IMG/VR virus record: IMGVR_UViG_3300037011_000809
Span: 1-37,522 of that record
Source of the DNA: a virus
Length of the DNA: 37,522 bases
Reading direction: 5' to 3' (one strand)
Under the pieces are notes generated by a model. It saw only the letters and a list, made by a program, of their open reading frames with translations. It was not told the DNA's origin and made no database searches. Positions 1 to 37,522 of this stretch are shown here, piece after piece (within the stretch, counting starts at the first letter, position 1; every line of letters begins with the position of its first letter). A program made the position numbers and the translations under genes.

Positions 1-252
1 CCCGCCTCGATGCCCCGGCCCGCCTCGATGCCCCTGCCCGCCTCGATGCCCCTGCCCGCCTCGATGCCCTCGCCCGCCTCGATGCCCTCGCCCGCCTCGA
101 TGCCCCAGCCCGCCTTGATGCCCCTGCCCGCCTCGATGCCCCTGCCCGCCTTGATGCCCCTGCCCGCCTCGATGCCCTCGCCCGCCTCGATGCCCTCGCC
201 CGCCTCGATGCCCTCGCCCGCCTCGATGCCCTCGCCCGCCTCGATGCCCTCG
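1..252. repeat. 18-bp tandem repeat array, left end (14 units)
   Basis: Fourteen head-to-tail copies of an 18-base unit (plus strand cccgcctcgatgccc plus a variable three bases) fill this stretch. Most substitutions change only the variable residue of the encoded hexapeptide (E, R or W) or E to K. Bases 19-144 match 37324-37449 at the other end with one mismatch, so there is a higher-order repeat of seven units. The array lies inside the coding sequence and keeps frame because the unit is 18 bases. Confidence 0.95.
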
Positions 253-398
253 CTTACATACAACCATTTGCCGCCGAGCTGTATATCCAGCGAACCATCG
301 ACGACAAGCGACCCCTCCAGCTTGTACGCATATCCGATGTCAACCAAGCCCGGGTATTCCGGGGTGATTTTTGTGACGGTGGATTTTGAGTCGCTCAT
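1..398 (-). CDS. Hexapeptide-repeat protein, N-terminal part (cut by contig end)
   Basis: The gene starts at ATG 398 with a good upstream AGGAGG-type site (401-409). About 48 residues of unique N-terminus (MSDSKSTVTKITPEYPG...) are followed by 14 repeats of the form x-G-I-E/K-A-G with x = E, R or W, running off the window start. The remaining repeats and the C-terminal domain are on the same strand at 37134-37522, so the gene spans the circular junction; overlapping the identical 19-base ends gives one 255-residue frame. The ATG overlaps the stop of the 111-residue gene upstream (ATGA). Regular six-residue repeats with unique ends suggest an elongated or solenoid protein; that is inference and the function is unknown. 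No signal peptide is visible. Confidence 0.8.
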   Translation of the reverse strand, partial: MSDSKSTVTKITPEYPGLVDIGYAYKLEGSLVVDGSLDIQLGGKWLYVSEGIEAGEGIEAGEGIEAGEGIEAGEGIEAGRGIKAGRGIEAGRGIKAGWGIEAGEGIEAGEGIEAGRGIEAGRGIEAGRGIEA

Positions 399-730
399 TT
401 GTCCTCCTGTAATTTTGAAGCATCCTCAAAATCCTGTATTGTGATGATCCTTTTCTTATAATCTTGCGTCCTCAGGTCAAACATCAACAAGTTGACCCTT
501 CCATGTTTCCTAATAAGTTCCACGCAAGCCGCGATATTAAGCACTATGCTCCCCGACAACAACAGCCAATCTTCTGAACAACTGTCGTGCAACTTTTCGA
601 CCATGTTCTGCACGACCCTGTCGGTCGAGAACACGTTTGCGTTTCCCACCGTGAGATTCTTCATGTCTCCGTACTCGGAGGCGGCGTCATACTTGTGACC
701 GCCTGCGTTAACCACCCATACGACTGGCAT
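395..730 (-). CDS. Hypothetical phage protein, 111 residues
   Basis: The protein is a soluble-looking 111 residues beginning MPVVWVVNAGGHKYDAASEYG. The N-terminal NAGGH-Y-A-YG pattern followed by a GNVN/GNAN-F-TDR segment resembles small proteins I recall from many tailed phages that lack a known function. Start ATG 730 overlaps the stop of the helicase gene (TAATG), with AAGGAG about nine bases upstream, and its own stop overlaps the next ATG, so the three genes are translationally coupled. No catalytic motif, membrane segment or signal peptide is visible. Confidence 0.8.
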   Translation of the reverse strand: MPVVWVVNAGGHKYDAASEYGDMKNLTVGNANVFSTDRVVQNMVEKLHDSCSEDWLLLSGSIVLNIAACVELIRKHGRVNLLMFDLRTQDYKKRIITIQDFEDASKLQEDK

Positions 731-2124
731 TATTCCAGAGCTCCTTTCAACGATGATGGATCCGTGAACATCTCCGCCAAGTTTTTCTTGGCCTTAAGAG
801 CCGCAATCACAGTCCAGTCTATCGTGCCTCTTGCCACCAGATCTACGTACACAACCGACCTCTTCTGCCCTATCCTGTGCAGACGGTCTTCCGCCTGTAT
901 GCGGTTGCCGAACGAATAATCATTGGAGTAGAACACGCATATGTTCGAGGCAGTCATGTCCAGACCCATCCCCCCGACCTGTGGCTGACTGACTAGTACC
1001 GCCACCATTCTTTTTTGGAACCAGTCCACCATGCGGGACCTCTCGCTGACGGAGGCGTCTCCCGTCAGACATTCATGGAATATCTTGTTCTCATCCAGCA
1101 TCTTGTTTATCATGTGCGCTTCGCGCCTGAACCTGCACCATACCACGACTGGATTGATGTAAAGACCTTCCGAATCAGTTTGTGTCGCGCCCACGTTCTC
1201 AAGAAGATCCTTCAGCGCGTCGAGTTTAGGGTTCTCCTTGAAGTCATAAGGCACCGGCTCGTTATGGTTCTTCTCGTCGGTGTACATGAATCCCCCGCAA
1301 ATCTCGGATAGTTTCATCAATCTTGCGACCGCCACCTCGACCGAAGAAATCGTCCCGTCAGAAAGTTCCGACACCAAAGTGTTCTTCATCTGCTTATACG
1401 CCTGTTTTTGGTGGTCGGACAGGTCAATGCGCCTTATCTCGTACACTTTATCAGGAAGATCCAGACAGTCTTTCTTCAACACCCGAAACACATTGTCCTT
1501 CACAAGAGGGTCAATCATCTCAAGGTTCTTCCATGCAACTATCTTCCTGAATAGCCCCCGCATTTCCATCACCGCATGGCGATCGCGGAAAGCCCAATAG
1601 TTGACCTTCAATATATTGGGGTTCAAGAAGTTCATCTGGTTCCATAGGTCCAGCGGGTTGTTAGTCACTGGGCATCCTGACATTATTATCCTGTTAGGTA
1701 TCAACCTGCCTAATGCGATGCACCCCCTTGACTGCTTGCTTGTGCGGTTCTTGATCTTGACGGACTCGTCTAAGACCATCAACTTAAAGTAATCTTTGCG
1801 TACCAAGGCCTTCGCCATGCGCCACAACATCTCATAGTTGATGACATAAAAATTCATCGACAGATCCAACTTCTCTCCACGCTTGATGACCTGTCCTTTT
1901 AATTCGGGGTGGTGCAACATCGCCTCCCCTATCCACTTGTCCAATATGGATAGAGGAGCCACTATCAACGCCGGTCTTAAGTCCGGCCGGGACGCGATCA
2001 AATCCAGAACGACTTTCGTCTTTCCGGTACCCATCTCCATAAACAAACCAGAACTGATGGCCCGATTAGATCCATCGTCCAAGAACTTGAGAGCTTCGTT
2101 CTGGTGCTTATATGAGACAGTCAT
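730..2124 (-). CDS. SNF2-type DEAD/DEAH helicase / translocase
   Basis: The 464 residues carry a full superfamily 2 ATPase set: an HQ pair near residue 7, Walker A MGTGKT at 31-36, motif II DES at 119-121 (a variant of DEAH), motif III SGCPVTNN near 150, motif V GGMGLDMTASN and motif VI QAEDRLHRIGQKR at 410-422. The HRIGQ form of motif VI is diagnostic of the SNF2/Rad54 group, which translocates on double-stranded DNA or remodels protein-DNA complexes. In phages such proteins are found in replication or recombination modules, which fits the neighbouring methyltransferase and replication genes. It lies 21 bases after the preceding gene and is coupled to the gene after it. The length is compact, with no obvious accessory domain. 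Confidence 0.93.
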   Translation of the reverse strand: MTVSYKHQNEALKFLDDGSNRAISSGLFMEMGTGKTKVVLDLIASRPDLRPALIVAPLSILDKWIGEAMLHHPELKGQVIKRGEKLDLSMNFYVINYEMLWRMAKALVRKDYFKLMVLDESVKIKNRTSKQSRGCIALGRLIPNRIIMSGCPVTNNPLDLWNQMNFLNPNILKVNYWAFRDRHAVMEMRGLFRKIVAWKNLEMIDPLVKDNVFRVLKKDCLDLPDKVYEIRRIDLSDHQKQAYKQMKNTLVSELSDGTISSVEVAVARLMKLSEICGGFMYTDEKNHNEPVPYDFKENPKLDALKDLLENVGATQTDSEGLYINPVVVWCRFRREAHMINKMLDENKIFHECLTGDASVSERSRMVDWFQKRMVAVLVSQPQVGGMGLDMTASNICVFYSNDYSFGNRIQAEDRLHRIGQKRSVVYVDLVARGTIDWTVIAALKAKKNLAEMFTDPSSLKGALE

Positions 2125-2145
2125 GACCGCGTCCCGACCATGGAC

Positions 2146-2688
2146 TTATGCCTGCGGAGCCGCTACCGCGGGTGTCGCGGGCGGCACTGCAGGGGCATCC
2201 GCGGGCTTCGACGCCTTTGGCTTCGACGCCTTTGGCTTCGACGCCTTGGGTTTGCGGGCCTTGCGCTCCGCTTTTGGGGCGTGTTTCCCGGTGAACTGGA
2301 GTATGTACCACTTAAAGTGGTTCTCGTCCAGTTTAGTCTTGGGGTTGACTTCTTTCGCCAACTCAAGACCCCGCTCAAACTTCGGGTTGTCAACCGAAGT
2401 TATGTACTTCCTGAGCACACCGGCCACGGTCCCTTTACGATCCTTCTTTACTTTTCCTTTAGCCATGATCTCGCACCTCCTTTCATTGAAGAATTGTTCG
2501 CAGGAAGGATCCTGCTCCAACAGATAGTCGTCTTTGACCTCACAGTTCTGCTCTCCATATCCGGACACCAATATGGATAGAGTGGTCTTCTTCATCACAG
2601 GATTTTGTACCAAGACCTTCACGACGTCGCCTTTTTGGGTCTTGCAAAATGTTCCAACCGGGATATTGCTCGCGAACTCGAGTTTCAT
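2146..2688 (-). CDS. Small protein with histone-H1-like basic tail (paralogue A)
   Basis: The 180-residue protein has three parts: an N-terminal region of about 80 residues (MKLEFASNIPVGTFCKTQKG...), a middle domain with the pattern KGTVAGVLRKY...F-GL-LAKEVNP...F-WYI (about residues 85-130), and a Lys/Ala/Pro tail with the repeat KPKASKPKASKPKAS like bacterial and phage H1-type or AT-hook tails. The middle domain is clearly related to the 90-residue protein at 6310-6582. The start at 2688 has GAAAGGAG upstream and a promoter at 2730-2758. DNA binding is inferred from the tail only; the core domain is not recognised. Confidence 0.8.
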   Translation of the reverse strand: MKLEFASNIPVGTFCKTQKGDVVKVLVQNPVMKKTTLSILVSGYGEQNCEVKDDYLLEQDPSCEQFFNERRCEIMAKGKVKKDRKGTVAGVLRKYITSVDNPKFERGLELAKEVNPKTKLDENHFKWYILQFTGKHAPKAERKARKPKASKPKASKPKASKPADAPAVPPATPAVAAPQA

Positions 2689-2729
2689 TTTTTGCTCCTT
2701 TCATTTATGCGAATTTTATTTCCATGTAG

Positions 2730-2758
2730 AATATAGCAGAACGGATATCGTATTACAA
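2730..2758 (-). promoter_or_regulatory. Sigma70-like promoter, minus strand
   Basis: Reading the minus strand, TTGTAA is followed by exactly 17 bases and TATATT, with TGC immediately before the -10 (extended -10). It lies about 40 bases upstream of the start of the 180-residue gene at 2688 and would re-initiate transcription of the helicase and repeat-protein genes. Confidence 0.6.
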
Positions 2759-2782
2759 GCTTTATTTTTACGGTTAAAAGAA

Positions 2783-3043
2783 TCAATTGTCCCTCGGCGT
2801 CCGGTATATGCTTTTTCCGTCGGAAGAAAACATCCCCTGCGTGCGGATCTCAAGCGTCAATTCCTCTCCCGCGTCTATTATGGAAGATATGGGTTTAGAA
2901 CTAACGTTGCAACGGATGTCCACGAACCCCGTCAGACCCGGCAGGTCATTGATCTGATGAAAATCATACAACCCTTTTCTTAATATGGATTCCACGGTGC
3001 CAAACAGCGAGTTTAAGAACTTTTCCTGGTCGGGATTTAACAT
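2783..3043 (-). CDS. Hypothetical protein, 86 residues
   Basis: The start is ATG 3043, which overlaps the stop of the methyltransferase gene (TAATG), with GAGGA just upstream. A longer frame exists but its extra residues would lie entirely inside the methyltransferase gene and look like a shadow. The protein (MLNPDQEKFLNSLFGTVES...) has an amphipathic N-terminal helix and a beta-rich C-terminal half. No motif or family is recognised. It is the last gene before the internal promoter at 2730-2758. Confidence 0.7.
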   Translation of the reverse strand: MLNPDQEKFLNSLFGTVESILRKGLYDFHQINDLPGLTGFVDIRCNVSSKPISSIIDAGEELTLEIRTQGMFSSDGKSIYRTPRDN

Positions 3044-3687
3044 TACATCCTCAAGAGCTCTGCGTGGCTGGAATCCCGCACCGTTTTGAGTTTCATGGTC
3101 TTGCCCTGCGACGCCTGCTGAACGGCCTCGCGCCAGGTCTGGCAGTCTTTGCCGTCGGAGTTTAGTATTATCGCCGCGCTTGACACGACCAGATGCCCCT
3201 CGATGCGGGTGTTGGACAGGCGCTTCAATGCTTCCTCTCCGTATCCAATGAGGACTGACGGGGCGGCCGCACTCTCGCCGCTTGTGCCGTCGGGTTTGCA
3301 GAACTTCATCCGCCCCTTGATGAAAAGGATGCCGGAGTAATGCGGAAATACGCTGTCGAAAAATGCGCGGGTTTCGGTTCTGGCGTATGTCAAGGCGATG
3401 CCCCGCTGATGTCTGGCAAGTTTCGCCAGCCATGTGCCCGTGTTCGGGCCATAGGGCGGATTTAGCCACACGAACGCACCGCTAGCCCAATTATGGGCCA
3501 GTCCGTCGTCCGGCAAGGTGATGTGGTTGGTCGCTGTCGGCCATGGGCGTGGCTCCGGGGCCGCGCACGGGTCAAGGTCAAAAGGCCCAAGCGCGTCAAT
3601 GACGTACTTCGGCGTCAGCCATGTGTTCGTCGCGCCCTGATGCGGCGACTCGTGCGTGAAACCCTTGCCGCTTATTTCGTTAGTCAT
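3043..3687 (-). CDS. Phage Dam-type DNA N6-adenine methyltransferase
   Basis: The 214-residue protein shows FDLDPCAAP at 36-44 and the catalytic NPPYG at 76-80, preceded by a DGL...W...VWLNPPY context that is characteristic of the small phage DNA N-6-adenine-methyltransferase (Dam) family. It would transfer a methyl group from S-adenosylmethionine to adenine in phage DNA, commonly to escape host restriction; the recognition site cannot be read from sequence. A strong AAAGGAGG precedes ATG 3687. The next gene overlaps its stop. This is one of two methyltransferases in the genome. Confidence 0.9.
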   Translation of the reverse strand: MTNEISGKGFTHESPHQGATNTWLTPKYVIDALGPFDLDPCAAPEPRPWPTATNHITLPDDGLAHNWASGAFVWLNPPYGPNTGTWLAKLARHQRGIALTYARTETRAFFDSVFPHYSGILFIKGRMKFCKPDGTSGESAAAPSVLIGYGEEALKRLSNTRIEGHLVVSSAAIILNSDGKDCQTWREAVQQASQGKTMKLKTVRDSSHAELLRM

Positions 3688-3730
3688 CTCACGCCTCCTT
3701 TTACATTTTCGGTTTTGCTTTCATCTATTG

Positions 3731-4027
3731 TTATAAACATTTGTCTATGATCACCCGCGTCACGCGGTCCTTCAGGCCCAACAGGTCGCTCGACCCGCGG
3801 TCAGAGCGCCGGTGCATCAGCAAGAAGCACGGACACCATCCTGCCGTCACACCCACGCGACCACGTCGCACGCCAGAAGGTCCACTGACCTCTATGCGCT
3901 GCCCGGTCTCAAAGAAGCGGATGAACTGCGGCGCCAATGCGGAGTCGTCAAAGACCCGTCCAAACTCCCGCGGCGCTTCCTCACGCTTCAGATCTAACCA
4001 CTCTTGAAAGTTCATGCGGTCACTCAT
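3731..4027 (-). CDS. Hypothetical protein, 98 residues
   Basis: The small protein begins MSDRMNFQEWLDLKREEAP and is rich in Arg and Asp, with no membrane segment. ATG 4027 overlaps the preceding stop (ATGA) and is served by a GAGGGGGGAAAG stretch. A second in-frame ATG four codons later could also be used. The C-terminal half contains a WCPC pair and a basic tail. The family is not recognised and the role unknown. Confidence 0.65.
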   Translation of the reverse strand: MSDRMNFQEWLDLKREEAPREFGRVFDDSALAPQFIRFFETGQRIEVSGPSGVRRGRVGVTAGWCPCFLLMHRRSDRGSSDLLGLKDRVTRVIIDKCL

Positions 4028-4209
4028 TTTACTTTCCCCCCTCTTTTCTTTTTAACCTCGACAAACCCGTCGAACCACTTGACCCCCGACCTTAGCGTTC
4101 CCCTTGAAAACGCCAACTGGCACCAATACATCGCCTCGGCGCGGGTGGATACGCGTCTGACAGTTTTCGCCGGACGATAATCGCCAAAGTACCTGACTAT
4201 TTTATACAT
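4024..4209 (-). CDS. Hypothetical basic protein, 61 residues
   Basis: I choose ATG 4209 (MYKIVRYFGDYRPAKTVRR...) rather than an upstream start at 4257 because the extra N-terminus would sit inside the preceding gene; ATG 4209 overlaps that gene's last codons and has GAGAAG close by. The product is small, basic and ends KKKRGGKVK. The opening MYKI plus aromatic and basic pattern is loosely like the 67-residue protein at 36279-36482. Function unknown. Confidence 0.6.
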   Translation of the reverse strand: MYKIVRYFGDYRPAKTVRRVSTRAEAMYWCQLAFSRGTLRSGVKWFDGFVEVKKKRGGKVK

Positions 4210-4627
4210 TTGACTTCTCGTATTTAGACTTGAGCCTATGCAACTCTCCCCTCTCAAAAAGTTCGACTTCTCTATTCAACAACCCTTCATATTTTTCCGT
4301 GATCCTTTCGCCCAACACCCAATGCGCAAGTACTCTTTCGACGTCGCTATATGTGTACGCGGCATCTCCACTATATGGATAATAAATCGTGATCTTAAGA
4401 AAGTCTATCTTTCCTTTGGTGTCCCTGAAGAACTCGTCATAGAATCCCATTTGATTGTAGTGCGCTATGTGCCCAAAGGTCATCGACAGTTGCGTATAAA
4501 ACCACTTTGGGAACATATTCTTGCTGAAGTCAGACTCCACTAACTTCACGAACTGATTTGCAAATTTCGCCTTGTCCTCTGCGGTATGAAACTCTGTGGG
4601 CACAAATTGCAACGCGTCGAATTTCAT
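4202..4627 (-). CDS. Hypothetical protein, 141 residues
   Basis: The protein begins MKFDALQFVPTEFHTAEDKAK and is aromatic-rich, with a C-terminal charged helix (YEGLLNREVELFERGELHRLKSKYEK) that could form a coiled coil. An AAGGAGG site eight bases upstream of ATG 4627 lies inside the end of the 39-residue zinc-motif gene, so the two are coupled. No known domain is recognised, and it has neither signal peptide nor membrane segment. Confidence 0.7.
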   Translation of the reverse strand: MKFDALQFVPTEFHTAEDKAKFANQFVKLVESDFSKNMFPKWFYTQLSMTFGHIAHYNQMGFYDEFFRDTKGKIDFLKITIYYPYSGDAAYTYSDVERVLAHWVLGERITEKYEGLLNREVELFERGELHRLKSKYEKSNV

Positions 4628-4628
4628 C

Positions 4629-4748
4629 TTAATCCTCCTTAGTTCTGCGGCCTTTGCACACCAACCGCCAACAGCCGGAACACTGGCATATCGCCAACCC
4701 GCTAATGTACCCTAAAATACGGAGCATATATCCGCAGTGCGGGCACAT
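4629..4748 (-). CDS. Tiny zinc-ribbon-like protein, 39 residues
   Basis: This short frame starts at ATG 4748, which overlaps the stop of the upstream gene (TGATG), and stops at TAA 4629, two bases before the next ATG. It reads MCPHCGYMLRILGY and later contains CQCSGC and a further Cys, so two Cys pairs could bind zinc around a short hydrophobic core. Its tight coupling on both sides and the Shine-Dalgarno of the next gene inside its 3' end support it as real. It may be a DNA- or protein-binding zinc ribbon; this is inference. Confidence 0.6.
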   Translation of the reverse strand: MCPHCGYMLRILGYISGLAICQCSGCWRLVCKGRRTKED

Positions 4749-4933
4749 CAATCAACCACCATCTTGACGTTATGCACGTTGATATAACCCTCGTACCATC
4801 CATGATCTTCCATCCAACGCACTTTTACTATCTCCGGGTTCTGCAACACTTCGCAGTCCTGCTTCGGCAACGGGAGAGAGACGATGTAGAGCTCTTTGCC
4901 CGTATGCTTATGCACGCAACGCTTACGATCCAT
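4748..4933 (-). CDS. Hypothetical protein, 61 residues
   Basis: The protein MDRKRCVHKHTGKELYIVSLPLP... is small and mixed alpha/beta. AAGGAGG lies upstream of ATG 4933 with a spacing of about eight bases; a closer ATG would leave almost no spacing. The stop overlaps the ATG of the 39-residue zinc-motif gene. Cys6 with His8 and His10 could be a partial metal site. No family is recognised. Confidence 0.65.
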   Translation of the reverse strand: MDRKRCVHKHTGKELYIVSLPLPKQDCEVLQNPEIVKVRWMEDHGWYEGYINVHNVKMVVD

Positions 4934-4946
4934 TGTTCATGCCTCC

Positions 4947-5189
4947 TTATTTTTTTATCTCCACCGAGGTCATATCTTTCGTTATGACCGCGACTTTTTC
5001 ATGGACGCCGGCGGAATTGGATCCGGATGTCCTATATATTGTAAAGACATCTTGTCCATCAACGACGTCCGCCATGACATGAACTCCCAAGCACCATCCT
5101 TGCGCATACACCGACAGCCCTGACTTTGCTGATCCCAATCTGCTCACGATTCCTTTGCTTCCCTGCACTGTACCCCTGAAATGCGCCAT
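4947..5189 (-). CDS. Conserved small phage protein, 80 residues
   Basis: The start is ATG 5189, which has a strong GGGAGGTGA site; a longer frame starting at 5261 has no such signal. The protein opens MAHFRGTVQGSKGIVSRLGS and contains SGLSVYAQGWCLGVHV, a pattern I recall from short proteins of unknown function in many phage early regions. The sequence is beta-rich, ending with a TxxGSNS loop. It is in the chain of small early genes. Confidence 0.75.
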   Translation of the reverse strand: MAHFRGTVQGSKGIVSRLGSAKSGLSVYAQGWCLGVHVMADVVDGQDVFTIYRTSGSNSAGVHEKVAVITKDMTSVEIKK

Positions 5190-5194
5190 ACGTA

Positions 5195-5392
5195 TCACCT
5201 CCCTACTTTTAAGGAATTTACGGATGACGAATACACCTTCAAATTTTTCCACTTGTAGCATCGACTATCATGATGCCCATGAATTTTGAGCTCTGACCTC
5301 CAGTGCTTTTTGCACAACAGGATATTCCCTTCCGCAAATGGCAACATGCGGATCTCTTCACGGGTGTCATGACCATAATCGCAGGCGTTCAT
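5195..5392 (-). CDS. Small Cys/His-containing phage protein, 65 residues
   Basis: I place the start at ATG 5392, which overlaps the stop of the 21-residue membrane peptide (ATGA), instead of a GTG at 5407. The protein (MNACDYGHDTREEIRMLPFA...) has C-x3-GH, an LLCKKHW segment and a later H-H-C, which could chelate zinc. The pattern of a short Cys motif, a hydrophobic LPFAEGN segment and LC-x2-HW resembles small phage zinc-binding proteins of unknown role. Confidence 0.65.
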   Translation of the reverse strand: MNACDYGHDTREEIRMLPFAEGNILLCKKHWRSELKIHGHHDSRCYKWKNLKVYSSSVNSLKVGR

Positions 5393-5454
5393 TTCTTTAA
5401 TGCACACTCTATCGCGGCTAAGAACAACGCCACCAGTATCATCGCGCTGATCAT
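5389..5454 (-). CDS. Predicted 21-residue membrane peptide
   Basis: Between two accepted genes there is a 21-codon frame, MISAMILVALFLAAIECALKK, whose ATG overlaps the preceding stop and whose stop overlaps the following ATG (both ATGA). It is almost entirely one hydrophobic helix with a basic C-terminus, as expected for a single-pass membrane peptide. The double overlap would couple translation through all three genes. It may only be a coupling leader, but the composition is distinctive. Confidence 0.45.
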   Translation of the reverse strand: MISAMILVALFLAAIECALKK

Positions 5455-5654
5455 TTTGACGCCTCTTTTTTTGCCTCTTTTTTTACCAACTTTTGGCCCT
5501 TGCCGAGACCGACGCCGACTCCATGACTCTTGAAATGACCATAGCACATATTAGCCCATGGACCCAACACCGTCCTTCCGTCATATCGCGCTTCGGATTG
5601 GCAGAGGTCGCAACGCGGGAACTCTTTTACTACCACTTCGGTGTGATCTTTCAT
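5451..5654 (-). CDS. Small zinc-motif phage protein, 67 residues
   Basis: The first gene of the long leftward operon begins at ATG 5654 with AAAGGAGGATC upstream and a promoter at 5712-5740. The product contains FPRCDLCQSEARYDGRTVLGPWANMCYGHF, so CxxC plus C-x2-H gives a likely zinc site, followed by a Gly-rich segment (HGVGVGLGKGQ) and a Lys/Glu-rich tail. This combination is common in short phage proteins of unknown function. Confidence 0.75.
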   Translation of the reverse strand: MKDHTEVVVKEFPRCDLCQSEARYDGRTVLGPWANMCYGHFKSHGVGVGLGKGQKLVKKEAKKEASK

Positions 5655-5711
5655 GCTTTGATCCTCCTTTGATGTTGCTATAATTTATCCAACCCACTTA
5701 TTGCTAATGGA

Positions 5712-5740
5712 ATTATAACGGATTGAAAAACTTTTTGCAA
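5712..5740 (-). promoter_or_regulatory. Sigma70-like promoter for the leftward operon
   Basis: On the minus strand TTGCAA, a 17-base spacer and a perfect TATAAT are present, about 60 bases upstream of ATG 5654. The same TTGCAA-17-TATAAT architecture, with CAATCC shared near the end of the spacer, occurs at 6651-6679, so the two promoters are probably related. Confidence 0.7.
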
Positions 5741-5775
5741 GCGAAATTCGTATGCTCACCGGAAGACTGATGATC

Positions 5776-5802
5776 AGGATCCACACGGATCAAGGATCCA
5801 CA
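5776..5802. repeat. Direct repeat AGGATCCACA, two copies
   Basis: AGGATCCACA occurs at 5776-5785 and 5793-5802, with GATC(A) before each copy, a spacing of 17 bases. Close direct repeats upstream of a promoter may be protein-binding sites. Confidence 0.6.
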
Positions 5803-5855
5803 AGGCTAATATAAAATTGCCAACGAGAGGCGGATTGGCATATTATGGATAGTGG

Positions 5856-5898
5856 AATCGCATTGAAAATTAAAGGGGGGCGAAAATCGCATTGAAAA
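5856..5898. repeat. Direct repeat AATCGCATTGAAAA, two copies
   Basis: The 14-base sequence AATCGCATTGAAAA occurs at 5856-5869 and 5885-5898, offset by 29 bases, in the gap upstream of the leftward promoter. It is a candidate binding site pair. Confidence 0.65.
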
Positions 5899-6233
5899 AT
5901 GAATGGATGAAAAAAAAAAAACGTCGGGGGGGGTAAAGGGGGTCTCCGGAACAAAGGAAAGATGAGCGTAAAAGCAAGGAAAACAAGGATGAGGGGGTCC
6001 CCCCGTACGACTTTTACCTTTTTTTTTTATTTAGATTTATATTGTATTTACATAGATTCTGCGGCAACTACTTGATCGGACGCCTAAAAACGGGCGGAGA
6101 GGGGGTATCCACTCTATGCAACATTTTTTTTCTAATTCCTTGTCCATTTGCTCTGTTTCATTTTTCTTTAGTCGCCAATTCCTATTTTCCTTAAAGTGTT
6201 TTCGAGCTTTCACGCGATCATACAAAAGAATCA

Positions 6234-6262
6234 ACCCGTGGAGCGTTGCCGCTCTCACGGGT
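6234..6262 (-). terminator. Stem-loop terminator of the 90-residue gene
   Basis: ACCCGTG-GAGCG, a TTGC loop, then CGCTC-T-CACGGGT forms a 12-bp stem with a one-base bulge. In the minus direction it follows the stop at 6310 by about 50 bases and is trailed by a T-rich stretch (TTGATTCTTTTG), so it is probably an intrinsic terminator for the short transcript from 6651. Confidence 0.65.
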
Positions 6263-6276
6263 CGATTCGTGCTCTC

Positions 6277-6614
6277 AATATCGGGATTCGTTTGCTGTCC
6301 GGTTTCCTCTTAGACTTTCTTAATTGGGAATTTTACGCAGCTTCTTTTTTGCCACTTCGCCAACATCCATCGGTAGTAATGGAAGTTGAACGAGCTCGTT
6401 GGATTTACTTCCAACGCGATCGGCAAAGCGCCCCGGAAAGTGGACTTTTGTTTTTGCGCGTCGAAGTATTTCTCTAGCGCTCCTGCGATCCCCTTCGTCG
6501 GCTTTGCCGTTTCCGGATTTAACCTCCGCAAGTATTCCGCTTCGGATATTGCGATGGTTTTTTCCGCGACTTCGTTCGACATTTTATTTTCCTTTCGTCG
6601 CGAATCCCGATATT
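6277..6614. repeat. 14-bp inverted repeat flanking one gene
   Basis: AATATCGGGATTCG at 6277-6290 is the exact reverse complement of CGAATCCCGATATT at 6601-6614. The two arms bracket the 90-residue gene, one in its 3' untranslated region and one just upstream of its ribosome binding site. Confidence 0.85.
6310..6582 (-). CDS. Small protein, paralogue B of the H1-tailed protein
   Basis: The start is ATG 6582 (MSNEVAEKTIAISEAEYLRRL) with AAAGGA upstream; a frame open to 6624 lacks a ribosome site. The 90 residues include TKGIAGALEKYF...FRGALPIALEVNP...F-YYRWMLAKW, which aligns well with the middle domain of the 180-residue protein at 2146-2688 but without its Lys/Pro/Ala tail. The gene stands alone with its own promoter (6651-6679), a terminator and a flanking inverted repeat, so it is expressed separately; a regulatory or DNA-binding role is a guess. 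Confidence 0.75.
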   Translation of the reverse strand: MSNEVAEKTIAISEAEYLRRLNPETAKPTKGIAGALEKYFDAQKQKSTFRGALPIALEVNPTSSFNFHYYRWMLAKWQKRSCVKFPIKKV

Positions 6615-6650
6615 CAGTTTTCAATGATCCCTTATTCTGACTGCATCATG

Positions 6651-6679
6651 ATTATACAGGATTGCGGTCGATATTGCAA
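6651..6679 (-). promoter_or_regulatory. Sigma70-like promoter of the 90-residue gene
   Basis: On the minus strand TTGCAA, 17 bases and TATAAT lie about 70 bases upstream of ATG 6582. The predicted transcript would carry one arm of the 14-base inverted repeat in its 5' leader. Confidence 0.7.
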
Positions 6680-6731
6680 GCGAATAATGTGGTTGATAAA
6701 AAATATATTCTTGAATGTAAAACCGATATCG

Positions 6732-6815
6732 CGAAACGCGGGACGGATAAACCGAAAATATAAACGCTCGATAAATATTTCACGATCCGAAACGCGCGAC
6801 GCGAAACGCGCGACG
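6732..6815. repeat. Iteron-like repeats CGAAACGCG(C/G)GACG
   Basis: Copies are at 6732-6745 (with G at the variable base), 6788-6801 and 6802-6815; the last two are identical and in direct tandem. ATAAA follows the first copy after one extra base and the last copy directly. Related AACGCGG words continue to about 6915. Such arrays are typical of replication origins or multi-site operators. Confidence 0.7.
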
Positions 6816-7055
6816 ATAAATATATAACGCGGGTCACGCGGCGGGAATATATATCGTAAGATAATTCGGATGCAAGGAATCGCGCGCGGCTTGCGGCACA
6901 AAACGCGGAACGCGGGGATCGCGGAGTATTGAAATAAAAAATTAAAGATACTTATAGGTGACGGGGGATCTTTGGTCGAGAAGTACTGTACGGGGAGCTC
7001 TGTAGAAAGAGAGAAACTAACCCCTATACTCGTCACGCGCCCCCCAATTTTCTAG

Positions 7056-7084
7056 TTGACAAATCCCTGTCCTTATGCTATATT
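7056..7084 (+). promoter_or_regulatory. Strong sigma70-like promoter for the structural operon
   Basis: TTGACA (perfect -35), a 17-base spacer and TATATT, preceded by TTATGC (extended -10), lie 28 bases before the first gene of the rightward operon. It is the best promoter match in the window. The TATGC-YATATT element recurs at 11350 and 26498. Confidence 0.85.
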
Positions 7085-7112
7085 CCGTCCATGAGCACGA
7101 CAGGTTTCGACG

Positions 7113-7778
7113 ATGAAAGAGACTAGGTGCCAAGAACCATGTATCATATGCGACCACAAGAAGCGCCACTCGATAGACATAGAACTCGCGTCATGGCAAA
7201 GGTTGGACGATGTCCTCATATTTTATGGTCTGTCGACGGTCGAGACTCTTGCGGATGGAAGACGCATGGCCCAACAGCATATGCGGGAAAACAACCTGTA
7301 CGAGATGCGTGGGCAGAACATGGAACACTTCTTGCAAAATATCATAGAGCGTGCTTCCCCGGAGAAATTGGACGCGTTGAAGGCCGCGGAACTTGTGATG
7401 AGAAAACGCGGGCAGTTGGTGGACCGCACAAAACACGAGGTGAGCATAGTGGAGCAGTCGAACGATGAGCTCCTTGACGGGATCAAGGACACTATTGCTA
7501 GACTCAAATCAACAGATCCAGGACGCGCTGCTGAAATTGAGAGAGTACTCCTCGCGGCTACAGGAAGACCGCCTGCGGAATTACAAGATAGTCAACCAAG
7601 ATCTCAAGGACTACCACATGACTCCGGCCAAGATAAAGGCGATAATAGGGGGCAACCGCTCAAGCAAGACGACGACCAACATAGTGGACATGGCTCTGGA
7701 ACTGGTGGGGGACCACCCGCTTCAAAAGACGGGTCTGATCCCGAAGCCCCCGGTTCATTGGCGGGCGGTGTGCGTTGA
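7113..7778 (+). CDS. Probable small terminase subunit
   Basis: The 221-residue frame precedes the large terminase. Its N-terminus has a Cys cluster (CQEPCIICDHKKRHSIDIEL) followed by a helix-turn-helix-like YGLSTVETLADGRRMAQQHM, a layout seen in terminase small subunits and related DNA-binding proteins that recognise the packaging site. Residues 80-150 look like helical oligomerisation sequence. The last 65 residues or so are low-complexity Gly/Gln/Asp and overlap the large subunit in another frame by 314 bases, so the true C-terminus may be a product of that overlap. ATG 7113 has only a weak AGGT upstream. Confidence 0.7.
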   Translation: MKETRCQEPCIICDHKKRHSIDIELASWQRLDDVLIFYGLSTVETLADGRRMAQQHMRENNLYEMRGQNMEHFLQNIIERASPEKLDALKAAELVMRKRGQLVDRTKHEVSIVEQSNDELLDGIKDTIARLKSTDPGRAAEIERVLLAATGRPPAELQDSQPRSQGLPHDSGQDKGDNRGQPLKQDDDQHSGHGSGTGGGPPASKDGSDPEAPGSLAGGVR

Positions 7779-8967
7779 CTTCGTCAACGGGATCGAGAAG
7801 ATCATCAAGCCTATGTTGCGATATTGGATACCCAGAGGATGTCTCAAGTCGGCCAGCTTCGAAAAGTCGTACGCCGAGAAGATGCGGGTGCTGACTCTTG
7901 CCAACGGTTCTCAGGTGGAACTCATGAGTTATGACCAGGATATGGACGCGTTCGCGGGGACAAGCAGGAACGGGGTGCTGTTCGACGAGGAGCCGCCTGA
8001 GCCGATATTCGACGAGTGCATGGCGAGGCTTGTCGACTGCAACGGTAGGTGTCTCATAGGGATGACTCCTCTTAAAGGGCAGACGTTCATTTATCACAGG
8101 ATTTTCAGGGAAAGTCAGAAGGACGACAGCATAAGGGTGTGGTTCGCCAACATCGAGCACAACGCCGCGTTGGATCAGGTCTCTGTGCAGAAGTTTCTCT
8201 CCAAGTTGAGTGAACGTGATAGGAAGGTCCGGGGCAAGGGAGAGTTCATACAGCAGACCGGACTTGTCTATCCCGAGTTCGATTATAGCAGACATGTTTG
8301 TGCCCCGTTTCATATTCCTGATGGTGCCAACCAGGAGAAATATGGTCCTGCGTGGCCGCGTTATGTCACCTATGACTGGGGGATATTGAACCCGATGTGC
8401 CTGCTGTGGTGGGCGGTGAGTCCGGACGGGGTGCATTATTGTTATAGGGAGCATTATCAGGCGGGGTTAGACACCGAACAGCAGGCGAAGATATATTTGG
8501 ACAGGATGACTAAGGGAGAGGAAGATCTTGTGAAAGCGATCATCCCTGACCCGGCGGTATGGCACGTGGAGTCTGACGGAAGGTCGCTGGGCGAGAAGTT
8601 GAGAAGGGCCGGGATGAGGAAGCTCCTGCCGCGGGAACATCTTAAGGGAATAAACGACGTGTCCGCGGGAGTGTCGGAGGTCAAGGCATGGCTTCGGCAT
8701 GATCCTCCGAGGATGATGCTGTTCAAGGATGCGGCTCCGAACCTTGAGGAACAGTTTGAGATGCACTCATGGAAAGATGTCTCGGACAACTCCATGGGCA
8801 GGGACATGCCCGCAAAAGGACATGACCACGCAATAGTGCAGTTAAGGTATTTGGCGTTGTTCCGTCCGGCCGGTATGGGAAAAAGGGAGCATCAGCCGGA
8901 TCCGTACCAGATAAAGAGGAAAAAGATAGTGATAAACCCGCCAAAGGAGACTCCGGTTGCCGCTTAA
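7465..8967 (+). CDS. terL: Terminase large subunit (DNA packaging ATPase/nuclease)
   Basis: The protein of 500 residues pumps DNA into the prohead and cuts it. Visible motifs are a Walker A variant GGNRSSKT (62-69), Walker B VLFDEE (171-176), a coupling GMTP segment near 195, the first nuclease Asp in YDWG (D304), and the terminal GHDHAIVQLRYL segment typical of the RNase-H-like nuclease. ATG 7465 lies about ten bases after GGAG and deep within the small-subunit frame; ATG 7618 is the next possible start, but the intervening sequence reads as real protein and includes the helix expected before Walker A. It is followed by portal. Confidence 0.95.
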   Translation: MSSLTGSRTLLLDSNQQIQDALLKLREYSSRLQEDRLRNYKIVNQDLKDYHMTPAKIKAIIGGNRSSKTTTNIVDMALELVGDHPLQKTGLIPKPPVHWRAVCVDFVNGIEKIIKPMLRYWIPRGCLKSASFEKSYAEKMRVLTLANGSQVELMSYDQDMDAFAGTSRNGVLFDEEPPEPIFDECMARLVDCNGRCLIGMTPLKGQTFIYHRIFRESQKDDSIRVWFANIEHNAALDQVSVQKFLSKLSERDRKVRGKGEFIQQTGLVYPEFDYSRHVCAPFHIPDGANQEKYGPAWPRYVTYDWGILNPMCLLWWAVSPDGVHYCYREHYQAGLDTEQQAKIYLDRMTKGEEDLVKAIIPDPAVWHVESDGRSLGEKLRRAGMRKLLPREHLKGINDVSAGVSEVKAWLRHDPPRMMLFKDAAPNLEEQFEMHSWKDVSDNSMGRDMPAKGHDHAIVQLRYLALFRPAGMGKREHQPDPYQIKRKKIVINPPKETPVAA

Positions 8968-9139
8968 AACAGGATCATCAAAGAAAGTCATAAGCGAGAA
9001 CATAGGGGAACTTGCGCGTTCGCGCACCGCGGCAGGAAGAAAAAGAAACGCTCGGCCGAACGCCGCGAAGATCAACTCCGCGATAGCGTACTCGTACGCG
9101 AAAAAGAGCCGTTCGATAGGAAGTGGTTTAGGTGGATAA
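8957..9139 (+). CDS. Small basic phage protein with TTG start, 60 residues
   Basis: The start is TTG 8957 with AAAGGAG at a good spacing, overlapping the terminase end; the stop overlaps the portal start. The sequence MPLKTGSSKKVISENIGEL...INSAIAYSYAKKS matches the pattern of short phage proteins I recall near portal genes (MPLxxGSSKxVISxNIxEL...AIAYSxAxKS), here with a basic insertion (TAAGRKRNARPNAAK) in the middle. The role of that group is unknown. The composition is strongly basic. Confidence 0.75.
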   Translation: MPLKTGSSKKVISENIGELARSRTAAGRKRNARPNAAKINSAIAYSYAKKSRSIGSGLGG

Positions 9140-10970
9140 CGAACTTCAGCCGCAGATACCGGTGGATGCCACGAAACTGCTTGACTATATAACCGGCGGG
9201 ATAAAGGATTTTGAGATTGAGTACGACAAGACGTTGAGGCGCTATAACGACATATACGCCCTTTATAAAGGAACTGACACCAAGAAGTTCAACAAGATCC
9301 CGGGGATGCTCTCGGACGAGTGGCCTCCGGAAATGTTCAGGGCGGTGGAGACCATCGCGACAAAAGGGTTCCAGATAACTCATACGGACTATCCCAACTG
9401 GATGTTCACCGAGAGACTCCCGCAACATGAGCAGAGGGCGATGTTCTCGCAGAAACTATCTGAATATCAGGCCGACGAGGTCATGATGCGCGCCAAGCAA
9501 CTTATGTTCTGGAGGTCGTTGGCGCTCTATGGCAACGTTGTGATAGAGCATCCGTTCATCAGGTCGTATGTGACCAATCCGATAGACTCGCCATACGAGG
9601 GTCCCAGGCCGGATCTTGTATCTATGTTGAGGTTCGGATGGTCTCTAGGCGCGGTGGATATTGATGACGCTTCATGGGTGTACAAGTCAGGGATAGTGTC
9701 CACATTCGACCTTAAATTATGGTCTAATTTGCCGGATAGTCCGATAGATCCTATTCTTCTTGGCAGGGCTTTATCAGGTCCGACATCTCAAGGGACCGAC
9801 TCTCCTTTTAACAGCACGTTCGTGCAGGCAAGGATGCAACTTGCAGGCAGGACCAATATAAACAGGGGCGGCGGTCTGCACGAGATGGTGATATGGTATG
9901 GAAGGGCCCAAGATCATCCGGAAAATGATCCGCGTGACCTGCAGGTGTTCGTCCTTGACAGGAAATACATCATAGGGATAGGATGGAACCCGTTTCCGTG
10001 GAAACCATATCTGATGGCCAAGCTTATAGAGGTCGAAGAAGAGTTCACCGCGATAGGGGTCGGAGAGGTGGCATTAAGGTCTCAACTTGCGTTGATGGAA
10101 AATAGGAACCTTATGTCTGACGCGTTAAAGGCACAGCAATATGGAATGTGGATGAAGGATATGTACGCCGATATTGACAATGACCAGTTGGAATACAGGT
10201 ACCATGGAGTCATAGAGACGTCCCGCATGGAAGGTCTCAAGCCCATGCGTCCGAATTTGGAACATATGACTTTGGGTTGGAGGCGTGAGGAGATAGGGAA
10301 GGACGACTTGAGGCAATCCACCGCCGCCGCTTCAACCATACAGGGAGTCGCCGGAAGTGACCTTACTGCGAGGGAATCCATACTGATAAACAACGAGGCG
10401 ACGGCAAGAGTCGCGACGTTATCAGTTCCAGTCGGGGAAAAGTTGATAAGGCAGTATCAACTTCGTGCGAACAAGATGTCATGTGCATGGCTTGATCGTC
10501 CTATAATGATGAAGATCACCGGCATGGACCCAAAATATCTGATGATAACCGGAGACATGTTGGACCCAGATCCTATGTTAAGTTTGAAGATCGCCACTGA
10601 CCTTGACAGCCGTCCATACATGGCCAAAAGTTTGAACGAGTTCATGGGAATAACGAGGACTTTGCCGGAAGCAGTGCAGTCGGAGATTGATTGGAGGTAT
10701 TTCCTGCAGGAGCAGGCCAGGATGAGAGGTCTTGACCCAAATAAATTCCTGATAAACAAGCAGGCGGCCGTGGCAGGGGAGTTGGACAACGTGGCAAAGG
10801 CCGGATTGGATAAGGGTCTTATATCGGATGAAATGAGGGCTCTTGCTTCGGCAGGAGTCCCGGCAGGACTTCCGAACGAGACCAGGTTGGCGATGGAACA
10901 GTCAGGAAGATCAGCGACAGGAGGAGGGATGAATCCAATGAGTGACCTTGGGGCAGGAAGGAGCATATGA
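9132..10970 (+). CDS. Portal protein
   Basis: The 612-residue product lies directly after terminase and has the length and character of portal proteins from short-tailed phages: a helical N-terminus (YDKTLRRYNDIYALYKG), a central region with WRSLALYGNVVIEHPF and a C-terminal stem/crown region with AAASTIQGVAGSDLTARES, which resembles portal segments, ending in a Gly/Ser tail. Twelve copies are expected to form the ring through which DNA enters. The start is GTG 9132 with AGGAAG upstream and overlaps the preceding stop. Assignment rests on position, size and general pattern; I see no short diagnostic motif. Confidence 0.85.
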   Translation: MDNELQPQIPVDATKLLDYITGGIKDFEIEYDKTLRRYNDIYALYKGTDTKKFNKIPGMLSDEWPPEMFRAVETIATKGFQITHTDYPNWMFTERLPQHEQRAMFSQKLSEYQADEVMMRAKQLMFWRSLALYGNVVIEHPFIRSYVTNPIDSPYEGPRPDLVSMLRFGWSLGAVDIDDASWVYKSGIVSTFDLKLWSNLPDSPIDPILLGRALSGPTSQGTDSPFNSTFVQARMQLAGRTNINRGGGLHEMVIWYGRAQDHPENDPRDLQVFVLDRKYIIGIGWNPFPWKPYLMAKLIEVEEEFTAIGVGEVALRSQLALMENRNLMSDALKAQQYGMWMKDMYADIDNDQLEYRYHGVIETSRMEGLKPMRPNLEHMTLGWRREEIGKDDLRQSTAAASTIQGVAGSDLTARESILINNEATARVATLSVPVGEKLIRQYQLRANKMSCAWLDRPIMMKITGMDPKYLMITGDMLDPDPMLSLKIATDLDSRPYMAKSLNEFMGITRTLPEAVQSEIDWRYFLQEQARMRGLDPNKFLINKQAAVAGELDNVAKAGLDKGLISDEMRALASAGVPAGLPNETRLAMEQSGRSATGGGMNPMSDLGAGRSI

Positions 10971-11347
10971 TTAAAATAATATACAGCATGATATTGTGGA
11001 TTTTGATAAGGACCACCACAGCACTTGAGGCGTGGGTATGGGCTCAGGATTTTATAAAACGTGGAGGCAATATCAGGGACCTCTGGCGCGAGGGGATGAG
11101 CGACGAGGCGCGAGAGGGAGAAGCGAAGGCCATAATGTTCACCATGGATACTCCGGGGTGGGGATATATCATGGAGTATATGTGGAAGGAACGGGAGAAG
11201 GAACTTGCACGTATGTCCGAGGACGAAAGAAAACACAGGGATTGGGACGCGGGGTTCATAGCCGGGATGACAAGATTCCTGATATTGGCGAGGGCCATAA
11301 TTAAAAGGTACCATAATTATGTCAAGACTCAAAGGCCGAAAGAATGA
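10967..11347 (+). CDS. Hypothetical protein, 126 residues
   Basis: ATG 10967 overlaps the portal stop (ATGA) and has AAGGAG close upstream. The N-terminus is hydrophobic (MIKIIYSMILWILIRTTTALEAWVWAQDF), which could be a membrane segment or buried helix, followed by a charged helical domain (WKEREKELARMSEDERKHRDW). It sits between portal and the putative scaffold, so a head-assembly role is possible, but nothing in the sequence proves it. Confidence 0.65.
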   Translation: MIKIIYSMILWILIRTTTALEAWVWAQDFIKRGGNIRDLWREGMSDEAREGEAKAIMFTMDTPGWGYIMEYMWKEREKELARMSEDERKHRDWDAGFIAGMTRFLILARAIIKRYHNYVKTQRPKE

Positions 11348-11349
11348 CC

Positions 11350-11378
11350 TTTACAAAAAAGATGTTTTATGCCATATT
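11350..11378 (+). promoter_or_regulatory. Possible promoter upstream of the scaffold gene
   Basis: TTTACA, 17 bases and CATATT are preceded by TTATGC, the same word found before the -10 of the promoter at 7056. It is 36 bases before the scaffold ATG in one of the few gaps of the operon and could boost scaffold and capsid expression. Confidence 0.45.
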
Positions 11379-11413
11379 GTAATCAGTTAATGTCGCACAA
11401 GGGGGTAATGTAA

Positions 11414-12157
11414 ATGGAACTAGCACAGCAGCCCGGAGCGGGGACTCCGACATCGGGCGCAGCACCAGCAGGAGCCGGAGCGGCTGCATCAGCCGCGGGA
11501 GCACAAGCAGGTCAGGCAACAGGAGCAGGGTCACCAGATCCGTTTGATTGGACAAAAGTCCCGCCGGCTGCGTACGAACAGGCATCACCGCAGGTATTTC
11601 AACGCCTTGGTTGGGTGCCGATGGGAAGATTCAGGGAAGTATTGAAGAAAAAGAACGAACTGGAGACAAGGGTGAGTTCTGCAGGAGGCGCGGCTCCGGC
11701 AAAGGATCCTCTCGACGAGATTTTAGGAGGCGGTGAAGATCAGGGTCTTACAAAAGAAGACCTTAATTTTGAGTTGGGAATGCGTGACGCAAACGCTTTC
11801 TTGGCTCAAAAAAACATAAGAGGCGGATCTGACGAGTTGGACCAGATAAAACAGTTCTTGTCAGACAACGGGTTGGACAATTCTCCATATCCGGACAGGG
11901 TGGTAAAACTCGCGTACAATGCTATTTTCGGAGGGAAAGAGGAAGACGCCGGGAAAGACCTGAAGAAACAAGGAGCTCCTTCTGGCGCAGGTTCATTCGG
12001 CAGGGGAGCGGCACCTGCAAGCGGAGGCGGGCAGAAGTTCACCCGTAAGTTGCTTGCGGAGATGGAGAAACAACCAAACTATATGCAGTGGTATCTGCAG
12101 AACAAAGCGGCGATATATGATCAGATCGGAAAAGAAGGACCGCTTCCTGCGGAGTAG
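11414..12157 (+). CDS. Putative scaffolding protein
   Basis: The 247-residue protein has an Ala/Gly/Pro-rich N-terminus, a central helical part (PMGRFREVLKKKNELETRV, GLTKEDLNFELGMRDANAFLAQ) and a basic C-terminal helix (KFTRKLLAEMEKQPNYMQWYLQNK). Low-complexity plus helical segments with a basic capsid-binding tail, located between portal and the capsid gene, are typical of scaffolding proteins that template prohead assembly. Assignment is mainly positional. AAGGGGG lies eight bases before ATG 11414. Confidence 0.6.
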   Translation: MELAQQPGAGTPTSGAAPAGAGAAASAAGAQAGQATGAGSPDPFDWTKVPPAAYEQASPQVFQRLGWVPMGRFREVLKKKNELETRVSSAGGAAPAKDPLDEILGGGEDQGLTKEDLNFELGMRDANAFLAQKNIRGGSDELDQIKQFLSDNGLDNSPYPDRVVKLAYNAIFGGKEEDAGKDLKKQGAPSGAGSFGRGAAPASGGGQKFTRKLLAEMEKQPNYMQWYLQNKAAIYDQIGKEGPLPAE

Positions 12158-12165
12158 CAAGTAGT

Positions 12166-12241
12166 CGTCAAAAGACTTCTCACAGTTTTTTGACGCGGTA
12201 AATGTGAGGCCTCCCGGGGCCGGGAGAAACAGGCCCGAGGC
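12166..12241 (+). promoter_or_regulatory. Structured RNA region with two competing hairpins
   Basis: The gap after the scaffold gene contains CGTCAAAA/TTTTGACG (12166-12195), then CTCCCGG/CCGGGAG (12211-12226). A second, mutually exclusive helix can form from GCCTC and GGGCC pairing with GGCCC and GAGGC (12209-12241). Overlapping alternative stems are a hallmark of attenuators. No U-run follows. Confidence 0.5.
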
Positions 12242-12291
12242 GTAAGGTCGTGAGCCGCTCGCCCGGCAATGTTGTAAAAGGGAGGCTGCAC

Positions 12292-12831
12292 ATGAAGAAC
12301 AAGATACTCACAATAGTCGCACTTCTGGCGATCGCGGCTTCGGCATATTCGGAAAAGATAAATGTTCCGACAGCCGAATCAGGCGGTACGCCGATAGCAA
12401 ATGCCAACCTTGGCGGTGTGGACATCGCCATCATCACTACATCAGGGCCTGTGCAAATATCCAGCGCCCCTGTTTTGATTGATTGGATCATGTTCCCCGG
12501 CACGGTTCCATTCACTGTCGGCACTAACATGTTCTACTTGGTGGACTCATCCATTCCTGTGACGCCTCTGGTGTTCTCAACGCCACTCACGTGCGTGGGT
12601 TGGTCGACGACCACGAGCAAGGCAGATCGGCTGTTCACAGTGAATTGCGCCACCTCGGTGTTGACACCAACAAACCCGGCGAGTTATCCGGGAGCGACGT
12701 ATCTGTTTGACCCATATCCGCCCAAGACAAAGTTTGGGTTGAGCGTGGGTCTGCAGAACGCGGACATGTCAGCGGGTTATGCTTCCTCCGGGACCGTCAT
12801 CGTCGGATTCCGGTATAGGAACTCAAGGTAA
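12292..12831 (+). CDS. Signal-peptide protein 1, unknown, head region
   Basis: I choose ATG 12292 (GGGAGG seven bases upstream) over a GTG at 12250. The first 20 residues, MKNKILTIVALLAIAASAYS, are a textbook Sec signal peptide with cleavage near AYS. The mature 160 residues are Thr/Ser/Pro-rich and beta-like, with two Cys (LTCVGW, VNCATS) that could form a disulfide in the periplasm. The gene sits between scaffold and capsid, where a decoration or stabilisation protein would be expected, but export is unexpected for a virion protein. Confidence 0.75.
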   Translation: MKNKILTIVALLAIAASAYSEKINVPTAESGGTPIANANLGGVDIAIITTSGPVQISSAPVLIDWIMFPGTVPFTVGTNMFYLVDSSIPVTPLVFSTPLTCVGWSTTTSKADRLFTVNCATSVLTPTNPASYPGATYLFDPYPPKTKFGLSVGLQNADMSAGYASSGTVIVGFRYRNSR

Positions 12832-12843
12832 GGGGGAACTACA

Positions 12844-13707
12844 ATGGCTAATGAGTTTACAAAGTTAAACGCGGACGTACTGTCTCCCGAGCTTTGGGCT
12901 CCGGAGCTGCTCATCGCCCGCGAACAGGTACTTGTAGCAAAAAAGGCCGTTAACCTAGGTCTTTTCGGGATAGGCGAAAAAGTAAAGGGAGACACCATCA
13001 ATGTGGGTGACCTTCCAAACTTGGTCGCCTATGATGTGGGATCTGACGGGTCTGTCACAAACCAGACCAAGACGATTGCACAGGTGCAGATATTGCTCAA
13101 CAAGTGGAAAGAAGCCACTGTCGACATCGTGGACCTGGTTAAGATCCAGTGCGTACCGGACATGGTGCAGAAGTGGTCTCAGAAGATCGCATACGCGCTT
13201 GGTGAGCAGGAGGACAAGGACATATTCTCATTGTCCGATAGCGCCAGCATCACGCAACGGTTCGGCAACAAGGATGAGGATCCTGACATAGATCAGGGAC
13301 TTATCGCTTCTATAAAGATGCTGGACCGCGCAAAGGTGCCGAAATCAGACAGGTGGGCGTTGCTATATGTTGACATGGCGGCTCTTATCCGGGGCAAGGA
13401 TAAGTTCATGTCGGCCATGCACGTGGCGTATAACGAGAAAGGCAGCCCCATAATCACCGGGGAATTGCCTCCTCTGTATGGATTAAACATACAGGCCACA
13501 ACCGGCGTGCCCATCGGCGGGACGAACATCGAAGGCAGACGTAATCTTATCTGCCATAAGGAGTGGGCCGCGCACGGGATGCAGAAGAACATACACATAG
13601 AGGAATTGGCGAGGACCAAAAAGTCAACGCCGGTTTCAGGAGACACAGTGTATGGTTCAAAGCTCATGCGTGCGGACCATGTGGTGGTGATGATAAGCAA
13701 GGACTAG
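12844..13707 (+). CDS. Major capsid protein candidate
   Basis: The 287-residue protein is the best coat candidate by position (after scaffold), size and pattern: LSPELWAPELLIAREQVLVAKKAVNLG followed by KGDTINVGDLPNL, a beta-rich segment and a terminal VYGSKLMRADHVVVMISKD. N-terminal residues of the form PELWAPELL...A, then GDTI-V, are typical of phage coat proteins of the HK97-fold class. Hundreds of copies would form the shell. A GGGGGAACT site precedes ATG 12844, and a very stable hairpin follows the stop. Confidence 0.8.
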   Translation: MANEFTKLNADVLSPELWAPELLIAREQVLVAKKAVNLGLFGIGEKVKGDTINVGDLPNLVAYDVGSDGSVTNQTKTIAQVQILLNKWKEATVDIVDLVKIQCVPDMVQKWSQKIAYALGEQEDKDIFSLSDSASITQRFGNKDEDPDIDQGLIASIKMLDRAKVPKSDRWALLYVDMAALIRGKDKFMSAMHVAYNEKGSPIITGELPPLYGLNIQATTGVPIGGTNIEGRRNLICHKEWAAHGMQKNIHIEELARTKKSTPVSGDTVYGSKLMRADHVVVMISKD

Positions 13708-13715
13708 ACGGATAT

Positions 13716-13759
13716 GGTCCCGGACCGCGGGAGGCGGCTGGATCCCGCGATCCGGGACC
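13716..13759 (+). promoter_or_regulatory. Very stable stem-loop after the capsid gene
   Basis: GGTCCCGGA pairs with TCCGGGACC (9 bp), then after one mismatch CGCGGGA pairs with TCCCGCG (7 bp), leaving a ten-base loop. It begins nine bases after the capsid stop. There is no U-run, so it may protect the upstream mRNA, act as a processing site or partially attenuate. Confidence 0.75.
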
Positions 13760-13777
13760 TAATATGCAGGGGGGAAT

Positions 13778-14299
13778 ATGATTAAAAGGATGTTGATGGT
13801 TCTGATGCTTGCGGTTGGAGTATGCAACGCGGATAACGAGATAATTCAAAAGGCGCAGTTGTTTTATCCTCAAACGACAATAATTTCAACCGACACCGCT
13901 GTGCCAAGTTCTGGGTATGTGATATATACAGGCACAAAAGTGTTTGTCGACAATATTGTGGCAAATTCAACCGCGTCATTTATGACGATACACATTAGCA
14001 CTGATCGTACGGGCAACGTGGCGATGAGTTCTATGAGCGCCATAAATTGGTACAACATAAATGGTTCCGCCATAGATGGCGGGAACCCGATGAACGGTTG
14101 GAACATTGAAAATTATGTCGATGGATCCACAGTCACAATGCGATGGCACCAAAATATTGCTCCGTATTTTAAGTTTGTAAGGATAACTGTTAAACCAAAT
14201 ATCACTGTAAACGGCGGATTTAAAACTGGTGCGGTGGTCCAATGGAGCTTGTATAGTATTCCAATAGACACCATGACTGCAAGTTATGGAAGTCATTAG
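13778..14299 (+). CDS. Signal-peptide protein 2, unknown
   Basis: ATG 13778 has GGGGGGAAT just upstream. Residues 1-18 (MIKRMLMVLMLAVGVCNA) form a Sec signal peptide with likely cleavage after CNA. The mature 155 residues look like an all-beta fold, with IYTGTKVFVDNIVAN, MTIHISTDRTGN and FKFVRITVKPN, resembling the jelly-roll type modules used in receptor-binding or decoration proteins. The first of a run of exported genes downstream of the capsid. No specific family is recognised. Confidence 0.7.
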   Translation: MIKRMLMVLMLAVGVCNADNEIIQKAQLFYPQTTIISTDTAVPSSGYVIYTGTKVFVDNIVANSTASFMTIHISTDRTGNVAMSSMSAINWYNINGSAIDGGNPMNGWNIENYVDGSTVTMRWHQNIAPYFKFVRITVKPNITVNGGFKTGAVVQWSLYSIPIDTMTASYGSH

Positions 14300-14308
14300 G
14301 AGGTCGTG

Positions 14309-15415
14309 ATGAAAAAGATATTTGTAGCGGCGGTGATTCTGGCTCTGGCGACGGGCGCGCAGTCGCGTGTCGCGCTGGACATTTCCACTCCGTTAGATGT
14401 GAAGATAAACGGTGGTGTAACTATAACCGGAGGTACTGGCTCGACCGTGACGGTTGTTAACCAAGTCGCTCCGACTACTTTTACATTTACTGGCCAGACG
14501 CAGGACATGATAGTGGGCGCGACGCAGACCTTGCCCGTCACGCATTTAGGCACCGCGACCATCCGGCAGATAGCGGGTACGCTGCTCAACATGTTCCTGC
14601 AAGCGGGAACGGTATCCATATCGTCCGGCAACGTGGAGGCGTTCCTCACCAACCAGAACTCCTCCACAACCGTGGGTGTCAGCGGTCTACCCGCAAACAT
14701 TCCAGTCGTGATAATCAATTCGTCCGTAGCTTTCACGGTAGACCAAGGCACTCCGTCTGCTACCGCGTGGAACTTTGTATCCACCGCGCCGCAGAACATC
14801 GGAAACTTTCCATCGACCTATACCGTCGGGGTGTCTAACTTTCCATCATCCACCACGGTGGGGGTGTCTAACTTCCCAAGCACTTATACGGTCGGCCTCG
14901 CCAATCTCCTGCCATCAAACACCACGCCGATATGCTTTGACGGCCCCAAAGTAGTGCCCGTGCGCCTTGACCCCATCATGCCGTATTGCACTTCCATGTG
15001 GACACGCTACTCATCAACCACGGTAAACGATATGCTGTCATCTACCGTTGACAGCCACAATGTCTGTGGACTTTATGCTTCTGACAAAGCATACTGGGTG
15101 ACAGACATATCCATCTGGATAAACGCAGACAGCGACGCGATTATCTGGGTTGCCACATGGACAATCAGCAACGACCAGACGATAGGAACAGGAACTCCAT
15201 ACAGGGGTCAGTTTCTTGACTGGTGTCCGACAGCTATTACAAGCGTGGTTCATGTCATGGGAACAGAGACAACATCTCCATACGCCGACAAGCACTTTGA
15301 CCCACCGCTGTATATTCCACAGGGTCAATACCTGAACATCTATCGCAACAAGGTGGCAACCACGGCACAGGACGAGGATGTTCTTTGTATAAAAGCGTTC
15401 AAGTCGTCGCAATAG
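14309..15415 (+). CDS. Signal-peptide protein 3 with VSNFPS repeats
   Basis: The start is ATG 14309, four bases after GGAGGT; a GTG three bases earlier is too close. The signal peptide is MKKIFVAAVILALATGAQS. The mature protein (about 349 residues) has a Thr/Val-rich N-terminal part, then repeats of (V)SNFPS(S/T)xTVG near residues 170-195, a pattern common in phage tail-associated proteins, and a C-terminal beta domain with several Cys. It is probably a surface or fibre-like protein; the exported state is inferred from the signal peptide. Confidence 0.7.
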   Translation: MKKIFVAAVILALATGAQSRVALDISTPLDVKINGGVTITGGTGSTVTVVNQVAPTTFTFTGQTQDMIVGATQTLPVTHLGTATIRQIAGTLLNMFLQAGTVSISSGNVEAFLTNQNSSTTVGVSGLPANIPVVIINSSVAFTVDQGTPSATAWNFVSTAPQNIGNFPSTYTVGVSNFPSSTTVGVSNFPSTYTVGLANLLPSNTTPICFDGPKVVPVRLDPIMPYCTSMWTRYSSTTVNDMLSSTVDSHNVCGLYASDKAYWVTDISIWINADSDAIIWVATWTISNDQTIGTGTPYRGQFLDWCPTAITSVVHVMGTETTSPYADKHFDPPLYIPQGQYLNIYRNKVATTAQDEDVLCIKAFKSSQ

Positions 15416-15423
15416 GGGGAAAC

Positions 15424-15735
15424 GTGAAAAAGATATTCTGCATCGTCGCACTCGTCGCACTCTGCACCGGACTGGCGTTAGCGGCCCGTTCTCGGTATGT
15501 CTCGACCAATACCACGGCCACGGTTGCGCCGGAATACGTCAGAACTCTCACCCGCATCATCGTGGGAGTTCCGGGGATTGCCTCACAGGTGGAAGTACTG
15601 ATTGCCGGGGAAACCATCGGCGTGTTTGAAACCTCGGAGAAACTCACGCTGGAATTAAATCAGGACACTAAATCCGGGTTCACCATAATCACCACAGGCG
15701 ACACTCCGGCGAAGTTGACCGTGGTCTATGAATAG
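15424..15735 (+). CDS. Signal-peptide protein 4, 103 residues
   Basis: The start is GTG 15424 (GGGGGA three bases upstream); the upstream extension overlaps the previous gene. The signal peptide is VKKIFCIVALVALCTGLALA. The mature part is about 80 residues of beta-rich sequence (RTLTRIIVGVPGIASQVEVLIAG...). It is too small for an enzyme. It lies in the run of exported genes and may be a partner of the neighbouring exported proteins. Confidence 0.65.
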   Translation: MKKIFCIVALVALCTGLALAARSRYVSTNTTATVAPEYVRTLTRIIVGVPGIASQVEVLIAGETIGVFETSEKLTLELNQDTKSGFTIITTGDTPAKLTVVYE

Positions 15736-15737
15736 CC

Positions 15738-16058
15738 ATGAACAAGATCAGAAGCTGGATTAAACTTCAGTTTAATCGACTGCTGGTCTGGGCGTTTCCA
15801 GATCAGTACAGCGCGGTTTGTTATGGTTGCGGCACAGCAATTAATGGGATACCTTCACTACGGGGTCAGTTGGGTGCGTTAGGTAAATGCTGCGTCGCCA
15901 GACCTTACACTGCTGATGGTCTTCCGTTGAATAGTACGATCGGGGTCAACAATAAGTATGACAAGACCATCACCATTATCGAGGACCGAGAGATCAGGAC
16001 TCGGAAGATCAACCCAGACAACACCGTCAGCTCGCGCTACGATCGGGATTGCGCGTGA
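15738..16058 (+). CDS. Hypothetical protein with Cys motif, 106 residues
   Basis: ATG 15738 follows the previous stop by two bases and lacks a strong ribosome site, so coupling is likely. The sequence starts with an amphipathic helix (MNKIRSWIKLQFNRLLVWAF) and contains CYGCGTAI and KCCVARP, possibly a metal site. Its stop overlaps the start of the adaptor gene. No family is recognised. Around this gene the codon usage begins to differ from the terminase-portal genes. Confidence 0.6.
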   Translation: MNKIRSWIKLQFNRLLVWAFPDQYSAVCYGCGTAINGIPSLRGQLGALGKCCVARPYTADGLPLNSTIGVNNKYDKTITIIEDREIRTRKINPDNTVSSRYDRDCA

Positions 16059-16702
16059 ACAATCAACAGATCATTCTGCTGGCCAGGTCGTTCCTGGGCG
16101 AGCCGGATGAACTCAACAGCCACTGGACTCCGGCCGAGATGCTCATGTACCTCAATGAGGCCATCAAGCAGACGGCGCTATTCACCAAGGCCATGGTGGA
16201 GAACTTCAGCGCCGATTCGGTGCTTGATCAGGCCGAGTACCTCACCGATGACTTGATCCGGCAAGTGGAGCAGGTATACTTCCCAGACGTCGACAACGCC
16301 GACAAGTTGACTCCGTTGATATCTATCAAGCAAAAGGAACTTGACGATCAGTATCCCACTTGGCAGTCAGACGACAACGGCAAGCCGCGGTTCTACACCA
16401 TGCCCAACTGGTACACCGTCATTATCTATCCAAAACCCAACGTCGCCAACGCGGGAAAGTCCTTTAGGATTCGCGGCGTGGTGCAACCGGTCGAATTCAA
16501 TCAGGTGGACACGCAGGTCTGCGCGTGTCGCGCTGAGTTTCACAAGGCGATCGCCTACAACGTCTGCTCGCAAGCGGCGGTCAAACTAGAGGATGGCTCT
16601 GACGACGCCTTCTTGAAGAAGTACAACAACGAGTTGGGGATAGTCAAGGCCAAGACCGACACCGCAAACAAGAGAGACTTGAAGTTCACGTGGGCACACT
16701 GA
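16055..16702 (+). CDS. Probable head-tail adaptor protein
   Basis: The frame can start at TTG 16049 or GTG 16055, both overlapping the preceding stop. The 215-residue product begins VNNQQIILLARSFLGEPDELNSHWTPAEMLMYLNEAIK and then contains LISIKQKELDDQYP and a beta segment YTVIIYPKP. Helical N-terminal half, a middle beta hairpin and a location just before tail genes resemble the phage adaptor proteins that connect portal to tail (P22 gp4-like or gp6-like role). The assignment is by pattern and context. Confidence 0.65.
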   Translation: MNNQQIILLARSFLGEPDELNSHWTPAEMLMYLNEAIKQTALFTKAMVENFSADSVLDQAEYLTDDLIRQVEQVYFPDVDNADKLTPLISIKQKELDDQYPTWQSDDNGKPRFYTMPNWYTVIIYPKPNVANAGKSFRIRGVVQPVEFNQVDTQVCACRAEFHKAIAYNVCSQAAVKLEDGSDDAFLKKYNNELGIVKAKTDTANKRDLKFTWAH

Positions 16703-16703
16703 T

Positions 16704-16922
16704 ATGGCATTTAGGAAACGCGTACTGGTCTACGGCGAGGGACCCTTCGGTGAGGGGCCGTTTGGGCCGACGTTCGGCATGAGGATTTTAGGAGCAACCA
16801 ATTGGGTGAGGGACTTTCGCAAGCGCGTGCTGGTCTACGGCGACGGAGCTTTTGGCGAGGGGCCATTTGGAACGACGTTTGGGTTGATCACAAGGGGGAA
16901 GACGCCATGGTCAAGAGGATAA
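16704..16922 (+). CDS. Small tandem-duplicated Gly/Phe protein, 72 residues
   Basis: The protein consists of two copies of FRKRVLVYG(E/D)G(P/A)FGEGPFG(P/T)TFG joined by a linker. Short YGxGxFGxGPFG modules occur in phage tail-associated proteins. ATG 16704 follows the adaptor stop directly. Its 3' end overlaps the first codons of the spike gene by 16 bases. The duplication is also visible in DNA, so it is recent or under selection. Function unknown. Confidence 0.6.
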   Translation: MAFRKRVLVYGEGPFGEGPFGPTFGMRILGATNWVRDFRKRVLVYGDGAFGEGPFGTTFGLITRGKTPWSRG

Positions 16923-18739
16923 TTCTACTTTTGTTGATGACGGCGACGGCGTGGGCTGATACTTATACTCCGAATATCGGACTTCGTCTGCCCGCAACTG
17001 GCGTAGTGGATACTACTTACTCTTGGGGAGCTAAATTAAATGACAATACCAAACGCTTGGACTATTTTTTATTTACTCCCATCGTTCCAACTACACTGTC
17101 TATTACGGATACTGCGAGCGCCGGCGTCAGTAGTTTTACCACCCGGGCTGATCACCGGCATGGTTTTACAACGGCCTTTATTAGTCCACTCTTAGGTGAT
17201 TTGGTGAAGAGTATTCAACTTGGAAATTTGATTCCCAGTACGGGACCCATTACATTCATCGCAGGTTCGGGAATGACCATCACCACCGGACCGGTCGGCG
17301 GCGCCACGACCTGCGGTTCGTCGTTTACCTTCGCGTTGAACATGACCACGGCAGGGTTGGCATCGACGTTGCAGGTGGCAGACGCCACCACATCGTTGGC
17401 AGGGTTGACCACTTATTATATTGGTGCCGCTACCTCCACATTATGGGGTTTGACCACAGCATATATTTATACGACCACAAGTCCAATCTCGGCGCAAATT
17501 GCGCTGGCCACCAGCGGTGTCATGGCCTCGGTGACAAATTATGTGGCATTGGCCACGACCACGCTTTGGGGAAACACGACCAGCCAACTGTACTCGTCAA
17601 CGTCCACGCTGTGGGGGAATACCACGTCATGTCTGTACCTGGCCACGACCACACTCACCGGGCAGACGACCTCGCAGTTGTTTGTTGCTACTCAAACACT
17701 TTGGGGGCAGACGACCTCCTATGTCTATTCTGCCACCAATACCTTTAGCGGGGGCACAGGTACCAAGATGTTCACCGTGACCATCGCGTCGGTTTCGGGG
17801 TTCGGTGCTGACTTTGAAGGGACCGATGAAGCACCGTTCCAAGCCGCCGCCGACTATCTAAAAACATTGTCGCCCGTTCCTGGCGGCTCGGTGAGGGTGC
17901 GGGCGGGCGACTATTGGTTTGCCTCGGAAGTCGGGACGTCGTCCAACACGCTCTGGATTGCGGACCCAGGCGTGAGGATTCATGCCAACCAAGCATTCGA
18001 CGGCGTAGCGCAGTCAAGTCAGGCGGCCAACGTGTCCTTTGAGAATTTTGAATTTTATAGTGCCTCAGGGAGCGTGACATGTTTTGACATTTCACATTAT
18101 CTTGATTGGACATTCAGGAGTTGCAGTTTTTACAGGACAAGTTATGGGTTCCTCACGCGAGTTGGGGATGGGAACCCCAAGCCGAACGGCATGACGTTCT
18201 GGAATTGCCGGTTCTTTGATGATCCCTTACATGTCATCAACAAAGGTGGCAATCCCATCTTTTTCTTTACGACGAGCGGGTTAATATTAAAAGACTCTTT
18301 CCTGTACACAGCCGCCGATGATGCGGTACAAATTGGAGCGGGCGGACAGGTAGCCGTGGACTGTGCCATCACAGGCAACAAGTTCTACGTGTCCAAGGCC
18401 ACGACCTGCCTGACCAGCGGCGACAGGTTCATCTCCGTCTATGACTCCACAAACACACAGATAAGCGGCAACCTGTACGTGTCCACGAGTCAACTGACTA
18501 CCGGGGTATATATGGTAAAGAGCCTTGGTGCGAAACTCGACAACAACATATTCAGGTTGTACGACAGCACCGGTATCACCATCGGCGCGAACTGCGTGAA
18601 CACTACGACGCAGGGAAACGATTTTTTCAGTTTCTCCACCGCTCCCGGCTGCGCTTACTTCGACAGCGGGACGCATTCATTGTTTAGGAACAACAGGGGG
18701 ACCACTGGATACTATCTTCCGGACTCGGAACTTCCTTAA
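16907..18739 (+). CDS. Tail spike with beta-helix and signal peptide
   Basis: The start is ATG 16907 (AAGGGGGA eight bases upstream); the longer GTG start at 16802 lies in the preceding gene. The signal peptide is MVKRIILLLLMTATAWA. Next comes a phage tail-fibre N-terminal pattern (IGLRLPATGVVDTTYSWGAKLNDNTKRLDYF), then about five 15-residue repeats of the TLWGxTTSxLY type (about residues 205-275), then FGADFEGTDEAPFQAAADYL, the usual lead-in to a pectin-lyase-like right-handed beta-helix that fills the C-terminal half. It probably binds or cuts a host surface polysaccharide. A signal peptide on a spike is unusual. Confidence 0.8.
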   Translation: MVKRIILLLLMTATAWADTYTPNIGLRLPATGVVDTTYSWGAKLNDNTKRLDYFLFTPIVPTTLSITDTASAGVSSFTTRADHRHGFTTAFISPLLGDLVKSIQLGNLIPSTGPITFIAGSGMTITTGPVGGATTCGSSFTFALNMTTAGLASTLQVADATTSLAGLTTYYIGAATSTLWGLTTAYIYTTTSPISAQIALATSGVMASVTNYVALATTTLWGNTTSQLYSSTSTLWGNTTSCLYLATTTLTGQTTSQLFVATQTLWGQTTSYVYSATNTFSGGTGTKMFTVTIASVSGFGADFEGTDEAPFQAAADYLKTLSPVPGGSVRVRAGDYWFASEVGTSSNTLWIADPGVRIHANQAFDGVAQSSQAANVSFENFEFYSASGSVTCFDISHYLDWTFRSCSFYRTSYGFLTRVGDGNPKPNGMTFWNCRFFDDPLHVINKGGNPIFFFTTSGLILKDSFLYTAADDAVQIGAGGQVAVDCAITGNKFYVSKATTCLTSGDRFISVYDSTNTQISGNLYVSTSQLTTGVYMVKSLGAKLDNNIFRLYDSTGITIGANCVNTTTQGNDFFSFSTAPGCAYFDSGTHSLFRNNRGTTGYYLPDSELP

Positions 18740-19121
18740 CGCGCTGGCGTTGATATTCGCGGCCCAGGGTGCATTTGCGTGGTCTGTCGCGTACAGCGAC
18801 GGCAAATACATTTTCCCGACGCATCTTGTGAAGTTTGACGTTAACATTTCCACTCCGCTGCCCACGGATGGTACGCGATGCTCGCAGGGACTCATCGTGT
18901 GGAGCAAAGTGTCATTACTATCCGCGCAGAGCCAACTCTGTGCTGCCGGTGTCACGTTCACCGTGTCCACCGCCACGATACCATCCGGAGTCCGTGACAT
19001 AGCGGAACAGAACAGGGGGCGGGGAGCTGGCAAGGGAAAGCAGAAAACCCACTCATACACGGACATAATGAAGCGGATTTTAAGGGACGATCCCGCGGAC
19101 ATGGATACCTTGTGGCGGTAG
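18705..19121 (+). CDS. Signal-peptide protein 6, probable non-ATG start
   Basis: The frame is open from 18600 but has no ATG, GTG or TTG before TTG 18750, which would cut the signal peptide in half. CTG 18705 has AGGGGG four bases upstream and gives LDTIFRTRNFLNALALIFAAQGAFA, a full signal peptide with a basic n-region. The 138-residue product then reads WSVAYSDGKYIFPTH... and ends in a basic charged tail (EQNRGRGAGKGKQKTHSY). Its 3' end overlaps the large tail gene. The start is uncertain; a frameshift from the spike gene is the alternative. Confidence 0.5.
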   Translation: MDTIFRTRNFLNALALIFAAQGAFAWSVAYSDGKYIFPTHLVKFDVNISTPLPTDGTRCSQGLIVWSKVSLLSAQSQLCAAGVTFTVSTATIPSGVRDIAEQNRGRGAGKGKQKTHSYTDIMKRILRDDPADMDTLWR

Positions 19122-21697
19122 TAATCCTAAAGCGCCCGTTCCTCACCGCCAAGAGCGCGTTTCCCCTGCGCGGACTGAACGACTCGCGGCCCGGACACCT
19201 GCTGGGACTAGACGAGACGCCGAGGGGGATCAACGCCCTGACTGATGAGGTTGTGGGCGCGATCTGGAAGCGCCCGGGATGGGCACTCATGGGTTCGTTG
19301 CCGAGCGGTCTGCCTTGCAAGTCAGGGTTTCGGTTCGTCACGGCCAGCGGCGTGGAGTATCTGTTGATCACTGATGGTGTGACGCTCTACTCGACGCGCG
19401 ACGCCGTCACCTTAGCGATGCTGAAGACTGGACTGAACGCCGCCTTCTTTCTGGAGTTCTGCGCGGTGCGTGACAAGGTCTGGTGCAGTAACGGATCCAA
19501 TGCGGTCTTCACGGTCAACTTCACGACTGATCCGCCGACCGTCACGGTCTTAGACGGTACCAGCGGCACGCCTAACGTGCCGAAGGGACTATACCCGATG
19601 TACTTCATGGACCGGGTCTGGATGTGGAGCACCACGCAGAACCGGTCCATCGGCTACTTCAGCGCCTTGGTCAACTCCGCCGGCACGGAGATTGCGCCAG
19701 ATAGCGGCCCTGACGCATGGCCGCCGACCAACGCGATCTACGCCAACCGCGAGGACGGCGACGCGATCTACGGGTCGGGAATCTTGGGTCGGATGTATGT
19801 CTTCAAGGGAAACTCAATCTACTACCTGACCGGCACCGATGAGTTGGTGAATCAGTTCGCGCTCATCCGCACGCCGTCCGACCACGGGACGCAGTGGCAC
19901 CGGTCCATCGCCGTACGAGACAACCTCCTGCACTACCTCGGCGCCGACGGCGTCTATGTCTTCGACGGCAGCCGTAGCAAACGCATCAGCGACAAGATCG
20001 TCAACGTCGTGGCCGGCATCACGCAACCCAGCGCGCACACACTGAGCAAGATCTGGGAGAGTCAGGCGGACTTCGACGCCGGCGCCAAGGTCCAGACCAA
20101 GTCCTACGACACTGGAGAGTTGAAACTGGATGATCAACTCGCTGACGCTGACCTGACCACTGATTGGGATGTGCAGTATGAGGCCAATGAACTACCGGAC
20201 GCCGCAACACCACCCTGGGTGGCGTTCGACAATGGCGCCAACGATCACATCGACGATGGAAAACTACACATCGAGACGCCCAATGCTCCGGCCGGCATGA
20301 GTTATTACATGGACGGCATCGATGCTGATTATGATCACACTCTGGCCGCGCTGATTAAATTTGGTCGTGACCCTGGTACCGTCCTCTTCGGCCATAGCAT
20401 CTTCTGGCGACTGGAGTTGACGGTCAGTAATGGTTATAAGCAGGCGAATCTAACATTTCGAGGTCACACCGTACCCTGGGGCGGCGGCGGAGCACCCCCC
20501 TATCTTCAACCGATGCAGATTGACTTGACTGTCGCTGGAAATTTATTGACCCTGCCCGCGGGCATGACGCTCGATTTGGTCGAGCAGGAATTTCGGCTGG
20601 TTCTGCATGGTGCGGTCGCGAAGGTCTACGCCAACCACGTCTGGATGGACACGGGCGGAGGGGTTTGGGGTTATGTCGACAACGTCTTTATTGGGCAGGT
20701 CACATCTGGGGTCAACGCCTCCTATAAGGAGGTGAGATTTGGATTCAACGTCGACTTGCGTAGTCCGAACCCCGATAGTCCCACAATCGCATGGATAGAC
20801 TTTGTCCGCTACGACGCCAAGGCCTTGAGCTACTACGCCGCTGGTTCATGGGAGTCCGCCGCCTACGACAAGGGCGACGTCACCAGCGACTGGGGCGCAC
20901 TGGACGCAGACTACACCCTGAATGGAGAGACGCTCACCTTCAAGTACCGGACCGCCACCACCTCGGGGGGGCTCGTAGCGGCGTCCTACACCACCGTCAC
21001 GCCGGGATCCTACATCGTCGCGGTCGCGGCCAACCGATGGATCCAGGTCAAGGCGGAGTTCGCCACCGCGCACCCGGCCGTCACGCCAATATTAGACTCA
21101 TTCAGCGTCGCATGGAGCGCCGGCTCCGTGGCCGTGCCCGTGGCCGGTTACGCCTTCGACGGACGCTACTACTTGGCCCTGCAGGAGATTGGGTCTTCAT
21201 ACAATAACATCATCATGGTCTTCCAGCGCAAGTCCAACGCCGCTTGGCAGAAGTGGACTGGCATCAACGCCGCGTGGATCTCCGAGTTTGCCGGTGGGTT
21301 GATCTTTGGATCGGCCAACGCGGCCAACCTCGGCAAACTCTTGACCGGCACCTCAGACAATGGCGTCGCGATTAACTTCAGATGGGAGTCGCGTGACGAG
21401 ACCTTCGACAACGGCCTGGGTCTGGACTTGCGATATTGGGATTGGCGTCTGGAGTTTAGGGGACAGACCGTGGGCACGCTGGCGGTGAGTTACAGTAAGG
21501 ACTACGGCGCGACCTTTAGCGCGGGAATCATCGTTGACTTGATTGGTGTGGGCCGTTGCAAGATAGATCGTGCCATTGTTGATCAAGGCAAGGCCTTTCG
21601 GTTGCGACTCATCAACAACACCACGACTGACGACGTCCTCATCTACTGCTACGAGCAGCGCGGGAAGATCATCCGTCGGGACGATTTCACATCATGA
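19112..21697 (+). CDS. Large tail protein (phage stabilisation / hub type)
   Basis: The 861-residue protein starts at GTG 19112, overlapping the previous stop. Its N-terminal half contains GRMYVFKGNSIYYLTG and YLGADGVYVFDGSRSKRISDKI, the signature of beta-propeller-like phage tail hub or stabilisation proteins that close the portal after packaging. The C-terminal half has two LamG-like or carbohydrate-binding-like beta segments (APAGMSYYMDG..., WIDFVRYDAKAL) and SYSKDYGATFSAG. It would form part of the short tail. Codon usage favours ATC and CGC/CGG, unlike the terminase genes. Confidence 0.75.
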   Translation: MAVVILKRPFLTAKSAFPLRGLNDSRPGHLLGLDETPRGINALTDEVVGAIWKRPGWALMGSLPSGLPCKSGFRFVTASGVEYLLITDGVTLYSTRDAVTLAMLKTGLNAAFFLEFCAVRDKVWCSNGSNAVFTVNFTTDPPTVTVLDGTSGTPNVPKGLYPMYFMDRVWMWSTTQNRSIGYFSALVNSAGTEIAPDSGPDAWPPTNAIYANREDGDAIYGSGILGRMYVFKGNSIYYLTGTDELVNQFALIRTPSDHGTQWHRSIAVRDNLLHYLGADGVYVFDGSRSKRISDKIVNVVAGITQPSAHTLSKIWESQADFDAGAKVQTKSYDTGELKLDDQLADADLTTDWDVQYEANELPDAATPPWVAFDNGANDHIDDGKLHIETPNAPAGMSYYMDGIDADYDHTLAALIKFGRDPGTVLFGHSIFWRLELTVSNGYKQANLTFRGHTVPWGGGGAPPYLQPMQIDLTVAGNLLTLPAGMTLDLVEQEFRLVLHGAVAKVYANHVWMDTGGGVWGYVDNVFIGQVTSGVNASYKEVRFGFNVDLRSPNPDSPTIAWIDFVRYDAKALSYYAAGSWESAAYDKGDVTSDWGALDADYTLNGETLTFKYRTATTSGGLVAASYTTVTPGSYIVAVAANRWIQVKAEFATAHPAVTPILDSFSVAWSAGSVAVPVAGYAFDGRYYLALQEIGSSYNNIIMVFQRKSNAAWQKWTGINAAWISEFAGGLIFGSANAANLGKLLTGTSDNGVAINFRWESRDETFDNGLGLDLRYWDWRLEFRGQTVGTLAVSYSKDYGATFSAGIIVDLIGVGRCKIDRAIVDQGKAFRLRLINNTTTDDVLIYCYEQRGKIIRRDDFTS

Positions 21698-21930
21698 GTC
21701 AACTCGGACAGGGACTGGCGTTGCGGAGCCACTACGACAGTCTTGATCAGGTAGCCGAGGACCTGCAGGTGTTGGTTAGATTTTTGCAGAAGCGCAGCCA
21801 CAGTGTCCTCGCCGCCGCGCCGCGGGCGGACCAACTCTTGGAGGGCGAGGTCGTGTTGATGGACGATGGCGCGAACCGTCGGATCTACACCAAGCTCAAA
21901 GGCGTCATTCGCTACGCCGCACTGACATAG
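21694..21930 (+). CDS. Hypothetical small tail-region protein, 78 residues
   Basis: ATG 21694 overlaps the preceding stop (ATGA). The protein MSQLGQGLALRSHYDSLDQVAEDLQVLVRFLQKR... has a helical N-terminal two-thirds and a short C-terminal beta hairpin (RRIYTKLKGVIRYAALT). It is probably a virion component because it is coupled to the large tail gene, but the family is not recognised. Confidence 0.65.
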   Translation: MSQLGQGLALRSHYDSLDQVAEDLQVLVRFLQKRSHSVLAAAPRADQLLEGEVVLMDDGANRRIYTKLKGVIRYAALT

Positions 21931-21939
21931 GGAGGGGTC

Positions 21940-22755
21940 ATGCCATTTTTCTTGCCGTTTTTGGGTGCCGCGTTGGGAGCCGTCGGGGCCGCCAAGAGTT
22001 TATTTGGCAGACAAAAGAAGCGCAATATCCTTGAGGAACTTAAACCTTCCTTAGACATTTACAACACAGAGATTGCCAAGCTCGGCACCCAAGGCCCAGT
22101 GACCAGCTCCACCGCCTTTCGAGCCAGTCGCCGGGCCAATTTAAACCAGGGCACCGCGGCGCTGGGTGAGTCCTATGGGATGGGGGCGCGGCAACTCGCC
22201 GCCAGCCAGGCCGCAAAGGGCATCCTGCGGGCGCCGCAGGCCATGGGTCCCTTGACCAAGCTCATGACCGAGAAGCAGCGCAGCATCAGCAACTTGATCA
22301 CCGGCGAGAACGTGCGCGGGATGAACCTCGACTATCAGCAGGCCGCGCAGAACGAGTCGCTACGCCGGCAGTTGGAACTCTCCAAAGCCAACCTCTACGA
22401 GCGGGCGAGTCAAGGTCAGTACGCAGCCGACGCAGAGTCTGAGGCCGCTAAGGCGCGCGGCATCAGCCAGGGACTCGGCTGGTTGGGTGGCGCGGTGGCG
22501 GGCGCGGCCAACCCTGAGTTGGTCGGCGTCAGCGGGAGCAATCCCTTCATTGGTCCACTCGCCCCCGGTCAGAAGGAACCCTCCCCCTACACGTGGCTGG
22601 ACCGGTTGAGCAGCGCCACCTACGGCGGGTCCACGGGCCTCGCGGGCGTGGCTGGTGCGGCGCAGTCGCGCGCGGTCTATCAGAAGTACTTCGACGACTT
22701 GATTCGCAGCATGGGTGTGATGAAGTCATCAGGTCTCTTTAAGGAGGTGTTGTGA
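21940..22755 (+). CDS. Internal virion / ejection protein 1
   Basis: The 271-residue product begins with a hydrophobic Gly/Ala helix (MPFFLPFLGAALGAVGAAKSLFG), followed by long Ala/Gln-rich helices (ALGESYGMGARQLAASQAAKG, RRQLELSKANLYERASQ) and a Gly-rich membrane-like stretch (GLGWLGGAVAGAANP). Such proteins (P22 gp7 or T7 gp14 type) are packaged with the DNA and form a conduit through the envelope. GGGAGGGG precedes ATG 21940. Of its nine Ile codons none is ATA, in contrast with the portal gene. Confidence 0.6.
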   Translation: MPFFLPFLGAALGAVGAAKSLFGRQKKRNILEELKPSLDIYNTEIAKLGTQGPVTSSTAFRASRRANLNQGTAALGESYGMGARQLAASQAAKGILRAPQAMGPLTKLMTEKQRSISNLITGENVRGMNLDYQQAAQNESLRRQLELSKANLYERASQGQYAADAESEAAKARGISQGLGWLGGAVAGAANPELVGVSGSNPFIGPLAPGQKEPSPYTWLDRLSSATYGGSTGLAGVAGAAQSRAVYQKYFDDLIRSMGVMKSSGLFKEVL

Positions 22756-22756
22756 C

Positions 22757-23479
22757 ATGGCAACTCAACGCGGCATGATCGGCGACCAACTGCTGGCGCA
22801 GGACCCACTGTACCTGATGGGGCAGGAGGCCAAGGCGGCGCAGGCGCCGGCGATGCAGGCCTACGCCCGCGAGCCGGGCGTGGTCTTCGACGCGATGATC
22901 AAACTGCTCATCGGCAAGATGCGGGCGGCGGGCCATGGCTCTGGCAGCGAGACCAACGACAAGTTGAAGTTGTTGATCTCGCAGAACACCGTGCTGCCAG
23001 CCTACGTCAACGCACTCGTCAAGGGGACAAACTTTGACGGCACGCCATTGTCACCGGAGACAAAACCGGCCATGGTGGCGATGGTGCGCCGCATGATGGG
23101 GATACAGTCAGTCTTGGGCGAGCAAGTCGCCGGTGAGATGGGCATCACGAAGGAGCAACTAGAAGACGCCATCTCAGGTCAACCTGCTAAGGAGACGAAT
23201 CCCGCCGAGGTGGAACCTAAGGGAGCAATCGGTACAGTAATAGACGCAGTTGGGAATAGGATACAGGGAGCGGCGAACGCGGCGGCTGATTGGATCAACC
23301 CGTCAACTACGACTATTGCGGGACCGCCTCCAGTGCAGGAAGATGTCGTGCCGATGACTCCGGAAGGTAGGTTCAGGGCAAAACATGGAATTGGACCTGC
23401 AAAAATTCCGAAGGTCCCGAAGGTCCCGAAAAAAAAGAAAATCCCGAAAATGGACGTAATAGAGGGTCTTAATCCTTAA
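22757..23479 (+). CDS. Internal virion protein 2 with basic tail
   Basis: ATG 22757 has AAGGAGG eight bases upstream, inside the previous gene's end. The 240-residue protein is helical at the N-terminus, with an amphipathic segment AVGNRIQGAANAAADWI and a basic Pro/Lys tail (AKIPKVPKVPKKKKIPK) that could touch DNA. It lies between two other putative ejection proteins. The base usage changes inside the gene: before about 23100 ATC and CGC/CGG dominate, and after about 23220 ATA and AGG appear, suggesting a recombination junction. Confidence 0.6.
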   Translation: MATQRGMIGDQLLAQDPLYLMGQEAKAAQAPAMQAYAREPGVVFDAMIKLLIGKMRAAGHGSGSETNDKLKLLISQNTVLPAYVNALVKGTNFDGTPLSPETKPAMVAMVRRMMGIQSVLGEQVAGEMGITKEQLEDAISGQPAKETNPAEVEPKGAIGTVIDAVGNRIQGAANAAADWINPSTTTIAGPPPVQEDVVPMTPEGRFRAKHGIGPAKIPKVPKVPKKKKIPKMDVIEGLNP

Positions 23480-26400
23480 ATGCCTGTTACTCTTGAATCC
23501 ATAATATCAGATCCTGACTTTAAGAATCTTCCCGCCGAGTCACGTTCCAACATAATAGGGGACGTATTCAGCGGGTTAAAACAGGATCCTGACTTCCTGC
23601 AGATGGGCAGGACTTCAAGAGCCATGGCGCTTTTAGATATGGCCAGCAAGGTAAAAGACTATGACATATCCTCAGGTCTTGCTGACACAAGTCCCACTCC
23701 ACCTCCTGCAGGATACGAGGGATTGTTCCAAAAGGCGGGATACACCGCCAAACCTCCCGCTGAAGAGTTAGGATTTATGGAATCAGTAGGATGGGGCCCG
23801 ACGCGCAGGATATTGGGAGGTCTCGGAAAGTTTGGAGTACCGGGACTAAAGGATATGCCGGAAATGCCGTCGCCTCCTCTTTTATCAAAAGCCGGAGCCA
23901 AACAGTACGGAGGCGAGTTGATAGGCGTTGTGCCACTTTTTCTCCCCGCCATGCAATTTGCAAAGGTGCTTTATCCGGCTGCAAACGCCGCCATGCAGGC
24001 CACTATCGCGGGAGGTCTGCTTTCATACATAGAGTCAGGAGGAAAAGCGAAAGAGACTTATTATGGTGCGATGGGCGCGGGAATAGGCACCGAAGTATTG
24101 GGAAGGTTCTTCGGGTATCTTTCAAGCAGGTTTGGGAAAACTGCCGCGCATAACATGATCAGACAGACTGCATTGAACGCCAAGACCGCAAAGGTGGCGG
24201 GAGAGACAACCGAAAATATCACCGGCGGCGTCGCCGGTGATCCAATGACGCAGGCAGAAGCTCTTGCCCCGGATGTTGTTTCAAATATAACTCCGTCAGT
24301 TGAGCCGTCACCAGTGGTTCCTCGTGGCATGTTGCCTGAGGAGAGTCTCATGCCAGACGAAGTTCCATCCGCTGAGACCACTACTTCTCCTCAATTGGTT
24401 CCCCGCGGCATGTTGCCTGAGGAGAGTCTTATGCCAGTTGAGACGCCCCCAACAGCCGGTTCAAAGCAATCCCCCCCTGATTTTTCATGGCTCGACGCGC
24501 CAATACCAAAAGAAGTCCCCCCAAGATCAATAACTCAGAACCTGTTATCAGACGTGAAAGAAACCGGGAACGTGGTGTTAAAAGGCGCAAAGGCAATAGG
24601 CAGGAAATTTTTAAGCCCGGGACGGATATTGCCTGATACGATAACAGCTCCCATAAACGAACAATGGGGACCAAGGAACGTGTTCTTAAACGAGGGAAGA
24701 GACATACTGCAACGCCTTGAGACATCAGGCGCAGGACCAAATACTCCATCCGGGACACTGGTCATGCGGTATAATGAAGGACTTGCAACCAATGAAGAAG
24801 TTGCGAGAATCACCCCAGAGCAGATGAGCGTGGCAAACGACCTGCAGAAGTTCTTGTCAAAGACCGCAGATCTGATTGAATCCAAAGGCATGGAGTGGCC
24901 AAAAAGCGGACGGATATCGAACTATATGCACCGTATAGTGGAGCAAGACACCCTTCCCGGGAGGAACTTTGATATCACGGATTTGTCCAGGTTCGTAAAT
25001 CCCAAAGTAAGAGCCGGCCCTCTTGAGGAAAGATACGCCAACGCGCCATATCTTGAGGACGCGTACCAATCGTTCAAGGAATATCTTTACATTATGGAAA
25101 GAAAGATATTCAGAGAGCCCGCGGTACAACAGGCGATGCCTACATATAAGCGACTTGTGCGGGAAAATGGCGCACTCGCAGAATTGACTAAAGATTACTT
25201 GAACAGGTATCTCGGAAGATACCGCCCCGGGCATACCGATGAAAGAAAACTTGTCTCAAAAGTCACCAACAAGATATTCGACGCGGCGTTGTACGGGAAC
25301 ATAAAGGCGACTCTTACCAACTCGTCCCAGTTGACAAACACAGTGGCAAGAGAACCATTGTCATCCGCCGAAGCGCTTGTGGACATGATGATGCGGCCGG
25401 AAGAAGCCGACTCGTTCTTGAAACAATTTGGATATGACTCCGGGGAGTTTGTCATAAAGTTTAAATGGAAAGCAGGGAACCGTTGGAGCATAGGAAACAT
25501 ATTCGACATGGTGGAGTTCTTCAACAAAAGACACGCGCTTCTTACCGGCCGTATCGCCGCCATGAAAGCAGGACTCACGGGTGACGCGGTGAACAAAGCG
25601 GCTGTTAATTTTATGAAGGACACACAGTTCCTTTATGGACCTGAGGATATGCCGATGATATTCTCGTCTCCTTTTGGAAAGGCCATGAAGCAATTTGGGA
25701 CATATCCAATAAAACAATCTGAGTTCTTGGTGTCATTGGCCAAGAATGATCCTGTGGCTTTTGCAAGGTGGGTAACTTTCATAACATTGATAGGAGGTCC
25801 AAAAGCAGTGGCGTTGTTTTATAAAGCGCATCCTGGGTACCAACATTTTATCGAGGAACTTGACAAGTCATGGCCATCTCTTCAAAACGCGATAGGAGTT
25901 GACATCGGAAGCTCAGTAGGTTTTGTTCCAGAACGTGTGCGGGTCACCGCAGCGCCAGTATGGAACATGACGGCAGGACTCATTAACAACATAAGAGACG
26001 TGGCAGGAGGAAAACAATCTTTGTGGGAAGCCACAAAGGACGTGGCAGGAGGCATAATTCCATATACCGTAAAGGGCGGCGTACAGTTGAACAAGATTCT
26101 ACAGGCTGCTCTTGCCGCAAGACGCGGAGCATATATTGAAAAGGGACCAATAGAAAAGGTGCGTGTCGAGACCACTCCTTTTCAGGCGTTCGTCAAATCA
26201 ACCGTAGGAGATCCTCTTGGAATGGCAAGGGAGATGTCTCGCGCCCAGATAGCACAAGGCCAAAAGAAACTCGACGCCGCGAGAAAGCAACGCATTATAT
26301 CGCTCAGGTTGCAGGGAAACAAAGGCGAGGCGGGATCGCTGGCCAAAAAATACAACATAGGAATATCAAACGAAGAAGTGAATAACGCCGCAGAGTCTGC

Positions 26401-26488
26401 CGGGATGACCCGTGAGCAGCGCATATTAAGGCACGCCAACCCGAAAATAAGGAGAATAAGCAAAGAACTGGGGGGTCCTACAAGGTAA
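23480..26488 (+). CDS. Large internal virion / ejection protein, 1002 residues
   Basis: The protein contains an N-terminal region with SAGFMESVGWGPTRR-type text, a hydrophobic stretch (ELIGVVPLFLPAMQFAKVLY), a Pro-rich linker with a duplicated VPRGMLPEESLMP (DNA repeat at 24315-24437), and a long helical C-terminal part with FFNKRHALLTGRIAAMKAGL, FMKDTQFLYGPEDMP and FGKAMKQFGTYPIKQSEFL. That last pattern is the one I associate with large polyvalent-protein-associated domains in phage internal proteins. It is expected to be carried in the capsid and enter the host with the DNA. ATA and AGG codons are frequent, as in the portal. Confidence 0.65.
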   Translation: MPVTLESIISDPDFKNLPAESRSNIIGDVFSGLKQDPDFLQMGRTSRAMALLDMASKVKDYDISSGLADTSPTPPPAGYEGLFQKAGYTAKPPAEELGFMESVGWGPTRRILGGLGKFGVPGLKDMPEMPSPPLLSKAGAKQYGGELIGVVPLFLPAMQFAKVLYPAANAAMQATIAGGLLSYIESGGKAKETYYGAMGAGIGTEVLGRFFGYLSSRFGKTAAHNMIRQTALNAKTAKVAGETTENITGGVAGDPMTQAEALAPDVVSNITPSVEPSPVVPRGMLPEESLMPDEVPSAETTTSPQLVPRGMLPEESLMPVETPPTAGSKQSPPDFSWLDAPIPKEVPPRSITQNLLSDVKETGNVVLKGAKAIGRKFLSPGRILPDTITAPINEQWGPRNVFLNEGRDILQRLETSGAGPNTPSGTLVMRYNEGLATNEEVARITPEQMSVANDLQKFLSKTADLIESKGMEWPKSGRISNYMHRIVEQDTLPGRNFDITDLSRFVNPKVRAGPLEERYANAPYLEDAYQSFKEYLYIMERKIFREPAVQQAMPTYKRLVRENGALAELTKDYLNRYLGRYRPGHTDERKLVSKVTNKIFDAALYGNIKATLTNSSQLTNTVAREPLSSAEALVDMMMRPEEADSFLKQFGYDSGEFVIKFKWKAGNRWSIGNIFDMVEFFNKRHALLTGRIAAMKAGLTGDAVNKAAVNFMKDTQFLYGPEDMPMIFSSPFGKAMKQFGTYPIKQSEFLVSLAKNDPVAFARWVTFITLIGGPKAVALFYKAHPGYQHFIEELDKSWPSLQNAIGVDIGSSVGFVPERVRVTAAPVWNMTAGLINNIRDVAGGKQSLWEATKDVAGGIIPYTVKGGVQLNKILQAALAARRGAYIEKGPIEKVRVETTPFQAFVKSTVGDPLGMAREMSRAQIAQGQKKLDAARKQRIISLRLQGNKGEAGSLAKKYNIGISNEEVNNAAESAGMTREQRILRHANPKIRRISKELGGPTR
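24315..24437 (+). repeat. Two-copy 42-bp direct repeat in the large internal protein
   Basis: Bases 24315-24356 and 24396-24437 are near-identical (three visible differences) with a period of 81 bases. They encode VPRGMLPEESLMP twice in a Pro/Thr-rich linker. Confidence 0.85.
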
Positions 26489-26497
26489 AGGGATATG

Positions 26498-26526
26498 TTG
26501 AAAACAGAGTTAAAATATGCTATATT
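26498..26526 (+). promoter_or_regulatory. Sigma70-like promoter for the lysis region
   Basis: TTGAAA, a 17-base spacer and TATATT, with TATGC just before the -10, lie ten bases after the last structural stop and 20 bases before ATG 26546. The -10 half is the same as at 7056, so the phage appears to use one promoter family for both transcripts. Confidence 0.7.
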
Positions 26527-26545
26527 GGGAATGGGGAGGTAATAT

Positions 26546-26767
26546 ATGAACACATCGCCGCTTGAAAGAAAAGGACCACCTGAGGAACAACTTGCGGAAC
26601 TTCAGGACAGGTTTGAGGAGCACCTGCAGGAACATCAGAACATGATGGGAAAAGAAATGCCTGCTCCACAGAATGAGAACAGCGCCGGGAAACAATACGG
26701 AAAGAACGCCACGCAGACGCCGCCAAAAAGAAACGTGTCGAGCAACCTTGGAAAATTTGGCCAGTGA
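26546..26767 (+). CDS. Hypothetical hydrophilic protein, 73 residues
   Basis: GGGAGGT lies six bases before ATG 26546. The product (MNTSPLERKGPPEEQLAELQDRFEEHLQEHQN...) is charged, with a short coiled-coil-like helix and a Pro/Lys-rich disordered tail. It is the first gene behind the promoter at 26498 and is coupled to the next, membrane, gene by a GTGA overlap. The role in lysis or otherwise is unknown. Confidence 0.65.
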   Translation: MNTSPLERKGPPEEQLAELQDRFEEHLQEHQNMMGKEMPAPQNENSAGKQYGKNATQTPPKRNVSSNLGKFGQ

Positions 26768-26934
26768 AAAACAACTCCATATATGTGATCATGGAGCATC
26801 TTAAAAACCAAGACTTGGTTCTAAACCGCATAGACAGGCAGGTCAACGGACATCTGAAATACCATCAATGGTTGGAAGGCACGCTTCTCGTGGGATTGGT
26901 ATTGGCTATAATCGGCCGATTGATAATAAAATGA
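26764..26934 (+). CDS. Holin-like small membrane protein, 56 residues
   Basis: This frame was found by reading between two genes. It starts at GTG 26764 (overlapping the previous stop, GTGA) and ends in the ATG of the endolysin gene (ATGA). The product has an N-terminal amphipathic helix (MEHLKNQDLVLNRIDRQVNGHLKYHQWLE) and one C-terminal membrane segment (TLLVGLVLAIIGRLIIK). That layout, and the position immediately before a cell-wall hydrolase, are like XhlA-type holin-associated proteins. Function is inferred. Confidence 0.6.
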   Translation: MKNNSIYVIMEHLKNQDLVLNRIDRQVNGHLKYHQWLEGTLLVGLVLAIIGRLIIK

Positions 26935-27542
26935 ACATAGACCAGTTGACGCGGTGCAAGGCGTTCATAGCGGGGTTGCCCGTCTTGAAAGCGTTGGGAT
27001 GGGATACTTGGATACCGTTCACCCACGCCTGGCACGAGTCGGGTGCGTTCTCCGTCCTCAACGATTCCGGCGTTGTGTCCGAGGACAGGACGGCCATGCT
27101 CACAGGTCATAATTATTGGGGAATAAAGAAACGCAAGGCGTGGGCTGGCCCGGTGGTCAGGATAGCGACCGGGGAATGGATGCCGCACCGTGCAGACCCG
27201 AACACTTATAAATCCGACCCCGACTTTATCAAGGTGCTGCGTCTGTCCGACGATAAAAAACTGGACAGGATACTTGTCCGCGCCGACTTCATGGCGTTCA
27301 CCGGAATAGACCAGGCGTTGCTCTGGTACGATGACTTCATAAAGACCAGTCCGAATTATTGCGACGCATATGCCAAGCGCGACAACTATCTACTGTTTTT
27401 CAAGTTGCTGATGAACCATGATAAACCGGGCGAACAGTCATACGCAACCAATCCGAGCTACGCCGCCGAGAACGAAGCCGCATACCGGGTGCTGAAAAGC
27501 CGCCCGGAACTTGTCGCCATGTTCGCCGAGCGCGGGGCATAG
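26931..27542 (+). CDS. Endolysin, GH73-type glucosaminidase
   Basis: The start is ATG 26931, coupled to the holin-like gene; the longer frame from 26868 is inside that gene. The 203-residue protein has the GH73 pattern: a helix ending in HAWHESGAF (E36 is the likely catalytic acid) and HNYWGIKK near 65-72, which matches the conserved (N)-(L/Y)-(F/W)-G-I-K of FlgJ/GH73 enzymes. It would cut N-acetylglucosaminyl bonds of peptidoglycan. There is no signal peptide, so it needs the holin to reach the wall. Confidence 0.75.
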   Translation: MNIDQLTRCKAFIAGLPVLKALGWDTWIPFTHAWHESGAFSVLNDSGVVSEDRTAMLTGHNYWGIKKRKAWAGPVVRIATGEWMPHRADPNTYKSDPDFIKVLRLSDDKKLDRILVRADFMAFTGIDQALLWYDDFIKTSPNYCDAYAKRDNYLLFFKLLMNHDKPGEQSYATNPSYAAENEAAYRVLKSRPELVAMFAERGA

Positions 27543-27596
27543 TTGACAATCCTCAATGATTGTGGTAATACAAAAATCGTGAGTTATGGGGGGAAT

Positions 27597-28223
27597 ATGA
27601 AAGTCAAGATGGCGATGCTGGCAATAGCGACGATGGGGATTCTGGCTTGCGGGCCGAGGTGGGCATATGCGGAGGACGTTGCGGTGTCCACCAATTCGAT
27701 ACAAACAATATTTAATCTCCCCGTCATTTCTACCGGATTGCAATACTCCCCGTCAGGTATCCTCGACACCAGCGACAATACCAGCGTCGTATACAGTAAG
27801 GTGTCATGGTGGAAAATCCGATGCGTCATATTCAAAAACGAGGGTTTTATCGTCGGCGGCGGTATCTCGCTGAAAACGGGGCAGCCGGTTTTTGTCACAG
27901 CCAAAGCAGCCATCTATGCCGTGCATAATCTCCTTGCCATCAACATCGGCGGCACGGCGGTGGGCGGCAACGGCGGCACGTTTACCATCGGGCCGGCGGT
28001 AAATCTACCCGAGGTCATGCGGGTGATTCACTTCGACAAGATATTTCCACCGGCGAAATTCATATCCGGTGGGATTCAGTTCGTGTACTCAGCCAACAGA
28101 ATATACAAAAAGGACGCATTGGGGAACACCACCGGGAACGGTACACACTACGATGCCAACCTGTGGGGCGGCTTCGTAGGGCTGAGAATACCGTTGGGAG
28201 GTGGCAAGTGGGCGACCCGATAA
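27597..28223 (+). CDS. Exported protein of the lysis region, possible beta-barrel
   Basis: The start is ATG 27597 (GGGGGAAT upstream). The signal peptide MKVKMAMLAIATMGILACGPRWAYA can be cut after AYA, or, less likely, be a lipoprotein signal at ILAC. The mature 180 residues are beta-rich and end NLWGGFVGLRIPLGGGKW, like the closing strand of small outer-membrane barrels. Possible roles are spanin-like outer-membrane disruption, superinfection exclusion or surface display; none is proved. TTGACA at 27543 is a perfect -35 without a good -10. Confidence 0.65.
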   Translation: MKVKMAMLAIATMGILACGPRWAYAEDVAVSTNSIQTIFNLPVISTGLQYSPSGILDTSDNTSVVYSKVSWWKIRCVIFKNEGFIVGGGISLKTGQPVFVTAKAAIYAVHNLLAINIGGTAVGGNGGTFTIGPAVNLPEVMRVIHFDKIFPPAKFISGGIQFVYSANRIYKKDALGNTTGNGTHYDANLWGGFVGLRIPLGGGKWATR

Positions 28224-28741
28224 TCTCCACCGCCGCGGCAATCGTCCTCATGTCATCGTCCACCGCTCACTCGCTGACGCAAGAGACTATCAACCTCGGA
28301 TTCAGATGGTTCACCGCGCTGTCAACCGGCGACCCGCAGGCATGGATGGGCGCGGGAGCCGTTGGCGGGGTTGTCGGGTTCGTCATAAAGTTCTGGTGGA
28401 AACTCGTCAAACTCGTACCGTGGCTGTTCCGGGGCATCGTGGTGGGCAAGGCAAAGGGATTCGTTTCGGACATTGAGAAAAATCTGCCCAATCCCAATGA
28501 CGACCCGATGATAAACGAACAGCGTTATCAGATGTTCAAAATCAAGGTGCGCGAATTGCTGACGCTGGCCGATAGCATCGTGTCAAGGATTCCACTCCTG
28601 AGCAAGATTGCGTTCATCATACCGTGGTTCCACAATATGCCGGACGCGGAGTTCGACATGTTCTGCCGTCCGCTGGCGACCTACGCACTGTCGCTCACCG
28701 TAACCGCACGTAAGGGAATAGAAGCAGGACCGACTAAATAA
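28208..28741 (+). CDS. Membrane protein, last gene of the rightward operon
   Basis: I choose GTG 28208, four bases after GGAGGT, over a GTG at 28163 that lies deep in the previous gene. The 177-residue protein has an N-terminal hydrophobic stretch (IISTAAAIVLMSSSTAHSL), a central one or two membrane segments (MGAGAVGGVVGFVIKFWWKLVKLVPWLFRGIVVG), then a charged helical domain and a C-terminal hydrophobic turn (IPLLSKIAFIIPWFHN). It may assist lysis. The stop overlaps that of the convergent nuclease gene. Confidence 0.65.
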   Translation: MGDPIISTAAAIVLMSSSTAHSLTQETINLGFRWFTALSTGDPQAWMGAGAVGGVVGFVIKFWWKLVKLVPWLFRGIVVGKAKGFVSDIEKNLPNPNDDPMINEQRYQMFKIKVRELLTLADSIVSRIPLLSKIAFIIPWFHNMPDAEFDMFCRPLATYALSLTVTARKGIEAGPTK

Positions 28742-29141
28742 TTATTTGAGATACAATTAAAAACTTAGCCGGCTCAACAGATAAATCAACTATTCCCCAA
28801 CCGATCATCATTGATCTTTCCGTCTTGGTAAAATACAAGTGCATATATTTGCAGGTTTTCGCAGTGTCTAAAAACCCCACATAAAGCGACGCCGCGCCTC
28901 CGGCGTTGCAGATCTTCTTTAGAATAGTCTCCTGCAACGGGGTGAGCAACTTGGCAGGATCACCTTTATAATCAGCGATGTTTTTCCTGACGAATTTGCA
29001 CTCCACGAAAAATGTCTGTCCTCCTCCGATAAACACCAGATCTGGCCATCCGCTGTGAAACTTCTCGCAGAACTTGTGGGTATATCCCAGCGGAGTGAAC
29101 CTTCCCCTGATCCATTTTACAAACTGCGTTTCGTTGGTCAT
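28734..29141 (-). CDS. VRR-NUC-type PD-(D/E)XK nuclease
   Basis: The 135 residues contain GWPDLVF (D34), then FFVECKF (E47, K49) and LTPLQETILKKI, the D-x12-E-x-K arrangement followed by a conserved Gln that marks VRR-NUC nucleases, a family related to Holliday-junction resolvases. It could process replication or packaging intermediates. ATG 29141 is two bases after the methyltransferase stop and has GAGGAG. It is the last gene of the leftward programme and its stop overlaps the convergent gene. Confidence 0.85.
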   Translation of the reverse strand: MTNETQFVKWIRGRFTPLGYTHKFCEKFHSGWPDLVFIGGGQTFFVECKFVRKNIADYKGDPAKLLTPLQETILKKICNAGGAASLYVGFLDTAKTCKYMHLYFTKTERSMMIGWGIVDLSVEPAKFLIVSQIII

Positions 29142-29142
29142 C

Positions 29143-30216
29143 TCAATACTCCTCCTTTATCTCTGTCAACAACCCGCACTCGTTGTGGATCCTGTCCGCG
29201 GCTTTTTTCATGTACTCGGGGTTAAGTTCCGTGCCTATGAAGTCCCTTCCCATCGCGGCCGACATTATTGCCGTGGTTCCAGAACCAGTGAATGGATCAA
29301 ACACAACGCATGGGACGGGATCCTTTTTCTCACAGGAGCAATCCTGCTCCCATCCGACGGTCTCAGTTATGGAATTGGAACATGACTCCATCTTGGTGTT
29401 CTTCTGCTTTTTCCTGTATTGTATTGTGTCAATCACTTTGGTTATTCTTTTCCAATTGTTGCCGCACAAAGGGCAACAACCCTTTTCGCTTGTTGACGCC
29501 TTTACAAAAGGTTCTACAAACTTGAGAGGAAATATGGCAGGATGAAAATTACCCTGTATGGATTTTGGGTTGATGACAACCGCGGATGGTCCTTCTTCGT
29601 CACATATCATGCCTTCCCAAGTTTTGAAGAACAAGTCAGAATCCCTAAAACGCCTGTAGACTAAGAACTCAGGCGACTTCTTATCTTGTTTTAAGTCAAA
29701 CATCTGTGGTTGTTCTTGTTCTTCATCTATTATTTCTTCCTTGGTCTTCACCGCTTCATAGTCATAGAAATATTTCTCAGACTTCGTGAGCATATATACA
29801 TATTCCACGGACGATGTTGGTCTGTCTTCCACGCTTTCAGGAGTTATGTTCCTGCGGATCCACGGCATCTGGGACCTCAATAACCATCCGTCATATTGCA
29901 GGGATATTGCGGTTTTTGCTGGCACCATCATCAGGTTTTTCTTTTCATATTCGTCTGATTTTTGTTTGCAATAACTGTCTCCTATGTTAATCCAATAAGT
30001 ACCGCTCGGATGCAATATGCGTCTTATCTCACGAGAAATCTCTACTATTTTATTTATAAAATCTATAACTTTCTTTTCTGATCCGACCTGATCTTCGTGT
30101 CCATAGTTCCTTAATCCAAAATACGGCGGCGAAGTGACCACACAATGCACCGAGTTGTCGGGTATTTTTTTGATTGTTTTAATCACGTCTCCGCAAATCA
30201 ACCTGCATTTTGTCAT
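29143..30216 (-). CDS. Beta-class DNA methyltransferase with Cys-rich insert
   Basis: The start is ATG 30216, overlapping the stop of the 30-residue membrane peptide; the apparent longer N-terminus is that peptide's region in another frame. Motif IV TSPPYFG is at 28-32 and motif I DPFTGSGTT at 307-315, the order of beta-class enzymes that make N4-methylcytosine or N6-methyladenine. Before motif I there is an insert with CPLCGNNW and DCSCEKK that may bind zinc. The target sequence cannot be read from the protein. It complements the Dam-like enzyme at 3043-3687. Confidence 0.9.
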   Translation of the reverse strand: MTKCRLICGDVIKTIKKIPDNSVHCVVTSPPYFGLRNYGHEDQVGSEKKVIDFINKIVEISREIRRILHPSGTYWINIGDSYCKQKSDEYEKKNLMMVPAKTAISLQYDGWLLRSQMPWIRRNITPESVEDRPTSSVEYVYMLTKSEKYFYDYEAVKTKEEIIDEEQEQPQMFDLKQDKKSPEFLVYRRFRDSDLFFKTWEGMICDEEGPSAVVINPKSIQGNFHPAIFPLKFVEPFVKASTSEKGCCPLCGNNWKRITKVIDTIQYRKKQKNTKMESCSNSITETVGWEQDCSCEKKDPVPCVVFDPFTGSGTTAIMSAAMGRDFIGTELNPEYMKKAADRIHNECGLLTEIKEEY

Positions 30217-30305
30217 GGAAGAATACACGCTATATACATTATGATTGCTCCTATGACGGATATCACAAGCAATCCCCGCATCAGAACGCATATCCACTTG
30301 ATCAT
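30213..30305 (-). CDS. Predicted 30-residue membrane peptide
   Basis: ATG 30305 overlaps the stop of the 58-residue gene (ATGA), has AAAGGAA upstream, and ends in a TGA that overlaps the methyltransferase ATG. The peptide MIKWICVLMRGLLVISVIGA plus ten more residues is one long hydrophobic helix with a basic start. Overlaps on both sides argue for a real coupled gene. The role is unknown; it may be purely a coupling device. Confidence 0.5.
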   Translation of the reverse strand: MIKWICVLMRGLLVISVIGAIIMYIACILP

Positions 30306-30478
30306 GTAAATTCCTTTCTCCTGAAATAATTGACCTGCGTGGCGGTATTTACCCTTGGTTTGCTCATGATACGCTTCCCGCTGTCCAACAGCGTCCTGAT
30401 GATATGGTCAACTTTCTGCTCATCCTCGATGCTTTCACATTCTATGGTCAATATGTTGTTGTTCCTATTTATCTTCAC
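30302..30478 (-). CDS. Hypothetical protein, 58 residues
   Basis: This frame starts at GTG 30478, inside the end of the primase gene with GGAG seven bases upstream, and stops at TGA 30302 overlapping the next ATG. It reads VKINRNNNILTIECESIEDE... with a basic C-terminus (KPRVNTATQVNYFRRKEFT). The composition is protein-like and the gene fills an otherwise empty 160-base gap in a dense operon. No family is recognised. Confidence 0.6.
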   Translation of the reverse strand: MKINRNNNILTIECESIEDEQKVDHIIRTLLDSGKRIMSKPRVNTATQVNYFRRKEFT

Positions 30479-33245
30479 TGTTGAACTCCATCTGTTTGAA
30501 TATCTTTTTATCGGTCTGCAACTTGCGAAGAAGCGCTATGAACGCAGGCGTCTTGATGTATCCAGTGTTGTAATGTTTTAAGGCCTGGTTCCTAACCAAT
30601 ATTCCTATGATCCTCTTTGCATCGGCCTTGTCCAGGTTGGCCAAGTCTTCAATGTCCACGATCCTTATGAAACGCCTGTCCAACAACCCGTTGCAAAAGC
30701 CCTCCCCGTACGGCACAGTCGTGTTTATCACCAACTGTTTGTCCACAAATTTAGTATCAGCCAACCTTTGTCTGCTCCAGTCCAGATATCCAAACGCGGG
30801 AAGATTGAGGCACTCGGTCAATATCCGGTACGCGGTACTAACATGTTCAGTCTTCACCAAAAGAGTCTCCCCATCCTCGGTGCTGAACACCCGCGCCGCC
30901 ACGGCCGCAGATAACCTAGCCAACTTGAAGCGTTGCTCGTTGGGTTCGACAACCGGAAGTTGAGCGCTGTACGTCTCGGCAAGTTTATCAGAAAATTTTA
31001 TGTCGGCCATCACCGCGTTATCGGTGAACACCACCTTGTCAATCGGCCGACTCCATGTCCACAACACCAACTGTTGACATAGTTCAGTGGGATATTTAAG
31101 TTCCTCCTTTGACAATGTCATCTTGTGAATGTCCGAAAGTTTGACATCATCATTGGAACATATGAGTACTATGTCGAACCGGGCGATGTCCTCGGGCCTG
31201 CCTATCAGTTCTCTTACGGCGTCGACTCCATGATCATAACTGTTTATAGGCCTAGGACTTCTCGGGTTTGACAACCACAATAATCTGCATCTGGCGTGCG
31301 TCCTCTCGGTCTGGATCTTTGTGACCTCGGCTATGCCGTTTGAACGTATGCCTGAAAGTTGACTTATCAGGTTGACGTCAAGGGAACTCACTTCGTCAAT
31401 GACAACAAGTCTCCTGTCGTTTATCGGAAACTTTCCCCATGTGATTGACCAATGATCTCCTATCTGTTGCAGACCTCCCACAAGTCCGGCGAAACTCATA
31501 GCCTCTGCGCTGCAGAACTCACCGGATTTATAGAACTCAAGAAGGTTGCCGGCCGCCTCGGTCTTCCCCGTGCGGGTGTCTCCCAACACCAACGCCTCGC
31601 ACCAACCTTTTCTTAATATCTGTCCTTGGAACTTGAACTGCAGCACGCTATGGTAAACCAAGTCTATCACCATATGCAACAGTTCTCTTTGGAATATCCT
31701 GGTTGCGTTGACGGAAAGATTTTTCGCTATGTCCATCATCTTTTCATAAGGATCCCCGCCCTTTTCGACTTGAAATATTTTCAACTTCTCTATTTGTTCT
31801 GGCTCAAGATGAAACGAACTAACAGAATCCCGAAGCGGAGTTATTTTGTCGGCGATCAACGTGGCTCTTTGTGTGCGAGGATCGCTTGTGGCCAATGCCT
31901 TTATCTCATAGAACCCGTTGGTGCGCGTGCCTTGCCCAACTCGGTACACGTTTCTAACCACATATTCCTGCTCCCCCATCCCATGAAAATTTATCTCTGG
32001 TATAAGTCTCAACTCTTCCAAATTGTAATAGTCATGTTCCACCAAATTAAACCTTGGGCATGTCGGATGTACTCCCGCCACGCGGCGAAGGATCCCGCGC
32101 TTCTGGTCGTCTGAGCATGATATGAGTTTCAACAATGTCTGGCTATCAGGTTTTATTTCCATTTTCTGGTTTCCATGATGATCAGGTATCGAGCAGAACT
32201 GGCACATCTTTAAACCACCAAAACATATGAACGACATGTTCTTTGGAACCACATACGGGACGAGGTCCTTTCCTATGACCTGCGCCATCACTTTTACCCT
32301 GCGGTTCTGATGTTCCGCAAGGGATGAATCAAGCAACGATACCTGCTTTTCTTCCTGGTCTTTTGGAGTCTGGCTTTCTATTATGGAAGCCCTTTCATAT
32401 GGAATGGAAGAAGACACAAGAGCCTCGAAATCAGATCTTCCGTACCCGTGGGTCATGATGTAATCGGTGAAGTCCCCGTTCTGCGGGTCTGTTATGGGTA
32501 GCGTGATGATTTTTATTTCTTTCGCGTGACGTTTTAGTTTTTCCGATACGCTCAACGCACCTTTACGTCCGGCGTCGTCTATGTCATAACATAAATAGAC
32601 TTGTTTTCCGGTCAATAATTTATTAAACTCGTCCTTCCAACCACCTGCACCCCCAGTGACTGTGATTGCGTTAAAACCAAGTTGAGACGCGAGTATGCAG
32701 TCCATCTCTCCCTCAAACAATATCACCGGATCCAACTTGATGTTTTCATACGGATATAGTTTCAACTGTCCGTATCCCGCCTGATACGAAAGCACCTTTG
32801 GGATTTTGATGGTGGACTTCTTTGGCCACCACTTGCGGACGTTGACGCACACATTCTCAATGAACACCGGGATCCAATAACGCTGTCCGTCATATCCCAA
32901 TTTTCTTTTTATGACAGTCTCTTCCATTATCCCGCGACGGTCACGCAGAAACAACATGGCGTTTCTGTCCTTAAGCAGACTCATGTGTTTTTCTTCGACA
33001 TCCGCCATAGGGACTATGCGCGGGTCTGAAGGTTTATTCATTCGTTCCGCCAACTGCTCATAATTTCCGCCACCGCATCCCGCAAAACAATTCCATAGTC
33101 CTGTCTCTGTGCTGAAAGAAAACGAGGACTGCTTGTCATCATGGAACGGACAATGGCCCTGCGCCTCGGAGCCCCCCACGCGGGTGACGTGAACTCCGAG
33201 GCGCTCGAACCGACTGACCCAAAACTGAGGGTCAGAGACCATCAC
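30465..33245 (-). CDS. Primase (CHC2-TOPRIM) fused to MCM-like helicase
   Basis: The 926-residue protein has an N-terminal primase zinc finger (C32, H35, C53, C57), a TOPRIM domain with FEGEMD (about 177-181) and DIDDAG (about 220), a middle part with a CQFC pair (about 347-350), and an AAA+ ATPase with Walker A GDTRTGKT (about 554-561) and Walker B LVVIDE near 613. The text after Walker B (SQLSGIRSNGIAEV..., RLLWLSNPRSPRPI, PEDIARFDIV) resembles MCM-type helicases rather than the DnaB/T7 gp4 type. It would prime and unwind DNA at the phage fork. The start is GTG 33245 or ATG 33242, overlapping the upstream gene. Confidence 0.85.
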   Translation of the reverse strand: MMVSDPQFWVSRFERLGVHVTRVGGSEAQGHCPFHDDKQSSFSFSTETGLWNCFAGCGGGNYEQLAERMNKPSDPRIVPMADVEEKHMSLLKDRNAMLFLRDRRGIMEETVIKRKLGYDGQRYWIPVFIENVCVNVRKWWPKKSTIKIPKVLSYQAGYGQLKLYPYENIKLDPVILFEGEMDCILASQLGFNAITVTGGAGGWKDEFNKLLTGKQVYLCYDIDDAGRKGALSVSEKLKRHAKEIKIITLPITDPQNGDFTDYIMTHGYGRSDFEALVSSSIPYERASIIESQTPKDQEEKQVSLLDSSLAEHQNRRVKVMAQVIGKDLVPYVVPKNMSFICFGGLKMCQFCSIPDHHGNQKMEIKPDSQTLLKLISCSDDQKRGILRRVAGVHPTCPRFNLVEHDYYNLEELRLIPEINFHGMGEQEYVVRNVYRVGQGTRTNGFYEIKALATSDPRTQRATLIADKITPLRDSVSSFHLEPEQIEKLKIFQVEKGGDPYEKMMDIAKNLSVNATRIFQRELLHMVIDLVYHSVLQFKFQGQILRKGWCEALVLGDTRTGKTEAAGNLLEFYKSGEFCSAEAMSFAGLVGGLQQIGDHWSITWGKFPINDRRLVVIDEVSSLDVNLISQLSGIRSNGIAEVTKIQTERTHARCRLLWLSNPRSPRPINSYDHGVDAVRELIGRPEDIARFDIVLICSNDDVKLSDIHKMTLSKEELKYPTELCQQLVLWTWSRPIDKVVFTDNAVMADIKFSDKLAETYSAQLPVVEPNEQRFKLARLSAAVAARVFSTEDGETLLVKTEHVSTAYRILTECLNLPAFGYLDWSRQRLADTKFVDKQLVINTTVPYGEGFCNGLLDRRFIRIVDIEDLANLDKADAKRIIGILVRNQALKHYNTGYIKTPAFIALLRKLQTDKKIFKQMEFNSEDK

Positions 33246-33469
33246 ACATTGATCTTATCCAGCGGCGTTGTTGTGCTTACTGCGTTAAGCAGAGCCGATT
33301 GCTCTACACTGGTAAGACCCTGTTGACGTATGGCCTCAACGATGTCGTCGACATGGACATCTACCAACTCGCAATTAAGGCATACTTCCGGGTGATGTTC
33401 CGGCTGCCCGTACGCCGCTACCTGAAGCGGACGCACCTCGGCAGCCTTAACAATACGGCTTCCGCTCAT
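33242..33469 (-). CDS. Hypothetical protein, 75 residues
   Basis: ATG 33469 overlaps the stop of the gene before it (ATGA) and its stop overlaps the primase start. The protein MSGSRIVKAAEVRPLQVAAYGQPEHHPEVCLNCELVDVHVDDIVEAI... has HH, a CLNC pair and a later H, which may form a metal site, and a helical C-terminus. It is small and probably a replication accessory by context only. Confidence 0.65.
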   Translation of the reverse strand: MSGSRIVKAAEVRPLQVAAYGQPEHHPEVCLNCELVDVHVDDIVEAIRQQGLTSVEQSALLNAVSTTTPLDKINV

Positions 33470-34224
33470 ATCGTTTCAGGAGTAGGATCAACTTCAGATC
33501 CTTCTTCCTGCACCTTCACTTTGATCCTGCGGAGTTTCTTGAACATCTCGAGCATCACGAGTTTCTCGTCCTCCGTGACCTTTCCGACCATCTCGACCTG
33601 CGGGACGAAGAACGTCCCTTTTGGGTTCTTCTTCATGACGCTCTTAAGCACATATGCCCTGCCGAAGAGGTCGTCGTTCGAGAACCTTGCAAGGGATATG
33701 AGCTCCTTTATCCCCTTGATCTTGGTGCGGCTTCCCGAGAGCGCGACCGGCATGGAGTAATCGTTTCTCACCACGCATATCACGTTCTCATACATATCGC
33801 ACCCGGGCTTCTTGTCCTTGGTCCACTCGGACAAGGAACATCTCTGACAATTTCCTCCCGGATCCCCGACTCCGATCCTTCCGTCATCGGATCTGCATAT
33901 GGTCCCTCCGCCCTCGTCCTTCGGGACCCAGCGTATGCGGCTCTTGAAGTGTATGACGGGGATTATCTCGACCTTTGTACCATAACAACGGGTCTTATCC
34001 AGAGAGTTCCAGATGTCCCCTGCCTTGGCGACACCCTCCAGAACTTCCGGGGACAGACCCTGCATGAACACGAACCTTGGGATTATAAGGTCCTCGAACT
34101 CGGTCTCCTCAAACCCCAAAGGACACGTCTGCGCCAATGCTCCTGCCGTTGGGGGTTGAGACGGCTGCATCGCGCGTCCCGGATCCACGTCTTGTTGCGT
34201 TTCTTGCGACATTTTCTTTGCCAC
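33466..34224 (-). CDS. Putative replication-associated protein with zinc motif
   Basis: The start is GTG 34224, five bases after GGGAGGT; a GTG-type start at 34245 lies in the preceding hairpin. The 252 residues include LIIPRFVFMQGLSPEV, a beta-rich centre with GGNCQRCSLSEW...KPGCDMY (three or four Cys), VVRNDYSMPVALSGS and a C-terminal helix ending in acidic EEGSEVDPTPE. An OB-like beta core with an acidic tail just before the primase would suit a single-stranded DNA-binding protein, but I do not recognise the family, so this is a suggestion. Confidence 0.6.
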   Translation of the reverse strand: MAKKMSQETQQDVDPGRAMQPSQPPTAGALAQTCPLGFEETEFEDLIIPRFVFMQGLSPEVLEGVAKAGDIWNSLDKTRCYGTKVEIIPVIHFKSRIRWVPKDEGGGTICRSDDGRIGVGDPGGNCQRCSLSEWTKDKKPGCDMYENVICVVRNDYSMPVALSGSRTKIKGIKELISLARFSNDDLFGRAYVLKSVMKKNPKGTFFVPQVEMVGKVTEDEKLVMLEMFKKLRRIKVKVQEEGSEVDPTPETI

Positions 34225-34236
34225 TATGCACCTCCC

Positions 34237-34251
34237 GCGGACCAAGTCCGC
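34237..34251 (-). promoter_or_regulatory. Hairpin abutting a ribosome binding site
   Basis: GCGGAC-TTG-GTCCGC forms a perfect 6-bp stem in the 29-base gap before GTG 34224 and touches the GGGAGG ribosome site. It may tune translation of the downstream gene. Confidence 0.55.
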
Positions 34252-34253
34252 AT

Positions 34254-34667
34254 TTATTTTGCTTTGTACTTCACCCGTGTATCTGTGTATACTTCAACTA
34301 TCTCGGACTCAGGGACCATGGATCCTTCCTTTAACTGCTCGCGATACCACGCCCCCAAAGTCTGCGCGTTGCAGGTAGACTTGACAATTCCCTCCTCCGA
34401 TATTTCATGCACTTTAAGCCATGCACGAAACTTGTCGATATCCTTCATCCTCGGAAGAACCCTGCTTTCCAGATAGAACTTCCCCAATTCCTTATGGTCA
34501 AACGACTGGATATGGGACAATTCCATGCCCTCGACAAACTTGAGTTGAAGCGACTTCTCCTGCTCCGACAATAACTTAAGTTGCTCCTCAAGTTTGTCCT
34601 TGTCTGATCTGATCGAGACAAGTCTTTCGGCCATCTGCAACAGTTCTTTATCAGGCAATTTGATCAC
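34254..34667 (-). CDS. Hypothetical coiled-coil protein, 137 residues
   Basis: The N-terminal half is a long charged helix (ELLQMAERLVSIRSDKDKLEEQLKLLSEQEKSLQ), followed by a domain with KFYLESRVLPRMKDIDKFRAWL and a C-terminal beta end (SEIVEVYTDTRVKYKAK). The start is uncertain: GTG 34667 or TTG 34658, the latter better spaced from GGGGGTG. An 18-codon frame overlapping the preceding stop (MMPEMMSDGIKKGG...) bridges the gap to it. Family unknown; the next gene downstream is the putative replication protein. Confidence 0.65.
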   Translation of the reverse strand: MIKLPDKELLQMAERLVSIRSDKDKLEEQLKLLSEQEKSLQLKFVEGMELSHIQSFDHKELGKFYLESRVLPRMKDIDKFRAWLKVHEISEEGIVKSTCNAQTLGAWYREQLKEGSMVPESEIVEVYTDTRVKYKAK

Positions 34668-34703
34668 CCCCTTTTTTTATACCATCTGACATCATTTCTG
34701 GCA

Positions 34704-34994
34704 TCATCTCTCCCCCTCCGCCATTTTTTCCAACGCTTGGGCGATATGCTCACCACGCCATGCACTATGTTCCCTCGCCACCTTCGCCGCATCGAGCAGG
34801 GCTTGGCGACGACCAAATGCTACTGCCACATCATATTCTACAATGCCCTTGATTCGTGTGTCTTTTCTGTTTTTCATTTTACTCTCTCCTTTACACAATT
34901 TACATTTTATTTCTTTACTTCCTGTTTGTGTGGTGTCCATGTGTATCAAACCTACCGTCTCTCTCCCTGTTCCTTTACATCTTTTACAATTCAT
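34704..34994 (-). CDS. DnaJ-like zinc-finger small protein, 96 residues
   Basis: The start is ATG 34994, overlapping the end of the previous gene. The N-terminal 40 residues contain CKRCKGTGRET...IKCKLCKGES, the CxxCxGxG pairs of DnaJ-type zinc fingers. The C-terminal half (GRRQALLDAAKVAREHSAWRGEHIAQALEKM) is related to the end of the preceding protein, and both share a 29-base identical DNA segment. An internal ATG with AAAGGAG at good spacing follows the zinc motif, so a shorter second product starting MKNRKDTRIKG is possible. Confidence 0.65.
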   Translation of the reverse strand: MNCKRCKGTGRETVGLIHMDTTQTGSKEIKCKLCKGESKMKNRKDTRIKGIVEYDVAVAFGRRQALLDAAKVAREHSAWRGEHIAQALEKMAEGER

Positions 34995-35130
34995 CCCCCA
35001 CCATTTTCTCGATTGCTTTTGCATTATGCTCACACGCTTTATCCCACCCTGTCTTGAAAACAGATGTTTCCCAATCGGGAAGTTTTGCATCCCTTATCCT
35101 TTTCGCCGCATCGAGCAGGGCTTGGCGACG
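34783..35130. repeat. 29-bp direct repeat in two adjacent genes
   Basis: Bases 34783-34811 and 35102-35130 are identical over 29 bases, 319 bases apart. They encode the RRQALLDAAK segment in two neighbouring proteins, consistent with a partial gene duplication or recombination. Confidence 0.85.
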
Positions 35131-35241
35131 GGATTCACAAAATACACATCTGACCATGTTCGCGGTATAGTCGTCATATTTTGTCAGTGCTGGGACTAAT
35201 TCAAACATAACCTTTTCAAATGGTGTCTTATCATCACTCAT
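34984..35241 (-). CDS. Small protein with RRQALLDAAK motif, 85 residues
   Basis: ATG 35241 overlaps the stop of the alanine-rich gene (ATGA). The protein MSDDKTPFEKVMFELVPAL... has CVFC, then RRQALLDAAKRIRDAK and ends KACEHNAKAIEKMVGDEL. Its last third is paralogous to the next protein (RRQALLDAAK...AQALEKM). The CVFC pair could bind metal with Cys/His elsewhere. The function is unknown. Confidence 0.65.
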   Translation of the reverse strand: MSDDKTPFEKVMFELVPALTKYDDYTANMVRCVFCESRRQALLDAAKRIRDAKLPDWETSVFKTGWDKACEHNAKAIEKMVGDEL

Positions 35242-35822
35242 CGCAACAACCCAATCCCATAGTTTATGATTTTTGTTTTCATGGCCGCATAAGTTGCATC
35301 AGCCGCCGCATAAGCCGCCGCACGAGCCGCCTCATCAGCCACCGCATAAGCCGCCACATAAGCCGCACGAGCCGCCGCATAAGCCGCCGCATAAGCCGCC
35401 GCACGAGCCGCCGCATAAGCCACCGCACGAGCCGCCTCATCAGCCGCCGCATAAGCCGCATCAGCCGCATAAACCGCCGCATGAGCCGCATGAGCCGCCG
35501 CATGAGCCGCCGACCTGTTTGCCTCGGTGTCGTGTTTCAGCACCACCCTCGCCGCCTCGATTGCCAGTCTCGGCCTCTTGTCGTCGGGATATTGCTTTTC
35601 GTACATCCCAATTACCTGCTCGGCGGCGAAGATTGCATATCTGATTTTGTCCTTACGTCCGAGTAGCCGCGCCACCAACCAGTTAGCCCAATCCAACTGT
35701 TTTTCCTTGACCAGTTTCATGGCGACCTTTTTTCCGTCCGTGAGTTTCTGCGCCGAGAACCACGCTACACCGTCCGGACACGCCGACCACGACTGCAACT
35801 TTGCTACTGATAGTTCACTCAT
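35238..35822 (-). CDS. Alanine-rich repeat protein (putative immunity-like family)
   Basis: GGGAGGT is six bases before ATG 35822. The first 100 residues (LSVAKLQSWSACPDG..., DWANWLVARLLGRKDKIRYAIFAAEQVIGMYEKQYPDDKRPRLAIEAARVVL) resemble proteins that annotation often calls putative immunity protein. The rest is a tandem AA(Y/R/H)A array encoded by a 12-base repeat, probably a long helix. The immunity name is by family habit only; in a phage it might be a structural or regulatory helix. The repeat number is likely to vary. Confidence 0.7.
   Translation of the reverse strand: MSELSVAKLQSWSACPDGVAWFSAQKLTDGKKVAMKLVKEKQLDWANWLVARLLGRKDKIRYAIFAAEQVIGMYEKQYPDDKRPRLAIEAARVVLKHDTEANRSAAHAAAHAAHAAVYAADAAYAAADEAARAVAYAAARAAAYAAAYAAARAAYVAAYAVADEAARAAAYAAADATYAAMKTKIINYGIGLLR
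35301..35511. repeat. 12-bp tandem repeat coding for alanine-rich helix
   Basis: About 17 degenerate copies of gcataagccgcc and variants (gcacgagccgcc, gcatgagccgcc) run in tandem. On the minus strand they encode Ala-Ala-Tyr-Ala and Ala-Ala-Arg-Ala blocks. The period keeps the frame. Confidence 0.85.
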
Positions 35823-35849
35823 CGCAGACCTCCCATCGTTTCCTCGCCA

Positions 35850-36107
35850 TTATTTTTTCGCCCACTTCTTACCACAATCGGCTATCAATTCCCCGATGCG
35901 GCGAACCATATCGGGATTGCTGTTTTGAAATGTAAAAACATTGTCTCCGTTCTTTGTGGTTATGGTTAACATATGCTCCCAAAATCGCGGGTCTGCTTTT
36001 GCGGCGTTTGTATGGAAACCAACTTTGAGCCGAACCAATAAACCGCCTTTGCTGACTACATATTCCTCTGATATTTTATCGAATATGGTCTGATTTATAA
36101 TCGCCAT
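35850..36107 (-). CDS. Hypothetical protein, 85 residues
   Basis: AAGGAGG is upstream of ATG 36107 at a good spacing. The product MAIINQTIFDKISEEYVVSKGGLLVRLKVGFHTN... is mixed alpha/beta with a basic C-terminus (MVRRIGELIADCGKKWAKK). No motif, membrane segment or family is recognised. It belongs to the run of small early genes. Confidence 0.65.
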   Translation of the reverse strand: MAIINQTIFDKISEEYVVSKGGLLVRLKVGFHTNAAKADPRFWEHMLTITTKNGDNVFTFQNSNPDMVRRIGELIADCGKKWAKK

Positions 36108-36120
36108 TATTTTGACCTCC

Positions 36121-36279
36121 TTAAAACCATTTGTTCATCGTGCTTTTGTGAAAGTAAATGCTAAATAGGAAAAATGGGAGTATGAAATTCAAACCCAAAT
36201 GATTATCTTTCTGGAAACTTATTCCTACGGCGATGCACCCCGGATTGAAATTGAACTCAAACACATTCTGCTCACCCAT
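36121..36279 (-). CDS. Small protein with hydrophobic segment, 52 residues
   Basis: The start is ATG 36279, which overlaps the upstream stop (TAATG) and has AGGAGGTC just before. The peptide MGEQNVFEFNFNPGCIAVGI... continues with a hydrophobic stretch LGLNFILPFFLFSIYF, likely membrane-associated. The FEFNFNP-x-IA-GISF pattern reminds me of other short phage proteins of unknown role. Confidence 0.65.
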   Translation of the reverse strand: MGEQNVFEFNFNPGCIAVGISFQKDNHLGLNFILPFFLFSIYFHKSTMNKWF

Positions 36280-36482
36280 TATTTTGACCTCCTGTTCCAT
36301 TTGACCTTGATTATTTTGTCGCCTGATTTGTAATTGGTAGAATTCCCTACCGGAATAGCAGCCCAATAATAACCAACATCGTCGTCAAGCATTAATACAG
36401 GTTTCGCACGGCTCCAAAATACAAGATAGCGGGCGCGGTATTCCCTCGCCCATCCCCCCGTAGCACGTTTTATTTTATACAT
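36279..36482 (-). CDS. Hypothetical protein, 67 residues
   Basis: I place the start at ATG 36482 (MYKIKRATGGWAREYRARY...), one base after the stop of the 39-residue membrane gene; upstream ATGs in this frame overlap that gene. The protein is basic, with a YYWAAIPVGNSTNY turn and KVKWNRRSK end. It is weakly similar in style to the 61-residue MYKIV protein at 4024. Function unknown. Confidence 0.6.
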   Translation of the reverse strand: MYKIKRATGGWAREYRARYLVFWSRAKPVLMLDDDVGYYWAAIPVGNSTNYKSGDKIIKVKWNRRSK

Positions 36483-36483
36483 T

Positions 36484-36603
36484 TTACTTTCCATTTTTGT
36501 CATCATAATCACCATAATCATCAGTTCCCTTCAACATCAATATTACGAACATACCTAAAACAAAACCAAAGACAAAGACAAAATACACATATCTACTTTC
36601 CAT
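36484..36603 (-). CDS. Predicted membrane peptide with acidic tail, 39 residues
   Basis: This frame starts at ATG 36603, inside the last codons of the upstream gene, and stops at TAA 36484, one base before the next ATG. It has a single hydrophobic helix (YVYFVFVFGFVLGMFVILML) and a hydrophilic tail KGTDDYGDYDDKNGK. A 17-base direct repeat makes its last codons copy those of the upstream gene (DKNGK-stop). It is probably a single-pass membrane protein; the role is unknown. Confidence 0.5.
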   Translation of the reverse strand: MESRYVYFVFVFGFVLGMFVILMLKGTDDYGDYDDKNGK

Positions 36604-36610
36604 TTTTGTC
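36485..36610. repeat. 17-bp direct repeat flanking the 39-residue gene
   Basis: Plus-strand tactttccatttttgtc occurs at 36485-36501 and 36594-36610. The two copies mark the 3' ends of consecutive genes, as if the membrane-peptide gene had been inserted or duplicated. Confidence 0.8.
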
Positions 36611-36925
36611 AGCGCACCAGCCGCATACTTCTTTTCTGACAGCCATCATCTGATGCACTTGGTCAGTCATTTCATAGGTATCTATCGTTCGCAAACATTG
36701 CACCGGATGGCCGCAGGGGAGTTTCTTTGTTGCCATAATTACTGCGTTGATATGCAGCCCATTGTTGCCATCGGCACATTCTTTCCATTGTTCCAACTCT
36801 TTTGACAACTCGTCAATGTGGGCGAAGAGTCTTAACATATCGTTGACTACACGATTCGATTGCTGTATATATTCTGCGGCCTTTCCGCGTATCCCGTCGA
36901 GTTCCGAGGGGGAGAGCATGGTCAT
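36593..36925 (-). CDS. Hypothetical coiled-coil and zinc-motif protein, 110 residues
   Basis: ATG 36925 has GGAGG seven bases upstream and overlaps the previous stop (ATGA). The first 50 residues are helical (AEYIQQSNRVVNDMLRLFAHIDELSKELEQW). The C-terminal part has CGHPVQCL and CGWC, which suggests a zinc-bound treble-clef-like end. The family is not recognised. Confidence 0.65.
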   Translation of the reverse strand: MTMLSPSELDGIRGKAAEYIQQSNRVVNDMLRLFAHIDELSKELEQWKECADGNNGLHINAVIMATKKLPCGHPVQCLRTIDTYEMTDQVHQMMAVRKEVCGWCADKNGK

Positions 36926-37131
36926 GGCTTGGCCTCCGACACGGGGGTTTCCTTTTTTTCATAACTCCAAAAGTATCTTTCATAGTGACAAGATATTTCA
37001 AATTCCTTTTCACATTTAGAACATTCCATATCTTCCATTTCGTCCTCAGCCATACCATCACCATTATAAACTTGCTCATGCCCACAATAAGGACATTTAA
37101 TCTTTCCGTGCAAACCTATTGTATCGGGCAT
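36922..37131 (-). CDS. Zinc-ribbon protein, 69 residues
   Basis: The start is ATG 37131, six bases after GGGGGAG; a GTG at 37135-37137 is too close to that site. The product MPDTIGLHGKIKCPYCGHEQ... contains CPYC and CSKC, a classical zinc ribbon, then a basic and aromatic C-terminus (ISCHYERYFWSYEKKET). It follows the hexapeptide-repeat gene by two bases. Such ribbons often bind nucleic acid. Confidence 0.75.
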   Translation of the reverse strand: MPDTIGLHGKIKCPYCGHEQVYNGDGMAEDEMEDMECSKCEKEFEISCHYERYFWSYEKKETPVSEAKP

Positions 37132-37133
37132 AA

Positions 37134-37522
37134 TCACTCCCCCTTTTTCGTTTCCAACAGTTTCACCGTACCGTATTTAACCTCGCCGCCCTCCAACCGC
37201 TCGCACTCGATAACGCAGTCCTCCGGCTCCGTCTTTTTCCATTGCGCGGCCCCGGCAAACAGGTTGTACTTGAATTTCAACACCATGGCGCACTTGACGA
37301 AAAGACCGGACAAGATGCCCTCGCCCGCCTCGATGCCCCTGCCCGCCTCGATGCCCCTGCCCGCCTCGATGCTCTCGCCCGCCTCGATGCCCTCGCCCGC
37401 CTCGATGCCCCAGCCCGCCTTGATGCCCCTGCCCGCCTCGATGCCCCTGCCCGCCTCGATGCCCCAGCCCGCCTCGATGCCCCGGGCCGCCTCGATGCGC
37501 CTGCCCGCCTCGATGCCCCGGC
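37134..37522 (-). CDS. Hexapeptide-repeat protein, C-terminal part
   Basis: This is the continuation of the gene starting at 398. Eleven further x-G-I-E/K-A-G units lead into a unique C-terminal domain of about 60 residues (ILSGLFVKCAMVLKFKYNLFAG..., AQWKKTEPEDCVIEC..., ending KLLETKKGE), followed by TGA 37134. The C-terminal domain is rich in aromatic and basic residues and has three Cys; it probably caps the repeat solenoid. I recall similar repeat-plus-cap arrangements in uncharacterised bacterial and phage proteins, without known function. Confidence 0.8.
   Translation of the reverse strand, partial: RGIEAGRRIEAARGIEAGWGIEAGRGIEAGRGIKAGWGIEAGEGIEAGESIEAGRGIEAGRGIEAGEGILSGLFVKCAMVLKFKYNLFAGAAQWKKTEPEDCVIECERLEGGEVKYGTVKLLETKKGE
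37324..37522. repeat. 18-bp tandem repeat array, right end (11 units)
   Basis: Eleven units plus one base. The last 19 bases equal the first 19 bases of the window, so the contig ends probably overlap and the true array has about 24 units, unless copies were collapsed. Confidence 0.9.

Follow-up and report, generated by a model that had tools for sequence, protein, structure and literature searches.

Signal-bearing genes in the head and tail region of a tailed phage suggest virus tails built partly outside the cytoplasm

Tailed phages, their adhesins included, are normally assembled in the cytoplasm. Why, then, should genes that stand among those for the head and tail of such a phage begin with export signals? 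The question is raised by the window, that is, the whole 37,522-base virus contig from IMG/VR that we analysed (Table 1; genes are named by their first position). An 18-bp tandem array is present at both of its ends, so the window is probably a circular genome cut within the array. The late genes follow the order small and large terminase, portal, scaffold, capsid, adaptor, nozzle, internal proteins and lysin; PHROG matches were found for terminase and capsid, and the capsid protein is related to its counterpart in the podovirus Pf-WMP3 (1.8e-16). A first-pass annotation had proposed Sec-type signals at the start of seven genes, six of them within 12292-19121 and the seventh at 27597. We translated and checked all seven starts, and they bear this out.

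Table 1. Signal-bearing genes of the window and their neighbours (a slash marks the predicted cleavage site)
Feature	Position	Strand	Start and evidence	Predicted signal
Signal-peptide protein 1 (179 aa), directly upstream of capsid gene	12292..12831	+	RBS GGAGG, ATG; score 5.3	MKNKILTIVALLAIAASA(YS)/
Major capsid protein	12844..13707	+	PHROG phrog_267 7e-20; internal negative control	no signal peptide
Signal-peptide protein 2 (173 aa)	13778..14299	+	RBS GGGGGG, ATG; score 4.5	MIKRMLMVLMLAVGVCNA/DNE
Signal-peptide protein 3 (368 aa)	14309..15415	+	RBS AGGAGG, ATG; score 5.0-5.2	MKKIFVAAVILALATGAQS/RVA
Signal-peptide protein 4 (103 aa)	15424..15735	+	RBS GGGGG, GTG; score 5.8	MKKIFCIVALVALCTGLALA/ARS
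Head-tail adaptor (SU10-adaptor / T7 gp11 type)	16049..16702	+	Pfam PF24175 9e-12	no signal
72-aa protein, two GEGPFG repeats, overlaps spike start	16704..16922	+	direct reading	
Signal-peptide tail spike (610 aa)	16907..18739	+	RBS GGGGG, ATG; score 5.1	MVKRIILLLLMTATAWA/DTYTPN
Signal-peptide protein 6 (138 aa)	18705..19121	+	CTG behind GGGGG; score 4.2	LDTIFRTRNFLNALALIFAAQGAFA/WSV
Tail nozzle-type protein (861 aa; T7 gp12 position)	19112..21697	+	PHROG phrog_3287 3e-5	no signal
Seventh signal-bearing protein (208 aa), lysis region	27597..28223	+	RBS GGGGGG, ATG; score 3.3	MKVKMAMLAIATMGILACGPRWAYA/EDV

Signal peptides were scored with a rule-based predictor of our own, which detected 13 of 14 textbook signals of E. 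coli and was positive for 0.6% of shuffled N-termini. Across 155 other viral contigs it was positive for 26 of 1552 genes (1.7%), with none at all in 136 contigs, and none of the morphogenesis genes of T7 and Pf-WMP3 was positive. The first six window signals score within the range of the E. coli controls. Portal, scaffold, capsid, adaptor, nozzle, internal proteins and lysin of the window carry no signal. We agree with the earlier remark that such signals are unexpected on virion proteins of a tailed phage.

Six signals in ten genes correspond to a chance probability of about 4e-9, and strong Shine-Dalgarno sequences stand before the start codons of the signals themselves. The weakest of the six is 18705, because only a CTG start is available and only this start includes the signal. 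While this doubtful start could point to chance or a gene-calling artefact, the p value, the ribosome-binding sites and the recurrence in unrelated phages (see below) make such an origin of the whole set hardly credible. The description of six genes between scaffold and large tail protein thus holds for the signals, with the reservation that 18705 needs its CTG start and that the set also surrounds the capsid gene: 12292 lies just before it and 13778, 14309 and 15424 lie after it, so the signal set flanks a head gene as well as tail genes.

The predicted signals have the features expected for Sec and signal peptidase I, namely a charged n-region, a hydrophobic core and a small-x-small site within 15-30 residues, preceded by a ribosome-binding site and a start codon. 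No second membrane segment was found in the mature parts, where the maximum 19-residue hydropathy is 1.08-1.52. The content of S, T, N and Q in the mature parts is 29-34% in five of the six and 26% in 18705; in other head and tail proteins it is 18-23%. Unlike in the Acidobacteriota phages discussed below, no Q follows the cleavage sites of the window. Within the window, it is the signals, the spacing at the N-terminus and a composition of exported type that argue for export.

PDB sequence searches gave no match, and single-sequence AlphaFold models were poor (pLDDT 51 and 34). The 12292 protein, with two cysteines in its mature part, had no match in a family search; 13778 is probably beta-rich, its single-sequence model (AF2 pLDDT 51) being too poor for naming. 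The 14309 protein contains repeats of the 'VGVSNFPSTYTVGVSNFPSS' type and five cysteines, had no match in PDB and family searches, and is a candidate fibre-like or decoration protein. For 27597, a lipoprotein (lipobox-like ILAC) or a small outer-membrane protein is possible; it is also the sole candidate for a moron like Lambda Lom, which combines a signal with an 8-strand beta-barrel, and a family search with it gave no match.

The tail spike 16907 is more informative. Its gene lies among tail genes, between the SU10-type adaptor and the nozzle, and its C-terminal part matches the Pfam Beta_helix family (2.6e-6). Behind AWA, the predicted end of the signal, the protein continues as DTYTPNIGLRLPATG..WGAKLNDN, a tail-fibre N-terminus that is followed by the beta-helix. 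The motif TPN-x2-[LF]-x2-P-x2-G..WG thus stands at the predicted mature N-terminus, with DTYTPNIGLRLPATGVVDTTYSWGAKLN immediately behind AWA, and the earlier claim of a tail-type N-terminus directly behind the signal is confirmed by DTYTPN at this place. A search of IMG/VR for the TPN..WG motif returned 110 distinct viral proteins, about ten of which bear signals, in addition to the window spike. Pfam and PHROGs place the ordinary relatives among tail collar and fibre proteins, and collar, pectate-lyase and S74 C-terminal parts occur in them. In 61 of 99 ordinary fibres the motif starts 4 residues after the Met; in the signal-bearing ones it starts 2-5 residues after the predicted cleavage site, and the DTYTPN of the window spike is the counterpart of MADTYTPN in ordinary fibres. 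The signal thus occupies the place of the Met, and once it is cleaved off, a standard tail protein would be left. In a tree built on the 33 columns of the N-terminal domain, anything from 2 to 9 changes could account for the signal. No spike or fibre without an export signal could be recognised elsewhere in the window.

We were not able to find direct relatives of the window by searching IMG/VR with its capsid, terminase and portal proteins; with the primase as query, all matches were weak and unrelated, and none had signal blocks. A tblastn search of isolated phages with the window portal and spike gave no match, and a genome scan for the combination of signal and fibre motif yielded one out-of-frame chance match and no prophage host. 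The arrangement is not peculiar to one phage, as had been assumed, but recurs in several unrelated phages, cultured ones included. Among uncultured phages, the morphogenesis region holds several genes with signals in the full contigs G001, G003, G004, G009/L057, G010/L051 and G012. G001 has a baseplate wedge according to PHROG and is of the contractile-tail type; G003 and G004 are of the podovirus type, and G010/L051 has eight signal-bearing genes within 18 kb.

Might these be host secretome genes that were captured recently (morons) and stand in the operon by chance, with no organised role? The ASH and Fn3-associated domains in some of them do resemble domains of bacterial secreted proteins. 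On the other hand, their position is conserved in part: a signal-bearing fibre comes after a baseplate-J-like gene in each of G001, L057 and L113, the signal-gene block of G004 lies directly before adaptor and nozzle, and the window spike lies between these two. As the signals moreover stand before true tail-fibre N-termini, we regard a chance capture as very unlikely.

When one signal-bearing N-terminus was used as a tblastn query, only Tunturi 4 and 5 among 50,697 phage records gave matches; both, like Tunturi 1, are isolates from Acidobacteriota (Tunturiibacter) (PMC11924767). Tunturi 5 has six consecutive signal-bearing genes, gp337-342, three of them annotated as tail fibre, Tunturi 4 has two, gp113-114, and Tunturi 1 has a block, gp12-gp17, in which one gene is annotated as tail spike and another as 'virion structural protein'. 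In Tunturi 3, which shares its host strain with Tunturi 1, no signal-bearing fibre gene was found in the structural region; the trait is therefore one of the phage and not of the host, and export is not required by that host. The main text of the paper on these phages does not mention signal peptides and contains no virion proteomics (PMC11924767). G004 is related to Tunturi 1 in TerL (7e-36), portal (7e-41), nozzle and capsid, and so it probably infects Acidobacteriota too. None of the 18 window proteins searched with phmmer matches Tunturi proteins, and none shares the homology of the Tunturi 1 and G004 group in TerL, portal, nozzle and capsid; the 861-aa nozzle-type protein of the window and a 912-aa protein of G004 both fall into phrog_3287.

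A further line of evidence comes from cysteines. In their mature parts, signal-bearing fibres contain more cysteine (1.53% vs 0.42%, p = 7e-5). Even numbers of mature cysteines are found in 33 of 36 signal-bearing, cysteine-containing proteins outside the window, and in all 18 of those with at least 300 aa, compared with 119 of 261 (about 45%) other proteins of the same phages; ordinary TPN..WG fibres have 30 even and 46 odd counts. The cultured Tunturi phages, an independent set found later, have even counts in 10 of 11 proteins, which brings the total outside the window to 43 of 47. We considered whether the high cysteine content could be an effect of host composition; the contrast in parity within the same genomes argues against it. 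The even bias points to folding with disulfides, which needs the periplasm, and thus to export, so that the export of the signal-bearing class is, judging from the sequences, very probably real. The cysteine-bearing signal proteins of the window have 2, 5, 9, 2 and 1 mature cysteines; the disulfide argument rests on the other phages because the counts of the spike (9) and of 14309 (5) are odd.

The odd count of the spike would fit hydrophobic N-termini that are unused or uncleaved, with folding in the cytoplasm, where tailed-phage adhesins normally assemble, or with an N-terminus that anchors the spike in the virion or in a membrane. We consider this unlikely. The N-termini have a charged n-region, an h-region and a small-x-small site, right behind which the conserved domain begins; the even-cysteine bias is limited to signal-bearing proteins; the mature parts in the window are rich in S, T, N and Q; and the relative L187 carries a lipoprotein-type signal instead.

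The main rival accepts export but gives the products a function separate from the virion: in the periplasm or on the surface they would act as free depolymerases or as binding proteins, and could for instance mask receptors, exclude superinfection or loosen extracellular polymer at lysis. A precedent is Lambda Lom, an outer-membrane protein with a signal peptide whose gene lies in the tail-fibre region (PMC12309495). Several signal-bearing relatives have enzyme or surface domains (GDSL lipase, chitobiase/Fn3-associated, ASH, C1q and YadA-head), and 12292, 13778 and 27597 are small and show no tail feature. However, a free enzyme would have no use for the tail-attachment N-terminus that the spike retains at a constant spacing behind the cleavage site. 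Nor can any other adhesin be seen in the window, and the long fibres themselves bear the signals in G001, G003, G004, Tunturi 1 and Tunturi 5. For the set as a whole this rival is possible but doubtful; for the small capsid-adjacent proteins and 27597, a role apart from the virion may well be right.

The explanation that we prefer, with a probability of roughly one half, is that the six genes carry working Sec and signal-peptidase signals, that their products are exported and fold in the periplasm, and that at least the spike is a virion adhesin that docks at lysis. During infection, the six products would cross the inner membrane via Sec, signal peptidase would remove the signal, and the mature spike would then begin with the standard tail-fibre attachment sequence. 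Once holin and lysin collapse the membrane, the compartments would mix and the spike could dock onto virions. The small proteins around the capsid gene might be head or tail decorations that take the same route, or envelope proteins. We favour adhesin assembly outside the inner membrane with later docking because the spacing between cleavage site and motif is fixed, no other adhesin, exported or not, can be recognised in the window, and cysteines are paired in the relatives. Among the three functions suggested in the first-pass annotation, this one gains support, and receptor masking and membrane tethering are less favoured. The nozzle might itself bind the receptor, which would speak against a docking spike.

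More generally, and tentatively, some tailed phages may build their virions in two compartments: heads and tail cores would be made in the cytoplasm, whereas the adhesins would leave it through Sec, become oxidised and form trimers in the periplasm, and join the virions no earlier than lysis. Caudoviricetes would then have a new morphogenesis route, used by cultured Acidobacteriota phages and by the phage of the window; the data suggest that tails of such viruses are built partly outside the cytoplasm, in a way not recognised so far. A literature search for tail-fibre signal peptides, covering sources other than subscription journals and preprints, found no paper. Should entire sets of tail fibres first be secreted, this would change the time and place of virion completion and the role of lysis, as well as the use of disulfides in adhesins and the annotation of 'secreted' phage genes. 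The sequence by itself is enough to recognise the trait, which recurs among phages from soil and occurs in isolates that form plaques, so it is testable now.

How does the window compare with known systems? With tailspikes and tail-collar fibres of the TPNxxLxxPxxG..WG type (Pfam Collar, Peptidase_S74 and pectate-lyase; PHROG tail fibre families) the spike shares the attachment motif and the setting among tail genes, and its own C-terminus is a beta-helix; ordinary fibres mostly have a Met 2-6 residues before the motif, whereas the window spike has a Sec signal of cleavable type there. Exported phage proteins are known from Lambda Lom, whose gene also lies in the tail-fibre region, and from signal-bearing endolysins (PMC8951688), but these are single proteins with envelope or lysis roles and lack the virion-attachment domains of adhesins. 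Podoviruses of the Pf-WMP3 type (Saffermanviridae) have the order of terminase, portal, scaffold, capsid, gp11 and gp12 in common with the window. Pf-WMP3 has neither extra genes at these junctions nor a signal-bearing morphogenesis gene, whereas the window has both, and so the signal genes of the window appear as additions at the scaffold, capsid, gp11 and gp12 junctions. In the Tunturi phages the fibres are longer and cysteine-paired, whereas those of the window are not clearly paired; as in the window, however, blocks of signal-bearing tail fibre or spike genes lie in the morphogenesis region of Tunturi 1, 4 and 5.

Among variants of one phage species (uncultured contigs L099, L162 and L183-L189) the tail-fibre region differs. 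Some variants have the signal-bearing fibre intact; in others it is truncated, and a further fibre gene with a signal comes after it. This pattern suggests that modules are switched and that each brings a signal of its own. In L187 (G012), a lipoprotein-type signal (MKKVYGLLLLLVVTTG followed by C) lies ahead of the tail-fibre N-terminus and suggests a lipidated version of the fibre. The tail region of G004, a contig related to the cultured phage Tunturi 1, encodes a signal-bearing protein with 54 cysteines and with ASH/Hydin-like and Fn3-associated repeats.

Coordinates of the features discussed
Feature	Contig	Position (strand)	Length
Nozzle-type protein	window	19112-21697 (+)	861 aa
Alanine-rich protein	window	35238-35822 (-)	194 aa
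Tandem repeat	window	1-240; 37300-37522	18 bp (unit)
Repeat-containing signal-bearing protein	L083 (G004)	8044-15252	2403 aa
Fibre with lipoprotein-type signal	L187 (G012)	6636-7325	

Since the same tandem repeat (CCCGCCTCGATGCCC...) is present at both ends of the window, a circular genome, cut within the array, is likely. The 194-aa protein at 35238-35822 terminates in a long alanine-rich AAHAAYAAADEAARA repeat.

The nozzle-type protein of the window is longer than T7 gp12; a lectin-like domain appears to be inserted in it, possibly as a second receptor binder.
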